Part shown: piece after piece, positions 1 through 64,000 of the stretch
How the letters are laid out: each line of letters begins with the position of its first letter
How positions within the stretch are numbered: the stretch's first letter is position 1
Source of the DNA: Halobacterium sp. DL1
GTDB taxonomy: Archaea; Halobacteriota; Halobacteria; Halobacteriales; Halobacteriaceae
DNA: 64,000 bases
Direction: 5' to 3'
Assembly: GCA_000230955.3 (NCBI GenBank)
Contig: CP007060.1
Coordinates: 496,001-560,000, forward strand
Translations under genes and position numbers: made by a program
The notes under the pieces: generated by a model
The model's database searches: none
Told to the model about the DNA's origin: nothing
The model's input: only the letters and a program-made list of their open reading frames with translations

Positions 1-74
1 ACCCTGTGCAGGCAGTCCCGGCACTCGTACTGCGTCTCTCCCGACTCGATGCTGTACGGGTCGTGTTGACTCAT
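1..74 (-). CDS. Partial small zinc-binding (rubrerythrin-like/DUF7129-type) protein
   Basis: Only the first 24 codons are present; the gene runs off the left edge. The ATG is read from the complement of 72-74. The visible peptide begins MSQHDPYSIESGETQYEC and contains C18-x2-C21, the first half of a zinc knuckle. The pattern of a short polar N-terminus, then YECRDC and LHR, matches the very small zinc-binding proteins that haloarchaeal annotations call rubrerythrin-like. The second metal-binding pair would lie outside the window. Family assignment is from memory of the pattern. Confidence 0.6.
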   Translation of the reverse strand, partial: MSQHDPYSIESGETQYECRDCLHR

Positions 75-328
75 GCCACTCCCGATTCACTGGGTGGCAT
101 TAAACGGAATCCTATTATTCGTAGATGGAATTCGAGGACGAGAGTGGGAAGAGATGCGTTCGTATGATTCTACGCTTTATTATCTCAGATGTTCCAGAAG
201 GAGCGGTGGGTGGGTTCGGTGTGCAACTCGACAGCCGTCCCTCGCTGTCGCCGACGCCGACTGACCGGCGAGAATCCGGGACGGGAGCGCGGATACGTTG
301 CACGCCCGTGCAAGCCCACGGAGATGGA

Positions 329-336
329 TTTATAAG
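329..336 (+). promoter_or_regulatory. TATA box for the HtpX-type protease gene
   Basis: TTTATAAG lies 23-30 nt before the ATG at 359. This spacing puts transcription start at or within a few bases of the start codon, so a leaderless mRNA is expected. No other start codon in the region fits as well. Confidence 0.7.
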
Positions 337-358
337 ACCGAGCCCGTAACCCCCACCC

Positions 359-1195
359 ATGAAACATCCCGGACTGAAGCTTCGGATGGTGCTCGTCGGC
401 TCCATCCTGTTCGCGTTATACTCGGTGGCGATCGCGGTGGCGTGGGCCATGTTCGGCCAGAACAACACCATCCTCGCCATCGCCCTCCTCGGCAGCGTCG
501 TCCTCGTCGGCTTCCAGTACAAGGTCGGCAAGTGGGCGGCGTTACGGAGCGTTGGGGCCGAGGACATGGACGAACAGCAGTACGCCCAGATCCACCAGTT
601 CGTCGAGGGCGTCTCCCGTGACATGGGCATGGAGAAGCCGCGGCTGATGGTCGCCAACATGGGCGTGCCAAACGCGTTCGCGGTCGGCCGCCGCGGTGAC
701 GGCACTGTGGTCGTCTCCCGCGAACTCATCCAGCTGCTCGACCGCGAGGAACTCGAAGGCGTCCTCGCCCACGAACTCGCGCACATCGACAACCGCGACG
801 TCGTGATGATGGTGCTCGGCCAGGGCATCGCGTCCGTCGTCGGCATCATCGCGCAGTACGTCGTGCTGTTCACGGGCGACAACAACCTGGCGGACTTCTT
901 CCTCGCCATCGTCGTCGGCAACCTCGTCCAGTTCTTCGTGATGCTGTTCGTGCTCGCCATCTCGCGCTACCGCGAGTACGTCGCCGACTCCGACGCGAAG
1001 GGCGTCATCGGCCGCGGCGACCCGCTCGCCCGCGCCCTCGAGAAGATTCAGCAGGGCAACGAGCGCTCCCAGGACGACCGCCTCGACGAGAACGTGAGCG
1101 CGCTCTGCATCTTCGGCGGCTCGAAGAGCACGCTCGCGAAACTCGTCTCCACGCACCCGCCCGTCGAGGAGCGCATCCGCCGCCTCCGCTCGTAG
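359..1195 (+). CDS. htpX: HtpX-like membrane zinc metalloprotease (M48 family)
   Basis: This 278-residue protein is a membrane endopeptidase of the M48/HtpX type, which degrades misfolded membrane proteins. Two hydrophobic segments lie near the N-terminus (about 10-30 and 34-52) and two more follow the active site (about 150-172 and 182-203). The zinc motif HELAH is at 138-142, and the usual third ligand is in EYVAD at 206-210. Length and domain order are normal for the family. The ATG is set by the TATA box at 329. The next gene begins directly after the stop codon, so the two are probably co-transcribed. Confidence 0.93.
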   Translation: MKHPGLKLRMVLVGSILFALYSVAIAVAWAMFGQNNTILAIALLGSVVLVGFQYKVGKWAALRSVGAEDMDEQQYAQIHQFVEGVSRDMGMEKPRLMVANMGVPNAFAVGRRGDGTVVVSRELIQLLDREELEGVLAHELAHIDNRDVVMMVLGQGIASVVGIIAQYVVLFTGDNNLADFFLAIVVGNLVQFFVMLFVLAISRYREYVADSDAKGVIGRGDPLARALEKIQQGNERSQDDRLDENVSALCIFGGSKSTLAKLVSTHPPVEERIRRLRS

Positions 1196-1435
1196 ATGGC
1201 GGGCGTCCGCGAACTCCTCGCGGTCGCGCTGGGGGTGCTCCTCGGGGTCGGCCTCGTCGCCGCACCCAGGACAGCAATCCGACTCTCCGTGTTCATGGGT
1301 CCGCACCGACGGCGCCGCCACGGCGAGTACGGTGGCGAAGACAACATCCCCACGGCGTGGGTGTACGTCGCCCGCGCGCTCGGCGTCGCCTGCATCGCCG
1401 TCGCTGGTGTCATCGCCTACCAGACGTACGCGTAG
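1196..1435 (+). CDS. Small two-helix membrane protein of unknown function
   Basis: This 79-residue protein has a hydrophobic segment at about 5-22, a basic, polar middle (RRRRHGEYGGED) and a second segment at about 58-77. Its ATG follows the protease stop codon with no gap, which implies co-transcription with the M48 protease and possibly a shared role in the membrane. No catalytic motif is visible and I cannot name a family. Confidence 0.7.
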   Translation: MAGVRELLAVALGVLLGVGLVAAPRTAIRLSVFMGPHRRRRHGEYGGEDNIPTAWVYVARALGVACIAVAGVIAYQTYA

Positions 1436-1448
1436 TCAGGAACAGAAC

Positions 1449-2117
1449 TCAGTCGAACAGTCCCGAGACATCCGCTTCTCGTCGCCGCCGCCGCTGGACG
1501 TGCTGGCCGAGTCGCGTCGCGACCAGCGCGCGCTGTGGGCCTTCGGTGAGGAAGTCACAGAGCAACACGCCGAACTCGTTCAGCTCGCCGTCGGCCAGTC
1601 CGCGCTCGGCGTACCTCGCAGCGTCCTCGAGCATCTCTTCGTCGTAGCCCAGTTCCTCGCCGAGCACGACTGCCGCGGCTATCGCGGCCGGCGCGTCGAG
1701 GTCACTGGGCTCGAGCGCGGCGCCGTCGAGTTCGAGGCGCTGGGGGGCCGCCCGCTCGACGTACTCGGGGTCACGGCCGAGCGCGTCCACGTACGCTCGC
1801 ACGGCGCCGACGTTCACGCTGCGGTAGTCCGCCGGCAGGTCAGCGAGGTAGCCGGCGCTGCTCTCGCAGAGGCCCACGGCGCCCGCCCAGTTCCGGTTCC
1901 GGGCGTGGTGGATGGCCGCCGTGAACTGGATGAGACCGTGGAGCAGTCGCTCGTCGGAGCCGTCGTCAAGTTCCAGCCACTCGTCCTCCCAGGCGTCGTG
2001 GGCGGCGTGGTAGTGGCCGGCGTTGTGAATCGCGATTCCCGCGCGGAGCGCCGCGTCCATGGGGTGGGTTGCGCGCCGACCCGCAAAAACGTCTCGTCCG
2101 GCGGCGCCCTCGGACAC
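1449..2117 (-). CDS. DUF309 domain protein
   Basis: This is a mostly helical protein of up to 222 residues. The DUF309 signature is clear near the N-terminus: an N-x-G-H-Y-H-x-A-H-D-A-W-E segment followed by LLHGLIQFTAAIHH. The biochemical role of the family is not established. The gene lies 3 nt after the stop of the upstream MFS gene on the same strand, so they form an operon. A later ATG at 2060 (MDAALRAG) would remove about 19 residues of weakly conserved N-terminus and may be the true start. Confidence 0.85.
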   Translation of the reverse strand: MSEGAAGRDVFAGRRATHPMDAALRAGIAIHNAGHYHAAHDAWEDEWLELDDGSDERLLHGLIQFTAAIHHARNRNWAGAVGLCESSAGYLADLPADYRSVNVGAVRAYVDALGRDPEYVERAAPQRLELDGAALEPSDLDAPAAIAAAVVLGEELGYDEEMLEDAARYAERGLADGELNEFGVLLCDFLTEGPQRALVATRLGQHVQRRRRREADVSGLFD

Positions 2118-2120
2118 TCG

Positions 2121-3371
2121 TCAGGCGCGGACGCTCGGGAGGAAACTCCCGGTCTCCCGGCGGACGCCCGCGACGAGAATCAGCGCGGCGACCACGGGGA
2201 GCGCCGCACACGCGAAGTAGACGGGCGAGAAGCCGACGGCGTCGACCAGCGGGAGCGCGACCACCGGACCGAACCCGCCGCCGATGTCGCCGAACGCGTT
2301 GTTCGTGCCGACGGCGCGCCCCATCTGTTCGTCGGAGACGAGGTCGGCAAGCAGGGCCATCAGCGGGCCGCTCGTCCCGCCCTGTCCGGTGCCGACGAGC
2401 GCGCAGGCGACGGCCAGACTCGCCACGGAGTCCGCCAGCGCCAGCAGGACGAACCCGAGAGAGGTGGCGCCGAGGAAGAACAGCAGGGTCGGGACGCGGG
2501 ACTGCAGGCGGTCGCTCGCGTAGCCGCCGAGGAACATGAACGTCCCCGCGGCGACGACCGTGATGGCCATGAAGATGCCCGAGGAGCCCTGCGGGCCGAG
2601 GCCGAAGACGCCGAGGTCCTTCTGGTTCAGGAACAGCACGAGCGTGGCGAACAGCGCGCCGATGTAGACGAAGAGGACGGCGAAGTTCACCAGCCCCACC
2701 GTCACCGCCGGGAGGCCGGTGTTGACGTCCCACGGCTTCACCGACTTGCTCGACGTCCCCTCGACGTGGGTTTCGGGGACCGTGAAGTACGCCACGCCGC
2801 TCGCGAAGAACGCGAAGACGGTGGCGACGACGAACGCGGTGATGGTCCCCGAGACTTCGCTGACGACGCCGCCGACGACGACGCCCGTCGGGAACCCGAA
2901 CAGGACGCCGCCGCGGATGAGGCCCATGTTCGCGCCGCGGGACCCGCCGTCGCTGACGTCCGCGGCGATGGTGTACGCCGTCGCGAAGACGAGCGCGCTC
3001 CCGACGCCCCAGAGGATGCGGGCGCCCATGAACCAGCCCTCGGGGAACGGGGCGACCATCGCGACCACGTAGCCGAACGTCGCGAACCCCTGGACGAACA
3101 TCCCGACGACGAACGGCGTCCGCGTCCCGACGCGGTCGACGAGCACGCCCGCCGGCGCGTTCGCGAACAGCCGCGAGAACCGGTTCGCGCTCAGGATGAC
3201 GCCGACGAGGAACGGCGAGATGCCCAGGACGGCGCCGAGGTTCGGGAGGATCGGGAAGATGACGCCGCCGCCGAAGCCGATGAAGAACGTCGAGACGATG
3301 ACCGCGCCGATGACTAGGTAGTCGTCTGTGAGGTTGCGGACGCGTTCGGCGAGTCGACTGACGGCGCTCAC
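2121..3371 (-). CDS. Major facilitator superfamily transporter
   Basis: This 416-residue polytopic membrane protein has about 12 hydrophobic helices in two halves. The MFS loop motif appears between helices 2 and 3 (PAGVLVDRVGTRTPF), and a weaker copy follows in the second half (GGYASDRLQSRVP). The fold is a secondary transporter or drug-efflux type. The substrate cannot be read from sequence. The gene is the promoter-proximal member of a two-gene operon with the DUF309 gene. Confidence 0.9.
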   Translation of the reverse strand: MSAVSRLAERVRNLTDDYLVIGAVIVSTFFIGFGGGVIFPILPNLGAVLGISPFLVGVILSANRFSRLFANAPAGVLVDRVGTRTPFVVGMFVQGFATFGYVVAMVAPFPEGWFMGARILWGVGSALVFATAYTIAADVSDGGSRGANMGLIRGGVLFGFPTGVVVGGVVSEVSGTITAFVVATVFAFFASGVAYFTVPETHVEGTSSKSVKPWDVNTGLPAVTVGLVNFAVLFVYIGALFATLVLFLNQKDLGVFGLGPQGSSGIFMAITVVAAGTFMFLGGYASDRLQSRVPTLLFFLGATSLGFVLLALADSVASLAVACALVGTGQGGTSGPLMALLADLVSDEQMGRAVGTNNAFGDIGGGFGPVVALPLVDAVGFSPVYFACAALPVVAALILVAGVRRETGSFLPSVRA

Positions 3372-3552
3372 GACTCTCTAGCCTCGCTCGCTCTCCGCCG
3401 AACCGGGCGGCCCGCCGCGCCGTCGTTCACGTCCATCTACGCCCTGCTAGGCGAAAATTTCCCAAAAGGGTTGGGAAACCCTCCGGGCTTGCAGCGTTTC
3501 TTGGTGCCAGCCACACGGAGGGCACCCGTAGCCATAGCGGCGTAGAAATAAT

Positions 3553-3654
3553 GTCCGGACGGAGTCTGCGCGAGCGAAGCGAGCGCAGGCACGTCCGGTC
3601 GTTTCGGAGCGAACGCTAGTGAGCGAAGAAACGTCCGGACGGAGATTTGAACTC
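3553..3654. repeat. Partial copies of the tRNA-Arg 3' end downstream of the tRNA
   Basis: The 3' part of the tRNA-Arg gene is repeated beyond its 3' end. A 26-bp exact copy of 3777-3802 (core GTCCGGACGGAGATTT) lies at 3629-3654. A shorter copy with GTCCGGACGGAG is at 3553-3564, and a degenerate GTCCGGTCG lies near 3593. The rest of 3372-3779 holds no convincing gene. Such duplicated tRNA ends are what successive site-specific integrations leave behind, although no integrase gene remains here. Confidence 0.7.
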
Positions 3655-3779
3655 GGAGAGACGGTCGCCTCACTGTGTTCGGCGCTGCGACTCTCCTGCT
3701 CAAATCTCCTCGACGTTTCGCAGCTTGCTCGCCGCGAGCGACACAAGCGTCGCTCACGGACTCAGTACGGCGATGAAAA

Positions 3780-3852
3780 CGTCCGGACGGAGATTTGAAC
3801 TCCGGTCCCTGGCTCCGCAAGCCAAGAGGATAGTCCACTACCCTACCCGGAC
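3780..3852 (-). tRNA. tRNA-Arg (anticodon GCG)
   Basis: The reverse complement folds as a complete cloverleaf. The acceptor GTCCGGG pairs with TCCGGAC (one G-T), the anticodon stem TTGGC pairs with GCCAG around loop TTGCGGA (anticodon GCG), and the T arm loop is TTCAAAT. The discriminator base is G and CCA is not encoded. It decodes CGC/CGT codons. There is no intron. Confidence 0.93.
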
Positions 3853-3971
3853 TCGTTCAACAGTACCCCGGGATTACGTAAAGCGGTTACGATTGGGGGC
3901 CGCGGTGGTGGCTCTTTGCACGACCTGTCGGCGAGCAGGACACCCCGCTGGGCGGACACGAAACAAATCGG

Positions 3972-3977
3972 TTATAT
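3972..3977 (+). promoter_or_regulatory. TATA box of the 222-residue hypothetical gene
   Basis: TTATAT lies 27-32 nt before the ATG at 4004. It supports that start rather than the longer in-frame extension running back through the tRNA gene. Confidence 0.6.
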
Positions 3978-4003
3978 CCCGTGCTACCGTCGGTCGGTCG
4001 CAC

Positions 4004-4672
4004 ATGAGGGCAGGCGTACTCGCCGTCGTCGATGGAACGTTCAAGATGGTGGACTCGTTCACGGAGACCGTCACCGAGGACGACCAGGAGCTGGCGCGCC
4101 GCCTCGAGATCGACCGCGTGTTCTCCCTGCCGGACGGGAGCATGGCGTTCGCGGGTCGCGCGGCCGCCGAGCGGCTGGCGAACCAGCGGGACGCGGCCAT
4201 CGAGGACGACGAGATTCGCGTCACGGAGGGGACCGAGGTCGTCACGGACTACACGGAGTTCGTCGGGGTCACCGGCGAGTTCGTCGTGGTCAGTAGCGGG
4301 GACGGGGAGTTCGCGTTCGACCTCATCGGCGCGGAGACGAACACGAACCTCGAGCGGGCGACCCTCGACCTCGACGGCTTCTTCGCGAGCCACGGGTCGG
4401 CGACACCGTGGCGCGCGGGATTCTCGGGGAACGGCGACGCGGGGATGAACGGCGTCTTCCACGGCGCCGACCTGCGGGCGAGCCACGACCTCGACAGCCT
4501 GCTCGCGGACTCCAGGCTGAACCAGCTCGGGCTCTCCTACGGCCACGACGGCGACGAGGTGAAGATGACCGCGTCCCGGAGCGGCTACGTCGAGGTGTAC
4601 CAGCCGTCGTCGTACGACGCCGCGGCGTTCCTGACGTACCTGCGCGAGGAGATGCTCGACCACGTCGTCTGA
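4004..4672 (+). CDS. Conserved-looking hypothetical protein
   Basis: The protein has 222 residues, is acidic and soluble, and has no signal peptide or membrane segment. It begins MRAGVLAVVDGTFKMVDSF and alternates beta-rich stretches with short helices. Two regions resemble each other only loosely, so no repeat is claimed. I recognise no family. The start is chosen from the upstream TATA box. It reads toward rpaC but is separated from it by 129 nt with its own promoter-like sequence, so it is probably transcribed alone. Confidence 0.75.
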   Translation: MRAGVLAVVDGTFKMVDSFTETVTEDDQELARRLEIDRVFSLPDGSMAFAGRAAAERLANQRDAAIEDDEIRVTEGTEVVTDYTEFVGVTGEFVVVSSGDGEFAFDLIGAETNTNLERATLDLDGFFASHGSATPWRAGFSGNGDAGMNGVFHGADLRASHDLDSLLADSRLNQLGLSYGHDGDEVKMTASRSGYVEVYQPSSYDAAAFLTYLREEMLDHVV

Positions 4673-4801
4673 GGACTCCGAGGGTTCATATCGGAGGGCG
4701 ACACACCCCCTCCCGTGCGACGGAAAATCGCGGGACGGAATCGACGTTATCCCCCAAGGACAACGCTTATGCGCGGCGTCTCCTTGTGGTGAACTACGAT
4801 T

Positions 4802-6223
4802 ATGGGCGACACTGAGGACATCTACGAGGACCTCGACACCGACGTCAGCCTGGAGGAGTTCCGGGAGGCCGTCGAGTCGAAGGTCGAGCAGATGGGCGGG
4901 CTGGCCGACGAGGAGACGGCCGCCATGCTCATCGCCCACGAACTCGACGACGGCGAGGTCAACGGCATCGCCGACATCGAGGTGGAGATGGACGAGGTGA
5001 AGTTCCTCGCGAAGGTGACGAGCGTCGGCGACGTGCGGACCTTCGAGCGCGACGACGAGGAGAACCCGGAGGGCCGCGTGGTGAACGTCGAGGTCGCGGA
5101 CGAGACGGGCAGCGTCCGCATCTCGCTGTGGGACGAGCAGGCCGCGGCCGCCACCGACGAACTCGACGTCGGGCAGGTGCTCCGCATCAAGGGCCGGCCG
5201 AAGGACGGCTACAACGGCGTCGAGGTGAGCGTCGACCAGATGGAGGTCGACGACGACGAGGAGATCGACGTCCAGGTCCAGGACGAGTACGCCGTCGGCG
5301 ACCTCTCGCTGGGCATCTCTGACGTGAACCTCACCGGCGAGATTCTCGCCACCGAGAGCGTGCGGACGTTCGACCGCGACGACGGCAGCGAGGGGAGTGT
5401 GTCGAACCTCGTGGTCGGCGACGAGACCGGCCGCGTCCGCGTGACGCTGTGGGACGACCAGGCCGACCGCGCGACCGAACTTGACGCGGGCGAGGTCGTG
5501 GAAGTCGTCGACGGCTACGTGCGGGAGCGTGACGGCAGCCTCGAACTCCACGTCGGCGACCGCGGCGCCGTCGAGGTCGTCGACGAGGACGTCGCCTACG
5601 AACCGGACTCGACACCCATCGACGCGCTGGAACTCGACGACTCCGCGGACATCGCGGGCGTGATCCGCTCGGCGGACCCCAAGCGCACGTTCGACCGCGA
5701 CGACGGCAGCGAGGGCCAGGTCCGGAACGTCCGCCTGCAGGACGACTCGGGAGACATCCGGGTCGCGCTCTGGGGGGAGAAGGCCGACCTCGACATCGGC
5801 CCCGGCGACGAGGTGGCGTTCGTCGACGTGGACGTCCAGGACGGCTGGCAGGACGACATCGAGGCGTCGGCCGGCTGGGGGTCGACGGTCATCCCGCTCG
5901 CGGACGGCGCCGCCACGGACACCGACGACGGTGGCGACGGGGCCACCGGACTGTCGGCGTTCGGCAGTGGTGGCTCGGACGGCGGTAGCGACGACGAAGA
6001 TGCGAGTTCGACAGCGAGCGCCGCGAGTGACGGCGGCGCGGTCGCCGAGGGCGAGGACGTGGAGTTCACGGGCGTCGTCGTGCAGGCCCAGGACCCGGTG
6101 ATTCTGGACGACGGCGAGGAGACGATGAGCGTGGAGACGGACGCCGACGTGACCCTCGGCCAGGAACTGACAGTCCGCGGGTCGCTTCGGGACGGCCGCC
6201 TCCGCGCCGAAGAACTGCGGTAG
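4802..6223 (+). CDS. rpaC: RpaC-type single-stranded DNA-binding protein (multi-OB-fold RPA)
   Basis: This 473-residue replication protein A homologue binds ssDNA in replication and repair. After a helical N-terminus (about 1-55), three OB folds share a recognisable core: S-x-R-x-F-E/D-R-D-D followed by V-x-D-x-[ST]-G-x-[IV]-R-[IV]-x-LW. They lie at about 60-145, 173-255 and 278-365. An Asp/Gly/Ser-rich linker (about 370-418) leads to a small C-terminal OB-like module. The haloarchaeal RpaC protein has this layout, and the histone and histone-deacetylase genes that follow are its usual neighbours. A TATA-like CTTATG lies about 35 nt before the ATG. Confidence 0.93.
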   Translation: MGDTEDIYEDLDTDVSLEEFREAVESKVEQMGGLADEETAAMLIAHELDDGEVNGIADIEVEMDEVKFLAKVTSVGDVRTFERDDEENPEGRVVNVEVADETGSVRISLWDEQAAAATDELDVGQVLRIKGRPKDGYNGVEVSVDQMEVDDDEEIDVQVQDEYAVGDLSLGISDVNLTGEILATESVRTFDRDDGSEGSVSNLVVGDETGRVRVTLWDDQADRATELDAGEVVEVVDGYVRERDGSLELHVGDRGAVEVVDEDVAYEPDSTPIDALELDDSADIAGVIRSADPKRTFDRDDGSEGQVRNVRLQDDSGDIRVALWGEKADLDIGPGDEVAFVDVDVQDGWQDDIEASAGWGSTVIPLADGAATDTDDGGDGATGLSAFGSGGSDGGSDDEDASSTASAASDGGAVAEGEDVEFTGVVVQAQDPVILDDGEETMSVETDADVTLGQELTVRGSLRDGRLRAEELR

Positions 6224-6421
6224 GAGTCTGTTTTCCGTCGCGGAACCAAGTTGGGATTCGCTGTCAGAGGTGGCCGTGTCGGCAGCCTCGCTGGTGTCCG
6301 TCTGTGGTCGCCGGACGTGGCGTCTCGCTGTCCAGTCCCGACGTCGAAATGCGTGTTGGCACCCCTACACCCGTTTGGCCTAACGGAAACAGTTAAGCGT
6401 GCGACAGCCACGCATTGACGC

Positions 6422-6853
6422 ATGAGCGTCGAACTCCCGTTCGCGCCCGTGGACACCCTCATCCGGGAGCACGCTGGCGACCTACGCGTGAGCGCGGACG
6501 CGGCCGAGGAACTCGCGCGCCGCATCCAGCGGCGGGGGGCGACACTGGCAGCGGACGCCGCCGAACGCGCGGCCGCGGACGGCCGAAAGACACTGATGGC
6601 GGCCGACTTCGGCACCGAGACGGCGCCCGAGGGCGACGACCTGACGCTCCCCGTGGCGCCGGTCGACCGCATCGCGCGCCTCGACATCGACGACCGGTTC
6701 CGGGTCGCGAAGGACGCGCGCGTCGCGCTCGCCGACCTCCTCGAGGTGTACGCGACGGACGCCGCGCGCGGCGCCGTGGTCCTCGCCGAACACGCCGGCC
6801 GGCGCACCGTACAGGCCGAGGACGTGGAGACATACTTCGAGCTCGTGGAATGA
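6422..6853 (+). CDS. hstA: Archaeal histone, tandem histone-fold doublet
   Basis: The 143-residue chain contains two histone folds in tandem. The first runs from LPFAPVDTLIREHA to the RKTLMAADF segment (about 5-65). The second runs from LPVAPVDRIARLD to RRTVQAEDVETYF (about 75-140). Each begins with the same L-P-[FV]-A-P-V-D motif. Haloarchaeal histones are typically fused doublets of this kind and act as transcription-affecting chromatin proteins more than as bulk compactors. A TATA-like AGTTAAGC lies about 30 nt upstream. The deacetylase gene overlaps its stop codon. Confidence 0.93.
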   Translation: MSVELPFAPVDTLIREHAGDLRVSADAAEELARRIQRRGATLAADAAERAAADGRKTLMAADFGTETAPEGDDLTLPVAPVDRIARLDIDDRFRVAKDARVALADLLEVYATDAARGAVVLAEHAGRRTVQAEDVETYFELVE

Positions 6854-7866
6854 GATTCGGGTTCGACGAGACGTGTCTCGACCACGACCCCGGGGCGCGC
6901 CACCCCGAGAGCCCGGACCGCCTGGTCGCGATCAAGCGCGGTCTCGCGAAGTGCCACGGCGTCACCTACGAGGGCGCGGCGCCCGCGACCGAGGCCGACG
7001 CGACGGCCGTCCACGACGCCGGCTACGTCGAGGAGATCCAGTCGTTCTGCGCGTCCGGCGGTGGCAACTGGGACCCCGACACCATCGCGTGCCCGGAGAC
7101 GTGGCCCGCCGCGCTCGCGAGCGCCGGCCTCTCGATGGACGCCGTGCGCGCCGCGCTGAACGGTGCGGACGGCCGGAACACGCCGTTCGCGCTCGGTCGG
7201 CCGCCGGGCCACCACGCCGTCGAGGGCGACGCGATGGGGTTCTGTTTCCTGAACAACGCCGCCATCGCCGCCCAGTACGCCCTCGACGACCTCGGCGCGG
7301 AGCGGGTCGCCATCTTCGACTGGGACGTCCACCACGGTAACGGAACGCAGGACATCTTCTACGACAGCGGCGACGTCTTCTACGCGTCCATTCACGAGGA
7401 GGGCCTCTACCCGGGGACGGGCGACGCCGACGAGAGGGGCGAGGGCGAGGGCGCTGGTACGACGCTGAACGTGCCGTTCCCTCGTGGGTTCGGTGACGCG
7501 GAGTACTGCGCGGCCGTCGAGGAACTGCTCGCGCCCGCACTCGCCGAGTTCGACCCCGACCTGTTCGTCGTGAGCGCGGGCTTCGACGCCCACCGCCACG
7601 ACCCCATCTCCCGGATGCACGTCTCCGACGAGGGGTACGCGCTGCTCACTGACCGCGTACGCGACATCGCGGCAGAGACGGACGCGGCGCTCGCGTTCGT
7701 GCTCGAGGGCGGTTACAGCCTGGACGCGCTCGCCGACGGCATCGGCATGGTCCACGAGACGTTCGACGGCCGCGACCCCATCGAGCCGGACGCGGACGTG
7801 ACCGACGACGCCCGCGCGCTACTCGAGGACATCCACGCGGACCATCAGGCGCTCGGGTCGAAGTAG
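6850..7866 (+). CDS. hdaI: HdaI-type histone deacetylase family protein
   Basis: This 338-residue zinc-dependent deacetylase of the arginase/deacetylase fold removes acetyl groups from lysine, possibly from non-histone proteins in archaea. The N-terminal GARHPESPDR, the GRPPGHHA block with the catalytic His pair, the metal-binding DWDVHHGNGTQ (D157 onward) and SAGFDAHRHDP are all intact. The ATG overlaps the histone stop codon (ATGA), so the two genes are translationally coupled. Its 3' end overlaps the convergent cca gene by 22 nt. Confidence 0.93.
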   Translation: MRFGFDETCLDHDPGARHPESPDRLVAIKRGLAKCHGVTYEGAAPATEADATAVHDAGYVEEIQSFCASGGGNWDPDTIACPETWPAALASAGLSMDAVRAALNGADGRNTPFALGRPPGHHAVEGDAMGFCFLNNAAIAAQYALDDLGAERVAIFDWDVHHGNGTQDIFYDSGDVFYASIHEEGLYPGTGDADERGEGEGAGTTLNVPFPRGFGDAEYCAAVEELLAPALAEFDPDLFVVSAGFDAHRHDPISRMHVSDEGYALLTDRVRDIAAETDAALAFVLEGGYSLDALADGIGMVHETFDGRDPIEPDADVTDDARALLEDIHADHQALGSK

Positions 7867-9194
7867 CCAGCCAGTTCCTCGCCGAACTCGTCCGCGAGCG
7901 AGGCCACGCGCTCGCCGACGAGCACCTCGTAGTCGCCCCGTTCTACGATTGATTCGACGTGCGCGCCGAGCGCGACGTCCGGCAGGTGGTCCTCGGCGAA
8001 CTCGCGGGCAGTCCGCACGTCCCGTTCGCGCTCGACGACGTAGCGCTCCCCGTCCACGAACGGTCCGTAGGCGTCCGTGTCGGCGTACTTCTCGTAGAAC
8101 CCCGTCGCGTGGCCGGAGACGTAGACGGGCGGTCCCTCGTGGCGCTCGACCGCCGACAGCTCTGCGACTTCGAGTTCCGCGAACAGCACCGCGCGCTCAT
8201 CGGCCCACGTCGCCGCGCGCAGCACCCAGAACCCGCGCTTCTCGAGGCCTCGCACGAGGCCGTCCCGGGAGCGGTAGAGCTGCGGATAGAGCTGGTCGTC
8301 GACCAGGTCCGGCGCGTCGAAGACCACCGCGAGCGGGGTCGTCCCGCGCCGCTCGACGTGCTCGCGGACGCCCGCCGCGTCGAGGGGTTCCGGGGAGTCC
8401 GGCTCGAACACTGCCTCGTCGGGGTCGGCGAGGAACGCCCGGGCGTGGTGGATGACCCGGGCGACGTTCGTATCGGAGACGACGGCCGCGACGTTCCGCT
8501 CGGGGTCCGTCGGGTCGACGACCACCAGCGCGTCGTCGAACGTCGCCGCGGCGTGGTCCTCGGGGTCCAGACGGACCTGTGGTTCCCACTCGCTGATAGC
8601 CTCCAGGGTCTCCCGGAACTCGCCGTACTCCACGACGAGCAACTCCGTGAGATAGCCCGAAAACCCACGCGTGCGGAGGTCGCTGCCGTACGCGCCGACG
8701 CCCTTCAGGAACTGCTTGAACAGCCGCACGTCGCCAGCCAGATTGTCGTCCAGGCGCTCCACGAGGTAGGCGTTGTGGAACGGCGTCCGGTCGACCGCCG
8801 ACTGGATGTCCGTCGCCGAATCCAGGCGGTAGCACGGCACGAGGTCGACGTCGTACCCCTCGAAGACGCCCTTCACGTAGGGGTGTTCGGCGTACTCCTC
8901 GCGGCCCTCCGGCAGCACCGCGTTGCCCACCTGGAGGCCGTACGCCTCGAGGTCCTCCCGGGAGATGTCCGGCGGGAACCGCACGAAGAGGTCGATGTCG
9001 CGGTCGCCCGCGACCCACGTCCCGCGCGCCGTGCTCCCGACCTGCAGCACGTCCGCGTCCACGTCCAGTTCGGTGACGGCCTCACGCGCCCGGTCCGTGA
9101 GCCGCTCCACGGTCTCTGCGAGCGCGGCCCGCTCGTCGGGCGTCGGGTCCACGCGCTCGCGGACGCGCTCGACGACCGCCTCGAACTCGCTCAT
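7845..9194 (-). CDS. cca: CCA-adding enzyme (archaeal class I tRNA nucleotidyltransferase)
   Basis: The 449-residue enzyme adds CCA to tRNA 3' ends, which is needed here because the tRNA genes in the window do not encode CCA. The polymerase-beta motif GSTARGTW is at 53-60 and the two catalytic aspartates are D66 and D68 in GDRDIDLF. The third carboxylate lies in YDVDLVPCYR. The remaining domains have the usual archaeal order and length. The start MSEFEAVVERVRERV fits the family. The gene ends inside the convergent deacetylase gene. Confidence 0.95.
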   Translation of the reverse strand: MSEFEAVVERVRERVDPTPDERAALAETVERLTDRAREAVTELDVDADVLQVGSTARGTWVAGDRDIDLFVRFPPDISREDLEAYGLQVGNAVLPEGREEYAEHPYVKGVFEGYDVDLVPCYRLDSATDIQSAVDRTPFHNAYLVERLDDNLAGDVRLFKQFLKGVGAYGSDLRTRGFSGYLTELLVVEYGEFRETLEAISEWEPQVRLDPEDHAAATFDDALVVVDPTDPERNVAAVVSDTNVARVIHHARAFLADPDEAVFEPDSPEPLDAAGVREHVERRGTTPLAVVFDAPDLVDDQLYPQLYRSRDGLVRGLEKRGFWVLRAATWADERAVLFAELEVAELSAVERHEGPPVYVSGHATGFYEKYADTDAYGPFVDGERYVVERERDVRTAREFAEDHLPDVALGAHVESIVERGDYEVLVGERVASLADEFGEELAGYFDPSA

Positions 9195-9292
9195 ACCGCG
9201 GCTTCACGCGGCTCCGCCTAAGCCGTGTCGATGGCTCGTCTGCTGGCGAAACGAAAGCCATATCAAATCCCGCCGGATAGCAACGGGTGCAA

Positions 9293-9365
9293 GCCGCCGT
9301 AGCTCAGTTGGTAGAGCACCTGGTTGTTACCCAGGTTGTCCCAGGTTCGAGCCCTGGCGGCGGCG
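9293..9365 (+). tRNA. tRNA-Asn (anticodon GTT)
   Basis: This is a complete cloverleaf. The acceptor GCCGCCG pairs with CGGCGGC, the D arm is GCTC...GAGC, and the anticodon stem CCTGG/CCAGG surrounds loop TTGTTAC with anticodon GTT. The T stem CCAGG/CCTGG surrounds TTCGAGC. The discriminator is G, and there is no intron or encoded CCA. Confidence 0.95.
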
Positions 9366-9482
9366 TCACTTCTCTGCGTCCACTCGCGGAGCGTCGGCTC
9401 CGCGATGGACCGTGACGGGCCGACCAGGCTCGAGCACGTGAGTCGCAGCGGCGAGCGTGGCGAGCCGACCGTCTCACACCTG

Positions 9483-9503
9483 TTCGAGCCCTGGCGGCGG
9501 CGT
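9483..9503 (+). repeat. Second copy of the tRNA-Asn 3' end
   Basis: TTCGAGCCCTGGCGGCGGC plus the next two bases repeats 9346-9366 exactly, 137 bp downstream of the original. It covers the T loop, the T stem 3' half and the acceptor 3' half. This is the part of a tRNA gene that integrases commonly use as an attachment site, so it is a possible att scar. The interval between the copies contains no gene that I can support. Confidence 0.7.
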
Positions 9504-9563
9504 GGTTCTTTCCGCGACAACGTGCGAAGCGACGGCTGAGGGTCGCCGCGATGTCCTCTCACG

Positions 9564-9953
9564 TCAGTACGTCCAGTGTTTCACGGTGTCCACGTCGATG
9601 CGGACGGGCGTGTTCTCCGACCACGCGTCCTCGTCGACACCGTACTTCCGGTTGATGCGGTGCAGCACCTCTCGCCCCTCCTCGTCGTCCTCGATGACCT
9701 CCGCCTTCCCCTGGAGGGTCACGCCCCACTGCGGTCGGCCGTCCTCGTCCTTCTGCACCGACAGGGCGACCCGGGGATTCCGCTGGATGTTCTCGAGTTT
9801 GCGTCCAGTCGTCACGATTTCGACGGTGTCGTCGCGGTAGTTGTACCAGAGCGGCGCGACGTGCGGCCGATTCTCCTGGCTCGTTCCCAGGTGCGCGACC
9901 AGCGGCTCACTGGTGAGCAGTGCTTCGGCCTCCTCGGGGACGGTCTGGGACAT
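9564..9953 (-). CDS. Pyridoxamine 5'-phosphate oxidase-fold (PPOX) protein
   Basis: The 129-residue protein has the split-barrel flavin/F420-binding fold. Visible elements are PHVAPLWYNYRDDTVEIVTTGRKLENIQ and NPRVALSVQKDEDG, then a WGVTLQGKAEVI strand. These match haloarchaeal PPOX-family proteins that bind FMN or F420. The ATG at 9953 (MSQTVPEEAEALL) fits the family. The longer in-frame extension upstream is low in family similarity and is not used. The reaction and substrate are unknown. Confidence 0.85.
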   Translation of the reverse strand: MSQTVPEEAEALLTSEPLVAHLGTSQENRPHVAPLWYNYRDDTVEIVTTGRKLENIQRNPRVALSVQKDEDGRPQWGVTLQGKAEVIEDDEEGREVLHRINRKYGVDEDAWSENTPVRIDVDTVKHWTY

Positions 9954-10100
9954 ACCGGGGATTCGAGTGCCAGCCCCCTCAATCTGGTCCGGATACCCAA
10001 GCGAATCAGGGGTGTCACTGTTCGCAGAGTTGAGTGAACTCCGTACTATTTCGTCCTCTCCGGGCAAGTAACGAGACACAAAATAACTTATCAAGAACAA

Positions 10101-10814
10101 ACCCGCTCAATCAAGCGAAAGACACTCTCGTAACTTCTAGGGCGCTCTTCCCGGACTCATACTCCTCCATTTCTTCCGCAAGAGTACGCGTAGGCTGTTG
10201 TTTGGTGGGGTGTATGGGGTTGGTTCTGTGTTTATTGGTGGGTGAGTTTGTGCTGTGATCTAAGTTTGAGTGTGGATTGTGTTTTGTATGGAACCTGGGG
10301 GTTGGGGTTTTCTTGTGGGGTGGTTGTATGGGGAGTTCGTCTTTTGGGTGTTCTCGGGGGTTTCCTCGGTGGTTGTGTGTTTGGCTCTTTGCGGCTTGGC
10401 CATTCAAGGAGTGGGCGTGAGGGTATTCCTCGCTGAGTCTATTGGGTTCATAATGGGCTGCAGTGTGGTGGTTTCGACTCCTCACCGGGTGGTTTCTGCA
10501 CTCTGTTTCCTTGGTTCTCTGAGTGAGATTGTGGTTCTTGGGGCACCCATCGGGAGTGTCTGGCGGGCTATCTGACACGCGCGGGTGTGTTTGGGGTGTG
10601 ATTCTCTGTATTGTACTGTGTTTGCGGGGGTTTAGAGCGATTATGAGGCGGGTGTGAGTGTTGGTGGTTCCTAGAGGGGTGCTCTACTGGCAGCTCAAGG
10701 GATTTCAGTGAGTATGTTCCACTCGTTCAGCTTCTTCATTCCCTCACTGTCTTTGCTGACTACTTGGAGGGGGGCATGTTACTTCCAGGGGTGGTCTTCT
10801 TCCCCGGTTACGGA
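10101..10814. other. Strand-skewed stretch without a supported gene
   Basis: From about 10160 to 10700 the + strand is markedly rich in G and T and poor in C and A. The open frames on the + strand encode only V/G/L/W/F-rich chains, and those on the - strand only H/P/T/N-rich chains. Both compositions follow directly from the base skew, so I do not call either as a gene. The stretch separates core chromosome from the coupling-ATPase gene and may mark the left edge of the mobile element. Confidence 0.5.
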
Positions 10815-13800
10815 CTATGACTGGTCGAGGGATTCCCGGTTGACTTTCGCCTTGGTTTGCTTGTGTAGCCATTCAGCGGGGTAGACTGCAGTGAGGCCTG
10901 GCTCTTGGATGCGGAATTGGTGGGGTGGCGTTGTCGGGGCATACGTCTTCTCGACCCGGGGTTCGCCTTCGAGTGGGTCGTTGAGTGCTTGGAGGACGTC
11001 GTGGCCTGCGGATTGACTCATGACCACCCAGATTGCTTCTTCGGGATTGCAGGCGGCCATCTTATCGTAATCTCGAGGAACCGCGCGCGCTACGTCATGA
11101 TTGATGCGCTCGGCCTCACCCGCAACCACCACACTTCCCTTGGTGTCTAGGCCGACGACGTCGAGGCGGCGCTGGTCGTATTCCTCACTCGCCTCCCGAG
11201 GGGTGTCCTCACTAGTTGCCATGAATGCGTCCGCGGGGAATGCAGGCTCATCCTGTTCGTCGAGCTCGTAGTACGGAACAACCTCAGTGACTCTGGAGTC
11301 AGGGTCCTTCTGGTATTCCTCGATTATGTGCTGGCGGAGGATTTCAACCGCGAGCACGTGCTCACTGGACTCATCGAGATCACCCTTCCCATGCCCATAA
11401 TCGATGCCCTGGCGGTACTGCTCACCGATAGCGTGGCGACCACTCGCAGGCACAGAATACAACCGGTGGGGGTGGTCCGTATCATGACGCACCACGTCCG
11501 CCTTGAGGAGTTCCTGGATCTCCTCGTTGGTGATGCCCGTGTACTCCTGGAGGCGTAACATCGAATCCTCCATCAAATCATACTCAGGAGGGTCATACCG
11601 GAGTTGCTGAGCATTATACACCGCTTGAACGAACCCGAGTTGACGCGCACTCCACCCACTCGCCTCGAATTCTTTGGGTGTGAGCTTCAGGTGCAGACTC
11701 GTAATCGGGATATCGTCCTCGTCGACGTCACTCAGACTAGAGCAGCACTCAATCGCGCGCTCCATTCCGTCTCGAGTAGGATTATACCGCGAATCACACT
11801 CTCGGCACACAAGGGCATGCGTCTCCCCCTGGTACTCAACAGTAGCAGGGAGGCGTTTTGTGAGCGCGAGCGGACTCAATACACCACCCACACCCAATCC
11901 TAATTCATCCTCATCCTCGCTGTCTTCGGTGGCGTCCGTATGGGCGTTCTCTGGGATAGTACTGGGCTCGCGAACAACCACGCCCGATTCTTCCTCCGTC
12001 CGTTCCTGAGCCACTCTGAGCGCGCTCACAAAGCCCTCATCCTCTTCATCAGTGAGTGGCTCGGGGCCATCCGGGATTCCCGGGGGTTGGGGGAGTGATT
12101 GGAGGAGGAATGGCCGAGGCTCAACCGAATTAAACTCCGAGGGCAACCTGACCATCCACTGTCCACGCCTAAGCGCACGCAACCGATTCCCAACCTCTAC
12201 TCTTGAGGTATCCTCAGTCGTGAGACGCTCAGCCAAACGGCGATCCAAGGCTACGTTCCCCGTCACAATCGTCGAGACATTATTCAAGACCTCACTGTAC
12301 GCCCGCGGACTCGCATCCTCGAGTTGCTGGGGGAACTGCATCGCCAACGTCACCGAACACCCAAACCCCCGAGACTGCGCAAGAAACTCCGAAAGCAACC
12401 CAGAAACAGCCACACTCGCAGCCTCCTCCACATACACATTCACCAATCCCGTAGTACTCCCGCTCTCACTCCCACTATTCCCACCATTCCCTCCAGAAGC
12501 AGAGTTAGCTCTCCTAGAATCAGAAGAATCCTCAGCTTCTATGCGTGGTGCACTCCCATCTTCGCAACTCCCCTCACGAGGACTCTCCCCCTCGTGTTCC
12601 TGAGTAGGCTCTATACCGGAGTCGAGTCCTGATTTGGTTGTTTGGTCTTCTTGGCTGCGGCGTTTGAGTGCACTCCAGAGATTCGAGAGCACAACCAGCG
12701 TAAGCACGCGCTGGAACTCCGAACGCAATCCACCCGTGTCGAAGATGATGACCTCGTCCTCACTGATGTGCTCGAACAAATCAAAATACGCATCCAGCCC
12801 CTCAGAACCCGCTCTACCACTCTCACTCCCTCTGACCGGAGTCGAATCTTCCCCACCCACACCCTCCCCACCATCCACACCTAAATTCTCACTACCCGCG
12901 TCCTCCTGCAGGGGTTCCCCACCACCAGTACCGGACTCAACACCTACGCCATGGGAATCTGACTCTGAATCCTCTATCCTCGTCTCGCTTTCTGGAGTAG
13001 TGTTCTCAAGGGCGTTCTCGATGGTTCTCGAATCTGGTGTGTGATTGAAGATGCGAGCGAGACGTCGATCAACGGGAATCTTCTCGACGCGCGTTGCTAC
13101 CCCACCCATGAGCTCGTTAAACGAACGCGCTTGATTCGCTGTCACACCAGCCAGCATTCCTTCAAGGTCTGGGTCTGAGACTGCGGGCGGGGTCTGGTCT
13201 TCATGCATCTTCTGAACAGTCTCATGGAACTCGCGGTGCGTGAATGCGTCCTGGCCATGCACAGGGTCGAACATCGCCTTCAGGACGTACCGAATAATAT
13301 CCGGAGAGCGTACGGCGCGCTCGAAGCGCTCCGGGCCCATAATTTGAGTTAGGATCTCGATGTAGTGCTCGACTTTGTCTTCGACCGCGCTTGTGCGCGC
13401 AATCCCCATCGCGAGTTCTGGGCGGATATCGAAGAATGAGAACGCGGGAAGCACGCGAGCACAATCGAAGTACGTCACGCCATCGAGGTTCCCGTGTTTC
13501 GCGTAATGCGCCTGGAGGTACTCGATGGCCATCCCATCACCCTTCGGGTCAATCAGAATATCCGCGCCACCCGTCGCCTCTTGGTTCTCGAGTATCCCAT
13601 TGATCAGACTCGTAGACTTCCCCGAGCCAGTCCGCCCAAACCACGCCACATGTAATGACTGGAGGCTCGGAGGAAGCGTAATGGACTCTTCTTCGGTGCT
13701 CCCGTCCTCGGTGAGCGCACGCCCCAAGGGAAGCCCACGACCACGGTAGGTTTCGAGTTCACTCGGTGGTGGCCGATTTAGCTGGGTTCGCTCGCCTGGT

Positions 13801-15149
13801 GTTGGGGCGACACCACGTACGCCCTGGTTCGTGAGCGCACTCCCATCCAGAACGAAGAAACTCGGAGCTTCACTCGCATCCACCACGATTCCCGGACTCC
13901 CTCTTCGGGTGAAACGCGAACGAAGCCCCCCGAAGGACGCCTCCTCGAAATCTCTACTACAAATTGCCCTCCCTAGTTTTCTCGCGCTCTTCCCTCGCTG
14001 TAGGCGACCCTGAACCCCGTACTTCGAACTCCCGAGCTCCCCAAACAACCCCTCCAAACCACCCATACTACTCTCGGACTTCTCGTCCGTCTCGAGCTCG
14101 TCTCCCTCAATCCTCTCTGGGTCTATACTCTCGCTTTCGCCCCCATCGATTCCGCCATAGGATTCGTTTTGAGAGCCGGTGGTGAGGAGGCGGGCGTTCA
14201 CCACAAACGACCGATGCGACTCTCTCGACCGGATGTCCTCAATACGCTCACTATCACTCTGAGATAATGGTGTATCCTCGGGGGCACTACCAAAGACCGT
14301 GCTCGTCAGTTGCGCACCCAATCCATCCTGATGAGATTCTAAATCCCTGATTCGAGCGTCAGCCTCACTCGACCAATCCGGCTTCGGACGCAGAAGCATC
14401 TGGTATACTCCCGGGCGGTCGTGACTCGTGAGGAACTCAAGCACTCCAGAAAGCGGAATACGAGCATGTTCACTGGCTTGGAATGACCCGAAATTCTGAA
14501 GACTAGTCTGCCAATCCCGTGAGCGTCCAACCATGCCCTCAAAGACCACTCCAACCAAACCCTGGGTACTCAGGCTTCCCTCAGTAGCCCTCTTCTCAGG
14601 ATTCGCCTCGGTATTTTCGAGTGGTGTTTCGTGGGTGGTTCCAGGCCCGAGGGCCTCCCGGGGGTAGGTTTGTGGTTTCGTGATTCGCTCGAGTTCGTAG
14701 GAATCCGGGAACAACCCCTGGAGAACACGCTCAAACCCACCAAGGAGCCCCGGGGAATTCACACCAAAGAGATACTCAATGGATCCGTCCCCCGGTGAGA
14801 CAAGCAAGCACTCGAACACCGGCCGCTCTCTAGAACTTGAAGTTCGTGTTCGGAGCAGGCCCCCGAGGGGATGGCGACCAAGAGTCGATTTCTTCTCGCT
14901 AGTGAGTTGGTGGAGGCGACGAACATGCGAGAGCACTGTCTCCGTCTCCACGTCATCACGAGATGGACGCACTCGCAGAAACACTCGCCCACACTTACCC
15001 TCTGATGATTCTTTCCTCTGTGTCTCAGAGTCCTCCTGACTTACACCCGGAACACCCCTCTGGGGAGTGTCCTCATCGTTCTGTGTTTCCTGCGCTGGCT
15101 CTGAGTCACTACCTGTATTCTTCTTAGAGGGATTACTCGGATTCGACAT
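10815..15149 (-). CDS. Very large VirD4/TraD-like conjugation coupling ATPase
   Basis: The protein has about 1444 residues and is a P-loop ATPase of the VirD4/HerA group, expected to deliver DNA to a conjugation channel. Walker A GRTGSGKST is at about 505-513, followed by ILIDPKGDGMAIEYLQ. A DEVIIFDTGGL segment lies near 795-802 and NVYVEEAASV near 903-912, then TLAMQFPQQL, typical of coupling proteins. Long Ser/Glu/Gly-rich inserts at about 715-790 and 835-895 interrupt the ATPase core. A cysteine cluster (CRECDSRY...ECCSS) lies near 1120. The start at 15149 (MSNPSNPSKKN) has a TATA-like CTAATT 28 nt upstream; an in-frame ATG at 15167 is the alternative. It is read away from the secretion genes at 24.6-31.3 kb. 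Confidence 0.8.
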   Translation of the reverse strand: MSNPSNPSKKNTGSDSEPAQETQNDEDTPQRGVPGVSQEDSETQRKESSEGKCGRVFLRVRPSRDDVETETVLSHVRRLHQLTSEKKSTLGRHPLGGLLRTRTSSSRERPVFECLLVSPGDGSIEYLFGVNSPGLLGGFERVLQGLFPDSYELERITKPQTYPREALGPGTTHETPLENTEANPEKRATEGSLSTQGLVGVVFEGMVGRSRDWQTSLQNFGSFQASEHARIPLSGVLEFLTSHDRPGVYQMLLRPKPDWSSEADARIRDLESHQDGLGAQLTSTVFGSAPEDTPLSQSDSERIEDIRSRESHRSFVVNARLLTTGSQNESYGGIDGGESESIDPERIEGDELETDEKSESSMGGLEGLFGELGSSKYGVQGRLQRGKSARKLGRAICSRDFEEASFGGLRSRFTRRGSPGIVVDASEAPSFFVLDGSALTNQGVRGVAPTPGERTQLNRPPPSELETYRGRGLPLGRALTEDGSTEEESITLPPSLQSLHVAWFGRTGSGKSTSLINGILENQEATGGADILIDPKGDGMAIEYLQAHYAKHGNLDGVTYFDCARVLPAFSFFDIRPELAMGIARTSAVEDKVEHYIEILTQIMGPERFERAVRSPDIIRYVLKAMFDPVHGQDAFTHREFHETVQKMHEDQTPPAVSDPDLEGMLAGVTANQARSFNELMGGVATRVEKIPVDRRLARIFNHTPDSRTIENALENTTPESETRIEDSESDSHGVGVESGTGGGEPLQEDAGSENLGVDGGEGVGGEDSTPVRGSESGRAGSEGLDAYFDLFEHISEDEVIIFDTGGLRSEFQRVLTLVVLSNLWSALKRRSQEDQTTKSGLDSGIEPTQEHEGESPREGSCEDGSAPRIEAEDSSDSRRANSASGGNGGNSGSESGSTTGLVNVYVEEAASVAVSGLLSEFLAQSRGFGCSVTLAMQFPQQLEDASPRAYSEVLNNVSTIVTGNVALDRRLAERLTTEDTSRVEVGNRLRALRRGQWMVRLPSEFNSVEPRPFLLQSLPQPPGIPDGPEPLTDEEDEGFVSALRVAQERTEEESGVVVREPSTIPENAHTDATEDSEDEDELGLGVGGVLSPLALTKRLPATVEYQGETHALVCRECDSRYNPTRDGMERAIECCSSLSDVDEDDIPITSLHLKLTPKEFEASGWSARQLGFVQAVYNAQQLRYDPPEYDLMEDSMLRLQEYTGITNEEIQELLKADVVRHDTDHPHRLYSVPASGRHAIGEQYRQGIDYGHGKGDLDESSEHVLAVEILRQHIIEEYQKDPDSRVTEVVPYYELDEQDEPAFPADAFMATSEDTPREASEEYDQRRLDVVGLDTKGSVVVAGEAERINHDVARAVPRDYDKMAACNPEEAIWVVMSQSAGHDVLQALNDPLEGEPRVEKTYAPTTPPHQFRIQEPGLTAVYPAEWLHKQTKAKVNRESLDQS

Positions 15150-15403
15150 AGACGGACCCCACCCCACTCACCCAATTAGGAATGAGCTGAGGAAGAGTTT
15201 GATTAGGTGATTCCACCGGTTTAGGACGCTTAAACTAGTGCTCTCTGTGCCTGATACCTCCTGGCCGCTGACTACACCGATTCTTGATCACTTCGCAGAC
15301 TCCCCGGTGTACGTGGGCCAGGGGGCTACGCGAAATTTTGGTGTATCATCATTTTCCAGAGCGCACGAAGAGGTCATTCGAGTCACTGAACCTCGCCCAT
15401 ACT
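15150..15403. other. Promoter region of the coupling-ATPase gene up to the insertion sequence
   Basis: No gene is supported. The left part holds the putative promoter of the coupling gene. The right part ends abruptly at the first base of an insertion sequence. The five bases before that element (ATACT) do not match those after it (AACCT), so the DNA originally next to this stretch has been lost or moved. Confidence 0.5.
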
Positions 15404-16802
15404 CAGTACCTCACAAAGCATCCTCGGCTAGCTGTTTCTGCGGCCTGAGTTCTGTGTCGAAGCGGTTGTACTGACGGTCTCGACGAGAGAATTACGGACG
15501 GATCGACGGAGAGCTGTCGCTGTCGGCGGCGGTCAGCCGCCGACGCGACAGCGTCGCCACTCACTCCGCTGGCTTGCTCGGTCGGTGGTTAGCGGTGGAA
15601 TCGGTCGTCAGGTGGCCGATTCGCGGGGACGGCCCGACGCACCGCGAGGGCCGTCCACGCAGCTCGTCGAATCATATTGACGAACTCCTTGTACGGCCAC
15701 CACCAGAGGCGACGCCCGCCTCGGCGGGGCGTCGCCACATACTCGTAGTGAAGGTACCGCCAGACGTTCTGTAAGAGGAGACTCACCACCACGTACAGCA
15801 GCCGTACCGTTGGATCTCGTGTTGTCGTTGTCGCTATCGCTTGCTCAAACAAGCGATAGCTTGACTCGATACCGAAGCGTTTCGAGTAGTGGTATCGAGC
15901 GTCCCGTGGTGAGTCGATGAACGGCGCGTCAGCGGCGTAGCCGTGACGCGCCACACCGTTCTCGTCATACTTCCCATTTAGGTACGTACAGTCGATGTAG
16001 ACGGGAAAATCGACGGTCCAGCTGTGACCGTCGAGTTTCCCCGTCAGATCATGCTGAATGACGCGACTCCATCCTTCCGAGAGCTCTTGCTGAATCGCCT
16101 CACCCCACCGGATGATCGGGATCACGTACGCGTAATTGTGCGCCTGAAGCAGCGTGAGACACTTACTGTCGTAGAATCCGCGATCAAGGTAGACGGCCTT
16201 GACCCCGGCGTCAAGGCCGTCGAGGACACCGAAGAACTCAGCGAGGACACTACTTGCGGTATCGCCGTCTTTGAGACGGCGTACCGCCAGCGTGTAGCGT
16301 TTGTTCTTCACACGCGCGTAGAGTGTGGCATAGGCGTGGAACGCAGTGGTTCCACGCTTCGCTACCGAGTGATAGAGGCCGTCTGTGTCGTCTTCGTCAC
16401 CGTAGTAGGGCCGCAGGTGGAGGTCTGCGCAGACCTCCACCTGTTCGGGGAGCAATTCATCGAGATCCTTTCGCAGGAGCGTGTTAGCGACTCGTTCGAG
16501 CCGTTCCGGCTCGAACTTCGTCCGAAGATGGTAGAGGACCGTGTTCCCAGCGGGTGAGTTCTGGCTCGACGCACAGAGCGTAGAGACAGAGGTCCCGTCG
16601 GCGCAAGCGCCGACGAGGACCTCATAGATGTCTTCAGCAGTGATTTCAGCGTTATTGGCTAACGAGAGCGAAACTTCCTCGTCAAGGCGGTTGACGAGAA
16701 AGTTAAGAAGCTGGTCCTCGTGGATCTCACCGTCTGCTTGTTTGGTTTTAGACACACCTTCAGCAAGCAGACGTTCTAACTAAGCGGCTTTGTGAAGTAC
16801 TG
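15404..16802 (-). mobile_element. ISH3-type insertion sequence, copy A (1399 bp)
   Basis: The ends are near-perfect 16-bp terminal inverted repeats, CAGTACYTCACAAAGC, and the element is 1399 bp long like copies B and C. It encodes one DDE transposase. The flanks are ATACT on the left and AACCT on the right, so no target-site duplication survives. On its right side it cuts off a + strand gene, leaving only the 3' end. Confidence 0.92.
15589..16755 (-). CDS. ISH3 family transposase (copy A)
   Basis: This 388-residue DDE transposase is identical in protein sequence to those of copies B and C. It has an N-terminal helical DNA-binding part, a catalytic region with AVYLDRGFYDSK at about 190-201, and a C-terminal segment with the YHYSKRFGIESSYR motif carrying the catalytic glutamate. 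The C-terminal tail is rich in W and R. Length and motifs are typical of haloarchaeal ISH3 elements. It looks fully functional. Confidence 0.93.
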   Translation of the reverse strand: MSKTKQADGEIHEDQLLNFLVNRLDEEVSLSLANNAEITAEDIYEVLVGACADGTSVSTLCASSQNSPAGNTVLYHLRTKFEPERLERVANTLLRKDLDELLPEQVEVCADLHLRPYYGDEDDTDGLYHSVAKRGTTAFHAYATLYARVKNKRYTLAVRRLKDGDTASSVLAEFFGVLDGLDAGVKAVYLDRGFYDSKCLTLLQAHNYAYVIPIIRWGEAIQQELSEGWSRVIQHDLTGKLDGHSWTVDFPVYIDCTYLNGKYDENGVARHGYAADAPFIDSPRDARYHYSKRFGIESSYRLFEQAIATTTTRDPTVRLLYVVVSLLLQNVWRYLHYEYVATPRRGGRRLWWWPYKEFVNMIRRAAWTALAVRRAVPANRPPDDRFHR

Positions 16803-16958
16803 AACCTCTGGGCACTAGCAACCGAACTCCGACGATTCCGCTACGTTGCAGAATCCGGCCGCGATATTGAGGAATACCTCGATCTACGCTTCCAAGGGAA
16901 CGACGTTACACAGCGTGCGTATGAGACCGCGAAACAGCAAGTCCGGAGGCTTACGTGA
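16803..16958 (+). pseudogene. 3' remnant of a gene cut by insertion sequence A
   Basis: A continuous frame enters from the insertion sequence and ends at TGA 16956-16958. About 51 native codons remain (LWALATELRRFRYVAES onward, ending QVRRLT). They are charged and helical like a normal protein C-terminus, with no match I recognise. The stop codon overlaps the GTG start of the next gene, so this was the first gene of a three-gene operon whose identity has been lost. Confidence 0.6.
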
Positions 16959-17854
16959 GCGACGAACGAGCGACTGTCCGACCCGTCACCCTTAGTCGGC
17001 TTGTCGAACTCACGCACGCCTGTAAGGATGAATCGATGACGACAGAGAGCCTGGAAGACACCCTTGACGTTAGCCATCGCCGCGCACGCGAAACGATCCT
17101 TGAGGCAGTCCGAATCAACCTCCTCTCAGAAGAGGAAACCGGGGACGAACCAGTCTATGCAACAACCGACATCGGCGTCTCCTTCCTCAACGAAATTCGA
17201 GCAGAGAACTGGCGGAAGGCTAGTCAGATACTCGGTACCCGAAGCCCTCACTACAGGGCGTTCATCGACGCCGTAGACAATCTCGAGCACGCTGACCTTG
17301 ACACACTTCTCGAGAAATTAGAGACCGAACAGGAGTTCACTCCTTATTCGTTCAACCAAACCGGCGTTGAGGTCGTTGGCGACTGGGCTGAGCGCCTCGG
17401 TCGCGTCCAGCGTAACGCCTTTACGGGAAGCTACTACCCAGCCTCGAAAACACCGATTCCGAGCAACTTCCACTTCGTCCTGCTAAACGTCTATGACGGC
17501 CTTGAGGAGACCGCTGGCGTCGACCTCCGTCAGCGCTACCTCTCTATCCCGCGACTCCGAGAGACGACGTGCGAGAGGCTCGGCTGTACTCGCGAGTCGT
17601 TCAACGAAGCGCTGCTCACGCTCTGCCAGCAAAACGTCGGGAAACTCGAACTCTCGGGTGCACCGATGGATACAGGAGCGAAGGACGCCGCGCTTGGCAT
17701 CAAGCAAATTGCGCTCGCAGACGACGATGGTCTCGTCTCCACATCACAGTCCAGTCAACAAGTTATGGCGGGTGTCGAACAGTTCGGCAAACAGTACTAC
17801 TACCTCGCAGTTCACGACCGCGAAATTACCTTCACGATCGAGGATTCCTCATGA
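16955..17854 (+). CDS. Winged-helix-like protein paired with an AAA+ ATPase
   Basis: The 299-residue soluble protein starts at a GTG that overlaps the stop of the truncated gene before it. The first 80 residues (LSRLVELTHACKDES, then TLDVSHRRARETI) look like a winged-helix or helix-turn-helix segment. A second helical region with RLRETTCERLGCTRESF near 205-222 resembles another HTH. No catalytic motif is visible. Its stop overlaps the ATPase start (ATGA), so the two proteins are probably made in fixed ratio and act together. It could be the DNA-recognition subunit of a defence or replication-control complex. Confidence 0.75.
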   Translation: MSDERATVRPVTLSRLVELTHACKDESMTTESLEDTLDVSHRRARETILEAVRINLLSEEETGDEPVYATTDIGVSFLNEIRAENWRKASQILGTRSPHYRAFIDAVDNLEHADLDTLLEKLETEQEFTPYSFNQTGVEVVGDWAERLGRVQRNAFTGSYYPASKTPIPSNFHFVLLNVYDGLEETAGVDLRQRYLSIPRLRETTCERLGCTRESFNEALLTLCQQNVGKLELSGAPMDTGAKDAALGIKQIALADDDGLVSTSQSSQQVMAGVEQFGKQYYYLAVHDREITFTIEDSS

Positions 17855-19008
17855 GCGATGCATTCACCATTACTGACGAACAGCAGAATTACTCCCAATA
17901 CGGCCTTGAGGCGAACCCCTTCCCGTACAGTCCCGTTCCTGCCGAAGACCCCGGGATATACTGCGGGCAACCTCACGTTACGAAGAAAATTAGTTCAACC
18001 GTCTCTTCGATGCTCTCGACAGGGAAGTCGAAGCATCTCGTAGTCACGGGGAAATATGGGAACGGGAAGTCGCATACCCTCAAGTATACGCGATCGTTGC
18101 TTCGCGACCGCGACGACGTCATCGTCGGTTACGTTGCCCAACCTGGCGAGGGATTCCTTGATATTTACCATGAGTTCATCTACGATCTCGGATTTAACCG
18201 TCTCCAAGCGCTCGCCTACGAGTATCTTGCCGCAGTCTCACGCGACATTACAGACACGAACCCGATCAGCGCGAGGACGATGGAGTCGCTCATTGATGAG
18301 GGCGAGGTTCTTCTCTCAGAGATTGTGCCTGAGGCAATTCGGCGGCTGAGTGACGTGACTAAGTTCGCGGATTTCGCTCGGGCAATCGTCCATATGGTCT
18401 ATGAGGACACGAACCTCTACGCTTGGCAGTGGCTCACTGCTGAGGGAATTCGCTATGAGCAACGCAAGGAGATGGAGATCCACAGCGCTCTCGACGATGA
18501 TACGATGGGCGTCCGCGCGTTCACTGCCCTAAAGAACCTTCTTCTCGACCTCGGGTACACAGGCGTATTCGTCTTCGTCGACGAATTCGAGAGTATTGCC
18601 CGCCTCTCCCCGAAGAATGAGCAAGCCACGTTGAACAGTATTCGCCATCTCATGGATCAGAACAGCTCTGGACTCTGTATGCTGTTCGGGTGTGCACCTG
18701 AAGTCTGGCAAGAGGTCATGAGCGAGTACCACGCGTTCAGTGAACGCATTGGGCAGGAGGTCGCCCTCCGTCCACTAACCGCCGAGAATCTCTACGAACT
18801 CGTTGGAGACTATTTAGACAGAGAACGGACAAAGACAGAACCTAGCAATCCTGTTCACCCATTTACCGAGGACAGCTTAGAGCTAATCCTCCAACGTTCC
18901 CAAGGGAACGTTCGGCAAGTCCTTTCGGTCTGTAGTCGTATGCTCGACGAAGCCGCGATTGAGGGGAGGTCGGACATCACCATGGAGTTCGCCCAAGACG
19001 TCCTCTAA
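17851..19008 (+). CDS. AAA+/P-loop ATPase (Orc1/Cdc6- or BrxD-like)
   Basis: The protein has 385 residues. Walker A GKYGNGKS is at 67-74 and Walker B is GVFVFVDEFESI with D244 and E245. A later QRSQGNVRQVLSVC segment resembles the sensor-2/lid region of Orc1/Cdc6-like ATPases. Size and layout also resemble the BrxD-type (DUF2791) ATPases of BREX systems, but no other BREX gene is nearby. It follows the winged-helix gene with an ATGA overlap and ends the operon. The role is inferred, not shown. Confidence 0.8.
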   Translation: MSDAFTITDEQQNYSQYGLEANPFPYSPVPAEDPGIYCGQPHVTKKISSTVSSMLSTGKSKHLVVTGKYGNGKSHTLKYTRSLLRDRDDVIVGYVAQPGEGFLDIYHEFIYDLGFNRLQALAYEYLAAVSRDITDTNPISARTMESLIDEGEVLLSEIVPEAIRRLSDVTKFADFARAIVHMVYEDTNLYAWQWLTAEGIRYEQRKEMEIHSALDDDTMGVRAFTALKNLLLDLGYTGVFVFVDEFESIARLSPKNEQATLNSIRHLMDQNSSGLCMLFGCAPEVWQEVMSEYHAFSERIGQEVALRPLTAENLYELVGDYLDRERTKTEPSNPVHPFTEDSLELILQRSQGNVRQVLSVCSRMLDEAAIEGRSDITMEFAQDVL

Positions 19009-19142
19009 TAGACCAGATCCATCCATACCACTATTCGTTTTCCTGATACTGGAATTCATCGTGGGTCCGGCAATAGATCCTTGTTGGTTTGCCTGGGCTG
19101 AAACTGGCGTAGTTCTTTATGGGTGTCTCCTTAGGTTGGGGT

Positions 19143-19490
19143 ATGCAGTTTGAGGAGTTGAATGTGGAGGTGCGGGATTTCTGTGAGCGACGAGACTGGA
19201 GGCAGTACCATACGCCGAAAGACCTCGCGATAGGATTAGTAACGGAGTCCAGTGAACTCTTGGAGTTATTCCGATTCAAGAACCGTAGTGAACAGACGGA
19301 ACTCCTCGAGGAGCCTGGGAAGCGCGAGGACGTTGAGGAAGAGTTAGCGGATATCTTGTTCTTCTTGCTTCGATACGCCGATCTCTACGATATAGACTTA
19401 GAAGCAGCTCTGGAGCAGAAACTCGAGACGAACCGAGAGCGCTACCCTGAGAACGAATATAAGGGCAGCAACAAGAAGTACGACGAATAG
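19143..19490 (+). CDS. MazG-like nucleotide pyrophosphohydrolase
   Basis: This 115-residue all-helical NTP pyrophosphatase has the MazG/dCTPase-type metal motif TESSELLELF and EDVEEELADILFFLLRYAD. Such enzymes hydrolyse (d)NTPs to monophosphates. The ATG at 19143 (MQFEELNVEVRDF) has a TATA-like TCTTTATG about 25 nt upstream. The next gene, a DUF2075 nuclease-helicase, begins 5 nt after the stop, so they form an operon. Confidence 0.88.
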   Translation: MQFEELNVEVRDFCERRDWRQYHTPKDLAIGLVTESSELLELFRFKNRSEQTELLEEPGKREDVEEELADILFFLLRYADLYDIDLEAALEQKLETNRERYPENEYKGSNKKYDE

Positions 19491-19495
19491 CCAGA

Positions 19496-21610
19496 ATGCT
19501 GGTCTACGAGAATACCAAGTCGGGATTCCTAGACGACGTCCTAGACGATCGGTTGGTCCCGGAGATCAAGGCAGGATATGAATCGAAGGGCCTGGGAATC
19601 GGGAGCGAGAGTGAGGTTCGGTCCTGGGAGAACTCCTTCCAGTACATGTACAAAGTCCTCCAAGGCAGCGACGTACCCGATGGTGCGGGCGTCGCGATTG
19701 AATTCAAAATTCCACTTACCTCTCGCCGCATCGACTTCCTGATCTCAGGGTACGACACTCAGGGGAATTCGAACGTTGCTATTGTTGGCTCTGTAGTTTC
19801 GCTAGACAGCAGTCGATTTGGGCTATTTTGGCCAGTATATTCCCTATTTTACCACGTGATTTTTAGCATTGTCCGGCGGTTCTTCCAATCGGATTTCGAG
19901 AAAATCAAGAGACTGCGGTCTATTCGGAGCATAAGTCCATCTACCGACAGTTCAGGAGCAATTTCTCACCAATTGTAGCGCCGCCTAGCGAAACTACAGA
20001 GCCCTATTGTTGAGTTGAAACAATGGAGCGGGACCAACACTGAGCCGGTTGAGTCTAAGGATGGGATTGTCGAAACCGTTCTCGGAGGCGGCATTCGCGA
20101 AACGACGCATCCGAGTTATCAGGCGAACTCGTACGCCGAACTATTACGGGATTTCAACACCCGCATTCAGGAGAAACCCATTCACCTCGCGCCTGCTGCG
20201 TATCTCCACAACTTCGAGCAGGAACACCGCGGGAAACTCGAACGCGAGCACTACAAGCCCTACACTGACCGCGCTCCAGTCTATGTTCGAGGTGACGCGA
20301 AGAAAATCCGGTCGTTCCTGGAAACCCAGATAGATTCAGGCGACGACCGTGAGACCCTCTATGAGTTAGATGAGGGGGAGCTGCGGCCGGCGAAATCCCT
20401 CCAGGATTCGCTTCTCTCGATGCTCGAAGACCAGGACGAGTTCACGCTGATTGACTCCCAGAAGGTCATCTTCGAGAAAGCTGTCGAACTCGCTATGCGC
20501 TCGCATCGTGATGGCCAAAAGCGCGTGCTAATCGTCGATGGCGGGCCGGGGACCGGGAAGACGGTGGTGGCAATCAATATTCTATCTGAGTTGATTCAGA
20601 ACGACCTCGTGGCTCAATACGTCTCGAAGAATCGGGCGCCCCGCGAGGTCTATAAAGAAAAACTGCGCGGGGATAAGCTCGTCAAGGAGATCGATCACCT
20701 GTTCACGGGCGCTGGGAGTTACGTCGAGACGGACTCGAACACGTTGCCTGCGTTGATTGCTGATGAGGCCCATCGGTTGAACGAGGAGTCGACGTTCTTC
20801 GGTCGTGGTGAAAACCAGATCATGGAAATCATCAACGCCGCCAAATTCAGCGTATTCTTCATCGATGAAAGCCAGCGCGTCCACATCGATGATATCGGAT
20901 CGAAAGAAGAGATCCGGCGTCACGCCCGCAACATGGGCGCGGATATCGAGGAACTCACTCTCGAGTCCCAGTTCCGGTGTAATGGCTCACAGGGGTATAT
21001 CGCGTGGCTCGATGACGTCCTCGAGATTAGGGAGACGGCGAACGCCAGCGGATTCGACCTCGACTATGACTTGCGGGTCTATGATGACCCTCAGGCCCTC
21101 CATGAGGCAATCGTCCGGAAGAACGAGGAGACGCGATTGTCGCGGGTGGTCGCGGGGTATTGCTGGGAGTGGGACAAAGAAGGCCGCTCTGACCCGGATG
21201 CGCTTGATATCGAGATTGGGGAGTATGAGCGAAGCTGGAATCTCGATTCCAGTGATCCCTGGGCGATTGGCGAGGGTTCAATCGATGAAGTCGGGTGCAT
21301 TCACACCTGCCAAGGCCTCGAATTCGATTACGTTGGCGTCATCATCGGCGAGGACCTGAAATACCGGGATGGCGAGATCGTCGTTGACCACGAGGAACGA
21401 GCGAGTACGGACCGCTCGCTGTTCGGTATCAAGAAAATGTTCGACGAACAGCCCGAGAAAGCCGCCCAGAAAGCAGACGAGCTCATCAAGAACACGTATC
21501 GGACCCTGATGAGCAGGGGAATGAAAGGCTGCTACATCTACTGCTGTGACGACCAACTCCAAGACTACCTCAACAACCGCATCAAAAACCTCACAACCGA
21601 CACTCAATGA
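19496..21610 (+). pseudogene. DUF2075 nuclease-helicase gene interrupted by a MITE
   Basis: Two open segments are halves of one gene. The 5' part (19496-19786) ends NSNVAIV; the 3' part resumes at 20012 with ELKQWSG. Removing the 217-bp insert and one 8-bp duplicate restores a single frame of 629 residues reading NVAIVELKQW. That junction completes a PD-(D/E)XK-like site (RIDFLISG ... VELK). The C-terminal part has Walker A GGPGTGKT, Walker B LIADEAH and the helicase motifs HTCQGLEFDYVG of DUF2075 proteins. The insert has in-frame stops, so the present gene cannot make the full protein. A truncated helicase-only product from an internal start is conceivable. Confidence 0.88.
19779..20011. mobile_element. 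217-bp MITE with 19-bp perfect inverted repeats and 8-bp target duplication
   Basis: The element is 19787-20003. Its ends are GGCTCTGTAGTTTCGCTAG and the exact complement at 19985-20003. It is flanked by the direct repeat CTATTGTT at 19779-19786 and 20004-20011. It is too short for a transposase and must be mobilised in trans. An 8-bp duplication fits the ISH1-type subgroup of IS5 elements, but the parent is not present in the window, so the family is a guess. Confidence 0.88.
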
Positions 21611-21796
21611 CGGATCGCGTGATGTTCAGCCGGAACCACAGATCACTGTTCAACACATAACCCCATAGGGCTCAACGCTACCTAGACGGATTGTGGGGGG
21701 ACTATTGAGGGTTCACTCATATACTTCTTCGTCCCCAGATAGTGGTTTCCGGGGTCATCGTCAGTGCCCTTGCTGAATTGGTGTTTCTACCTGGGT

Positions 21797-21836
21797 TTTT
21801 CGCCCCCCTTCTGGGGTGCGGGGGCATCCAAGAGGG
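21797..21836 (+). promoter_or_regulatory. T-run plus GC-hairpin motif upstream of the DUF6735 gene
   Basis: The order is TTTTTCGCCCCCC, a short loop, then GGGGTGCGGGGG. A closely similar block occurs before the SWIM-finger gene at about 22603-22630. It could be a terminator-like or leader structure or a shared operator. Confidence 0.4.
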
Positions 21837-21854
21837 GTGTTCCCGTACTCTAGT

Positions 21855-22487
21855 ATGGGACATCGAGCACTCATCGCCTACGAGCGACCAGACGAGTTGT
21901 ACAACCTCCACTACACGCACTGGGGTGGGTTGAATCTCCGCCTCAAAACCACACTCTCCCCCGGAACACCCTACGGGGAGACTGAACCAATCACAGGAAA
22001 CCGACGAGCCTTCGGACGATTCCTCGAGGAATCAACCTCGGAGTCAGTCTCCCTCGTGGAGACGGACTCTCAGTACGCGGACGTGGATATCACGCCCCTC
22101 GAAACCCGAGTAACCCTAGAGGGGATTCTCAGTGAGCATCTTGACTACGAGGTGCATGAAGCCCTCTACGTAGTCAACCTCGACTTCGATATCGAAGCCT
22201 ATCGGACGTTCGCGCTGGGCTTCGGGGATTTCGCGAGGAGCGTAGACAGTAGTCCCCGGCGGGGACATGGGGTTGTGAGTACGATACGGTGGTATGATGG
22301 TGAGCCAGTCGGGGACGCGTATATCCGGGGGTGGTTCGCTGGCGCCCGCGAACTCACTGGCGTCATGATTGACCAAGACGTCTTCACTGAGCGGCAAGCA
22401 ACAACATTCCTGGTCCAGCGCTTCCTCTCGAAACTCCGGAATCAGACCTCGCACGTGCGCCGGGCCGACCAACCCACACGCGCCTAA
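21855..22487 (+). CDS. DUF6735-type haloarchaeal element protein
   Basis: The 210-residue acidic protein begins MGHRALIAYERPDELYNLHY, which I recognise as the opening of the DUF6735 family found in haloarchaeal plasmids and integrated elements. Its function is unknown. No enzymatic motif or membrane segment is seen. The ATG at 21855 is chosen from this family start. The 5' region contains a T-run followed by a GC hairpin that is shared with the next gene. Confidence 0.75.
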   Translation: MGHRALIAYERPDELYNLHYTHWGGLNLRLKTTLSPGTPYGETEPITGNRRAFGRFLEESTSESVSLVETDSQYADVDITPLETRVTLEGILSEHLDYEVHEALYVVNLDFDIEAYRTFALGFGDFARSVDSSPRRGHGVVSTIRWYDGEPVGDAYIRGWFAGARELTGVMIDQDVFTERQATTFLVQRFLSKLRNQTSHVRRADQPTRA

Positions 22488-22602
22488 CGCAGTACTCACT
22501 GTGACTTCGCCATCCCGTTCTCGATGTATCCGAGTAGCCGAAACGGAGTGATCGTAGGGGTTCATAGTATTCTGGTAGTTCCCACTGTGCGTCCGCCTTG
22601 TT

Positions 22603-22630
22603 TTTTCTCGCCCCTACGGGGTGCGGGGCG
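22603..22630 (+). promoter_or_regulatory. T-run plus GC-hairpin motif upstream of the SWIM-finger gene
   Basis: TTTTTTCTCGCCCC, loop TAC, then GGGGTGCGGGGCG. It repeats the arrangement seen before the DUF6735 gene, at a comparable distance (27-35 nt) from the start codon. Confidence 0.4.
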
Positions 22631-22656
22631 CACTGTTGTGTGTCGCGTTGAATAAA

Positions 22657-23085
22657 ATGACATTAGGAGATGAACTCCATGGGCTTGGAATCACTGCATC
22701 GAAACGCGTGCTAAAGCGCGCTCAATACGAGGCCTTCGAACTCTCCCTCTTCGAGGGCGATATCATCGTTCGGAATGCGAGCCACGCGAACCCGAGTGAG
22801 CACGAGTACCGCATCACCATCCAAGATGGGCGACCAACCAAGTGTTCGTGTCCCGCTGATGCGAACTACAAGGGCGCATGCAAGCACCGAGTTGGCGTAG
22901 CAATCCGACGCCCCGTCCTCGAGGCCGCGAGCGAAATGCAGGTGCTCACGGATGGCGGGAGACCCCCAGTCCCTCAATTCGACGCACTCGAAACCGATGG
23001 TGAGGAGTGTGCGTGCGCTGACCTCCACGAGGACTTCCCGTGCTGGGAGTGCGTCCGCACTGGCAAACGTAGCCTCCCTAAGTGA
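22657..23085 (+). CDS. SWIM zinc-finger protein
   Basis: The 142-residue protein has a SWIM-type zinc site, C-x-C then C-K-H, in KCSCPADANYKGACKHRVGVA at about 67-87. The C-terminus adds a cysteine-rich tail (ECACADLHEDFPCWEC). SWIM fingers bind DNA or proteins and are common in haloarchaeal mobile elements. The ATG at 22657 (MTLGDELHGL) is preferred over an upstream in-frame extension that runs through the GC hairpin. It is expected to be a small regulatory or accessory protein. Confidence 0.82.
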   Translation: MTLGDELHGLGITASKRVLKRAQYEAFELSLFEGDIIVRNASHANPSEHEYRITIQDGRPTKCSCPADANYKGACKHRVGVAIRRPVLEAASEMQVLTDGGRPPVPQFDALETDGEECACADLHEDFPCWECVRTGKRSLPK

Positions 23086-23395
23086 CCGGCTGAATTCCCT
23101 GGCCACTTGGGTTCTGAGAGCGCGTCTTGTCATCCCCTTTCTTCCGATTCGCCACTGGTGCTCAGCGATAGCTGCTAGCGTGATTGAGGGTTCTGCATAC
23201 GGAGGAGGCTGCTTCGCGTCGTGTTCGCTGTATGGGGGTTGGAGCAGTGTTTGAGGCGCTATTCGCCGTAGGCTCATGGGGTGCAGTCTTTCGATGGCTG
23301 AGATGCTTCTCCCTGTTATCGATTTTGCGGCGATGTGCAAGTTGTGTGCAATAGCCGAAACCATTATCGACCTGTGTGCAGAATATGCACATAGA
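23086..23395. other. Intergenic region upstream of the toxin-antitoxin pair
   Basis: I see no gene here. The right end carries the operator-like TGTGCA repeats described separately. The remainder has mixed composition and no strong hairpin. Confidence 0.4.
23334..23391 (+). promoter_or_regulatory. TGTGCA repeat operator in front of the RHH antitoxin
   Basis: TGTGCA occurs at 23334-23339, 23345-23350 and 23375-23380, and its complement TGCACA at 23386-23391. The last two form an inverted repeat with a 5-nt spacer that ends 4 nt before the ATG. RHH antitoxins bind such short repeats cooperatively, so this is a likely autoregulatory site. Confidence 0.55.
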
Positions 23396-23761
23396 ATGAG
23401 CGCGAGTGACGACCCACGACGAGTGCACTTCCAATCCCCAGAGTACCTCGTCGACCGACTCGATGCGATTGCCGACCTCTTCGACAAAGACCGGACGGAC
23501 CTACTTGTCGAGGCTATCCGGGAATACATCGAAGACACCGCCGACAGCGAGACCTTCCAAGAGTTGGTCGCAACGAAGTACTACGAGGACCAACTCGGGT
23601 TTGAGACCGTCAAGCAACTGGTCGGCGCCGAAACCGCCCAGCGACTCCGCCTCCTCAAAGCAGACCTAGAGGACGAACCACTCGACCTCGATGCACCCGA
23701 CGATATCGACATCTACGGTGATGACGCCCGAACGGTCAACACCAGCGACAATGATCAATGA
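23396..23761 (+). CDS. Ribbon-helix-helix antitoxin
   Basis: This 121-residue protein has a ribbon-helix-helix N-terminus: RRVHFQSPEYLVDRLDAIADLFDKDRTDLLVEAIREYIED, one beta strand and two helices. A tail follows that would wrap the toxin. RHH antitoxins bind DNA and repress their own operon. The ATG directly follows a repeated TGTGCA operator. The PIN-domain gene starts inside its stop codon (ATGA), the classic antitoxin-first order. Confidence 0.85.
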   Translation: MSASDDPRRVHFQSPEYLVDRLDAIADLFDKDRTDLLVEAIREYIEDTADSETFQELVATKYYEDQLGFETVKQLVGAETAQRLRLLKADLEDEPLDLDAPDDIDIYGDDARTVNTSDNDQ

Positions 23762-24333
23762 GCGGCCGGCTGCAACTACGAACCGTCGTTGCTGACACCA
23801 GCGCACTGGTCAGTCTCGCTGTACCCCGTACTGACGCTGCGTACGACACCGACGTCAACCCGGACCCACTCCAGTACCTCCTCACCTCCTGTACAGTGTT
23901 CGTGCCGCCAGAAGTCATCACGGAACTCCGGGATCTCACGCAGTATCAGGACATCCACGGCGCCGCGGCGAACAACGTCCTCGCAGCTCGCAACCATTAC
24001 ACCGTCGAGGATCCCTATGAGCGAAGTGACACACCGGACTCGCGGCCGACGTTCGGTCTCGACGACGGCGAAACCGACGGAATTGTTCTTGCAAACACGC
24101 TTGACGCCGACGGCTTTCTGACCGACGAGTTCGGCGGGACGAACTTCCCACTAATCCACGCAGTGCTTCAGGGGCCACGGATCGTCCCGACGCCACGGCT
24201 CATCTGCGACTACGCCCGAAACGACCACATGACCAACAAGGAAGCGAAGACACTCCTCACTGCGATCAGCCCTCATCGAAGCTGGGACAACAGTCCGTAC
24301 GTCACTCAGCTAGTGAGACACCTAGAAGAGTGA
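23758..24333 (+). CDS. PIN-domain toxin-like nuclease
   Basis: The 191-residue PIN-fold protein has a first acidic residue in VVADTSALVSL, a conserved E in PPEVITELRDL, and DDGETDGIVLA plus TDEFGGTNF as the remaining metal-binding carboxylates. PIN toxins cleave tRNA or mRNA. It overlaps the RHH antitoxin gene by 4 nt and is longer than a minimal VapC. Together they look like a stabilisation module of the element. Confidence 0.85.
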   Translation: MSGRLQLRTVVADTSALVSLAVPRTDAAYDTDVNPDPLQYLLTSCTVFVPPEVITELRDLTQYQDIHGAAANNVLAARNHYTVEDPYERSDTPDSRPTFGLDDGETDGIVLANTLDADGFLTDEFGGTNFPLIHAVLQGPRIVPTPRLICDYARNDHMTNKEAKTLLTAISPHRSWDNSPYVTQLVRHLEE

Positions 24334-24576
24334 GGAGGGCCGTCATCGCCGTGGCCAGTAACACCGAAACTGGGTAGGATCGTCCTACTCCGTGTGATTC
24401 ACCGTCGTGACTTAGAATAGCAAGTGGTCTGCAGGTGGTTCGTATCGCCTCGTATCTGGTAGCTACGCTTAATCTGGACTGCCAGAAGGGAGGAGGTGAT
24501 ACTCTGGCCGGTCTCACCCCCAGTGCCCTATCTGGCAGGGGCCGAGAACCAGCAGCCAGCAAGCACTACCGATCAC

Positions 24577-24984
24577 ATGGACTCCGCCAACAACACACCA
24601 ACCCCACAGGACGACTCATATCCAGTACTGAATTCGAATCAACTCACGCGCTCACTCGTCGTCACCCTCCTCGGAATCATCGTATTCTCTCAGCCGGTGC
24701 TCGCCCAGGAGGTTGGGGCGGCGTTCTGTGAGACGAGTCTCGCGCAAACCATCAAGAACGTCTTCACGCTCATCCAGTTCGGCGGCCCACTCGTCGGTGG
24801 CGTCGTCGCCCTCGGCGCGGCCGTCCTGACACCAGTCGTGAGTCGCGTCGACCTGAAGAAGGAACTCAAGGAAACACGTAATCAAGCCCTCGTCTGGGGT
24901 GTTCTGGTTGCACCACTGGGCACGGCACTCCTGCAATTCCTCCTGAATAACGTCGTCGCCGGTGGCGCAAGTTGCACCTTCTAA
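24577..24984 (+). CDS. VirB2-like pilin candidate of the secretion cluster
   Basis: This 135-residue protein has a signal peptide (LTRSLVVTLLGIIVFSQPVLA followed by Q) and, after processing, two hydrophobic helices: TIKNVFTLIQFGGPLVGGVVALGAAV and ALVWGVLVAPLGTALLQFLL. A short basic loop (RVDLKKELKETRNQ) lies between them. This two-helix layout is that of conjugative VirB2 pilins. It sits first in a run of membrane proteins ending with a VirB4-like ATPase. The ATG at 24577 is about 75 nt after a perfect AGGAGGTGAT sequence, too far to act as its ribosome site. Confidence 0.72.
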   Translation: MDSANNTPTPQDDSYPVLNSNQLTRSLVVTLLGIIVFSQPVLAQEVGAAFCETSLAQTIKNVFTLIQFGGPLVGGVVALGAAVLTPVVSRVDLKKELKETRNQALVWGVLVAPLGTALLQFLLNNVVAGGASCTF

Positions 24985-26816
24985 GCCATCCCTCACTCCT
25001 ACTCCTCGTCCTCGCACTCACCGTCACTGCGACTCCAGCCAACGCCACAACCAGCCAAGTAGACACCCACAGTCCGAGTGCGACCAACACGGACACCCCT
25101 GGGTTGGATACGATCAATCAATCCCCCACCACGGGAGAACTGAACTTCGCACCAGCTCCAGTCCCGGACCCTGGGTACGGGATTGAGAATGAGACGTTCT
25201 ACGCGCTCTGGTCAGGTGACACCGACAACACTGGGAATGAGGATGTGAGTGGGCTGGGCGTTGATTTCGAGGAGAACATGCGGGAGCTCGCGTCGCGGAC
25301 GGACATTCCATTCGATGCGCCACCCCCTGCCGTTGAGGTCTGGAATACTGGTGAACACCAAGTCTTCACTGGCCGAAACCCCGAGCAATCATTGTACCCC
25401 CGGGGCGTCGAACGCGAGCACGGCCAGTACGTTCGTGATGCGTACGTCGAACTCTTCGCAATCACGCCATCAACGCGTGTAATCGAAGCCAGCGACCAAA
25501 CCCTACTCATCCCTCCCTCAGGGCGTATCCAGGCAATCATCGACTACCGAGTTCGCCTCCCTCCACGAATTGCGACGAACACGACTCGACGCAGCGCACG
25601 CCTACTCAACCACGAAATTAATTCGACACAACTCCTCGTCAACGGCGTCCCAGTCGAGAATACAACGAGAACGCATCGACCCGGCTTCTCCTATACTGGT
25701 CTCGACGACTTAACCAGACAATCAACTCAACACGTCATCGGGCTGAGCACGCGGATCTCCGCGCTCGTTGAAGTCCGTGAGTCGACATGCATCGCGTCGA
25801 ATTCGACTGGGGCCTGTATTCGCTGGGAGACGAATACGAGCACGCAACGCGAATCCATCGTCGTCAGCACCAGCGAGGAGGTCGAAGTGTCCTCGCCCAT
25901 CGTAGTCGGTGAGCGGGCACGCTTCCCTGACGACACGCAGGGTTTCAGTCTCGAAATCAGTGAGCCGTGGGCGGCGATTGAAACACCAAGTGGTGTGATT
26001 CGGAGTCGCTGGAAATTCTTCACCATGCGCCCACCCAACTGGACGTCGTTCACGCGAGCAACCACGAGAGGAAGCGAGCACATTCACCCACCCGTCCAGC
26101 CACTCAACACGTACGCCTACCCAAGCACACGACCCGCACGCTCAACGGAGGAATGGGGTGGGCTCACTCTCGAAGCGATTAGTGGCCCAGAAGTCCAGTC
26201 CCCGAGTCTACCCGCGAATACCGCGTTTGGAGTGCCAACAGAGGCCTATACGCGAGCCGACCACATCGTACTCCACTCGGAATCACCCACAGAACTCGAG
26301 GGCAGAATCCGGACGCTCACCGCGAACGAATCCCTCCCAATTCACACTGCAGGCCTCCCAGTACGCGAGATTCGGGAGACAAGTCTCGAAGTCAACGTGG
26401 TAGAGCACACGGCCACCGAGACACTCATCGACGTCACGCTCACAGAGACACGTACTGGGAACCCACTCCCCCGTAGTGCGGGTACGCTCACCGTCGAGGG
26501 TGCTCCCGTAGGGATTCCACGAACGGGAGACGCCCGAGTACGGATTCCCCGTGAGGACGGCGTGATAACCGCGCGCTTCGAACCCAAGGCCTGGTGGGAC
26601 ACCACAGACACCACAGACGGCAAAGAGACCACAGGCCGCGAGGAAAGTCCGGGCTTTGGGGCGAGTCGGGACCGCGTCTACGCTGAGGCAACCAGCCTCG
26701 ATATCCTCGGGGTTAGTTCTGGCCTGGTACTCCCCGTGAGTCTGTTCCTCCTGGGGGTATTCCTCATTGATAGAATCACGGGATGGCGCATCTGGCCGCC
26801 CTGGAGAGGCCTCTAA
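24972..26816 (+). CDS. Secreted, C-terminally anchored surface protein of the secretion cluster
   Basis: The protein has 614 residues. An N-terminal signal (LLLLVLALTVTATPANA) leads to a large extracellular region rich in T, S, E and beta structure. A single C-terminal helix (LVLPVSLFLLGVFLID) follows, then a short basic tail WPPWRGL. The start is a TTG that overlaps the end of the pilin-like gene by 13 nt, implying coupled translation. It may form the outer part of a mating channel or an adhesin. No bacterial VirB counterpart is obvious. Confidence 0.75.
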   Translation: MHLLSHPSLLLLVLALTVTATPANATTSQVDTHSPSATNTDTPGLDTINQSPTTGELNFAPAPVPDPGYGIENETFYALWSGDTDNTGNEDVSGLGVDFEENMRELASRTDIPFDAPPPAVEVWNTGEHQVFTGRNPEQSLYPRGVEREHGQYVRDAYVELFAITPSTRVIEASDQTLLIPPSGRIQAIIDYRVRLPPRIATNTTRRSARLLNHEINSTQLLVNGVPVENTTRTHRPGFSYTGLDDLTRQSTQHVIGLSTRISALVEVRESTCIASNSTGACIRWETNTSTQRESIVVSTSEEVEVSSPIVVGERARFPDDTQGFSLEISEPWAAIETPSGVIRSRWKFFTMRPPNWTSFTRATTRGSEHIHPPVQPLNTYAYPSTRPARSTEEWGGLTLEAISGPEVQSPSLPANTAFGVPTEAYTRADHIVLHSESPTELEGRIRTLTANESLPIHTAGLPVREIRETSLEVNVVEHTATETLIDVTLTETRTGNPLPRSAGTLTVEGAPVGIPRTGDARVRIPREDGVITARFEPKAWWDTTDTTDGKETTGREESPGFGASRDRVYAEATSLDILGVSSGLVLPVSLFLLGVFLIDRITGWRIWPPWRGL

Positions 26817-26929
26817 TGCACGCCCAACCCCGTACAGTGAATGAGAACGACGTTCGCGCTCTATACCTGCCAACCCTGGTTTTCGAGCCTTGGAGTCCCC
26901 GATGTCGATTCGGTCTGGGGGTGCTCTAG

Positions 26930-28162
26930 ATGCCCTCAATTCGTGACGCGATTGTCGGCGCGCTCACGGAGCTACTGCGCGTGCTCTTCGAGCCTATCAC
27001 GGGCATCATCGAGGAATACGCCGATGACCTCCTGGACGTCGTCGTATCGACGCCACGACCGGACACCGTTCTTGGCGCACCGACGAACGAGCCCTGGCCT
27101 GACCTCCACACATACTACTGGGATGCAATCATTCCGATTTCCCTGCTGGTATGGGCGCTCTCCGTTGGACTCGTGATCATGTTGGAAGCGACGGGCCACC
27201 TGTTCAGTGGGTACCATCAGACTCGATTGAAGAAACGTGTCTTCGCCGGCCTTTTGGGGATTCTATCGTGGTGGTGGCTCGCCGCGTTCTCCCTCCGATT
27301 CATCAGCGCACTCACTGGGATTCTTCTCCCGGACCTTTCGTCGGTCTCACTCTTCGAGACGCTCTCGTTCTCGGGGATGGGCGTGCTCGGACTCGCCATC
27401 TCCCTTACTGTGGATTTCGTGTTGTTCGCGCTGATCGCGGTGATCTACTTCGTGCGCCGAGTCACCCTCTACCTCTTCGTGTTGATGATGCCACTCCTCA
27501 TCGCCCTCTGGGTACCAGGCGTCGGCCCCTTCGCACTCGTCTCCAGATTCATGACCCGGCTCGCAGGATTCTACATCCCGTTCTTATTCATGACACTCCC
27601 AATCGCCCTCCTGTTCCGACTCGGCGGTATCCTCGGAGGAAGTTTCTCACTCACGATGGGCGGCATCGGAGCATGGCTCACCGCACTCGTCATCCCACTC
27701 GTCGCGGTGCTCTCACCATTCGTGTTGTTTTGGCAGGCGAGCGCACTCTTCTTCATTGGTGGCCGCATGGCCCAGAACACTTCACGACAGACCGCCGGCC
27801 GACGCATCGATAGTGCGCGAAGCCTCGGCGCAACCACTAGCCGGGGCGTACGGAATGCTCGAGCGGGCGCTCGAGGTGAGCCCGCAGTCAGTGGGAGTGG
27901 ACAGTACGTACTGGACTCGAGTCAGTCACGCGCACACTCACTCGGCTCCACGATTAGCACATCCAGTTCTAGCTTCCAAGACCGGCTTCGAGGCAGTGCT
28001 TCGGAATCTCGTAGTGGAAAATCCAGTAATTCGAGTGGGGAGGATCAGGCTGAGATTTCGTTTACAGCGATGGACGCGCGCCGAGACCAAACTCAAACCA
28101 AGGGGAGTGGAGGACGAAGTGAATCGGATTCCGGGCACGATGCGGGCGGGCGGAACACCTAG
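26930..28162 (+). CDS. VirB6-like polytopic membrane protein
   Basis: The protein has 410 residues. An N-terminal amphipathic part is followed by about seven hydrophobic helices between residues 62 and 285, including a paired block FVLFALIAVIYFVRRVTLYLFVLMMPLLIALWV. A soluble Ser/Arg/Gly-rich tail of about 120 residues ends the chain. This topology, between the pilin-like and ATPase genes, is that of VirB6/TrbL channel proteins. The match is by topology and position, not by a signature motif. Confidence 0.72.
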   Translation: MPSIRDAIVGALTELLRVLFEPITGIIEEYADDLLDVVVSTPRPDTVLGAPTNEPWPDLHTYYWDAIIPISLLVWALSVGLVIMLEATGHLFSGYHQTRLKKRVFAGLLGILSWWWLAAFSLRFISALTGILLPDLSSVSLFETLSFSGMGVLGLAISLTVDFVLFALIAVIYFVRRVTLYLFVLMMPLLIALWVPGVGPFALVSRFMTRLAGFYIPFLFMTLPIALLFRLGGILGGSFSLTMGGIGAWLTALVIPLVAVLSPFVLFWQASALFFIGGRMAQNTSRQTAGRRIDSARSLGATTSRGVRNARAGARGEPAVSGSGQYVLDSSQSRAHSLGSTISTSSSSFQDRLRGSASESRSGKSSNSSGEDQAEISFTAMDARRDQTQTKGSGGRSESDSGHDAGGRNT

Positions 28163-28174
28163 GGGAATGAGATT

Positions 28175-29209
28175 ATGACACCAACCACTGACCCAGGCAA
28201 GCGCATCCCGAAGTCACTGAACACCGAAGCGAACCTCATTGGGTCCTACACGCTGACGGACGCCGCGGTCGCACTCACACCCGGCGTTATCGTCGTGCTC
28301 GGCTTCCAATGGCTAATTCCACCCGGCCTCGGATTCTCGCTAGGTGGGTATTCGTTCACACTGAGTATGCTGGTACTCCCACTCGCAGGCGTCGGAGTCC
28401 TCCTAGGGAGCACGTTCGTGTTACTTACTCCCCCCTATACGTCAAGTCTCGGATGGCTACAGGCCGCACTCGGATTCCATCGCAGTGAACGCGACCTGGA
28501 TTTCGAGCTGGCGTGCACGGAGACGCGCTTCGAACGCGCCCACCTCAGCCGGAACGCCCTAGAGCGCCAGGACGGCACCCTCGTTGGGCTCGTCGAGGTG
28601 AGTGCGCCATTGCTCGCGCTGGCAACACCAAGCGAGTGGGCGGCCCACACGAGCGCGTTCGCGGACTTCTGCAACACCACCCTCGAATACCCCATCCAGA
28701 TCTACTCCACAACGCGCGCCTTCGACGTAGATTCGTATCTCTCGACGTACGAGGATAGGCTCAGTGACCCGGACGTGCTCGCGAACCCACGCCTTGGCGC
28801 GCTCATCGAGGGGTATATCGAGTGGTATGAGACCGAGCTCGCCTCCCGTGAGATGACGATACGCGAACACTACGTCATCGTATCCGTCCACCCGGACTCA
28901 CTCACGTTCGAATCGAACTCCATCCTCCAGAAAGCGAGTGCACTCCCCCTCATTGGAGTGTTCGCCCGCGTACTCAACGGAGCACACCATAGAGACCGGA
29001 GTACGGAGATCGCATTCGACGTACTCGACGAGCGCTGCCGGAGCATTGCATCCGGACTACGAGGCATCGAGGGCACGCACACCAAGCGAGTCGACGCCGA
29101 AACCGCAGTCACCCTCCTCAGCGACTTCTGGGGAACCCACAACCACCCACGTACGGAGGATGGTGTCCTCCGAGAGAACCCACTCATTACTCCACGAGGA
29201 CGCCAATGA
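28175..29209 (+). CDS. VirB3/PrgI-like membrane protein with a VirB4-N-like soluble domain
   Basis: The 344-residue protein opens with a cytosolic segment and two close hydrophobic helices (about 27-50 and 57-85), the layout of VirB3/PrgI. A soluble region of about 240 residues follows. It begins LGFHRSERDLDFELA and includes DGTLVGLVEVSAPLLALATPSEW, resembling the N-terminal domain of VirB4-type ATPases (CagE/TraC N). Its stop overlaps the VirB4-like ATG (ATGA). A VirB3-VirB4 association is well known; here the N-domain seems to be duplicated or transferred onto the VirB3 part. Confidence 0.65.
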   Translation: MTPTTDPGKRIPKSLNTEANLIGSYTLTDAAVALTPGVIVVLGFQWLIPPGLGFSLGGYSFTLSMLVLPLAGVGVLLGSTFVLLTPPYTSSLGWLQAALGFHRSERDLDFELACTETRFERAHLSRNALERQDGTLVGLVEVSAPLLALATPSEWAAHTSAFADFCNTTLEYPIQIYSTTRAFDVDSYLSTYEDRLSDPDVLANPRLGALIEGYIEWYETELASREMTIREHYVIVSVHPDSLTFESNSILQKASALPLIGVFARVLNGAHHRDRSTEIAFDVLDERCRSIASGLRGIEGTHTKRVDAETAVTLLSDFWGTHNHPRTEDGVLRENPLITPRGRQ

Positions 29210-31287
29210 GCCTCCGAGACAAGCTCTCAAACTGGCGTGCCATCACTGCGAGCACAACCACTCCCGAAGCAACCGACACCGAGACAGACGACGACCAGGA
29301 AGCCTCCACACCAAGACACTACCCCCGTGAGGAAGACGCGACACGAATCCCGGAACGCGAAGAGGACAGTTCGAGTGCAGAATCGGACGTCGACGGCCCC
29401 GAGTATACTGTTGAACCACGATTCTCTGAGACTCCTCTGGATTTCAGTGGTCGTCGCCACCAACGAACGATTGCCCCCGGTGGCATCAAGGTCAATCCAA
29501 CAAGCGTCCAAGTGGGGGAGTCCTGGGCGCGAACACTCTGGGTAGGAGAATTCCCCGATGAACCCCAGGACGGCCTCTTCGAGGCCTTGTACGCGAGCCC
29601 GGAGTCACGCACAACAGACATCTCACTACACATCCAACCGCGTGAAACCGAGGCCACACTGAGCGCGCTCGAAAACCAACTCGAGGACCTCGAAGCCGAC
29701 CTCGAATATCTCGATGAGAAACGCCGCGCAAGCGCCAGGGGCGTCCAAGCTGACTTCGAGGACTACCGCGAACTCTACGACGTCCTTCGAAACACGCCAA
29801 CCCGCGCCTTCGACGTCTCAATGTACCTGGGCGTCCGCGAAGCCGACCCCGAACACCTCCGTGGTGTGACGGACGCTGTCTCGAGTACAGCGCGGCGTGC
29901 ACCAACGAACCTCCTACCAATCATGCCGCGCTGGCAGCAACTCCCAGCACTCCAATCAGTCAGCCCACTCGGAGTCGATGCACTCAGCGAGTCCATGGAT
30001 ACGACGACACCGATGCTCGGTGGCGCCCTCGGCGCGATGTACCCCTTCGTTTCTGGTGCGTTCTCCGAGCCCGGAATCGAATACGGAACCTACGCACTCA
30101 ATGAGAGTCCCCTGGTTGTGGATCGTTTCGAGCGCGAAACTGGGTACTGCATGCTCGTCATCGGCCAACTCGGCGCGGGGAAATCCTTCTCGACGAAACT
30201 CCAACTCGTACGCCGAGCCATGTACGACCCCGATACGATACTCGTGATGCTCGACCCACTCGAAGGATTCGCGAGCGTCAACGACGCACTGGGTGGTGAA
30301 CGCATCACCGTCGGGGGCACCCGTGGATTCAACCCACTCGAAACCAAGGCTACACCCCCGGACATCATCGAGGAAGTCCCAGACCTCGACCCCTGGGCCG
30401 AACAGGTCGCATGGGTCCTCGGATTCTTCGAGACATTCTTCCAAGAAGTCGCAATGAACCCCCTGGGGAGTCGAACCCAAACCCTGCGACGAGCCATTCA
30501 GGAAACCTACGAGGCTGCTGGCATCACCCGGGACCCCAGTACCCACGACCAAGCATCACCGACAATCCACGACCTCATCACCGTCCTCGAAGCCCTCCTC
30601 GAGAACCCACGCCGATTCGGGTACGTAACCGAAGGCGAACAAGAAAACGTCCTCGATGACGCCCAATCACTACTAACTGACCTACGACCGTCCTTCCGCG
30701 AGGGCGGCGACCTCAGCCATCTCGCACAACCCACGGAATTCGACCTCAATGCGCCCGTGCTATACTTGGATTTGCATCAAGAAGAAGGCGCGCGCAGTCG
30801 AGGTGAGACGAGCCTCCTGATGCAAGTATTATTCAACGCGGTCTATGAGCGCGCGAAACAATCGAGCAAACGCGTATTGTTCGTCATCGACGAAGCCCAT
30901 TACCTCCTCAGCGAAGACGGCGCACGCTCATTCCTCGAAACAGCCGTCAGACACAGTCGCCACTACGACCTCTCCCTACAATTCCTCACACAAACCGGCG
31001 GAGAATTCGCACTCACACCCGAAGCGAAGACGATCGGACGACTCTGTTCGATGACGCTCATTCACCGCGTCAACGAGGAAGCCAGCGAACTCGCAGAATG
31101 GTTTGATTTGAATGACCGCGAAATCGAGTGGGTCCGCTCAGCGAAAGCCGGGAACGACGAAGACGGCTACTCCGAAGCTCTACTTGGTATTGACGGGGAA
31201 GGCTGGTTCCCACTTCGAGTACGTGCAAGCGACTACGAAACGGCCGTTATCTCAAACCCAGACTCAGTACTTCACAAAGCCGCTTAG
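29206..31287 (+). CDS. VirB4-like conjugation ATPase, C-terminus altered by insertion sequence B
   Basis: The 693-residue P-loop ATPase energises the secretion/conjugation channel. Walker A GQLGAGKS is at 320-327 and Walker B VLFVIDEAHYLLSE at about 556-569. A coiled segment ESALEN-type helix lies at about 145-190, followed by the VirB4-N-like domain. The native frame reaches 31264 (ending SNPD); the last eight codons come from the insertion sequence. Core motifs are complete, so the enzyme may still work. How much of the true C-terminus is missing depends on the rearrangement discussed under findings. Confidence 0.85.
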   Translation: MSLRDKLSNWRAITASTTTPEATDTETDDDQEASTPRHYPREEDATRIPEREEDSSSAESDVDGPEYTVEPRFSETPLDFSGRRHQRTIAPGGIKVNPTSVQVGESWARTLWVGEFPDEPQDGLFEALYASPESRTTDISLHIQPRETEATLSALENQLEDLEADLEYLDEKRRASARGVQADFEDYRELYDVLRNTPTRAFDVSMYLGVREADPEHLRGVTDAVSSTARRAPTNLLPIMPRWQQLPALQSVSPLGVDALSESMDTTTPMLGGALGAMYPFVSGAFSEPGIEYGTYALNESPLVVDRFERETGYCMLVIGQLGAGKSFSTKLQLVRRAMYDPDTILVMLDPLEGFASVNDALGGERITVGGTRGFNPLETKATPPDIIEEVPDLDPWAEQVAWVLGFFETFFQEVAMNPLGSRTQTLRRAIQETYEAAGITRDPSTHDQASPTIHDLITVLEALLENPRRFGYVTEGEQENVLDDAQSLLTDLRPSFREGGDLSHLAQPTEFDLNAPVLYLDLHQEEGARSRGETSLLMQVLFNAVYERAKQSSKRVLFVIDEAHYLLSEDGARSFLETAVRHSRHYDLSLQFLTQTGGEFALTPEAKTIGRLCSMTLIHRVNEEASELAEWFDLNDREIEWVRSAKAGNDEDGYSEALLGIDGEGWFPLRVRASDYETAVISNPDSVLHKAA

Positions 31288-32663
31288 TTAGAACGTCTGC
31301 TTGCTGAAGGTGTGTCTAAAACCAAACAAGCAGACGGTGAGATCCACGAGGACCAGCTTCTTAACTTTCTCGTCAACCGCCTTGACGAGGAAGTTTCGCT
31401 CTCGTTAGCCAATAACGCTGAAATCACTGCTGAAGACATCTATGAGGTCCTCGTCGGCGCTTGCGCCGACGGGACCTCTGTCTCTACGCTCTGTGCGTCG
31501 AGCCAGAACTCACCCGCTGGGAACACGGTCCTCTACCATCTTCGGACGAAGTTCGAGCCGGAACGGCTCGAACGAGTCGCTAACACGCTCCTGCGAAAGG
31601 ATCTCGATGAATTGCTCCCCGAACAGGTGGAGGTCTGCGCAGACCTCCACCTGCGGCCCTACTACGGTGACGAAGACGACACAGACGGCCTCTATCACTC
31701 GGTAGCGAAGCGTGGAACCACTGCGTTCCACGCCTATGCCACACTCTACGCGCGTGTGAAGAACAAACGCTACACGCTGGCGGTACGCCGTCTCAAAGAC
31801 GGCGATACCGCAAGTAGTGTCCTCGCTGAGTTCTTCGGTGTCCTCGACGGCCTTGACGCCGGGGTCAAGGCCGTCTACCTTGATCGCGGATTCTACGACA
31901 GTAAGTGTCTCACGCTGCTTCAGGCGCACAATTACGCGTACGTGATCCCGATCATCCGGTGGGGTGAGGCGATTCAGCAAGAGCTCTCGGAAGGATGGAG
32001 TCGCGTCATTCAGCATGATCTGACGGGGAAACTCGACGGTCACAGCTGGACCGTCGATTTTCCCGTCTACATCGACTGTACGTACCTAAATGGGAAGTAT
32101 GACGAGAACGGTGTGGCGCGTCACGGCTACGCCGCTGACGCGCCGTTCATCGACTCACCACGGGACGCTCGATACCACTACTCGAAACGCTTCGGTATCG
32201 AGTCAAGCTATCGCTTGTTTGAGCAAGCGATAGCGACAACGACAACACGAGATCCAACGGTACGGCTGCTGTACGTGGTGGTGAGTCTCCTCTTACAGAA
32301 CGTCTGGCGGTACCTTCACTACGAGTATGTGGCGACGCCCCGCCGAGGCGGGCGTCGCCTCTGGTGGTGGCCGTACAAGGAGTTCGTCAATATGATTCGA
32401 CGAGCTGCGTGGACGGCCCTCGCGGTGCGTCGGGCCGTCCCCGCGAATCGGCCACCTGACGACCGATTCCACCGCTAACCACCGACCGAGCAAGCCAGCG
32501 GAGTGAGTGGCGACGCTGTCGCGTCGGCGGCTGACCGCCGCCGACAGCGACAGCTCTCCGTCGATCCGTCCGTAATTCTCTCGTCGAGACCGTCAGTACA
32601 ACCGCTTCGACACAGAACTCAGGCCGCAGAAACAGCTAGCCGAGGATGCTTTGTGAGGTACTG
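31265..32663 (+). mobile_element. ISH3-type insertion sequence, copy B (1399 bp)
   Basis: It has the same length and terminal repeats as copy A but lies in the opposite orientation. The left flank is AGACT and the right flank ATTCT, so there is no matching duplication. It ends the VirB4-like gene on its left and a nuclease-like gene on its right, and therefore joins two loci that were not originally adjacent. Confidence 0.92.
31312..32478 (+). CDS. ISH3 family transposase (copy B)
   Basis: This protein is identical to the transposase of copies A and C (388 residues, DRGFYDSK catalytic segment). The start codon is a GTG (GTGTCTAAAACC). Confidence 0.93.
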   Translation: MSKTKQADGEIHEDQLLNFLVNRLDEEVSLSLANNAEITAEDIYEVLVGACADGTSVSTLCASSQNSPAGNTVLYHLRTKFEPERLERVANTLLRKDLDELLPEQVEVCADLHLRPYYGDEDDTDGLYHSVAKRGTTAFHAYATLYARVKNKRYTLAVRRLKDGDTASSVLAEFFGVLDGLDAGVKAVYLDRGFYDSKCLTLLQAHNYAYVIPIIRWGEAIQQELSEGWSRVIQHDLTGKLDGHSWTVDFPVYIDCTYLNGKYDENGVARHGYAADAPFIDSPRDARYHYSKRFGIESSYRLFEQAIATTTTRDPTVRLLYVVVSLLLQNVWRYLHYEYVATPRRGGRRLWWWPYKEFVNMIRRAAWTALAVRRAVPANRPPDDRFHR

Positions 32664-33154
32664 ATTCTAGCTATATTCCCTACGGAGCTACGAGTGCCCA
32701 GGCGGTATCGTAATTGTCCCTCAACGTCAGAGAGGATGTCCTGAGTAGCGCTCGTCGGCGGGTCTTTGATGGTGACCTCCTTCTGCTCCGAGACTCGGAT
32801 TTCACCGATACCCTGTAACTGTGTTTGTTCATCTATCTTGCTCAGGGTGTTCGATTCAGCAGCAATGTACGTCCTATGAGCACCTTGCTGGTAGACGAGT
32901 GCTTGCCCGAGCGCCTTCAGTATCCCACTGTCTCCTTTAACTTCTACGGCGATCACCTTCCCCGTGGGGGTCCGACAGATTATGTCGGGACGTCGGTTTT
33001 GGATGGTGATATTATGGGTCGTGAATCTCTCTAGAATCGACTCATACCCTGCGCCTTCTTCGTGGCTCCCTGGGACATGGACTAGTATCTCGTATCCCCG
33101 AGCGGAGAGGTAGTCCAAGGTTGTCTCGAATACGTCCGGTTCGTCGAGCGACAC
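32636..33154 (-). pseudogene. PD-(D/E)XK nuclease-like gene truncated by insertion sequence B
   Basis: About 162 native codons remain; the last nine codons are insertion-sequence DNA. The protein is a compact restriction-endonuclease-like fold with RRPDIICRTPTGKVIAVEVKG, giving D...E-x-K, then a helix with QALVYQQGAHRTYIAA. The native frame stops at 32664 (ending NIARI), so a C-terminal part is missing. A TATA-like TTTAAA lies about 29 nt before the ATG at 33154. The catalytic core looks intact, so residual activity cannot be excluded. Confidence 0.7.
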
Positions 33155-33362
33155 ATTCGACTCGTTAAATCGCCCTCGGTTTAAATCGACTGAAGATAGG
33201 GGCTACCACAATTCCTCTGTCTCCGCGTCTAACTGCGTCCCTGCGTAACGCAGGTCGTCGTTCGCGCTCGAGGGACTGGCGTACCCTCATCGTCTGTCTA
33301 CTGTACTGTGACGTCGTACCGCGAGCGACAATTAACGAGCGTCACGCGACCGGGTCCCCAGT

Positions 33363-33860
33363 CTACCCTTCGAGGGCCTCGGAATCGACCGACTCCCGAA
33401 ACTCCTTCAAGATGTTCCGGATGGCCACCATGCTCACGTCTGCCCCCTGAGCCACGGTCGACTGCGTGAGCGATTCAGAGGCGAGATAGAGCGCCGTGCC
33501 AGCGACCCCATCATCCCCACGGGAACTCCCGAGGATTGCAGCGTCGTACATGTCGACGAGCTCGTGGGCTTCCGTGACGACCTCAGGGTCGACCTTGAGT
33601 GCGTTGGCGATATCATCGAGGCGGTCATGGACAGCGTCGTTTGGCTGCCGGAGTTCCTCGGCATCGAACTCATCCAGTGTCTCGTTCAGCGTTTCGAAGG
33701 CCGATTTAGCCTTCTCGACCGAGTCCGCACCGGTGATAGTCGTATTTCCGGTGCGACGACGATAGCGGCGGACGCTCGAGAAGAGATTCTCAGTGCTGAG
33801 AGAGCCGAGAAGGACTGGACATGTGGTCCCTACCAAGTGCAACCCAGGTACTTTTATCAT
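33363..33860 (-). CDS. TFB-like protein with a cyclin-type repeat
   Basis: The protein has up to 165 residues. The C-terminal half (GVAGTALYLASESLTQSTVAQGADVSMVAIRNILKEF) carries the pattern of a TFIIB/TFB cyclin-like repeat: A-x-x-LYLA, then V-S-x-x-IRN. A zinc ribbon and a first full repeat are not visible, so this is not a complete TFB. It lies divergent to the AddB-like gene. The start is uncertain: the ATG at 33860 coincides with a TATA-like sequence, and a later GTG/TTG could be used. Confidence 0.65.
   Translation of the reverse strand: MIKVPGLHLVGTTCPVLLGSLSTENLFSSVRRYRRRTGNTTITGADSVEKAKSAFETLNETLDEFDAEELRQPNDAVHDRLDDIANALKVDPEVVTEAHELVDMYDAAILGSSRGDDGVAGTALYLASESLTQSTVAQGADVSMVAIRNILKEFRESVDSEALEG
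33851..33858 (+). promoter_or_regulatory. TATA box of the AddB-like gene
   Basis: CTTTTATC lies 23-30 nt before a GTG at 33881, which supports that GTG as a leaderless start. The same bases overlap the putative start of the divergent TFB-like gene. Confidence 0.55.
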
Positions 33861-33880
33861 TGACAACCATTGGCCGCAGC

Positions 33881-36469
33881 GTGCCATTTCAGCGCGCGAA
33901 GCCAATCGACCAACTCTACGCAGATGTCGCCGACTACGAGCTGGTCGTCGTCCCTGACGCGCCGCTCGCTAGCGCCCTGAACCGCCGCCTCGAACGCCCC
34001 CACCTCGGAACGTTCGCCACCACACCGCGACGGCTGGCTGCCGGTCGTCGCGAGGAAGCCGAGGATCGCCTCGCGTTCCTCGAGCTCGTCCAACAGACGT
34101 CCCTCAACTGGAAGCGCGCCGCCTACGCTATCGGGAACATCCTCCAGTGCTGGGAACACCAGGGTCACCTCGACGCCGTTCTCGAGTACGAAACCTACGC
34201 CGACGATGCCACGAGACAGGCTCTAGAGCACATCAGGAGTCTCGTTACAACGTCGTCGCGTCTCGCAAAGTACCAGATTTCCGGCGACCGTGACGTGGCT
34301 GTGGTCGGGGAGTCCCAGCTCACTACTCTCGAGCAGTCTATCCTCCCGGACGAATACGACGCCTACGACGCTTTCAGCGGCCAATCGTTCGACTATCCGT
34401 CGTTCCACATCTTCAACTCCGCGACGGAGATCGCAGACACCGCCATTGACGCGGTCACCCAAGAGAACGCTGGAGATGTGGCGATAGTTCTGGACAGCGC
34501 CAGCGAGTACTCCTCCCTCATCGAATCTGGCCTCGAAGCCGCCGACCTCCCCTTCTACGGTGGCCCTGGGTTCGCCGACCATCCGGACCATCGAGCCTTC
34601 CTCCGTTTGCTTCGCATCGCACACGCGGGAACCGATACCTGCATCGAAGAAGTTCGGTCCGTCCTCACTAGCCTCGATTGTGCACCCGGTATCGAACACG
34701 ATGAGAAACGCCTCCACGAACTCGACCACGATGCAGTGTCGTGGGTGGTCGATTTCTGTACTGGAATTACCGACTACACGTTCGAAGAGGCGCTGAGTGC
34801 CTTTGAGACACGAGCGAACTGCGAGCTACCGGAATTTGGAGATGAACTGGACGGGCTTGGCATCGCTGACCAGCCGGTCACCGAGGCTGCCGTCAACCAG
34901 TTAGAATTCTATCTGCAGACCTACGAAGTGCCAGTTGAGCGCGAGAACGAGGGCGTGCTCCTGGCGGACGCGAAATCCGCCGCGTACGTAGACCGGCCAC
35001 TCGTCTTCCACCTGGGTCTCGACGAGGACTGGACGCACAGCGCGCCACAGCGCCCTTGGGTGGACGAAGACGCCCAGTACACGCGGAATATCCAGCAGTT
35101 CCAACTCCTCCTGCAGAGCGGCGCCACCCAGTACTACCTCGTCCAAGACGCCGAAGGCGGGTCTCCGATCACGCCGTGTCTGTACTTCGAAGAACTCCTT
35201 GAGGAGGAGTTCGACCAATTCAGCGACCTCGACGCCATCCACCACACGACGCGACGGAGCACGGGCGAAAAGGAGTTCAACAGAGAACCTCGGGGTGTCG
35301 AGTCCTCGTCCGTTCAGACGGTCAGTCAGTCCACGCTGAGCACGTACGTCAACAGCCCGCGCGACCACTTCTTCTCCCGGCTCGTAGATTCGCCCGACAA
35401 GGAGTACTTCCGGCAGGGGAATCTCTTCCACGACTTCGCCGAATACTACGTTAACCATCCCGACGCCGTCGACGACAACACAATCGAATCAGCGATCGAC
35501 CTCATAGTCGAGAAGACGCGAGCGTTCACGCGGTCCGTCGACGAGCCAACACGCCGTACGAGGTACCGCTTCGGCCTCGAGATGATTACCGACTATCTCG
35601 ATGAGACGCTCCCGGAGAATGATTCGTTCCTGACCGCGACCAGCGGCTGGGGCACAAATACGTTCGCGGAGCACTTCGACCGGCCGGTGGACTCCCCACT
35701 CACCGAGCGCTGGTTCGAGAACCACGACCTCGGCTTGAAGGGCAAAATCGACCTCGTGAGTGGCCCCACCTCACTCGTTGACCACAAGAGCGGGGGCCGC
35801 AAGCGTGCTTCCCAGGTGGTCAATGGTTCGGCCATCGACCCGCCGAGTGACCGTCCGAACTTCCAGGCGCTGGCGTACCTCGCACACTGGCGCTCGGTCA
35901 ATCCCGGCGAGGAACTGGATTTCACCTTCTTCCACTTCCTCGACCCCCTAGACAACGCTATCACCAGCGAAGCCGCCATCGATGACGCTCTGACGACGGT
36001 CACCTACTATCCGACGTCGTTCGCGGCGTTCGCGAAGTCCCGGGATACGTACGACCGGCTGGTCGAGGATGGCGCGAACAACTGCCAGAAGACCTTCTCG
36101 AAGGCCACCTACGACGACTACCGCAGGGTCTTCGAATTAGTCTCATTCCCGGAGAAGACAGACAAAAGCGCGCTGTTGGAATCCGAGTTCGCTGACCATC
36201 TGATCGAGGAGATGCAGTCGGTGGTTGGCGAGTACAAGTACGTCAGGTCGGGGTGTGAGCAGGCGCTCCGGCAACTCGCACGCGTTGGGGGCCAGAACTT
36301 CTTCGAGGACGATGTCGACGCCTTTGAAGAATTCGTTGAGGAGCGTATCTCGGAGTTGAATCGGCGCCGTGCTGGCGAGGAGCGATTCCCTGTCGACGGC
36401 CTTGGTGGCGAGCCGAACTACCGGTATGTGGACAACCGCGACCTCCTCTTGGAGGGCCGCCATGACTGA
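33881..36469 (+). CDS. AddB-like PD-(D/E)XK nuclease with inactive helicase-like domain
   Basis: The protein has 862 residues from a GTG start (PFQRAKPIDQLYADV). The N-terminal and middle parts resemble an inactivated UvrD-type fold with no Walker A motif. The C-terminal third is a RecB-family nuclease: SQSTLSTYVNSPRDHFF, then KGKIDLVSG with D at about 624 and LVDHKSGG with D634 and K636. It overlaps the downstream UvrD-like gene by 8 nt. Together they match an AddAB-type end-processing helicase-nuclease used in recombination repair. Confidence 0.82.
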   Translation: MPFQRAKPIDQLYADVADYELVVVPDAPLASALNRRLERPHLGTFATTPRRLAAGRREEAEDRLAFLELVQQTSLNWKRAAYAIGNILQCWEHQGHLDAVLEYETYADDATRQALEHIRSLVTTSSRLAKYQISGDRDVAVVGESQLTTLEQSILPDEYDAYDAFSGQSFDYPSFHIFNSATEIADTAIDAVTQENAGDVAIVLDSASEYSSLIESGLEAADLPFYGGPGFADHPDHRAFLRLLRIAHAGTDTCIEEVRSVLTSLDCAPGIEHDEKRLHELDHDAVSWVVDFCTGITDYTFEEALSAFETRANCELPEFGDELDGLGIADQPVTEAAVNQLEFYLQTYEVPVERENEGVLLADAKSAAYVDRPLVFHLGLDEDWTHSAPQRPWVDEDAQYTRNIQQFQLLLQSGATQYYLVQDAEGGSPITPCLYFEELLEEEFDQFSDLDAIHHTTRRSTGEKEFNREPRGVESSSVQTVSQSTLSTYVNSPRDHFFSRLVDSPDKEYFRQGNLFHDFAEYYVNHPDAVDDNTIESAIDLIVEKTRAFTRSVDEPTRRTRYRFGLEMITDYLDETLPENDSFLTATSGWGTNTFAEHFDRPVDSPLTERWFENHDLGLKGKIDLVSGPTSLVDHKSGGRKRASQVVNGSAIDPPSDRPNFQALAYLAHWRSVNPGEELDFTFFHFLDPLDNAITSEAAIDDALTTVTYYPTSFAAFAKSRDTYDRLVEDGANNCQKTFSKATYDDYRRVFELVSFPEKTDKSALLESEFADHLIEEMQSVVGEYKYVRSGCEQALRQLARVGGQNFFEDDVDAFEEFVEERISELNRRRAGEERFPVDGLGGEPNYRYVDNRDLLLEGRHD

Positions 36470-39329
36470 CCTCGAACCGAATCCGCGACAGCAGGAACTC
36501 ATCGATAGCACGGACGGCATCTACCGCGTTGATGCAGGGGCTGGCACAGGGAAGACGTTCACTGTTACCCGGCGGTACGCGAACATCGTCCAGCAGGACG
36601 ACGTCAGGCCCAAGGACGTACTATTGGTGACGTTCACGAACAATGCGGCCGCGGAGATGCGCGAGCGCATCGTCGAGCACTGCCACTACGGGATGCGCGA
36701 ACTCGGGGATGCCCCCATTCAGACGTTCCACTCGCTGTGCCATGACCTCCTCCAAGAGCATGGGCACGCTGCGCCAACCCATCTCGGTATCGACGACCGC
36801 ATCACGGGGTCGACTCGACTGGTCGAGGATGAGCTCGTCGAGGAGGCGTTGTTCCAGCAGTTCATTAACCGGTTCAGCGACGACCACCGTGAGTACGATG
36901 ATGTCTTCCGGGCCGTCTCTGATCCCGTCGAGCTACTGAGCCTTGTGAAACAGTTGGCCGCCAAGGGTGTGTTCCCCGATTCTGAGGGGTGGTATCGGGA
37001 CGGCGAGCGCCACCTCGACGGTGACTTCGACGCGTTCCAGACGCTGTTCGAGGAGGTGAACGAGCCACGGAATGGTGGGAGCAAGCAGTCCAAACTCCGC
37101 TCGAAGCTCGGGCAGTATGGCCGAAATGCGTGCTATCTCCCAGAGGCGCCCGACAAACACGAGGTGCGTGGCAGCGGTAAACAGGTCCCCGAGGACCTCG
37201 CTGGAGAGGTGTTCCACGCCGACCGCGAGCACCTGAAAGCGTTCGTCCACGACGTCTACCACGAATACCTCGAGTTCGCCCTACAGCGGAACTATCTGAA
37301 CTTCGGGTTCCTCCAATTGTTCGCGTACGTCCTGCTCTGCGAGAATCACCAACTCAGGGACGAGGTCGCCTTCGAGTACGTGATGATCGATGAGTTCCAG
37401 GACTCCAGTGAGATCCAGTTCAAGCTCGCGCTCCTGCTCGCCGACACCGACAACATCTGTGTAGTCGGTGACTGGAAGCAAAGCATCTACAGCTTCCAGT
37501 ACGCCGATGTCGACAACATCGTCCACTTCGAGGACCGCCTCGAACGATTCGTCGAGGAACTCAACAGCGACCACGAGCGAGTCGGCTTCCCGACCGACTC
37601 GGTCACGCCCATCGAGTTGACCGAGAACTACCGGTCCACCCAAGAGATCCTCGACTTCTCCGAGCACGCACTCCTCACGCCTGCCGCGAGCAGCGATAGC
37701 CTCAACGAGGAAGAAGTCCGGGACCGCATCGTCTCCCTGGATTCGAACGCAGCCCACGAGAACACGACTATCGAAGCGCTGCAGAGCGAAGACGAGCACG
37801 AGGCAGTCCTCGCAAGAATCGAGGACATCGTCGGCAACGACAACTACCAGATTGACGGCGCCGAGGACGACGACGAGGAAGGTGAGCTCCGGACGCCCCG
37901 GTACGAGGATATCGCGGTCGTCACAAGGACGCGTGATTTCGGCCGTGACCTCCTCCAGACCGCCGAGGAGTACGGCCTCCCGATGGCGTACGAGGGCGGT
38001 ATCGAGTTGTTCCGCACCGACCAGGCGAAACTCCTCATGGCGTGGCTCCGTATCCTCGAGGACGACGCCGACCGCGGTTGGGCAGTCGTCCTCGAAGATG
38101 CCGGCTACACGTTCGACGAGGTCGGCAACATCCTCGAGACTGGGGACTACCCCGAGAGTATGCGTTCGTTCCGTGAGAGCCTTCGAGAGATGGAGACGCT
38201 CGGCGCCGTTGCTCGGCGCGTCTTCCAGCGGTACGGCTACGACGGCGCGACCGCTGACGTCGTCCTCCACACTATCCAGTCCATCCACGACACGACCACG
38301 CTGACGCGGGGCGACCTCATCCGCTTCATCGAACGCAGCATTGAGGCTGGCAGCACCCACGAAGTCCACACTGGGACAGGGACGAACTCGGTGACCGTCC
38401 AGACCATCCACGCCACAAAGGGCCTGGAGTATCCCATCGTCATTCTCGCGAACATGAACAGTGGGCGCTTCCCGCCCTCCAGCGGTGGCGCGAACACAAT
38501 CACCTACGACGACCCAATCGGGCTACGCCAACACGAGATGTATTCAGCGGACGCCCACGGCCACCCCCACATCTATGATAACTGGCGCACCGACGTCCTC
38601 CAGGCGTGTCTCCCCCGGAACTACGACGAGGAACGCCGACTGCTGTACGTCGCCATCACGCGCGCCGAGAGCCACGTCATCTTCACCGCCGGCGACGACC
38701 CGAATACATTCCTCGAGGAACTTCCCGTGGAGATCAAGTCGGTTACGCCCGACCCCGGTGCGATTACGGCGAGTGAGACTGAGCAGACGACTCTCGATGT
38801 TAGTGTCCCGACGCCTGATGGCCCGGTAGGGCACACGCCGCATACGCTGATGCGTGACGACGTCTTCGAGGACGTCGACGATGGTCGCGGAACCGAGTTT
38901 GGCAATCAGGTCCACGACTTCGCTGAAGCATATGCCCTTGGCGAAGAGGTGACACCCTCGAACAAGGACGAACGCCACGTCGCAGCGTTCTTAGATGGTC
39001 TGGAGGGGGAGTTACTGGTAGAGGAGGACGCTTCGCTTCCCCTGACTGTTGAAGGGGAGCAGGTAACGGTCTCAGGCATCGTGGACCTCATTCACGTCAC
39101 ACCGGATTCCGTGGAGATTGTCGACTACAAGACCGACCGCGGCCGTCATGGCGAACCTGAGTACCGAAAGCAGCTGAGCGTCTACTATCACGTTGCGAAG
39201 TCCGTGTATCCCGACCGCGAGATTTCGGCGAGTATCTTCTACACGGATCAAGACGAGCGACAATCGATTGAGCCCTTGACGATGGCAGTTCTCGAAGACA
39301 TAGTAGGGAGAATCGAACGTCCTGGCTAA
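36462..39329 (+). CDS. AddA-like UvrD/REP helicase with C-terminal nuclease domain
   Basis: The 955-residue SF1A helicase has Walker A DAGAGTGKT at 24-32, motif II YVMIDEFQDSSEIQ near 306-319, motif III GDWKQSIYSFQYAD, motif V TIHATKGLEYPIVI and motif VI LLYVAITRAESHV. The last 100 residues add a RecB-like nuclease with GIVDLIHV and EIVDYKTDRG (about 875-895). Such a two-nuclease partnership is the AddAB arrangement. The ATG lies 8 nt inside the upstream gene, so translation is coupled. Confidence 0.9.
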   Translation: MTDLEPNPRQQELIDSTDGIYRVDAGAGTGKTFTVTRRYANIVQQDDVRPKDVLLVTFTNNAAAEMRERIVEHCHYGMRELGDAPIQTFHSLCHDLLQEHGHAAPTHLGIDDRITGSTRLVEDELVEEALFQQFINRFSDDHREYDDVFRAVSDPVELLSLVKQLAAKGVFPDSEGWYRDGERHLDGDFDAFQTLFEEVNEPRNGGSKQSKLRSKLGQYGRNACYLPEAPDKHEVRGSGKQVPEDLAGEVFHADREHLKAFVHDVYHEYLEFALQRNYLNFGFLQLFAYVLLCENHQLRDEVAFEYVMIDEFQDSSEIQFKLALLLADTDNICVVGDWKQSIYSFQYADVDNIVHFEDRLERFVEELNSDHERVGFPTDSVTPIELTENYRSTQEILDFSEHALLTPAASSDSLNEEEVRDRIVSLDSNAAHENTTIEALQSEDEHEAVLARIEDIVGNDNYQIDGAEDDDEEGELRTPRYEDIAVVTRTRDFGRDLLQTAEEYGLPMAYEGGIELFRTDQAKLLMAWLRILEDDADRGWAVVLEDAGYTFDEVGNILETGDYPESMRSFRESLREMETLGAVARRVFQRYGYDGATADVVLHTIQSIHDTTTLTRGDLIRFIERSIEAGSTHEVHTGTGTNSVTVQTIHATKGLEYPIVILANMNSGRFPPSSGGANTITYDDPIGLRQHEMYSADAHGHPHIYDNWRTDVLQACLPRNYDEERRLLYVAITRAESHVIFTAGDDPNTFLEELPVEIKSVTPDPGAITASETEQTTLDVSVPTPDGPVGHTPHTLMRDDVFEDVDDGRGTEFGNQVHDFAEAYALGEEVTPSNKDERHVAAFLDGLEGELLVEEDASLPLTVEGEQVTVSGIVDLIHVTPDSVEIVDYKTDRGRHGEPEYRKQLSVYYHVAKSVYPDREISASIFYTDQDERQSIEPLTMAVLEDIVGRIERPG

Positions 39330-39380
39330 GTCCGGGACTCTGGCCGAGGATATATTCCGAGCGGCCGTAAGCTGAAGATA

Positions 39381-39488
39381 GTGTATCTTTACTCCCCCGG
39401 CGAAATCGACCGCGAACGCGCCTACCACCAAGCCGTCATCCAGTGCGCCGACGACGTCGTCCTCTCGACCGAGGTAAATAATGACTGA
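39381..39488 (+). CDS. Very small ORF after the AddA-like gene
   Basis: A GTG-started 35-codon frame (MYLYSPGEIDRERAYHQ onward) has GATATATTC centred about 28 nt upstream, as expected for a leaderless transcript. Its stop overlaps the ATG of the next small frame by 8 nt. Codon use and charge resemble haloarchaeal coding DNA. I recognise no family. It could also be the remnant of a larger gene. Confidence 0.35.
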   Translation: MYLYSPGEIDRERAYHQAVIQCADDVVLSTEVNND

Positions 39489-39624
39489 GAAAGATGATTC
39501 CGTGGAGCAATCCACTGACGAGGCCGGAATCACCGATGAGGACATGGCGCGAATCGGGGTGTATCTCCGGAAACCCAGGCACACTCGGAGTGTTGACGAC
39601 CTCCGTCCCTCCTCGGAGAAATAA
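39481..39624 (+). CDS. Small acidic ORF (47 residues)
   Basis: The frame begins MTEKDDSVEQSTDEAGITDED and ends with a basic LRPSSEK tail. Acidic N-terminus, no cysteine and no membrane segment. It follows the 35-codon frame with an 8-nt overlap, so the two would be one transcript. No known family. Confidence 0.4.
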   Translation: MTEKDDSVEQSTDEAGITDEDMARIGVYLRKPRHTRSVDDLRPSSEK

Positions 39625-40035
39625 CTCACGCGAAGACAGCGAGGCGTCAATTGGGTCTCCTAATCTATCAGTGAGGGAGTCCCAACGAGACCTGAAGTCA
39701 ATCAGGTCTTACTCCCTCTGCTCAATGTCGGCCCTATTCACACAAAACCCTGGGGCAAAGAATCAGTAGTTCGAAATCCTGTCGTCCAGCGCATGACTTC
39801 CACGTTCCCCCTATCCTCTGTACTTACCGACAGCGAGTGTCGGAGAAGAGGGGGTTGTACGACAGGACGGTTCCTCGAACTAGCCGGTAAGTAGAGGTGC
39901 ATTGACCGTAGAGATTCGTACCAGTTTCAGGTAATGTTCTGAGCGCCGTGCAAGACACAGAGGCTAGATTCAGCACGAGAGCTGCGGTCTGTTTACAAAA
40001 AGGGGTGAATTCTGTTCTGGTGCCGGGGAGAGGCG
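39625..40035. other. Noncoding stretch between the small ORFs and the ferritin-like gene
   Basis: I see no supported gene, no tRNA and no strong hairpin in these 411 bases. The composition is less GC-rich than the flanking genes. Confidence 0.4.
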
Positions 40036-40731
40036 CTACTCGCACTCGACGATGAAGCCGCCAGCGGCGTCGAGAACTTCGTCCGGAGCCAACGGCTCGT
40101 CGAAGGCACTGGGGAACGGGGAGTCACCGTTGAGCAGGTTGAGATACGACGCGTGGCGTGCCTCGACCGTGGCAATAGTCGCACCGGCCGTTAGTAGTTC
40201 CTCGGTTTCGATCAGACTGATAGCGCCGTCGTAGGCTGAGACACCGGTGTTTTCGAGGACGGCGGCGACACCGAGGAACTCGCTGACGTTGTCGTATCCG
40301 AATTCGTAGCACGCTTCTTCGACGGGGTCCCCGCCGAGATCCTCGATAACGGACGTCAACGTGTCGACGTGGGTCTCCTCGTGGTCGCGAACGTCTTCGA
40401 GGTTCGATTGGACATTCCCCTTAACGCGGTTGGAGAATCCTCTGAGAACGTCGGCTTTCCTGAAGTCCTTCGCGTCGAAGCATTCGAGGGCGTCACGGTA
40501 GAAGGCGTATTCGAGGTGTTCGAGAGTCAGTGCGAAGTTCAGCACTTCCACGTCGTCGAAATCGTCGTCGGTCCCATCGTGAGCGAGTGCTGTGTTCGAG
40601 CTGCCGATAGCCAGCGCGAGCGCTCCTGCTCCTGCCGCTGCCGACCGACGGAGGAACGATCGCCGCGATGAAAGATCGGCGTTGCGAATCTTCGATACAA
40701 GGGCCTCATCTACCATGGAATCTTCATCCAT
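40036..40731 (-). CDS. Tat-exported ferritin-like (four-helix) protein
   Basis: This protein has 231 residues from the ATG at 40731. A twin-arginine signal with R23-R24 (SSRRSFLRRS) and a hydrophobic stretch AAAGAGALALAIGSSNTALA directs a folded protein to the exterior. The mature part is a ferritin-like four-helix bundle with E-x-x-x-Y repeats: LTLEHLEYAFYRDAL, DHEETHVDTL and ATVEARHASYL, giving E and H metal ligands. Proteins of this group are often called DUF4439 or desiccation-related; the exact function is unknown. A second ATG at 40716 is also possible. Confidence 0.82.
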   Translation of the reverse strand: MDEDSMVDEALVSKIRNADLSSRRSFLRRSAAAGAGALALAIGSSNTALAHDGTDDDFDDVEVLNFALTLEHLEYAFYRDALECFDAKDFRKADVLRGFSNRVKGNVQSNLEDVRDHEETHVDTLTSVIEDLGGDPVEEACYEFGYDNVSEFLGVAAVLENTGVSAYDGAISLIETEELLTAGATIATVEARHASYLNLLNGDSPFPSAFDEPLAPDEVLDAAGGFIVECE

Positions 40732-41070
40732 GGCCCCTAGTAGACAGGCCACGAGGATAGTAAGAAACGGCGTAGTTGCTGGTAGTACGGGCTTATTTGC
40801 CCTTTGTCTGCGCGACTCGCGCCCGATATCTTGCACGGGTGTCTTACCAGGTAGTCGATAGTTCGTAGTTTCCCGCGTTACATCGCTCACCTGTACTTAG
40901 CGATTCAGAGCTAGATTTGTTGGTTGTTGAGTGCCCAGAAAGTCGTCCCTATCGGGACCCCTTGTACAAATATATGGGCTCGGTTGGGGGTGTGTGGCGG
41001 TGGCAACAACCGCACCGGCCCCCCTCTGCCAGATTTGCTCGCGAGCGTCGCCACGCGGCGAATCGCGCGT

Positions 41071-41081
41071 GTTTTATATAT
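41071..41081 (+). promoter_or_regulatory. Strong TATA box without an obvious gene
   Basis: GTTTTATATAT is the most AT-rich block for several hundred bases and lies 28-38 nt before a long hairpin. A transcript starting about 25 nt downstream would begin just before that hairpin. Confidence 0.5.
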
Positions 41082-41108
41082 ACTCCATGGCCGGCCGGGT
41101 CGCGCGCG

Positions 41109-41155
41109 GCCCACGGTGCTCAGCGACCTTCGGGAGCACGACGGCCGCCGTGGGC
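41109..41155 (+). ncRNA. Candidate structured RNA or hairpin element
   Basis: GCCCACGG at 41109-41116 pairs with CCGTGGGC at 41148-41155. Inside it, TGCTC at 41117-41121 pairs with GAGCA at 41134-41138. The element follows a TATA box at the right distance. There is no known RNA family match that I can name, and a DNA-level role is equally possible. Confidence 0.35.
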
Positions 41156-41479
41156 TTACAGTAAAGGGGGGGGCAGGTTTCGCTTGACACCTTTACACCG
41201 TTACGCGGTCTGCCAATTCCAAGAAGGTTCTATGCAACCTGCTTCGTGGCGATTCGTAGGATTTCGTCTCCTTTGCTCGTAGTTCGCACTGCTACTAGTC
41301 TCTCCCCAATGTAGAGCGGGTTTCAGGGACAGTAGTGTCCTCATATGGTACGCAGAATACGTGGCAGCGGTGACTCGGTCTCAACGATTTTCGTCCCACC
41401 AACGGGCCGTAGCTTCGCTTGCGCTCCGCACGGTCGGTGCGGTGTAGTTTGTGCTTGTGGCCTTAACCACACCTCTAAG

Positions 41480-41510
41480 GGGGAATGCGACCGCTCCGGT
41501 CGCATTCCCC
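41480..41510. repeat. Perfect 14-bp inverted repeat with 3-nt loop
   Basis: GGGGAATGCGACCG and its complement CGGTCGCATTCCCC are separated by CTC. It lies beyond the 3' end of the DUF7845 gene and could terminate transcription or form an extruded cruciform. Confidence 0.75.
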
Positions 41511-41516
41511 TTGGGT

Positions 41517-41562
41517 GCGGTTGGGGGCGCAACGACCGAAGGGAGGCCGCGCCCCCAACCGC
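41517..41562. repeat. Perfect 14-bp inverted repeat with 18-nt loop
   Basis: GCGGTTGGGGGCGC at 41517-41530 pairs with GCGCCCCCAACCGC at 41549-41562. It sits 7 nt after the previous hairpin, making a tandem pair. Confidence 0.75.
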
Positions 41563-41646
41563 CAGCGCACTAACCCCCCTCTGAGCCGGGAGAATCCGCC
41601 GGAAAACAGGGTTCCGAACAGTGTTGCCACTACGCCGGAGGGCGCG

Positions 41647-43302
41647 TCAGCCGGGGTTTACGTAGTAGTGAACGCGGCTGTACCGCCCATCACCGAGCAG
41701 AATCTGCGCGGAGAGGAACCGGCTAGCGTCGTGCCGGGTCGCTTTCCAGAGACGGTAGCCGGTCTTGACTGCACGATTCACGTTGTCGCTGTAGTCGCTG
41801 AAATCGAGCGTCAGATTGTCGTTTCTCCGGGATACGTCCACGCGGTGCCGTTCAGCCCAGGCGTAGAACTCGGCGGCGGCCGAGTCTCGGCCACGCTCCG
41901 CCGCGTCGATGGCCTTCGCGCTCGCCTCGACGGCCCGGCGGGTCGCGTCGCGTGCCTCCTGGACAGCTTCGTGAACAAGCTCTGCAACTCGGGTCGAGCG
42001 GAGGCCCACCTCGGCGTACTTCTGCTCAACGAGGTCGTCTAATCGACGTAGCGCCCGACGCACAGAATCAACGTGACGGTCTGTAGCGTCCGCGATATCG
42101 CGTGGTGATACCTTGCCGCCGTCAGTCACCAGCATCTCAAGACTCTCCCACTCGACGGGGCTCAGGCCGTCTGTGAGGTGGCGCACAACCACGCTTTCGT
42201 GCGTGGTTTCTAGTTGGTCGAGATCGATAACGGTCGGTTCCGGTTGGCCGTCGAGCACGTCGGCCGCGAAGTAGGCGTCCGGCACGAAGTCACCCACGTC
42301 CCGTTGGGGAGCGAGGTCGAGCCCTGCCTCCAGGAGGACGGCCCGAACCGTCGCGTCCAACTCGTCGCGCAGATTCTCGAGGTCGCCCCACCGAAGCGTC
42401 TCGTCATGAAGAGAGACCTGATAAGATGCGCCGAGTTTCGGGTGGCTGAGCGCGTTCGACTCGTCGAGCGAGACCGCTTCCCGCGAGTAGTAGTGCTTGA
42501 CCTCCTTCGGCAGTTCGTGGGCGGGGAACGCCTCACGGATTCGCTCCGGGCCAAGCGTGACCGTCGAGTAGTAGCCGGGGCGGTTCCGCCCATCTTCGTC
42601 CGTGTCGTTCTCTACGAGCTTTCGGTAGCCGCTCCGGTCGCTAGTGAGCAGGTGGTACATTTGTGCGAGTGGACCGTCTCTCGCGTGAATCGGACCGCTG
42701 GCGTCCTTGTGGACGCGCACGTACCGCTCGGCGTCTTGGATATTGCTGTACTCGTGGAGGCGGTCGAAGTTCCAACCCGGCACGCCCACGGCGTTGACGC
42801 CGAGGCGTAGCAACTCAGGGTAGCGAGTGGCTTCGATGTTCGACCCGATGATAGCCGCATTGATGGCCTCCTCGATGCCGTCCGGGACGTTGTACTCAGA
42901 AACGGTGCCGCTGCTCGACCGGACGTGCATCCCGGCCCATCGCGGCGCGAAGTGAACGTTGAACCGTTGGAGACCGCCCCGATCGTCGGGGTCGTACTCG
43001 GAGGGGTCGCCAAGCGGGTCTTCCTTCGGGTGGCGTCGGACGTCAAGACGGAACTCCCGCATCTCGCCGGCTAACTCCCACCGCGTGCCGGTGGGAGTCA
43101 CGTCCTCCGGGGGAACGATATTTGACGGCTGGTAGGTGAGTCGGGCCTGCCAACGTTCGCCATCGGCCTGGAACTCACACCACGCGCTCTTTCCGTCGAG
43201 CTCGTTCACGCGAGCGTGCAGGGCGAAGTGGGGAGAGAGGCCGCGCTTCGCGTAGATGAGGTTGGCCTTGAACTCGTGCCACGCGGGTTCAACGGCCTTC
43301 AT
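41647..43302 (-). CDS. DUF7845-type element protein with C-terminal helix-turn-helix
   Basis: This 551-residue protein begins MKAVEPAWHEFKANLIYAKRGLSP; the HEF...L.YA.RGLSP opening is that of the DUF7845 family of haloarchaeal plasmids and proviruses. A middle region is beta-rich. Residues about 370-430 (SPVEWESLEMLVTDGG, then SPRDIADATDRHVDSVRRALRRL) form a winged HTH, and a long coiled helix follows. A role in element replication or regulation is likely but unproven. It overlaps the upstream zinc-finger gene by 4 nt. Confidence 0.78.
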   Translation of the reverse strand: MKAVEPAWHEFKANLIYAKRGLSPHFALHARVNELDGKSAWCEFQADGERWQARLTYQPSNIVPPEDVTPTGTRWELAGEMREFRLDVRRHPKEDPLGDPSEYDPDDRGGLQRFNVHFAPRWAGMHVRSSSGTVSEYNVPDGIEEAINAAIIGSNIEATRYPELLRLGVNAVGVPGWNFDRLHEYSNIQDAERYVRVHKDASGPIHARDGPLAQMYHLLTSDRSGYRKLVENDTDEDGRNRPGYYSTVTLGPERIREAFPAHELPKEVKHYYSREAVSLDESNALSHPKLGASYQVSLHDETLRWGDLENLRDELDATVRAVLLEAGLDLAPQRDVGDFVPDAYFAADVLDGQPEPTVIDLDQLETTHESVVVRHLTDGLSPVEWESLEMLVTDGGKVSPRDIADATDRHVDSVRRALRRLDDLVEQKYAEVGLRSTRVAELVHEAVQEARDATRRAVEASAKAIDAAERGRDSAAAEFYAWAERHRVDVSRRNDNLTLDFSDYSDNVNRAVKTGYRLWKATRHDASRFLSAQILLGDGRYSRVHYYVNPG

Positions 43303-43583
43303 CTGCGGGCCTCCTGGGCCTCCTGGGCGTCGACGCGGTTGTACTCCGGCCCCTTGTCGGGAGTTAGATCGCTAAGGTCGTCTACATCTTCGAAGAGGGG
43401 CCTTTGGTGGTCGGAGGTCTCACCGAGCGGGGTCAGTCCAAAGTCCTCCGGGTCGTGGTCGGCAATGTGGAGGTCTCGGCTCTCGTTCGGGCTGAAGTCG
43501 TATCCGCAGGCCGGACACTCGGTGAGAATCAGCACTTCGCGGCTTCTGGAGAACTGAAGGGTCCGGAGAGTCACGCGGACCAC
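43299..43583 (-). CDS. Small zinc-finger protein preceding the DUF7845 gene
   Basis: The protein has up to 94 residues. A single treble-clef-like or C2H2-like site, ECPACGYDFSPNESRDLHIADHD, gives C-x2-C and H-x3-H. The acidic remainder has no motif. Its stop overlaps the DUF7845 start (ATGA), so the pair forms one transcript. The first 16 residues are weakly supported, and a GTG at about 43535 may be the real start. Confidence 0.65.
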   Translation of the reverse strand: MVRVTLRTLQFSRSREVLILTECPACGYDFSPNESRDLHIADHDPEDFGLTPLGETSDHQRPLFEDVDDLSDLTPDKGPEYNRVDAQEAQEARR

Positions 43584-43753
43584 CCCCAGATTTCGAGTAT
43601 GGGATTCGCATGATTGCGCCGACCCCCGACCAGGGAGTGGTTGAAGTACCGCTCAACGGCCCTGTTCCCGAATACCCGGAAACGGCGTTTTCGTGGGGTA
43701 GAGTTGCCTCTATCCGTATCTTGGGTTGAAGTAAGAACCGCCGAGTGGGTGTA

Positions 43754-43867
43754 TGGGCCCTGGCGGATTTGAACCACCGCTCACCCGGTGTCTCACAGTC
43801 CCGCCACACAAAGTGACAGACAACTGATATGAGCCGGGGGCTTTAAACCAGACTAAGCTAAGGGCCC
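43754..43867 (-). tRNA. Intron-containing tRNA with anticodon CAT (Ile2 or elongator Met)
   Basis: The reverse complement gives the acceptor GGGCCCT/AGGGCCC with discriminator A, a D stem GCTT/AAGC, an anticodon stem CCCGG/CCGGG around CTCATAA, and a T arm GGTGG/CCGCC around TTCAAAT. A 38-nt insert at 43790-43827 interrupts the loop after position 37, the canonical archaeal intron site. The GGGCCC acceptor resembles archaeal tRNA-Ile, suggesting Ile(CAU) with agmatidine, but haloarchaeal elongator tRNA-Met is also known to carry an intron. I leave the amino acid open. Confidence 0.85.
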
Positions 43868-43940
43868 TGTGCGTGGAGGTTTCCGTTGGTTGGCCTTAGG
43901 GGTGTCGGGTTACTACAGGTGGATTGAGGACTAAGTTATC

Positions 43941-44663
43941 TCAATCCAGGATTCCATGTTTTTCGAGGGCGACTCGAAGCTCGTCTGCGTTTTTGACTAC
44001 GAGCACTGTGTGAGTGTGGCGTTCTAAGTGCTTGATTTTCTCCGTGAATCCGGCTTTGTTCGGTCGTGAGTTACGCTCGTATCCATCGACTTCGATCCAG
44101 ACATCAGATTCGGGGAGATGGAAGTCTGCAATCCAGGGGGTATTCTCGATTTCGGGGTGTGCCTGGTACTCAAGTCCGACGTTAGTTAGGAGGGTTGCAA
44201 CGTCGAATTCGGGCTTGCTTTCGAGGATTGCGCCATTAGGGCCTTCACAGCGGGTGCCGTGTTTTTCGCCGGGGGTGATGCCGGCTTCGTTGCAGGCGTT
44301 TCGCCAGGAGCCGAAGTATTCTTTGACGACGCTTGTGGGGTATGTTCCGTGGTCGTCGTATTGGCGGTGCGTGAGATATGGTGTTTCGACGCATTCGAGA
44401 ACCTGGTTGAGGTCAGCACGAATCTTTGGGGCTTCTTCATCGTCGTATTCTCGTACTTGGGTTGGTTTGAGACCAGCATCCTCGAGAAGGCCCAGCCAGC
44501 CGTTATCCGCAATCCGATAGATTGTCGCGATACCAGGGAACCGGTCATCAGCAATAGCTTCTCGTGTGGTTGGTGAGCGGCCGAGTTCGTCTCCGAGTTC
44601 TCGTGCTGCTTCGACTAGTCCTTGGTAGGTGTATTTCGAGTGCGAGATTCGGTTGTTGGTCAT
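43941..44663 (-). CDS. Homing-endonuclease-associated-repeat protein with Vsr-like nuclease domain
   Basis: The 240-residue protein has two helical DNA-binding repeats, YQGLVEAARELGDELGRSPT...GLLEDAGL (about 8-60) and a second ending SWRNACNEAGITPG (to about 130). These are the homing-endonuclease-associated repeat pattern. The C-terminus (EFDVATLLTNVGLEYQAHP, then WIADFHLPESDVWIEVDGYER) is a Vsr/DUF559-like PD-(D/E)XK nuclease with D and E-x-D residues. The ATG at 44663 (MTNNRISHSKY) is preferred to one 8 codons earlier. It is a self-contained DNA-cutting selfish-type gene next to an intron-bearing tRNA. Confidence 0.78.
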   Translation of the reverse strand: MTNNRISHSKYTYQGLVEAARELGDELGRSPTTREAIADDRFPGIATIYRIADNGWLGLLEDAGLKPTQVREYDDEEAPKIRADLNQVLECVETPYLTHRQYDDHGTYPTSVVKEYFGSWRNACNEAGITPGEKHGTRCEGPNGAILESKPEFDVATLLTNVGLEYQAHPEIENTPWIADFHLPESDVWIEVDGYERNSRPNKAGFTEKIKHLERHTHTVLVVKNADELRVALEKHGILD

Positions 44664-44943
44664 TATTCTAGTTCTGGCGTGGCTCACTCGTGGTGTGGTG
44701 AGCGCGCCGCCAGGCCATCCTGGGCGCGATAAAACTCGGGCGGAATCAATTAGGGAAACAAGCAGGAGTCTGGAGAGGTTACTCGGAGTTCTCAGAGATG
44801 GAAAGTATCTAGAAAGGTCGCTGGTAGAAGGGAGAGGGTGGCCGTGCTCGTGGGTGTGGTTTGGGTTGGTTAGAGGTGTTGGAGACGAATACGAGTGCGT
44901 TTAGTCCGGAGGATGGAATCGCATTGAGAATGGTTTTCGGAGG

Positions 44944-45345
44944 TTACTCCTCGGCGTATGTTTCGAGTGGATGTCGGTCTAGACCAACGATGTCGTAGTC
45001 TTTCTCGCTCGATAGTACGGTTCCATCTCCGGTTGCGGCCATGCCGGCGTGGAGTGCGTCGAACGGTGTCATCTGGTACTCCTCAAGGAAGGTTGCCGCG
45101 GCGAGCACTGCCTCCTCGTGTTCAGCTGGCTGGATTGGGACTACTTCGAGAAGGTTGGCGATCGCTCGTGGAGCATCGATCTCGTACTCGGATTGCTCTC
45201 GGTCATAGAATAGTACCAGTACCTCTGCGTATGCCAGGATGGAGGTATAAATATCGTCTCGGTCCTCAAGTGCGCGGATTGCAGACTCACGTAGCCAGTC
45301 CTCGTCTTTGAGGAGTGCGGTGAGAAAATCCGTCTCTACGTACAC
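44944..45345 (-). CDS. VapC-type PIN-domain toxin
   Basis: The 133-residue PIN nuclease starts MYVETDFLTALLKDEDW with the first metal ligand at D6. Other ligands are E in ILAYAEVLVLF, D in PFDALHAG and D in SSEKDYD. Length and motif order match VapC toxins that cleave RNA. It lies 3 nt after the AbrB-type antitoxin gene, in the usual antitoxin-first order. Confidence 0.88.
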   Translation of the reverse strand: MYVETDFLTALLKDEDWLRESAIRALEDRDDIYTSILAYAEVLVLFYDREQSEYEIDAPRAIANLLEVVPIQPAEHEEAVLAAATFLEEYQMTPFDALHAGMAATGDGTVLSSEKDYDIVGLDRHPLETYAEE

Positions 45346-45348
45346 GGG

Positions 45349-45615
45349 TTAGTCCTCGCGCTCTTCTGCCCGTTCGCTAGTTTCTTCGCGTACCTCCTGG
45401 TCGATTTGCTTGCGGGCATCAGTTTTCAGTTGCTCAGCGTCCTGTCCTTCGAAGGCGTCGCCAACGGCTGCACGGATTCCATCGAGGGGGTGATCGTCGA
45501 CGGGGAATAATGCGACGTGACTAGGGAGTTCGACAATTCTGTATTTGTCCCCGAAGCGTTCGCGGACATCCTTGGGGAGGTAAATCCGGCCGCGTTCGTC
45601 AGTGGATTTCGACAT
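45349..45615 (-). CDS. AbrB/VapB-type antitoxin
   Basis: The 88-residue protein has an N-terminal swapped-hairpin DNA-binding domain (DERGRIYLPKDVRERFGDKYRIVEL), then VALFPVDDHPLDGIRAAVGDAF, and an acidic helical tail that would block the toxin. It represses its own promoter in this family, and a palindrome surrounding the TATA box supports that here. Confidence 0.88.
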   Translation of the reverse strand: MSKSTDERGRIYLPKDVRERFGDKYRIVELPSHVALFPVDDHPLDGIRAAVGDAFEGQDAEQLKTDARKQIDQEVREETSERAEERED

Positions 45616-45631
45616 TCTACCCCCAGATTAG

Positions 45632-45659
45632 TACGGGAAGAATATAAAGAATTCCCGTA
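45632..45659 (-). promoter_or_regulatory. VapBC promoter with TATA box inside a palindrome
   Basis: TACGGGAA at 45632-45639 and TTCCCGTA at 45652-45659 form a perfect 8-bp inverted repeat. The 12-nt spacer contains the TATA sequence (TCTTTATATT on the - strand), about 30 nt before the antitoxin ATG. Binding of the antitoxin to both arms would cover the TATA box and block TBP. Confidence 0.65.
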
Positions 45660-45841
45660 GAGCACCGAATATTCCCACACCGGCGTATTCTGGCCGTTCG
45701 AAGGGAGATACAGGACCTCACGGAGGATTTCACTATCACTAGGCGCTCCAGATTTCTCGATAGTCTGCCACACCCAGAACAGTCAAGAATCCCCCGTTGG
45801 GCTAGTCAGGGGATCACTCTAAGTACTCCCCAAGGGAGTCT

Positions 45842-47240
45842 CAGTACCTCACAAAGCATCCTCGGCTAGCTGTTTCTGCGGCCTGAGTTCTGTGTCGAAG
45901 CGGTTGTACTGACGGTCTCGACGAGAGAATTACGGACGGATCGACGGAGAGCTGTCGCTGTCGGCGGCGGTCAGCCGCCGACGCGACAGCGTCGCCACTC
46001 ACTCCGCTGGCTTGCTCGGTCGGTGGTTAGCGGTGGAATCGGTCGTCAGGTGGCCGATTCGCGGGGACGGCCCGACGCACCGCGAGGGCCGTCCACGCAG
46101 CTCGTCGAATCATATTGACGAACTCCTTGTACGGCCACCACCAGAGGCGACGCCCGCCTCGGCGGGGCGTCGCCACATACTCGTAGTGAAGGTACCGCCA
46201 GACGTTCTGTAAGAGGAGACTCACCACCACGTACAGCAGCCGTACCGTTGGATCTCGTGTTGTCGTTGTCGCTATCGCTTGCTCAAACAAGCGATAGCTT
46301 GACTCGATACCGAAGCGTTTCGAGTAGTGGTATCGAGCGTCCCGTGGTGAGTCGATGAACGGCGCGTCAGCGGCGTAGCCGTGACGCGCCACACCGTTCT
46401 CGTCATACTTCCCATTTAGGTACGTACAGTCGATGTAGACGGGAAAATCGACGGTCCAGCTGTGACCGTCGAGTTTCCCCGTCAGATCATGCTGAATGAC
46501 GCGACTCCATCCTTCCGAGAGCTCTTGCTGAATCGCCTCACCCCACCGGATGATCGGGATCACGTACGCGTAATTGTGCGCCTGAAGCAGCGTGAGACAC
46601 TTACTGTCGTAGAATCCGCGATCAAGGTAGACGGCCTTGACCCCGGCGTCAAGGCCGTCGAGGACACCGAAGAACTCAGCGAGGACACTACTTGCGGTAT
46701 CGCCGTCTTTGAGACGGCGTACCGCCAGCGTGTAGCGTTTGTTCTTCACACGCGCGTAGAGTGTGGCATAGGCGTGGAACGCAGTGGTTCCACGCTTCGC
46801 TACCGAGTGATAGAGGCCGTCTGTGTCGTCTTCGTCACCGTAGTAGGGCCGCAGGTGGAGGTCTGCGCAGACCTCCACCTGTTCGGGGAGCAATTCATCG
46901 AGATCCTTTCGCAGGAGCGTGTTAGCGACTCGTTCGAGCCGTTCCGGCTCGAACTTCGTCCGAAGATGGTAGAGGACCGTGTTCCCAGCGGGTGAGTTCT
47001 GGCTCGACGCACAGAGCGTAGAGACAGAGGTCCCGTCGGCGCAAGCGCCGACGAGGACCTCATAGATGTCTTCAGCAGTGATTTCAGCGTTATTGGCTAA
47101 CGAGAGCGAAACTTCCTCGTCAAGGCGGTTGACGAGAAAGTTAAGAAGCTGGTCCTCGTGGATCTCACCGTCTGCTTGTTTGGTTTTAGACACACCTTCA
47201 GCAAGCAGACGTTCTAACTAAGCGGCTTTGTGAAGTACTG
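45842..47240 (-). mobile_element. ISH3-type insertion sequence, copy C (1399 bp)
   Basis: It has the same ends and length as copies A and B. It alone is bounded by a perfect 5-bp duplication, AGTCT at 45837-45841 and 47241-47245. It sits five codons before the stop of the 126-residue gene of the ATPase operon, and excision would restore that gene. Confidence 0.93.
46027..47193 (-). CDS. ISH3 family transposase (copy C)
   Basis: The 388-residue DDE transposase is identical to copies A and B. It is the most recent of the three insertions judging by its intact target-site duplication. Confidence 0.93.
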   Translation of the reverse strand: MSKTKQADGEIHEDQLLNFLVNRLDEEVSLSLANNAEITAEDIYEVLVGACADGTSVSTLCASSQNSPAGNTVLYHLRTKFEPERLERVANTLLRKDLDELLPEQVEVCADLHLRPYYGDEDDTDGLYHSVAKRGTTAFHAYATLYARVKNKRYTLAVRRLKDGDTASSVLAEFFGVLDGLDAGVKAVYLDRGFYDSKCLTLLQAHNYAYVIPIIRWGEAIQQELSEGWSRVIQHDLTGKLDGHSWTVDFPVYIDCTYLNGKYDENGVARHGYAADAPFIDSPRDARYHYSKRFGIESSYRLFEQAIATTTTRDPTVRLLYVVVSLLLQNVWRYLHYEYVATPRRGGRRLWWWPYKEFVNMIRRAAWTALAVRRAVPANRPPDDRFHR

Positions 47241-47579
47241 AGTCTCACCATCATCGAGAGAGACCTCACCGTCCGACATTTCACTGCTCTGGACGTTCTC
47301 CAGTAACTCATCTTGGGTGACGTCGACCGCGCTCTCGGCTGTCTGAACGGCACTACCAAGCATCGTCGGTACCGACCCATCGAACGCCTGCTCGAGAACC
47401 GTCTTGTAGTACTGCAGGTCTCGAAGCGCTTCTTTGAGGTTGTCGAGTTCGCTGTTGACCTCGCTGATATTGTGCTGCGCAACCGACACGTGGTACTGGG
47501 TGTTCTGTGCCTGTTTGTGCTCTCTGGCCTTGTCTTCGAGCGCGTCGACGGCCGTGGGTAGTGATTGGGTTTCGGTCAT
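47214..47579 (-). CDS. Last gene of the ATPase operon, 3' end replaced by insertion sequence C
   Basis: The present product has 121 residues, the last eight encoded by insertion-sequence DNA. Removing the element and one AGACT copy restores a 118-codon lead followed by PLGST and a stop at 45819-45821. The protein is a charged coiled coil (HNISEVNSELDNLKEALRDLQYYKTVLEQAF) with an acidic tail. It has no catalytic motif and may be a scaffold or adaptor for the large ATPase, whose stop codon adjoins its ATG. Truncation affects only a few C-terminal residues, so function may persist. Confidence 0.7.
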   Translation of the reverse strand: MTETQSLPTAVDALEDKAREHKQAQNTQYHVSVAQHNISEVNSELDNLKEALRDLQYYKTVLEQAFDGSVPTMLGSAVQTAESAVDVTQDELLENVQSSEMSDGEVSLDDGETQYFTKPLS

Positions 47580-50500
47580 TACAGGTCCTCCGTCACGGAG
47601 AGAATCTTCTGGCGCTTCTGCTCGTAGTCGCTGTATTCACCGAGCTGTTTAATCCGGTGTTCGAGATCCGCACCGGTCGCGTGGTCTTGCTCCTGAAGAT
47701 CGTCAATCAGCGAGTCGAACGCCTCGTAAATCTCCCAGGCACCCTGCTCGTGCTGGCTTCGTGCAAAGTCATGGAGTCGAGCAACGAGCGTCATACCCGT
47801 CGTGTCCTCCATGTTCTGGAACTGCTCGACGTCGTCGCTGAACGCCGATAGCTTCACGTCCTCAGGCGATTCGGTGAGCGTCTCGTAGGCATTCTCGTAA
47901 CTCGGCTTAATCGGTACGTCCATCGCGCCGGCACATTCGTACAGGGTCTCGAACCACTCGGCCAGGCCGTCGACAGTATGGCTGCTGTCGTACCAGCGCT
48001 CCACGGGTTCGAGCGCTTCTTGAATGTGGGATGCGTCTTCCTCGACGGTGAGGCGGTCGAGTTCGGCAGCGTAGTCGGAAATCCGGTCGAGCAGGCTCGA
48101 CAGCTTCGTGCTCGCCTTGTTGCGTGTCGTGCCGACCTTATATGCGTCCGCGAGGTCGGCGATGTCGATCATCAGCGCTGCGTCGACATGCGCTTGCGGT
48201 TCGTCCGCAATATCGCGCCGTGCTTCCGAAAGGCGCTCGTAGTCCACGACGTTCGACTTGAGGAGGAAGAGCCCCTCGATCAGGTCGTCAATGTCGCTGG
48301 ACGACATCGTCAGGTCGCTGAACGCCTGCCCGAACGCACTATCTCTATCGAAGTGCTCGGATAACGGCTTGCCGTAGGGCTGATTACTGTTGTAATCCTC
48401 AAAAATGAGCCCAGGCGGGATTCCGCCATCGTCAATCTCGACGCCACGAGCCGCGTTGATCAGGAAGCATTGGGCCAGTACCAGCGTCTTCTCGATGTTG
48501 AGCTCCGACGGGAGACAGTTCTCAATCTCCTCGCGCATCTCATGTTTGAACTGAGCGACGTTCGTGTCAGCCCACGCGCGAAGCTGGTCGAAATCCGTCG
48601 TCTGAGGGTCGAACACGTTGAAGAGCCCGTACTCGAGCATGCTGGTGTAGAGATCGGCATGCTTTGATCCCCACTCAAGTTCGATGTCGATACTTGCTTG
48701 GCGCTGTTGGTCGCCCTGAATCGAGACGGGGATGCTGTCGCCGCGAGCGTAGTAGATACCTCCCGCAGAACGCGTTGACGCATTGGGATTACTGAGGCGG
48801 GTTGGTTCGTGCCAGCGTTCTAGTGTCGCGACCGCACCGTCGTGGAGCGTGTCTGAACTCGGGTATTCTTCTCCGTTCGTCACCCAGTCCTGGAACTCTT
48901 GGAACTTTTGTTGGCGCTCCCGCTCTTCCTCCGTGAGTTCCGGTTCGTCAATGACTACGACTTCGTCCTCCTCGTCATCCTCAGTTTCGTCCGCATCAGG
49001 CTCCTCTGACTCGCTCTCATCTTCTTCGGTACCCTCGTCGGTTTCCTCTTGTTCGTCGACTCCGTGGTCCGGCGTCGGCGGGTTCTTGATCTTCTCGATT
49101 ACGGCACTGCCCCTTCCGCGCTCGAAGACCACGTAGTCACCCTTGACCGGTGCGTTGTCGCTATCAGGGAGGTCGATGCCGAAGGTTTCGAGAATACCGG
49201 CCTTTACGCCGATTCCGTCGTCGACTGGGACGCCGTACCACCGGCTGACGTCCTGGTAAATCTGATCGTACTCCATGCCAATCTCGAACGTCGGAGTGTC
49301 GACGAACGAGTTCGACTTCATCGCCTCGTAGGGCGGCCAGCTCGACTTTAAACAGTGTTTGACAACCCGCAGGAGTAACAACCGCGGCGTCTTCCGGTTA
49401 CTCCCCTCGTCGTTCAGTTGCCTGTATGCGACGTGAATGAAGCGCTCGTTGAACGGGTAGAGTTCGTCGAACGCTCCCTCGACTTCCTCGGGGGCACCTT
49501 CAGCGTCAGTGTTCCGCTTGATCGCGCCAAGATACGACCGGGCGAGAGCGACGGACGCGTCGTCGTCGAGGAAGTACGCCTCCCCGTTCTCATCGGTCAT
49601 TGTGAGATACCCCTCCGAGCGCCCCTTCATGTACGTCGCAGCGTCCTCACGAGCGAGCGCGTCGTTGATGTTGTCCTGTTCCCATCCGATAGTCCACCCG
49701 AGAACGATGTCGAAGCTGCTACTTCCGAGCTCGAAGATGAGGTCTAGGAGTTGCTCCTTCAGGACGCTGAAGGTCGTGAGGTCCTCGCAGATGAGCGTTG
49801 GTCGAACGCCTTTCTCCTGATATCGCTGCGAATAGTCTTGGAGCAGTTCTTTGAAGTCGCCGACGAGGTTTCGAGAGAGATACTCGTGAGCTTCGTTCTT
49901 GAGGACCGAGTAGAACACGTCCTTGTTCTCGGTGAGCTTATTCCCGAAGCTCAACTGTAACCGAAGGTCCCGGTAGTCCGTCCGGGTCAAGAGGTTGAAA
50001 TCCGGGTTTTCGTCGCGAGATTCCAGAGCCTCCTGGTACTCCCGGATGTTCTTCGCGAAGATTTCGCGAAGGTCACTCTTGTCTCCTCGGGCCTTCGTCA
50101 ATTCCCGAATTTCTTCGTCCCTGAGGTGTTCAGTTGACCAGATGCCGCGAAGGTATTCAACAATGGCAGCCGCTGCGTCGTCGGGGTTGAGGTCGTCGAT
50201 GTTGCGGACGTCGGTGTCAACATCCAGGGGCTCATTCAGGATGTCGAGGATCTGGTCCATGCGGGTCTGGCTGCGTGACACGTGGAGTGCCACGCGGTTC
50301 TCAATTCCCCCGTCGTCGTCTCCGTAGCCGTTAATCTGGTACTTGGTCCACTCACAGAGTTGCGACTTGCCAGATCCCGGTTCGCCACGCAGGATAAAGA
50401 TGCGATTCGGGTCGTCGAGGCTTGACGCCGTAATGGCATTGAGTACGTCTTCTTGGGTAACGAACTCACCAGATACGCCGAGCGGCGTCAGGTTGTCCGC

Positions 50501-50656
50501 GTAAATCCGGTCGATATCGACGTGTGTCTCCCTGAACTGTTCTGGCGTCTTCTTCTTCGTGTGCGCCTCTGACGTGATGAAGTGGTCGACTTGTTGGTCG
50601 TCCCAGTAACTGGGCATCTCGTTGCCTGCCGTGGATTTCGGAGTCTGTTGGCTCAT
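47579..50656 (-). CDS. 1025-residue P-loop ATPase of an uncharacterised operon
   Basis: Walker A GEPGSGKSQL starts at 91, preceded by NRIFILR. A Walker-B-like TLICEDLTTF lies near 287-296, and FDIVLGWTIGWEQ near 315-327 could be a sensor strand. An acidic, low-complexity hinge spans about 530-585 and precedes a helical C-terminal half. Size and the N-terminal ATPase recall BREX BrxC/PglY and DndFGH/Pbe-type defence ATPases, but no diagnostic motif of those families was recognised. It overlaps the upstream gene by 1 nt. No methyltransferase, nuclease or phosphorothioation gene accompanies it in the window. Confidence 0.8.
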   Translation of the reverse strand: MSQQTPKSTAGNEMPSYWDDQQVDHFITSEAHTKKKTPEQFRETHVDIDRIYADNLTPLGVSGEFVTQEDVLNAITASSLDDPNRIFILRGEPGSGKSQLCEWTKYQINGYGDDDGGIENRVALHVSRSQTRMDQILDILNEPLDVDTDVRNIDDLNPDDAAAAIVEYLRGIWSTEHLRDEEIRELTKARGDKSDLREIFAKNIREYQEALESRDENPDFNLLTRTDYRDLRLQLSFGNKLTENKDVFYSVLKNEAHEYLSRNLVGDFKELLQDYSQRYQEKGVRPTLICEDLTTFSVLKEQLLDLIFELGSSSFDIVLGWTIGWEQDNINDALAREDAATYMKGRSEGYLTMTDENGEAYFLDDDASVALARSYLGAIKRNTDAEGAPEEVEGAFDELYPFNERFIHVAYRQLNDEGSNRKTPRLLLLRVVKHCLKSSWPPYEAMKSNSFVDTPTFEIGMEYDQIYQDVSRWYGVPVDDGIGVKAGILETFGIDLPDSDNAPVKGDYVVFERGRGSAVIEKIKNPPTPDHGVDEQEETDEGTEEDESESEEPDADETEDDEEDEVVVIDEPELTEEERERQQKFQEFQDWVTNGEEYPSSDTLHDGAVATLERWHEPTRLSNPNASTRSAGGIYYARGDSIPVSIQGDQQRQASIDIELEWGSKHADLYTSMLEYGLFNVFDPQTTDFDQLRAWADTNVAQFKHEMREEIENCLPSELNIEKTLVLAQCFLINAARGVEIDDGGIPPGLIFEDYNSNQPYGKPLSEHFDRDSAFGQAFSDLTMSSSDIDDLIEGLFLLKSNVVDYERLSEARRDIADEPQAHVDAALMIDIADLADAYKVGTTRNKASTKLSSLLDRISDYAAELDRLTVEEDASHIQEALEPVERWYDSSHTVDGLAEWFETLYECAGAMDVPIKPSYENAYETLTESPEDVKLSAFSDDVEQFQNMEDTTGMTLVARLHDFARSQHEQGAWEIYEAFDSLIDDLQEQDHATGADLEHRIKQLGEYSDYEQKRQKILSVTEDL

Positions 50657-51579
50657 TAGTGGGCTAGGAACTGGTCCAGGGGGTACTGGTAAGCTGTCTC
50701 GCTCGGTTTGGAGTGAACTGACACGTACGTCACGTCCTGGCGATTGCCGCGGCTGTCGTCATTGAGGTTTTCGGGTGGAAGCTTCACTTCGTTTTGTGAA
50801 TCCCCCGGTGCTGAGAGGTCGACGATGCCATCTTCGGCCAGGTTCCGAAGCACGTCGGCGATAGCGGGATGGATCTTAGGGGTTCCCGTTCTGGCCTCGA
50901 ACACCGTGAACAGGTTGTCGTTAATCCAGTTGAGCATCTGCTGAGCCTCACCGTCGTCTACGGTGAGGTCGTCGTAGTCGGGATCATCACTCGAACTGGT
51001 TGGCGCGAGCGCAAGCGCATCGTACATTAATGCGCGACAGGGGCTCAAGACAAGGCCGTCCCCGGTTTCGGTGACGAGACCCAACTGCTCGGTCAACGTC
51101 ACCCACATATCGATTTTCTCGTCGGTCCAGGAGAAGTCGTAGTCAGTCTCCCGCTTCAGAATCGTCCGAAGGTTGTCTCGGTCAGCATCTACTGTCCTAC
51201 TGCCCTCGCTCAAGAGTGCCCGGTGGATGTCCGCGAAATGACTTTGACGACCCTCTTGTTGGTTGCAGTGATACAGTAAGCGCGCCTCGAAGGGTAATCC
51301 CTCGAAGTGACGTTCGTTGATTCGATCAACCGTGTCCAGGACATCTCCCGTTGGACTCTCCACGAAATCGACTGCATTCAGGAAGCGCAGCGAGTCCTCG
51401 ACGTGGTTAGTTTTTAGACCGCTGCCGGACGGACGACCGAACTTACTTGTGACCTCTGACGCGCTCGTTGTCCCCTGAAGCGAAGCGTAGATGTGTTTGA
51501 GTTCCGGTGCTCGAACCGAGATGAACCCGGTAAGTAGCTTGTCCGGCTTGTGAGTTGCCGGTGTGTATGTTGTGCTCAT
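50656..51579 (-). CDS. 307-residue winged-helix-like partner of the ATPase
   Basis: The soluble protein starts MSTTYTPATHKPDKLL; its ATG overlaps the stop of the preceding gene (ATGA). The first third (SASEVTSKFGRPSGSGLKTNHVEDSLRFLNAVDFV) looks like a winged helix. A second helical region (HPAIADVLRNLAEDGIVDL) near 235-255 looks like another. The family is unrecognised. The arrangement of a helix-turn-helix-rich protein directly before an ATPase recalls the pair at 16.9-19.0 kb, although the sequences are not visibly related. Confidence 0.75.
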   Translation of the reverse strand: MSTTYTPATHKPDKLLTGFISVRAPELKHIYASLQGTTSASEVTSKFGRPSGSGLKTNHVEDSLRFLNAVDFVESPTGDVLDTVDRINERHFEGLPFEARLLYHCNQQEGRQSHFADIHRALLSEGSRTVDADRDNLRTILKRETDYDFSWTDEKIDMWVTLTEQLGLVTETGDGLVLSPCRALMYDALALAPTSSSDDPDYDDLTVDDGEAQQMLNWINDNLFTVFEARTGTPKIHPAIADVLRNLAEDGIVDLSAPGDSQNEVKLPPENLNDDSRGNRQDVTYVSVHSKPSETAYQYPLDQFLAH

Positions 51580-52442
51580 GCGTCCTTTTGGTGGCGGTAG
51601 CGGTAGTTGTCGAGCCGGTCCTCTTCGAAATCCACTAGCTCGAGCATGTCGAGCATGCTGTTGGCGACCTTCTGAGTCGGCCCGTGCTCGGTCCAAGACC
51701 GAAGTGCTTCGCGGATGCGTTCAGAGTAATCCTCGAGAACTTGATCGACGTCCTCGCGGATGAGATAGTAGAGGGGGTCCCATGCGGGACTGTCCGCGGG
51801 GATGCGGGTGTAATCGAATAGGTCTGGGATGGAACCAGCCTCTATATCGGCGCGCTTGTGATGCGCTGAGACCTGATGGAAGTACAGGTTCTGTGTCGTC
51901 GACAGGGGGAGTGCGGAGTCGAGGTTGTATTGGAGATGCCGTTTCAGTAACCCCTTGTAATCCGCGACCGAGCATTCGAACTCGTCGATGAACGACTTAC
52001 CGGGCTTTTTGGTGAGGCGCGGCATCTTTGGGGTACTCGTATCGGTAACAAGTACGTACGTCGCGTTGGTCGGCCGCGCTCGCAGTAGCCGCCGAACGAC
52101 ATCTTGCTCATCGTAGGTGCTGTCCTCGTCCTGTAGTTCACCAGTCAGCATTTCTTGGCTGACGTAGTGAACCAGTGGGAATTCGACATTCTCGATACCG
52201 TTCTCTCGTAGCGTTTCGTTTGCCACAAGGTCGTATTCGACTAGCCGCAGCCCGTTATCGTAGATGCCAGGGTGGGCCACGTGCCGGAGTTCGAACTGCG
52301 CGAGGAATGGCAGTGATCTAAGTTGTGCGCGGGCCTGCGAACCGGTCTTCGCTAGTTGCGGGTCTCGGATGACGAGAAACGAGTCCCGTGTTCCCATGAA
52401 ATTCGTGAGTGCCCGCGTCTTCGAGTCGGGTGAGTCTGTCAT
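51576..52442 (-). CDS. 288-residue first gene of the ATPase operon
   Basis: The start MTDSPDSKTRALTNFMG at 52442 is preferred; an in-frame extension to 52523 reaches back through the promoter. The N-terminal half (RDSFLVIRDPQLAKTG, RLVEYDLVANETL, ATYVLVTDTSTPK) is alpha/beta in character, and the C-terminal half is helical (REDVDQVLEDYSERIREALRSW). No known family or catalytic motif was identified. It is the promoter-proximal member of the operon and faces the Csa3-like regulator across 439 bp. Confidence 0.72.
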   Translation of the reverse strand: MTDSPDSKTRALTNFMGTRDSFLVIRDPQLAKTGSQARAQLRSLPFLAQFELRHVAHPGIYDNGLRLVEYDLVANETLRENGIENVEFPLVHYVSQEMLTGELQDEDSTYDEQDVVRRLLRARPTNATYVLVTDTSTPKMPRLTKKPGKSFIDEFECSVADYKGLLKRHLQYNLDSALPLSTTQNLYFHQVSAHHKRADIEAGSIPDLFDYTRIPADSPAWDPLYYLIREDVDQVLEDYSERIREALRSWTEHGPTQKVANSMLDMLELVDFEEDRLDNYRYRHQKDA

Positions 52443-52881
52443 TCTACTGGGGTGCTTAGGTTGTTCATAGCGTTCATATCGGATGGTTGACTCCGATCTT
52501 CCGTGTCCGTTTCTCACCGCCATAGATGCGGGATAACGGTCTACTATGGCCTGTTCACGTGGTTTGATTCTATGAGTATATCACACCCCGACAACATAAA
52601 AGTGTTGGATAGATTATGATTCTGGAGGTGTCGCTCTTCGTGCCGGTTAGTGGCCACCACCGGCGCGAAGTGTGCGAACGGCCACAAGTCTCTAGCCAGA
52701 CATCATATAATTATCGCCGATGCAACAGTTCACCGTCGTTTGCATTAATCTGGGACGTTCGGAGGGTCTATCCGGGAAGTGCTGAGTCAGACGCCTCTGA
52801 ACAGCGGTTTCCATCCCAATACCGCGACGACTGTTGCACTATCCCGGAACAGTGACGGGGCTTTGGGTTGATATCAGTTGC
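52443..52881. promoter_or_regulatory. Divergent control region between the ATPase operon and the Csa3-like gene
   Basis: No gene is supported in these 439 bases. CTTCGTGCCGG at 52636-52646 and CCGGCGCGAAG at 52660-52670 form an 11-bp inverted repeat with one mismatch, a plausible operator. TATA-like sequences occur at about 52705-52712 (ATATAATT, + strand) and near 52480 (CGATATGAA, - strand). The layout suits control of the operon by the neighbouring regulator. Confidence 0.5.
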
Positions 52882-53547
52882 ATGAGGACGTACCTCGCAC
52901 CACTAGGGTTCGACAGTCGGCGTGTTGTTCGACCAGTATTGAGTGAAGGATTAGATGAATCGGATTGCGTTGTCCTCCTCCAACCCGCGAATAGTTCTGA
53001 CCAGAGCGAGGACGCGTTCGAGGAAGTGGAAGAAGTTCTGACGCAGGTTGTCCCGGACCTCAAGTTGAAGTCAGAGCATCTCCCGTATACCGATTTTGTC
53101 GAAACAACACTTCTCTGCGCAGACCTCATGCAAGCAGCGGAAGGTGAAACCATAGTCGTCCTCGGTGGTGGTGCGCGCGAGATCCTTCTTCCGTTGACGG
53201 TTGCTACGTTCTCGAACGAGAGCTACATTAATACCGTTCTTCAAGTCGGTGATATTGACAGTAGCGTGCGCCGGATTCCACGTTTGAACCTTCGAGGGAA
53301 TGTCTCCGATGCCGAAGCAGCGTTACTTACTGATCTAAGTGACCTAGACACTCCGTTGTCTATCAGCGACATTGCTACCGCCCTCGAGAAATCGAAAAGC
53401 ACCATTGCTCGCCACGTCGATAGCCTAGAATCAGAGGGGCTTATCAAGACCGCTAAACAGGGCCGAACGAAGACCGTAAAACCGACCGACAGCGGGCGAA
53501 TTTTCCTAAGTAGTATCGAATCAGAGCATCGGCTACATCAGGAGTGA
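52882..53547 (+). CDS. Csa3-like CARF-domain transcription regulator
   Basis: The protein has 221 residues. The N-terminal CARF-type Rossmann domain opens MRTYLAPLGFDSRRVVRPVL with DCVVLLQPAN, and continues with TIVVLGGGAREILLPL, the ligand-pocket strand and helix. The C-terminal winged HTH (SISDIATALEKSKSTIARHVDSLESEGLIK) fits Csa3. Csa3 proteins sense cyclic oligoadenylate-type ligands and regulate CRISPR genes, but there is no CRISPR array or cas gene in the window. Its position divergent to the ATPase operon suggests that operon as its target. Confidence 0.85.
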   Translation: MRTYLAPLGFDSRRVVRPVLSEGLDESDCVVLLQPANSSDQSEDAFEEVEEVLTQVVPDLKLKSEHLPYTDFVETTLLCADLMQAAEGETIVVLGGGAREILLPLTVATFSNESYINTVLQVGDIDSSVRRIPRLNLRGNVSDAEAALLTDLSDLDTPLSISDIATALEKSKSTIARHVDSLESEGLIKTAKQGRTKTVKPTDSGRIFLSSIESEHRLHQE

Positions 53548-54338
53548 CTACACATCCTCGAGACTGTGTTAGATGCTATTGTTATCCCCGTCTGCTCTAC
53601 TGAATCCGGAAGATCTGGGAGGATAGCGTCGCTCTGAAGTTGAGAGCGAAGCGGAGAGGGGAGATGTGCGAAAACTCCTCTCCAGTTTCGTTAAGCAAGC
53701 GGCGTCATTTGCTCAAAGAGCTGTGCTGTCCGCTCCACGGCGGTAGTGGGCGAGAGTGTCCCCCATTATTCTCACTATTGCTTGCTAAGCCCCACGGTGC
53801 TTGCCGCCGTACTATGGGAATTCGGGCAGCAGAGGCGCATTGTGGCGGTTGTGCGCTAGCCACTCCCAGCTTATTGGCCTGTTCGAATCGTTACAAACAC
53901 GTAGTATGCATCTGGTAATTGCAGCGTTTCGTGGTGCACTCGTAGAGTTTGAACGTTCCCGGTTGGTCTCGGCATACTCGTGAATCCTAGCCTTGGCCTC
54001 GAAATAGTACTGTCTGGGGCGTCGACGTCTTATCAAGAGACGTGGGGGGTTCGTGGCAGCTCTCAGCAGCAAAAGACGGTGGGGATGGATACTGGTTGAT
54101 GGTTAAGAAAACCAAGGACCTGACTAGCGTTCCTTCAGAAAACGAGGAAGACAGACACCGACGATGGGAGAAACACTGCAATAGCGTATTTCGTGAGTGA
54201 AGCGAGTGAGTAGCAACTAGACGGCATTTGGGTTCAACAACTCTCAGGGTCACTTCCGAGGTCAGTCGAGTAGACAGATTTGCGTGGTTGGATTGACCTC
54301 GGTGCTGGCTTCTTGCAGGGCCGAAGTAGACATGGATA
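53548..54338. other. 791-bp region without a supported gene
   Basis: Frames are short and break up on both strands. A 9-bp perfect inverted repeat, CCGAGGTCA at 54256-54264 and TGACCTCGG at 54294-54302, lies near the right end, just past the 3' end of the PD-(D/E)XK gene, and could be a terminator or operator. The region may hold decayed insertion-sequence DNA, but I could not identify a recognisable remnant. Confidence 0.45.
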
Positions 54339-55292
54339 TTAGCTAGTGGGGCTTTCGGCGAACAGCGGGTGGAACGTCTCTGCGAGGGTGAGCAGTTCCT
54401 CGGCGATAGCTACGGGGTACGATTCATGTGTCGAATTCTGTTCGGCTTCATCGTGCAAGATATCCGTGACTGCGATACTTTTCGTCCGATGGAGTTTCGC
54501 ATCGTACCTCGAGAGCGAACCCAGGTTCTGAGAAACGACGGATTTGATTCGCTCCCGTTCTTCCTTGCTCAACTCTTCTGTGTCCGCAATTTGCAGTCTA
54601 ATTTCGGTTCGGCCGTCTTCGCCTGCGTCTGCGATATACACGTCGTATTGAACAGCATCCGGGTGCTGCGGGTGGTCTGAGCGAAAGCCCACTCGCTTTT
54701 TGTAACTCACTGACTGGTAGAATTCGGGGATCTCAGTCTCGCTTCGGAAGTGGTCTGCGACAGTCCGTAACACGTTGGACGCATCAGTCGTGACCGATTT
54801 CTCCTCTGTCGACTCGATCACTGCTTGGAAGAACTCTGCACTGTCGTGCGTGAGGTCGTCGAGGATTTCGAGGACTGCCTCGTAGCGGATGACCGAATCG
54901 AAGTCGGCTCGATTGTCTGGCGAGATGTAGCGCTCTGGCGCCAGCAGGCAGACGGTAAACGAATCCCAGTCACCTCCATCGACGCGGAACTGACCGCGGT
55001 TGAAGTAGCGCTCGACCTGGTTGGGTTGGAGTGAGGCGTCGATTTTGTTCTCTATCAGCACTAAGTGGCGCTCGCCTGTTGCCGTTCGAAACCCGAATTC
55101 GATGTCGGACTCACCTTCTCCAGCGTAGTTCGAGTGAATGATTCCTCCAATGTAATCGTCAATCTCGAGATGGGGGGCTGCCTGTGTAACGAACCATTGT
55201 CTGAACTCTTCAGAGGTCTCTACCAACTGGACAATTGAGAAGTCTACCTCGGCCTCTCCGGCCTGGGTTGGACTATCCGCTTCAATTTCCAT
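54339..55292 (-). CDS. PD-(D/E)XK nuclease superfamily protein
   Basis: This protein has 317 residues from the ATG at 55292 (MEIEADSPTQAGEAEV). The nuclease core shows GESDIEFGFRTATGERHLVLIENKIDASLQPNQVERYF: D, then E-x-K, then a Q-x-x-x-Y helix, the layout of the PDDEXK_4-type family. The rest (KKRVGFRSDHPQHP onward) is a predicted alpha/beta domain. Such stand-alone nucleases are frequent in defence islands. An in-frame extension to 55424 is possible but has no family-like sequence. Confidence 0.78.
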   Translation of the reverse strand: MEIEADSPTQAGEAEVDFSIVQLVETSEEFRQWFVTQAAPHLEIDDYIGGIIHSNYAGEGESDIEFGFRTATGERHLVLIENKIDASLQPNQVERYFNRGQFRVDGGDWDSFTVCLLAPERYISPDNRADFDSVIRYEAVLEILDDLTHDSAEFFQAVIESTEEKSVTTDASNVLRTVADHFRSETEIPEFYQSVSYKKRVGFRSDHPQHPDAVQYDVYIADAGEDGRTEIRLQIADTEELSKEERERIKSVVSQNLGSLSRYDAKLHRTKSIAVTDILHDEAEQNSTHESYPVAIAEELLTLAETFHPLFAESPTS

Positions 55293-55546
55293 ATAGCTGA
55301 GTGAATACTCGAATTTCAAACCTTTTCGGGTGAACCTTTGCAAGGGGACATTTGACTTCTCCACACCTCTTGAGCCGGATAACGCGCTTGATTCAACAGG
55401 TTGTGATTCCCTGTCTGGATTCATGCGGTGTCGTACTCATCCCGATTGCCCGACACACCGGGGCATGGCTAGTACCTCTATCATATTCGCCATACTAGTT
55501 GGCCCACCGTCACGTTATAAGTCGGTTGAGGATTCACTCCTCTGCT

Positions 55547-55822
55547 ATGGGAAGTGACGCAGAAGAGTTCACGGAGAACCTAAAGTCGTTCAAAGAAATC
55601 AGTGGCGGTCACGGTGGCCACTACCTGATAATGCAGTTTGAGGACGACAGTGGCCTCGTATTTGAGAAACAATCAAGCGACGGCGACCTCGCAATAGCAG
55701 AACTTTCACCGGTATATCGGGGGTTGATGCACTCAATGAGAAGTATCGCAGAAGGCACCGACTTCGAGGTCAATGAGAACAGAAATACTCAGCAAAACCT
55801 GCGGAGGTTGATGCAGGAATAG
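55547..55822 (+). CDS. Small hypothetical protein
   Basis: The 91-residue protein starts MGSDAEEFTENLKSFKEI. GTTATAAG at 55514-55521 lies about 30 nt before the ATG, supporting a leaderless transcript and this start. It has a beta-rich middle (GHYLIMQFEDDSGLVFEKQ) and a helical end. No family is recognised. It converges with the Fic gene, leaving 27 nt between the stops. Confidence 0.6.
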   Translation: MGSDAEEFTENLKSFKEISGGHGGHYLIMQFEDDSGLVFEKQSSDGDLAIAELSPVYRGLMHSMRSIAEGTDFEVNENRNTQQNLRRLMQE

Positions 55823-55849
55823 CAACCGTTTTTCTTTTTCTCGGTCCGG

Positions 55850-57025
55850 TCAGTACGTCTGTGGCGGCTGTTCGAGAATCTCGAAGATCTCGCGGGCACG
55901 ATATTCCTTGTTTCGGCCGTGTCGGGGGACTTCCTCGAGGATACCTTCGTCGACGAGCTGGTTGATTGCCCGCGATGCAGTCGGTTGCTCGACACCGAAT
56001 AGCCGTTGGACGGTCTTGCTCGTGACGTAGGGCTGCTCGAAGAGGTTCACTGCGAGCTTGTTCTTGGTGTACGATTTCCCGCCGTACTCCTCCTCGTATT
56101 CACGGCGAAGGTCGGCGAGCGCGAGCGTTCTCTCCACGGATTCACGGGCTTGGCGTGCGATTCCCTCGATGAAAAAGGAGAGCCAGGCTTCCCACTCACC
56201 GTGGAACCGGATGCCCTCCATCCGCTCGACGTACGTGTTCTTATTGCGGTTGAAGTACTCACTGAGGTAGAGGTTAGGACGTTCGAGGAGGTCGGCATCG
56301 TACAACTGGAGTGTGATGAGGAGGCGTCCGAGGCGACCGTTTCCGTCACCATACGGGTGGATGGTTTCGAACTGGTAGTGGAAGAGCGCGATGTCCACGA
56401 GAGGGTGGTAGCTGCCGCCAGTCCGATAGTAGGTGAACAGGCCATCCATTAGGTCCTCAACGGCGCCTGGCGCCGGCGGGAGGAAGTCACCCAGGTAGTT
56501 CGGTTTCGTCTTGTACGCACCGATTGTGCCTGTGTCGACGCGGTCGTCTGGAACACCAGTGAGCAGGGTTTCGTGGAGGTCGTGGAGTAACTCGACGTTC
56601 AACTCCCTGTCGTGGTCGAGAGCGTCGATACCGTCTTTGACTGCAGTTTCGTAGTTGAGGACCTCACGGGTGTCTTTGGTGTCGTCCGTTACAGTGGTCT
56701 CGCTCGGTTCGTCCCGGCCTGCGTCGAACGTGCGTGTTTCGAGACTGTACAGCGCATCGTAGTTGACGTCGGCACCCTCAATCTCCGCGGATTCCATGGC
56801 TTCCTTGCGGAGTAGCGAGGTGTAGAGGACTGGCGGGAAGTCGAGTTCGAGGCTGACGCCGCTGAGCTTACCGAGCCAGAACGTCGCGTCGGCGAGCGTC
56901 TCGTAGAAGTCGTCGTCGAGCGCAAGGGCTTGGGATGGAGGGAGTGGCTCTGGCTTGTAGTATGACTCCCGGCCGTATGAGACGAGGTCGCCGGGAGACT
57001 CAGCATCCAACTCGGCTTGCTGCAT
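55850..57025 (-). CDS. Fic-domain AMP-transferase-like protein with C-terminal winged helix
   Basis: The 391-residue protein has the Fic motif HPYGDGNGR (H223 to R231), intact for AMP or other NMP transfer. An inhibitory S-A-E-I-E-G motif at about 78-83 marks it as a self-inhibited class II Fic protein. A Fic_N region precedes the core, and a winged HTH at about 330-391 (TVQRLFGVEQPTASRAINQLVDEGI) follows. Proteins of this layout act as stand-alone regulators or toxin-like enzymes. The target is unknown. Confidence 0.9.
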   Translation of the reverse strand: MQQAELDAESPGDLVSYGRESYYKPEPLPPSQALALDDDFYETLADATFWLGKLSGVSLELDFPPVLYTSLLRKEAMESAEIEGADVNYDALYSLETRTFDAGRDEPSETTVTDDTKDTREVLNYETAVKDGIDALDHDRELNVELLHDLHETLLTGVPDDRVDTGTIGAYKTKPNYLGDFLPPAPGAVEDLMDGLFTYYRTGGSYHPLVDIALFHYQFETIHPYGDGNGRLGRLLITLQLYDADLLERPNLYLSEYFNRNKNTYVERMEGIRFHGEWEAWLSFFIEGIARQARESVERTLALADLRREYEEEYGGKSYTKNKLAVNLFEQPYVTSKTVQRLFGVEQPTASRAINQLVDEGILEEVPRHGRNKEYRAREIFEILEQPPQTY

Positions 57026-57419
57026 CTATACGTGACCGATAGAACCCGGGAACCATGAATCTATGGTTGATGAATGCATGGGAATGCCCCTAAATCTGGC
57101 TTCGGATGCATAGAGAACTACAGAATGTATACTCTGTGGTTGTATTGGCTGGTGAAATAGAATCGCTGCGTCCTGTTGTATGGCTGCCCGAATCCATCGG
57201 CAGCATCTTCACCATGCATCAAGGAGGTGATTGCATCAATTGGGGGAGGATCGTACTAACGAGGGTCGCCGCCATCTCTCGAATACTCAATCGAAACCAC
57301 GAAGAGGGAATCAAATTTCGACCCCTCGACTCGGGCCGCTCAGACGTATTATCGAAGCTTCCACGTCTCAGCTTCCCTTGAACAAATAATCTGTGAGGAG
57401 TGTTCGCTCGTGAACTCGC
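57026..57419. other. Intergenic region between the Fic and amidase genes
   Basis: No gene is supported. An exact AGGAGGTGAT, complementary to the archaeal 16S 3' end, occurs near 57224 but has no convincing downstream gene. Confidence 0.4.
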
Positions 57420-58910
57420 TCACAGAGGCGGCGTTGTTTCGGGAGATTGACGACGGTCTCCGGTCTGCTCGAAGGAGTATCCCAGCTCGACGAGCGTCGT
57501 CTCGTCGAAGGGCTTACCCAGAATCTCCATCCCGACCGGGAGCCCATCGTCGGTGAATCCCGCCGGGACCGACATGGCGCAGCACAGCGACTGTGATCCG
57601 ATAATCGTGTTCGTCGGGAACGTCATCGTCGCGTACTTCTCCTCTCTAATCTCGCTTTCGAGGGGTGGAATGACCTGAACGTCGGGATACACGATCGCGT
57701 CGAGGTCGTGGCTAGCGTAGACGTTCAGGATCTCCTGTTGGAACGCCTGCTGGGCGTTGAGGGCCTGGTAGTACCCCAGGTGGTCGGAGAGGTCATCTGG
57801 GCCGTCCTCGGCGAACGCGATGAAGAGGTCGAGCAACTCGTGGTACTCGCCGTTCTCGTAGAGCTCGTCGACCGAACCGACGGGCCCGTCGATCTCCTGG
57901 AGGAACTCGTTGATATCATGCTTCGACTGGAGAACGTACAGCATCGTCTCCCCGAGGTAGTCGTTCAAGCGGGGAATCTCGACGGGGTCGACGATCTCTG
58001 CACCGGAGTTGCGCATCGTCACGATCGCGTCGTCGACAACCTCGGTGACCGGTGCTGCGTCGGGATTGTCGTCGTCCCCGAACCCATCTCGGAGCACTCC
58101 GATTCGCGCCCCGTCCAGGGCGTCCGCTTTGAGGTGGTCGACGTAGGACTCTTCGAGGTCTGCGAGCTCGGTTTTGGCGGTGAGTTCGTCTTCGGAATCG
58201 TAGCCGACGAGCACGTCCAGTAGTTTCGCAGTCTCTCGAACGGTCCGGGTCATCGGTCCCGCGGTATCCTGATGCGAGACGAGGGGGTTCACTCCAGACC
58301 GACTGATCAACCCGGGTGTCACCCGGAAGCCGACGAGGTTGTCGAAGGAGGCCGGAACGCGAATCGACCCACCGCAGTCCGTTCCGATTCCTACTGCTCC
58401 GAGGTTGGCTGCGACAGCCGCTCCCGTCCCGCTACTCGATCCGCCGGGGTCGCGGTCGAGCGCGTACGGGTTCTTCGTCCGGCCAAGCGCCGAGGAGAAG
58501 CCGAACCAGGAGGTGGCCCAGTCGGGCAGGTTCGTCTTCGCGAGGACAATCGCACCAGCGTCTCGAAGCCGTCGGACGACATCTGCGTCTTTCTCGGGAA
58601 CGTACTCTGAGAACGCCGCCGAGCCGAACGTTGTCGGCATGTCAGCCGTTTCGACTGCGTCTTTCACGAGAACCGGGATTCCGTGGAGTGGCCCGACGAA
58701 CTTACCGTCCTCCGCGAACTTCGCGTCGAGTTCGTCTGCGCGGTCGACTGCAGCGTCGTTGACTTCGATGATGGAATTAAGCTCGGGGCCCGCCTGATCG
58801 TAGGCATCGATTCGCTCGAGGTACTGTTCAACAAGCTCTCTACTCGTGAGGTCGCCAGATTCGAATGCGCGGTGAAGCTGGTCGACCGTCGCCTCCTCTA
58901 TTTCGACCAT
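57420..58910 (-). CDS. Amidase signature family hydrolase
   Basis: The 496-residue enzyme hydrolyses an amide bond with the Ser-cisSer-Lys triad: K83 in PVLVKDAVET, S158-S160 in PGGSSSGTGAAVA, and nucleophile S182 in GTDCGGSIRVPAS. The C-terminal part is normal for the family. The substrate is not predictable. It is similar to GatA in fold, but no gatB or gatC is nearby, so it is more likely a catabolic amidase. The ATG at 58910 (MVEIEEATVDQL) has ATTCTATAAC 31-40 nt upstream. Confidence 0.9.
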   Translation of the reverse strand: MVEIEEATVDQLHRAFESGDLTSRELVEQYLERIDAYDQAGPELNSIIEVNDAAVDRADELDAKFAEDGKFVGPLHGIPVLVKDAVETADMPTTFGSAAFSEYVPEKDADVVRRLRDAGAIVLAKTNLPDWATSWFGFSSALGRTKNPYALDRDPGGSSSGTGAAVAANLGAVGIGTDCGGSIRVPASFDNLVGFRVTPGLISRSGVNPLVSHQDTAGPMTRTVRETAKLLDVLVGYDSEDELTAKTELADLEESYVDHLKADALDGARIGVLRDGFGDDDNPDAAPVTEVVDDAIVTMRNSGAEIVDPVEIPRLNDYLGETMLYVLQSKHDINEFLQEIDGPVGSVDELYENGEYHELLDLFIAFAEDGPDDLSDHLGYYQALNAQQAFQQEILNVYASHDLDAIVYPDVQVIPPLESEIREEKYATMTFPTNTIIGSQSLCCAMSVPAGFTDDGLPVGMEILGKPFDETTLVELGYSFEQTGDRRQSPETTPPL

Positions 58911-58940
58911 AGCACCACACAAAAACAGGCCCTGTAGCAT

Positions 58941-58950
58941 AGTTATAGAA
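58941..58950 (-). promoter_or_regulatory. TATA box of the amidase gene
   Basis: ATTCTATAAC on the - strand lies just upstream of the ATG at 58910 and supports that start over the longer in-frame extension to 58973. Confidence 0.55.
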
Positions 58951-59406
58951 TGGTTACTGCTCTCCCTCGACACGGTAGTTCAGCATTGATGCGGCCGAAA
59001 CGTCCGGATTACGACCAGTGGGTCGTTCTCTGAGAGGAGCGGTATCTACGACTCATTTTCGTGGCCTGGTGGGTATCGGCGGTGTTGCTCGAGCTTCTCT
59101 CGCTTGTCGTACTGCCGATCGAGGACGGTCTGTCCGACGTCCAGCCGGTCACTCGCCACCTGGACAGGGGAGTTCTCTTGGACACGTACCGTTGCCGGAA
59201 TCCGACTTTCACTGCTTACTGACGGCGCAGGGGTTTCTGGGGACGCCTCACCAGGCCCCATCCACTCACTCTGCAGGCCTTACTTCAACATAGATTCCGG
59301 ATAGAGACGACTCTACCTCTCGAATACTAGCTTTCGAGACTAGCTTCGACGGCGCTGAGTCACCCGGATAGCCAATCGCCTGAAATGGAGCGCCAACTCG
59401 TTCTTT
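58951..59406. other. Region between the amidase and membrane-protein genes
   Basis: A 71-codon frame on the - strand (59046-59261, MGPGEASPETPAPS) has haloarchaeal-like charge but no promoter or family match, so I do not call it. Nothing else is supported. Confidence 0.4.
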
Positions 59407-60054
59407 ATGCTGGTGGCTGCTCAAGAACTGACAGCACCAGTCGCAAATATGCGAGGCGAGATCAGCGTCTTCCGACCGGTCGAAGCGTACGCGGAGGCCG
59501 CCTCTTCGAGAACTCACGGTGTCGTTGCAATCATCTCGTTCTTTGTGTTCGTCGGAACCATCGTCTTCGGCTTCGTCCCGGTCACGAGGGATATCGAGGC
59601 GACCGGGTATTCGACCGCAGAGCTACAGGAGGAAACGACTCGGAGTGAAGTGGACACCATCCTCCAGGCCTTCGAGCCGGTCATGGATTCGGTGGTACTT
59701 CTCTCTGTCCTGGATTACGTCTTCATCGTCGCTGGGTTCCTCCTCTTTTTCTCGCTTCATTCCCTGGCGATGAAGCGATTGACGTTCGATGACCGCCTGG
59801 TAGTGGTTCCGAAGCTCGGGATGCTGCTGACCGTCTGTTCACGGCTTCTCGATGCACTGGAAAACCTCTGGGTCATCCTGATTTACTCAAACCCAGATAG
59901 CTATCCCACTGCACTCATCAGCTTGATGAACACCACTCAATCAGCGAAGTGGCTGGTGGTCACGGTCGAATATCCCACTCTCGGACTGGCGATCGTCCTG
60001 GTCCTTCTGGCCCGATTTACATCTCTTTTCGATGGGGAGACGCCCCGGATGTGA
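59407..60054 (+). CDS. Four-helix membrane protein of unknown function
   Basis: The protein has up to 215 residues. Hydrophobic segments lie at about 38-58, 98-118, 132-158 and 185-207. A polar outer loop follows the first (VTRDIEATGYSTAEL). A second start at 59449 (MRGEISVFRPV) is equally plausible. No transport or enzyme motif is seen. Confidence 0.65.
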   Translation: MLVAAQELTAPVANMRGEISVFRPVEAYAEAASSRTHGVVAIISFFVFVGTIVFGFVPVTRDIEATGYSTAELQEETTRSEVDTILQAFEPVMDSVVLLSVLDYVFIVAGFLLFFSLHSLAMKRLTFDDRLVVVPKLGMLLTVCSRLLDALENLWVILIYSNPDSYPTALISLMNTTQSAKWLVVTVEYPTLGLAIVLVLLARFTSLFDGETPRM

Positions 60055-60113
60055 TCTACTGTCCCGTAGTCTCCGCTGAATGCCTGTGAACCGTCGAACC
60101 TGATGAGTGTGCC

Positions 60114-60591
60114 GTGGGGCCTCCAGTCGACCCGGAGTTTCAGCGACGCCGTGAGCAGTTGGAGACGATTGGCGAGAACGAGTCTCAGTACGGTGCAGTG
60201 TCGCCGGCCATCGCTACACGTGTGACGTCATTGTCATGGATGACGACGAGCTCCAGGAATCGTCACGGATCGCGATATTACGATTCACCTCCTGACGGAC
60301 GAACACAGGACGAACGTTCTCGGTAAGGGGTCAGGGCCAGACCTCACTGTTAGTGACGTGATGACCGAGGTCCCCCTGACTATCGAATCGCAGGCATGCG
60401 TCCCGCGGTTACTCCACCACATAGACCAGGCGAACGTTCGCCGAGTGCCGGTCGTGGACGACGGGAACGTTGCCGGGATTGTCACGTTTGACGATATTGT
60501 CGTTCACTTGGCGGGTGAGAGTGCACACGTGGCCGCACAACTCGAAAGCCTCGCCGACGTCGTCCACGCTGGGTCACCACGGAGGAGCTAG
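60114..60591 (+). pseudogene. Decayed CBS-domain protein gene
   Basis: The second CBS domain is clear: SDVMTEVPLTIESQA, then ANVRRVPVVDDGNVAGIVTFDDIVVHLAGESAHVAAQLESL. It runs in one frame from about 60267 to 60591 and upstream includes DRDITIHLLTDEHRTNVLG. The first CBS domain must be reached through at least one frameshift near 60220-60270, and its remains (VIVMDDDELQESSR) are in another frame with a stop. The gene therefore looks inactivated, unless the second domain is translated alone from an internal ATG at 60361. Confidence 0.7.
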
Positions 60592-60611
60592 ACAAGACTG
60601 TATACTCGTTA

Positions 60612-60838
60612 CAGGGGCGTTTGCAGTCGGGAATGGGCCATCCCGCTATTATTTCTGCAAGCTCGGAGCAAATGAGAGGGGGGTACTCACAGTAGATTCG
60701 GAAGACGAACTGGTAGCCCTGGCAACGATCCGAACCGAAGACGGTCTGGTTCGCAGCATCCTAGATGATGCTCGTTTGACTCGTCGTCTTCGTCTCGATG
60801 ACGCAACGCTTAGAGAACGGTCGGAGTGGGTTTCGTAA
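60612..60838 (+). pseudogene. Possible gene remnant after the CBS gene
   Basis: A coding-like frame (GNGPSRYYFCKLGANERG, then EDELVALATIRTEDGLVRSIL) ends at TAA 60836-60838 without a suitable start codon. Composition is coding-like but the family is unknown. It may be the 3' end of a gene whose start is gone. Confidence 0.35.
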
Positions 60839-60944
60839 ACCCCCGGGGTCTCCCTTCGAACGCCTGGCTAAAGAGCCACCGAAACGTTCGAATCAAAAGC
60901 AGTATCGGCGTAGTGCTTTAGTAATTCGGCACCATTGGTCTACC

Positions 60945-61544
60945 ATGCGCGACCTCGACGAAACTGACCTCGAAATCCTCCAGCTACTGGTCTCAGACGC
61001 TCGTCGGCCGTACAGTGACATCGCGGACGCCGTTAATCTCTCGGCACCGGCCGTGTCGGATCGAGTAGCGAGATTACAGGAGATGGGAGTCATCAACCGG
61101 TTCACGCTCGATGTCGATCGCTCACAACTCTGGGGCGGAATTCCGGTGTTGATTACACTCGATGTCTCCTTGACGGGTTCCTCTGCTGGGTCGATCAAGG
61201 AGCAACTCTTGGACGACGGCGCAGTCGAGCACGTGTTCACGACGGCCGAAGCCGACCTCGTCATCTACGCCAGAGTCCAGGATAACGACATCGCTGGCTG
61301 GCTTACAGATAGCCTCGACGAAGGAGCGTTCGACGACTTCGAGGTGAAGCTCCTGGCAGGGGTGGACTGGTCGCCTAACTTGGGTGGAACGGAGTTTGCC
61401 CTCACCTGTGCCCAGTGCGGGAATACGGTCGACAGTGAGGGAACATCGACCCGTATCGACGGAGAGTTGTACCAGTTCTGTTGTCCGTCGTGCGAGACTC
61501 GATTCACAGAGAAGTACAATCGACTTCAGCAGGACGCTGAGTGA
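60945..61544 (+). CDS. AsnC/Lrp-type regulator with C-terminal TRASH metal-binding domain
   Basis: The protein has 199 residues. An N-terminal AsnC-type HTH (DETDLEILQLLVSDARRPYSDIADAVNLSAPAVSDRVARLQEMG) is followed by a ligand-domain-like region. A TRASH zinc/copper site follows with C155-x2-C158 and C179, C180-x2-C183 in CAQCGN ... FCCPSCETRF. TRASH regulators sense copper and control copper export. The copper ATPase gene begins 104 nt downstream in the same direction, which makes it the probable target. The ATG at 60945 (MRDLDETDLEIL) is the family start. Confidence 0.92.
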   Translation: MRDLDETDLEILQLLVSDARRPYSDIADAVNLSAPAVSDRVARLQEMGVINRFTLDVDRSQLWGGIPVLITLDVSLTGSSAGSIKEQLLDDGAVEHVFTTAEADLVIYARVQDNDIAGWLTDSLDEGAFDDFEVKLLAGVDWSPNLGGTEFALTCAQCGNTVDSEGTSTRIDGELYQFCCPSCETRFTEKYNRLQQDAE

Positions 61545-61648
61545 GTGGAGTCCGGCACACCACACTTTGTATTCGAAACTCTGGCATCACGACAGCTGAA
61601 TGTCTGAAAGGGAAACTACCCTGAATAAGGAGTCCGTATGTATAGATA

Positions 61649-64000
<2,352 letters not shown>

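Follow-up and report, generated by a model that had tools for sequence, protein, structure and literature searches.

A probable Rep-Arvir-type replication origin and an orphaned conserved viral element beside a tRNA gene in a Halobacterium genome

What is the function of the hairpin-rich DNA that follows a DUF7845 gene on the main contig of the 3.16 Mb genome of Halobacterium sp. DL1? A preliminary description of the 64-kb stretch of DNA analyzed here (the window) had treated this DNA as a single block, either an origin, an RNA gene or a terminator array. Our analysis resolves it instead into two neighbouring viral elements. The reading as an origin holds for 41457-41646, which is linked to DUF7845 and matches the origin of the Natrinema betapleolipovirus SNJ2 position for position, whereas the left half is a separate element that we call module A. 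Very probably, a rolling-circle element of the betapleolipovirus, or Rep-Arvir, kind has its double-strand origin at 41457-41646; the same high confidence extends to the explanation as a whole, with module A as a second element and the locus as a truncated provirus. The evidence comprises homology, position, covariation, an open rep gene with conserved residues and the tRNA context. Read leftward on the minus strand, the locus begins with a tRNA gene, a CxxC gene and rep. The next 190 nt are non-coding and contain two long inverted repeats as well as a short hairpin; a spacer of 258 nt separates them from module A (Table 1).

Table 1. Features of the locus in window coordinates; signed positions count from the rep stop codon.
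Feature	Coordinates	Strand	Basis or remark
Intron-containing tRNA, read as elongator tRNA-Met (CAU), integration site	43754..43867	-	Rfam tRNA, 51.5 bits
Small CxxC/zinc-finger-like gene, 94 aa, the element's gene nearest the tRNA	43299..43583	-	tblastx homology
rep, DUF7845 = Rep-Arvir rolling-circle initiator, 551 aa, open	41647..43302	-	PF25227
Conserved box AGTGGCAACACTGT shortly 3' of the rep stop codon	41618..41631	-	alignment, 13 loci
Inverted repeat, perfect 14-bp, 18-nt loop	41517..41562	-	+85 to +130 after rep stop
Inverted repeat, perfect 14-bp, candidate Rep binding repeat	41480..41510	-	+137 to +167
Origin hairpin GTGG-TTAAGG-CCAC, conserved, putative nick site	41457..41470	-	+177 to +190
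Spacer, module A to origin	41199..41456	.	no convincing match; structural genes here in collinear provirus L017
8-bp tandem repeats GTGTAAAG GTGTCAAG CGAAACCT of module A	41175..41198	-	period 8 common to relatives
C-tract of module A (plus strand: G-run)	41166..41174	-	sequence
Two-helix hairpin, GCCCA/TGGGC base	41109..41155	-	covariation in relatives
TATA box of module A	41072..41082	-	precedes next viral gene in relatives; gene missing here
Module A, conserved viral element, orphaned	41065..41194	-	covariance models R1/R2: 109.7, 89.0 bits

The rep product matches its family model with 349.8 bits (curated cut-off 27), and DUF7845 was reported in 2026 as the rolling-circle initiator family Rep-Arvir (PMC13107129). 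The gene has a normal coding pattern and codon composition (GC3 0.775), and every alignment column that is invariant among 40 reps is present in its product. The KHYY motif occupies residues 269-272, with Y271 aligned to the catalytic tyrosine Y283 of SNJ2; SNJ2 E25 corresponds to E10, and the position of SNJ2 E303 is occupied by G here and in most other rows of the alignment. Judged by its sequence, the initiator of the window looks intact. The AlphaFold2 model (pLDDT 85.4, pTM 0.75) displays the fusion of a TBP-like catalytic domain with a MarR-like winged helix that characterizes Rep-Arvir, as residues 1-328 resemble TBP (1qn3; a middling Z of 8.6, rmsd 4.3 over 174 residues) and residues 375-462 resemble MarR (2fa5; Z 9.7, rmsd 2.4 over 84 residues). 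In a library of viral structures the model matched A0A345MNV4 (E 6e-4), a protein named as an Inoviridae Rep_trans relative (PMC13107129). A Foldseek search against solved structures returned no match at E 0.001 or better, and no Rep_trans chain is among the 50 structure matches listed for the model.

Relatives of this rep, including the replication proteins of betapleolipoviruses and pL6 plasmids, occur in 21 phage and 14 plasmid records. Searching genome contigs and viral contigs with the single Rep sequence gave no matches, and an alignment-based search located 58 loci in the former and 10 in the latter; a DNA search of plasmids gave no match. In the rep tree, the window's protein is a long branch placed without firm support (89/88) beside L189 and L190, two elements of Halosimplex aquaticum, and two others. 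Both H. aquaticum elements carry a 289-aa gene (4989-5858) between tRNA and rep, whose product looks, by eye, like a DNA-deazapurine base-exchange enzyme. Another betapleolipovirus-like rep, accompanied by matches to NTPase and spike, was seen on a contig titled Rhizobium sp. S152 (L192; NZ_JAUDRZ010000006.1), probably an assembly contamination.

The most important hairpin of the block, 41457-41470, had been overlooked in the preliminary description. In SNJ2, the DUF7845 protein together with 210 bp 3' of its gene is reported to confer autonomous replication, and mutations in the stem or the loop of a hairpin at +176 to +197 to abolish it (PMC13107129). The mutated bases given in Table 1 of that report imply, by our deduction, a core of TGG..AA..CCA from +186 (PMC13107129); in the SNJ2 sequence record the core TGGCTAAGGCCA starts at +186, and in the window TGGTTAAGGCCA starts at +178. 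Among the 20 reps first compared, the window's included, the loop sequence lies at +175 to +191 in 19, the exception being LSV-48N. The proposal that other DUF7845 loci be searched for the same hairpins was carried out with success on a set of 71 reps (window included, each element represented once so far as discernible; repeats of counted elements such as L183, L195, L196, L201, L202 and L204 and the cut-off or partial L232 and L234 were left out): 63 have a hairpin loop that differs from CTAAGG by no more than one base, 62 of them in rep orientation and one inverted (L205). The 62 loops in rep orientation comprise 58 CTAAGG, two CTAAAG, one CTAAGA and the TTAAGG of the window, while the stem varies (GG/CC, CC/GG, GC/GC) around the constant loop. 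At the remaining 8 reps the pattern search gave no hairpin, and by eye an inverted motif is present at four of them (L197, L198, L200 and L210). Including L205, the hairpin is therefore inverted relative to rep at five loci, from Natrinema, Natrialba and Halorhabdus. An SNJ2-type origin should have a conserved hairpin downstream of rep, near +175 to +190, with a loop resembling CTAAGG; the window has the position and the stem, and its loop is one base off. The T at that loop position is absent from the other 62 loops found, so this copy may be damaged or inactive. Its hairpin provides a naturally occurring variant, with a single loop base changed, of an archaeal origin that was described only recently.

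The two perfect 14-bp inverted repeats were located exactly where they had been described, and they do adjoin the end of the DUF7845 gene, on the minus strand 85-167 nt downstream of its stop codon. They are the longest perfect inverted repeats in the 64 kb (loops of 3-30 nt), and repeats of 14 bp arose in none of 20 first-order Markov simulations of the window. Folded as DNA, the two are far better than shuffled sequences (z -7.9 and -5.0), and the right-hand region folded as RNA gives z -5.0 against shuffles. The earlier impression that the density of structure is unlike the rest of the window is borne out for this right half only: by folding energy, the 200-nt segment at 41401 ranks 8th of 638, whereas the segments at 41001 and 41101 take ranks 58 and 204 between them.

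The inner repeat, 41480-41510, corresponds to the variable inverted repeat just upstream of the hairpin in SNJ2-type origins, where the binding repeat is described as variable in sequence with its pairing retained (PMC13107129). The same pattern emerged across the relatives analyzed here, and the arm pairing of 41480-41510 covaries (20 loci). For hairpin and upstream repeat together (19 distinct rows), 80.9% of cells are paired, compared with 70.9% in shuffles and at most 49.8% in slid controls; in both percent paired and covariation score, the observed pairing exceeds all 500 shuffles and all slid controls. Further toward the gene, the conserved box lies inside the first of the conserved motifs of SNJ2, close to where the transcript was mapped to end (PMC13107129).

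We infer from these likenesses that the DUF7845 protein would bind the inner repeat, perhaps also the outer one, and open hairpin 41457-41470, in whose six-base loop Y271 would nick the DNA; the 3'-OH left at the nick would then prime rolling-circle synthesis. Beside the tRNA the module would be dormant while integrated, working only after excision. The long repeats might instead be transcription terminators of the rep operon, their likeness to an origin being secondary, in keeping with an SNJ2 transcript end about 50 nt after the rep stop (PMC13107129) and with the outer repeat, of which a similarly long counterpart occurs at this position in some relatives only (HGPV-1, HHPV3) and which is thus not a core part of the origin. 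However, scanning for T-tract terminators gave none at either repeat, and a terminator array is not supported as the main reading. The hairpin at +177 retains a constant loop on a changing stem and is the counterpart of one whose mutation abolishes replication in SNJ2 (PMC13107129). We consider termination very unlikely as the explanation of both repeats, although the outer repeat could act as a terminator.

Module A, the second element, is shared with many haloarchaea. A 131-position model built from six copies of the genus Halobacterium, the window's among them, matched at 66 places, spread over 49 of the order's 392 genomes; a wider model yielded, among the places listed, 145 in 95 of the 392 genomes and 33 of 95 genera. 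The neighbourhoods of 106 of these 145 listed places were examined, and a betapleolipovirus-type NTPase gene lies upstream of module A at 97 (61 of 66 plus 36 of 40). Matches of module A to phages by blastn were at chance level only, and no description of it was found in the open-access literature searched.

In relatives, the NTPase stop codon is followed in order by GACNGCG, 8-bp tandem repeats, a C-tract, a hairpin, a TATA box and the next gene. Identity at a lag of 8 is 0.438 (shuffled mean 0.260, sd 0.011) and at the other lags from 3 to 14 is 0.18-0.32, as counted in 61 rows with L162 kept despite a misplaced stop. The repeat unit differs by lineage (for example GTGTAAAG, TGGATACG, TTGGCAAC and TTCCAACC) while the 8-bp period does not, as expected for a binding site that changes together with its protein. 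The C-tract is present in 60 of 61 relatives, and the base of the hairpin reads GCCCA..TGGGC in 48 and TGGGC..GCCCA in 11. Both helices show two-sided changes at 15 of 15 pairs, in an alignment of 57 rows from 53 sources that retains several reverse-strand or second matches and was fitted to the structure tested. The TATA box was found in 56 of the 61; its median distance from the first base of the NTPase stop codon is 133 nt, and in the 44 relatives with a short gap it precedes the match to ORF6 by a median of 41 nt. Betapleolipoviruses thereby share a second conserved non-coding element, with a fixed 8-bp period and a covarying hairpin based on GCCCA.

The window's copy has neither neighbour: no NTPase coding sequence was recognised beside it, and the next viral gene is missing. 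Hairpin 41109-41155 exists as described, but as plus-strand RNA with its flanks it folds no better than shuffled sequence (z -0.31); as DNA of the other strand it reaches z -2.3, and what distinguishes it is conservation and covariation in relatives, not fold energy. In line with the statement that nothing here encodes protein, no gene is supported at this hairpin. The TATA box, at 41072-41082, stands in relatives before a gene of the other strand, which makes the promoter a leftward rather than a rightward one. This bears on the idea of a small RNA gene read rightward from about 41100, for which a TATA-like sequence with a hairpin some 26 nt downstream would speak. Rfam returned chance-level matches only and none at gathering score, the fold is ordinary, and such an RNA would in relatives be antisense to the NTPase end, with the TATA box serving the leftward gene; we regard an RNA gene as extremely improbable. 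A reading frame upstream of module A in G006 (AYLFEEPRGVG...) was considered as a gene and rejected, as all its matches, the two G006 copies excepted, have E 0.046 or worse.

Module A most likely controls the next viral gene, a role to which we give about an even chance and which is compatible with an origin in the right half. Module A would be the promoter and operator of a gene of the ORF6/orf18 type, its 8-bp repeats the binding sites of a regulator and its hairpin the predicted end of the NTPase transcript, with the window's copy a leftover. The conserved placement of the TATA box before that gene is in favour, and in SNJ2 module A appears to lie outside the published minimal replicon, so it would be dispensable for replication there. 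Yet the repeats stand about 90-100 nt upstream of the TATA box, which is far for an archaeal operator, and module A occurs without the NTPase gene at 9 of the 106 examined places (the window, L086/L110, L111, L134, L142, L237, L251, L263 and L265) and also in L189 and L190, beside rep and origin. L111 and L263 still have a short fragment of the next gene, as remnants would, and L190 has part of a Harhisp1-like integrase adjoining an insertion sequence; the places lacking the NTPase may be remnants or relatives without capsid genes.

A cis signal for processing or packaging of betapleolipovirus genomes is a doubtful alternative. Here a cognate protein would read the 8-bp repeats, and the GCCCA hairpin would be the site of single-strand interruptions in virion DNA: GCCCA is the published motif of such interruptions in HRPV-3 and SNJ2 DNA and was noted in HHPV4 too (PMC5867852, PMC7547991). 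A covarying hairpin on this motif makes the purpose of the interruptions directly testable, and were this its role, capsid-less elements that retain rep, origin and module A, such as that of the window, L189 and L190, would be satellites carried in helper pleolipovirus particles. Module A is unlikely to be a single-strand (lagging-strand) origin or a site that stabilizes the element. A covarying hairpin on rolling-circle elements, L189 and L190 included, where no capsid gene was found, would suit it; against it, the model finds no module A in many rep loci (28 matches, 74 sources), the orientation of module A relative to rep is not constant, and in SNJ2 module A seems to fall outside the segment that replicates and is stably maintained, making a lagging-strand origin less likely.

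How did module A come to lie alone beside the origin? It normally sits between the NTPase gene and the next gene, and it was most likely left here after the structural genes were lost, which would make the locus a truncated provirus. Rep and module A were both found by model at 30 loci and lie on opposite strands at 28; only the window and provirus L202 (= L017) have them on one strand, so that the window calls for either an L017-like layout or a rearrangement. In the simplest reading, the structural genes between origin and module A were lost from an L017-like provirus. The spike, NTPase and integrase genes and the att sites of a complete betapleolipovirus provirus were not found at the locus: the Harhisp1 integrase as a tblastn query revealed no integrase in the 64-kb window, and no direct repeat of at least 12 bp that could mark att sites was detected there, so excision may be impossible. 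Across 13 loci, direct repeats of at least 13 bp at the tRNA were limited to ones of 13-14 bp, in two. By tblastx, 39300-43760 gave no match beyond the rep, origin and CxxC regions.

The tRNA (anticodon CAU read by eye) is taken as the integration site of the element. Relatives show tRNA, rep and origin in this sequence beside genes for tRNA-Arg, -Pro, -Ala, -Tyr, -Thr, -Val and -Ile, and tblastx detects stretches homologous to the CxxC gene, whose product has no Pfam match, at the corresponding position of provirus loci. G006 has, at the same tRNA, a decayed sister of the element, with a rep fragment joined to the CxxC gene, and G010 has part of one.

Among known systems, SNJ2 shares with the window a DUF7845 initiator, an origin directly downstream, the conserved early box and a variable inverted repeat followed at almost equal distance by a hairpin with a six-base loop. 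The window differs in its loop (TTAAGG rather than the SNJ2-type CTAAGG), in much longer perfect repeats and in that no structural genes or integrase were found near its origin. The closest viral reps are those of Harhisp1 (54% identity), HRPV-3 (51%) and HGPV-1 (51%); these are complete viruses, and in Harhisp1 and HRPV-3 module A points against rep, while the Haloarcula virus Harhisp1 resembles the window in having a CxxC gene before rep. Provirus L017/L202 of Halobacterium bonnevillei PCN9 apparently shares the genus, and it shares the unusual strand layout of rep, origin and module A and a position beside a tRNA. Its structural genes and NTPase lie between origin and module A, however, and its rep is only about 50% identical. 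The Haloquadratum pL6 plasmids also have a DUF7845 replicase and, in PL6B, a CTAAGG hairpin downstream; unlike the window they are episomal, and no module A was found in PL6B. On this reading the hairpin block becomes a named, testable replicon, accompanied by a second conserved viral element.

Several observations concern the surroundings. The stretch 59251-59314 (plus) resembles 43700-43763 (minus) as an inverted repeat 15 kb apart (77%), the latter comprising the tRNA 3' end and about 55 bp of downstream arm with a GGATAGAG..CTCTACC palindrome; no tRNA was found at 59251-59314, possibly an att or arm remnant of another element. Perfect inverted repeats recur in threes with matching spacings at about 15833-16443, 31624-32234 and 46271-46881, suggesting three copies of an insertion sequence with a transposase-like ORF (46027-47193). 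The flanks of the element (33821-39329 and 44944-50656) contain genes for a UvrD-like helicase and an accompanying PD-(D/E)XK protein, a PIN-domain gene paired with a small partner, and a large ORF that looks P-loop-like; together they may form a defence island. Relatives of the helicase-nuclease pair adjoin an origin remnant beside tRNA-Ala in G007 (L013, 9139-9255), where no rep was seen.
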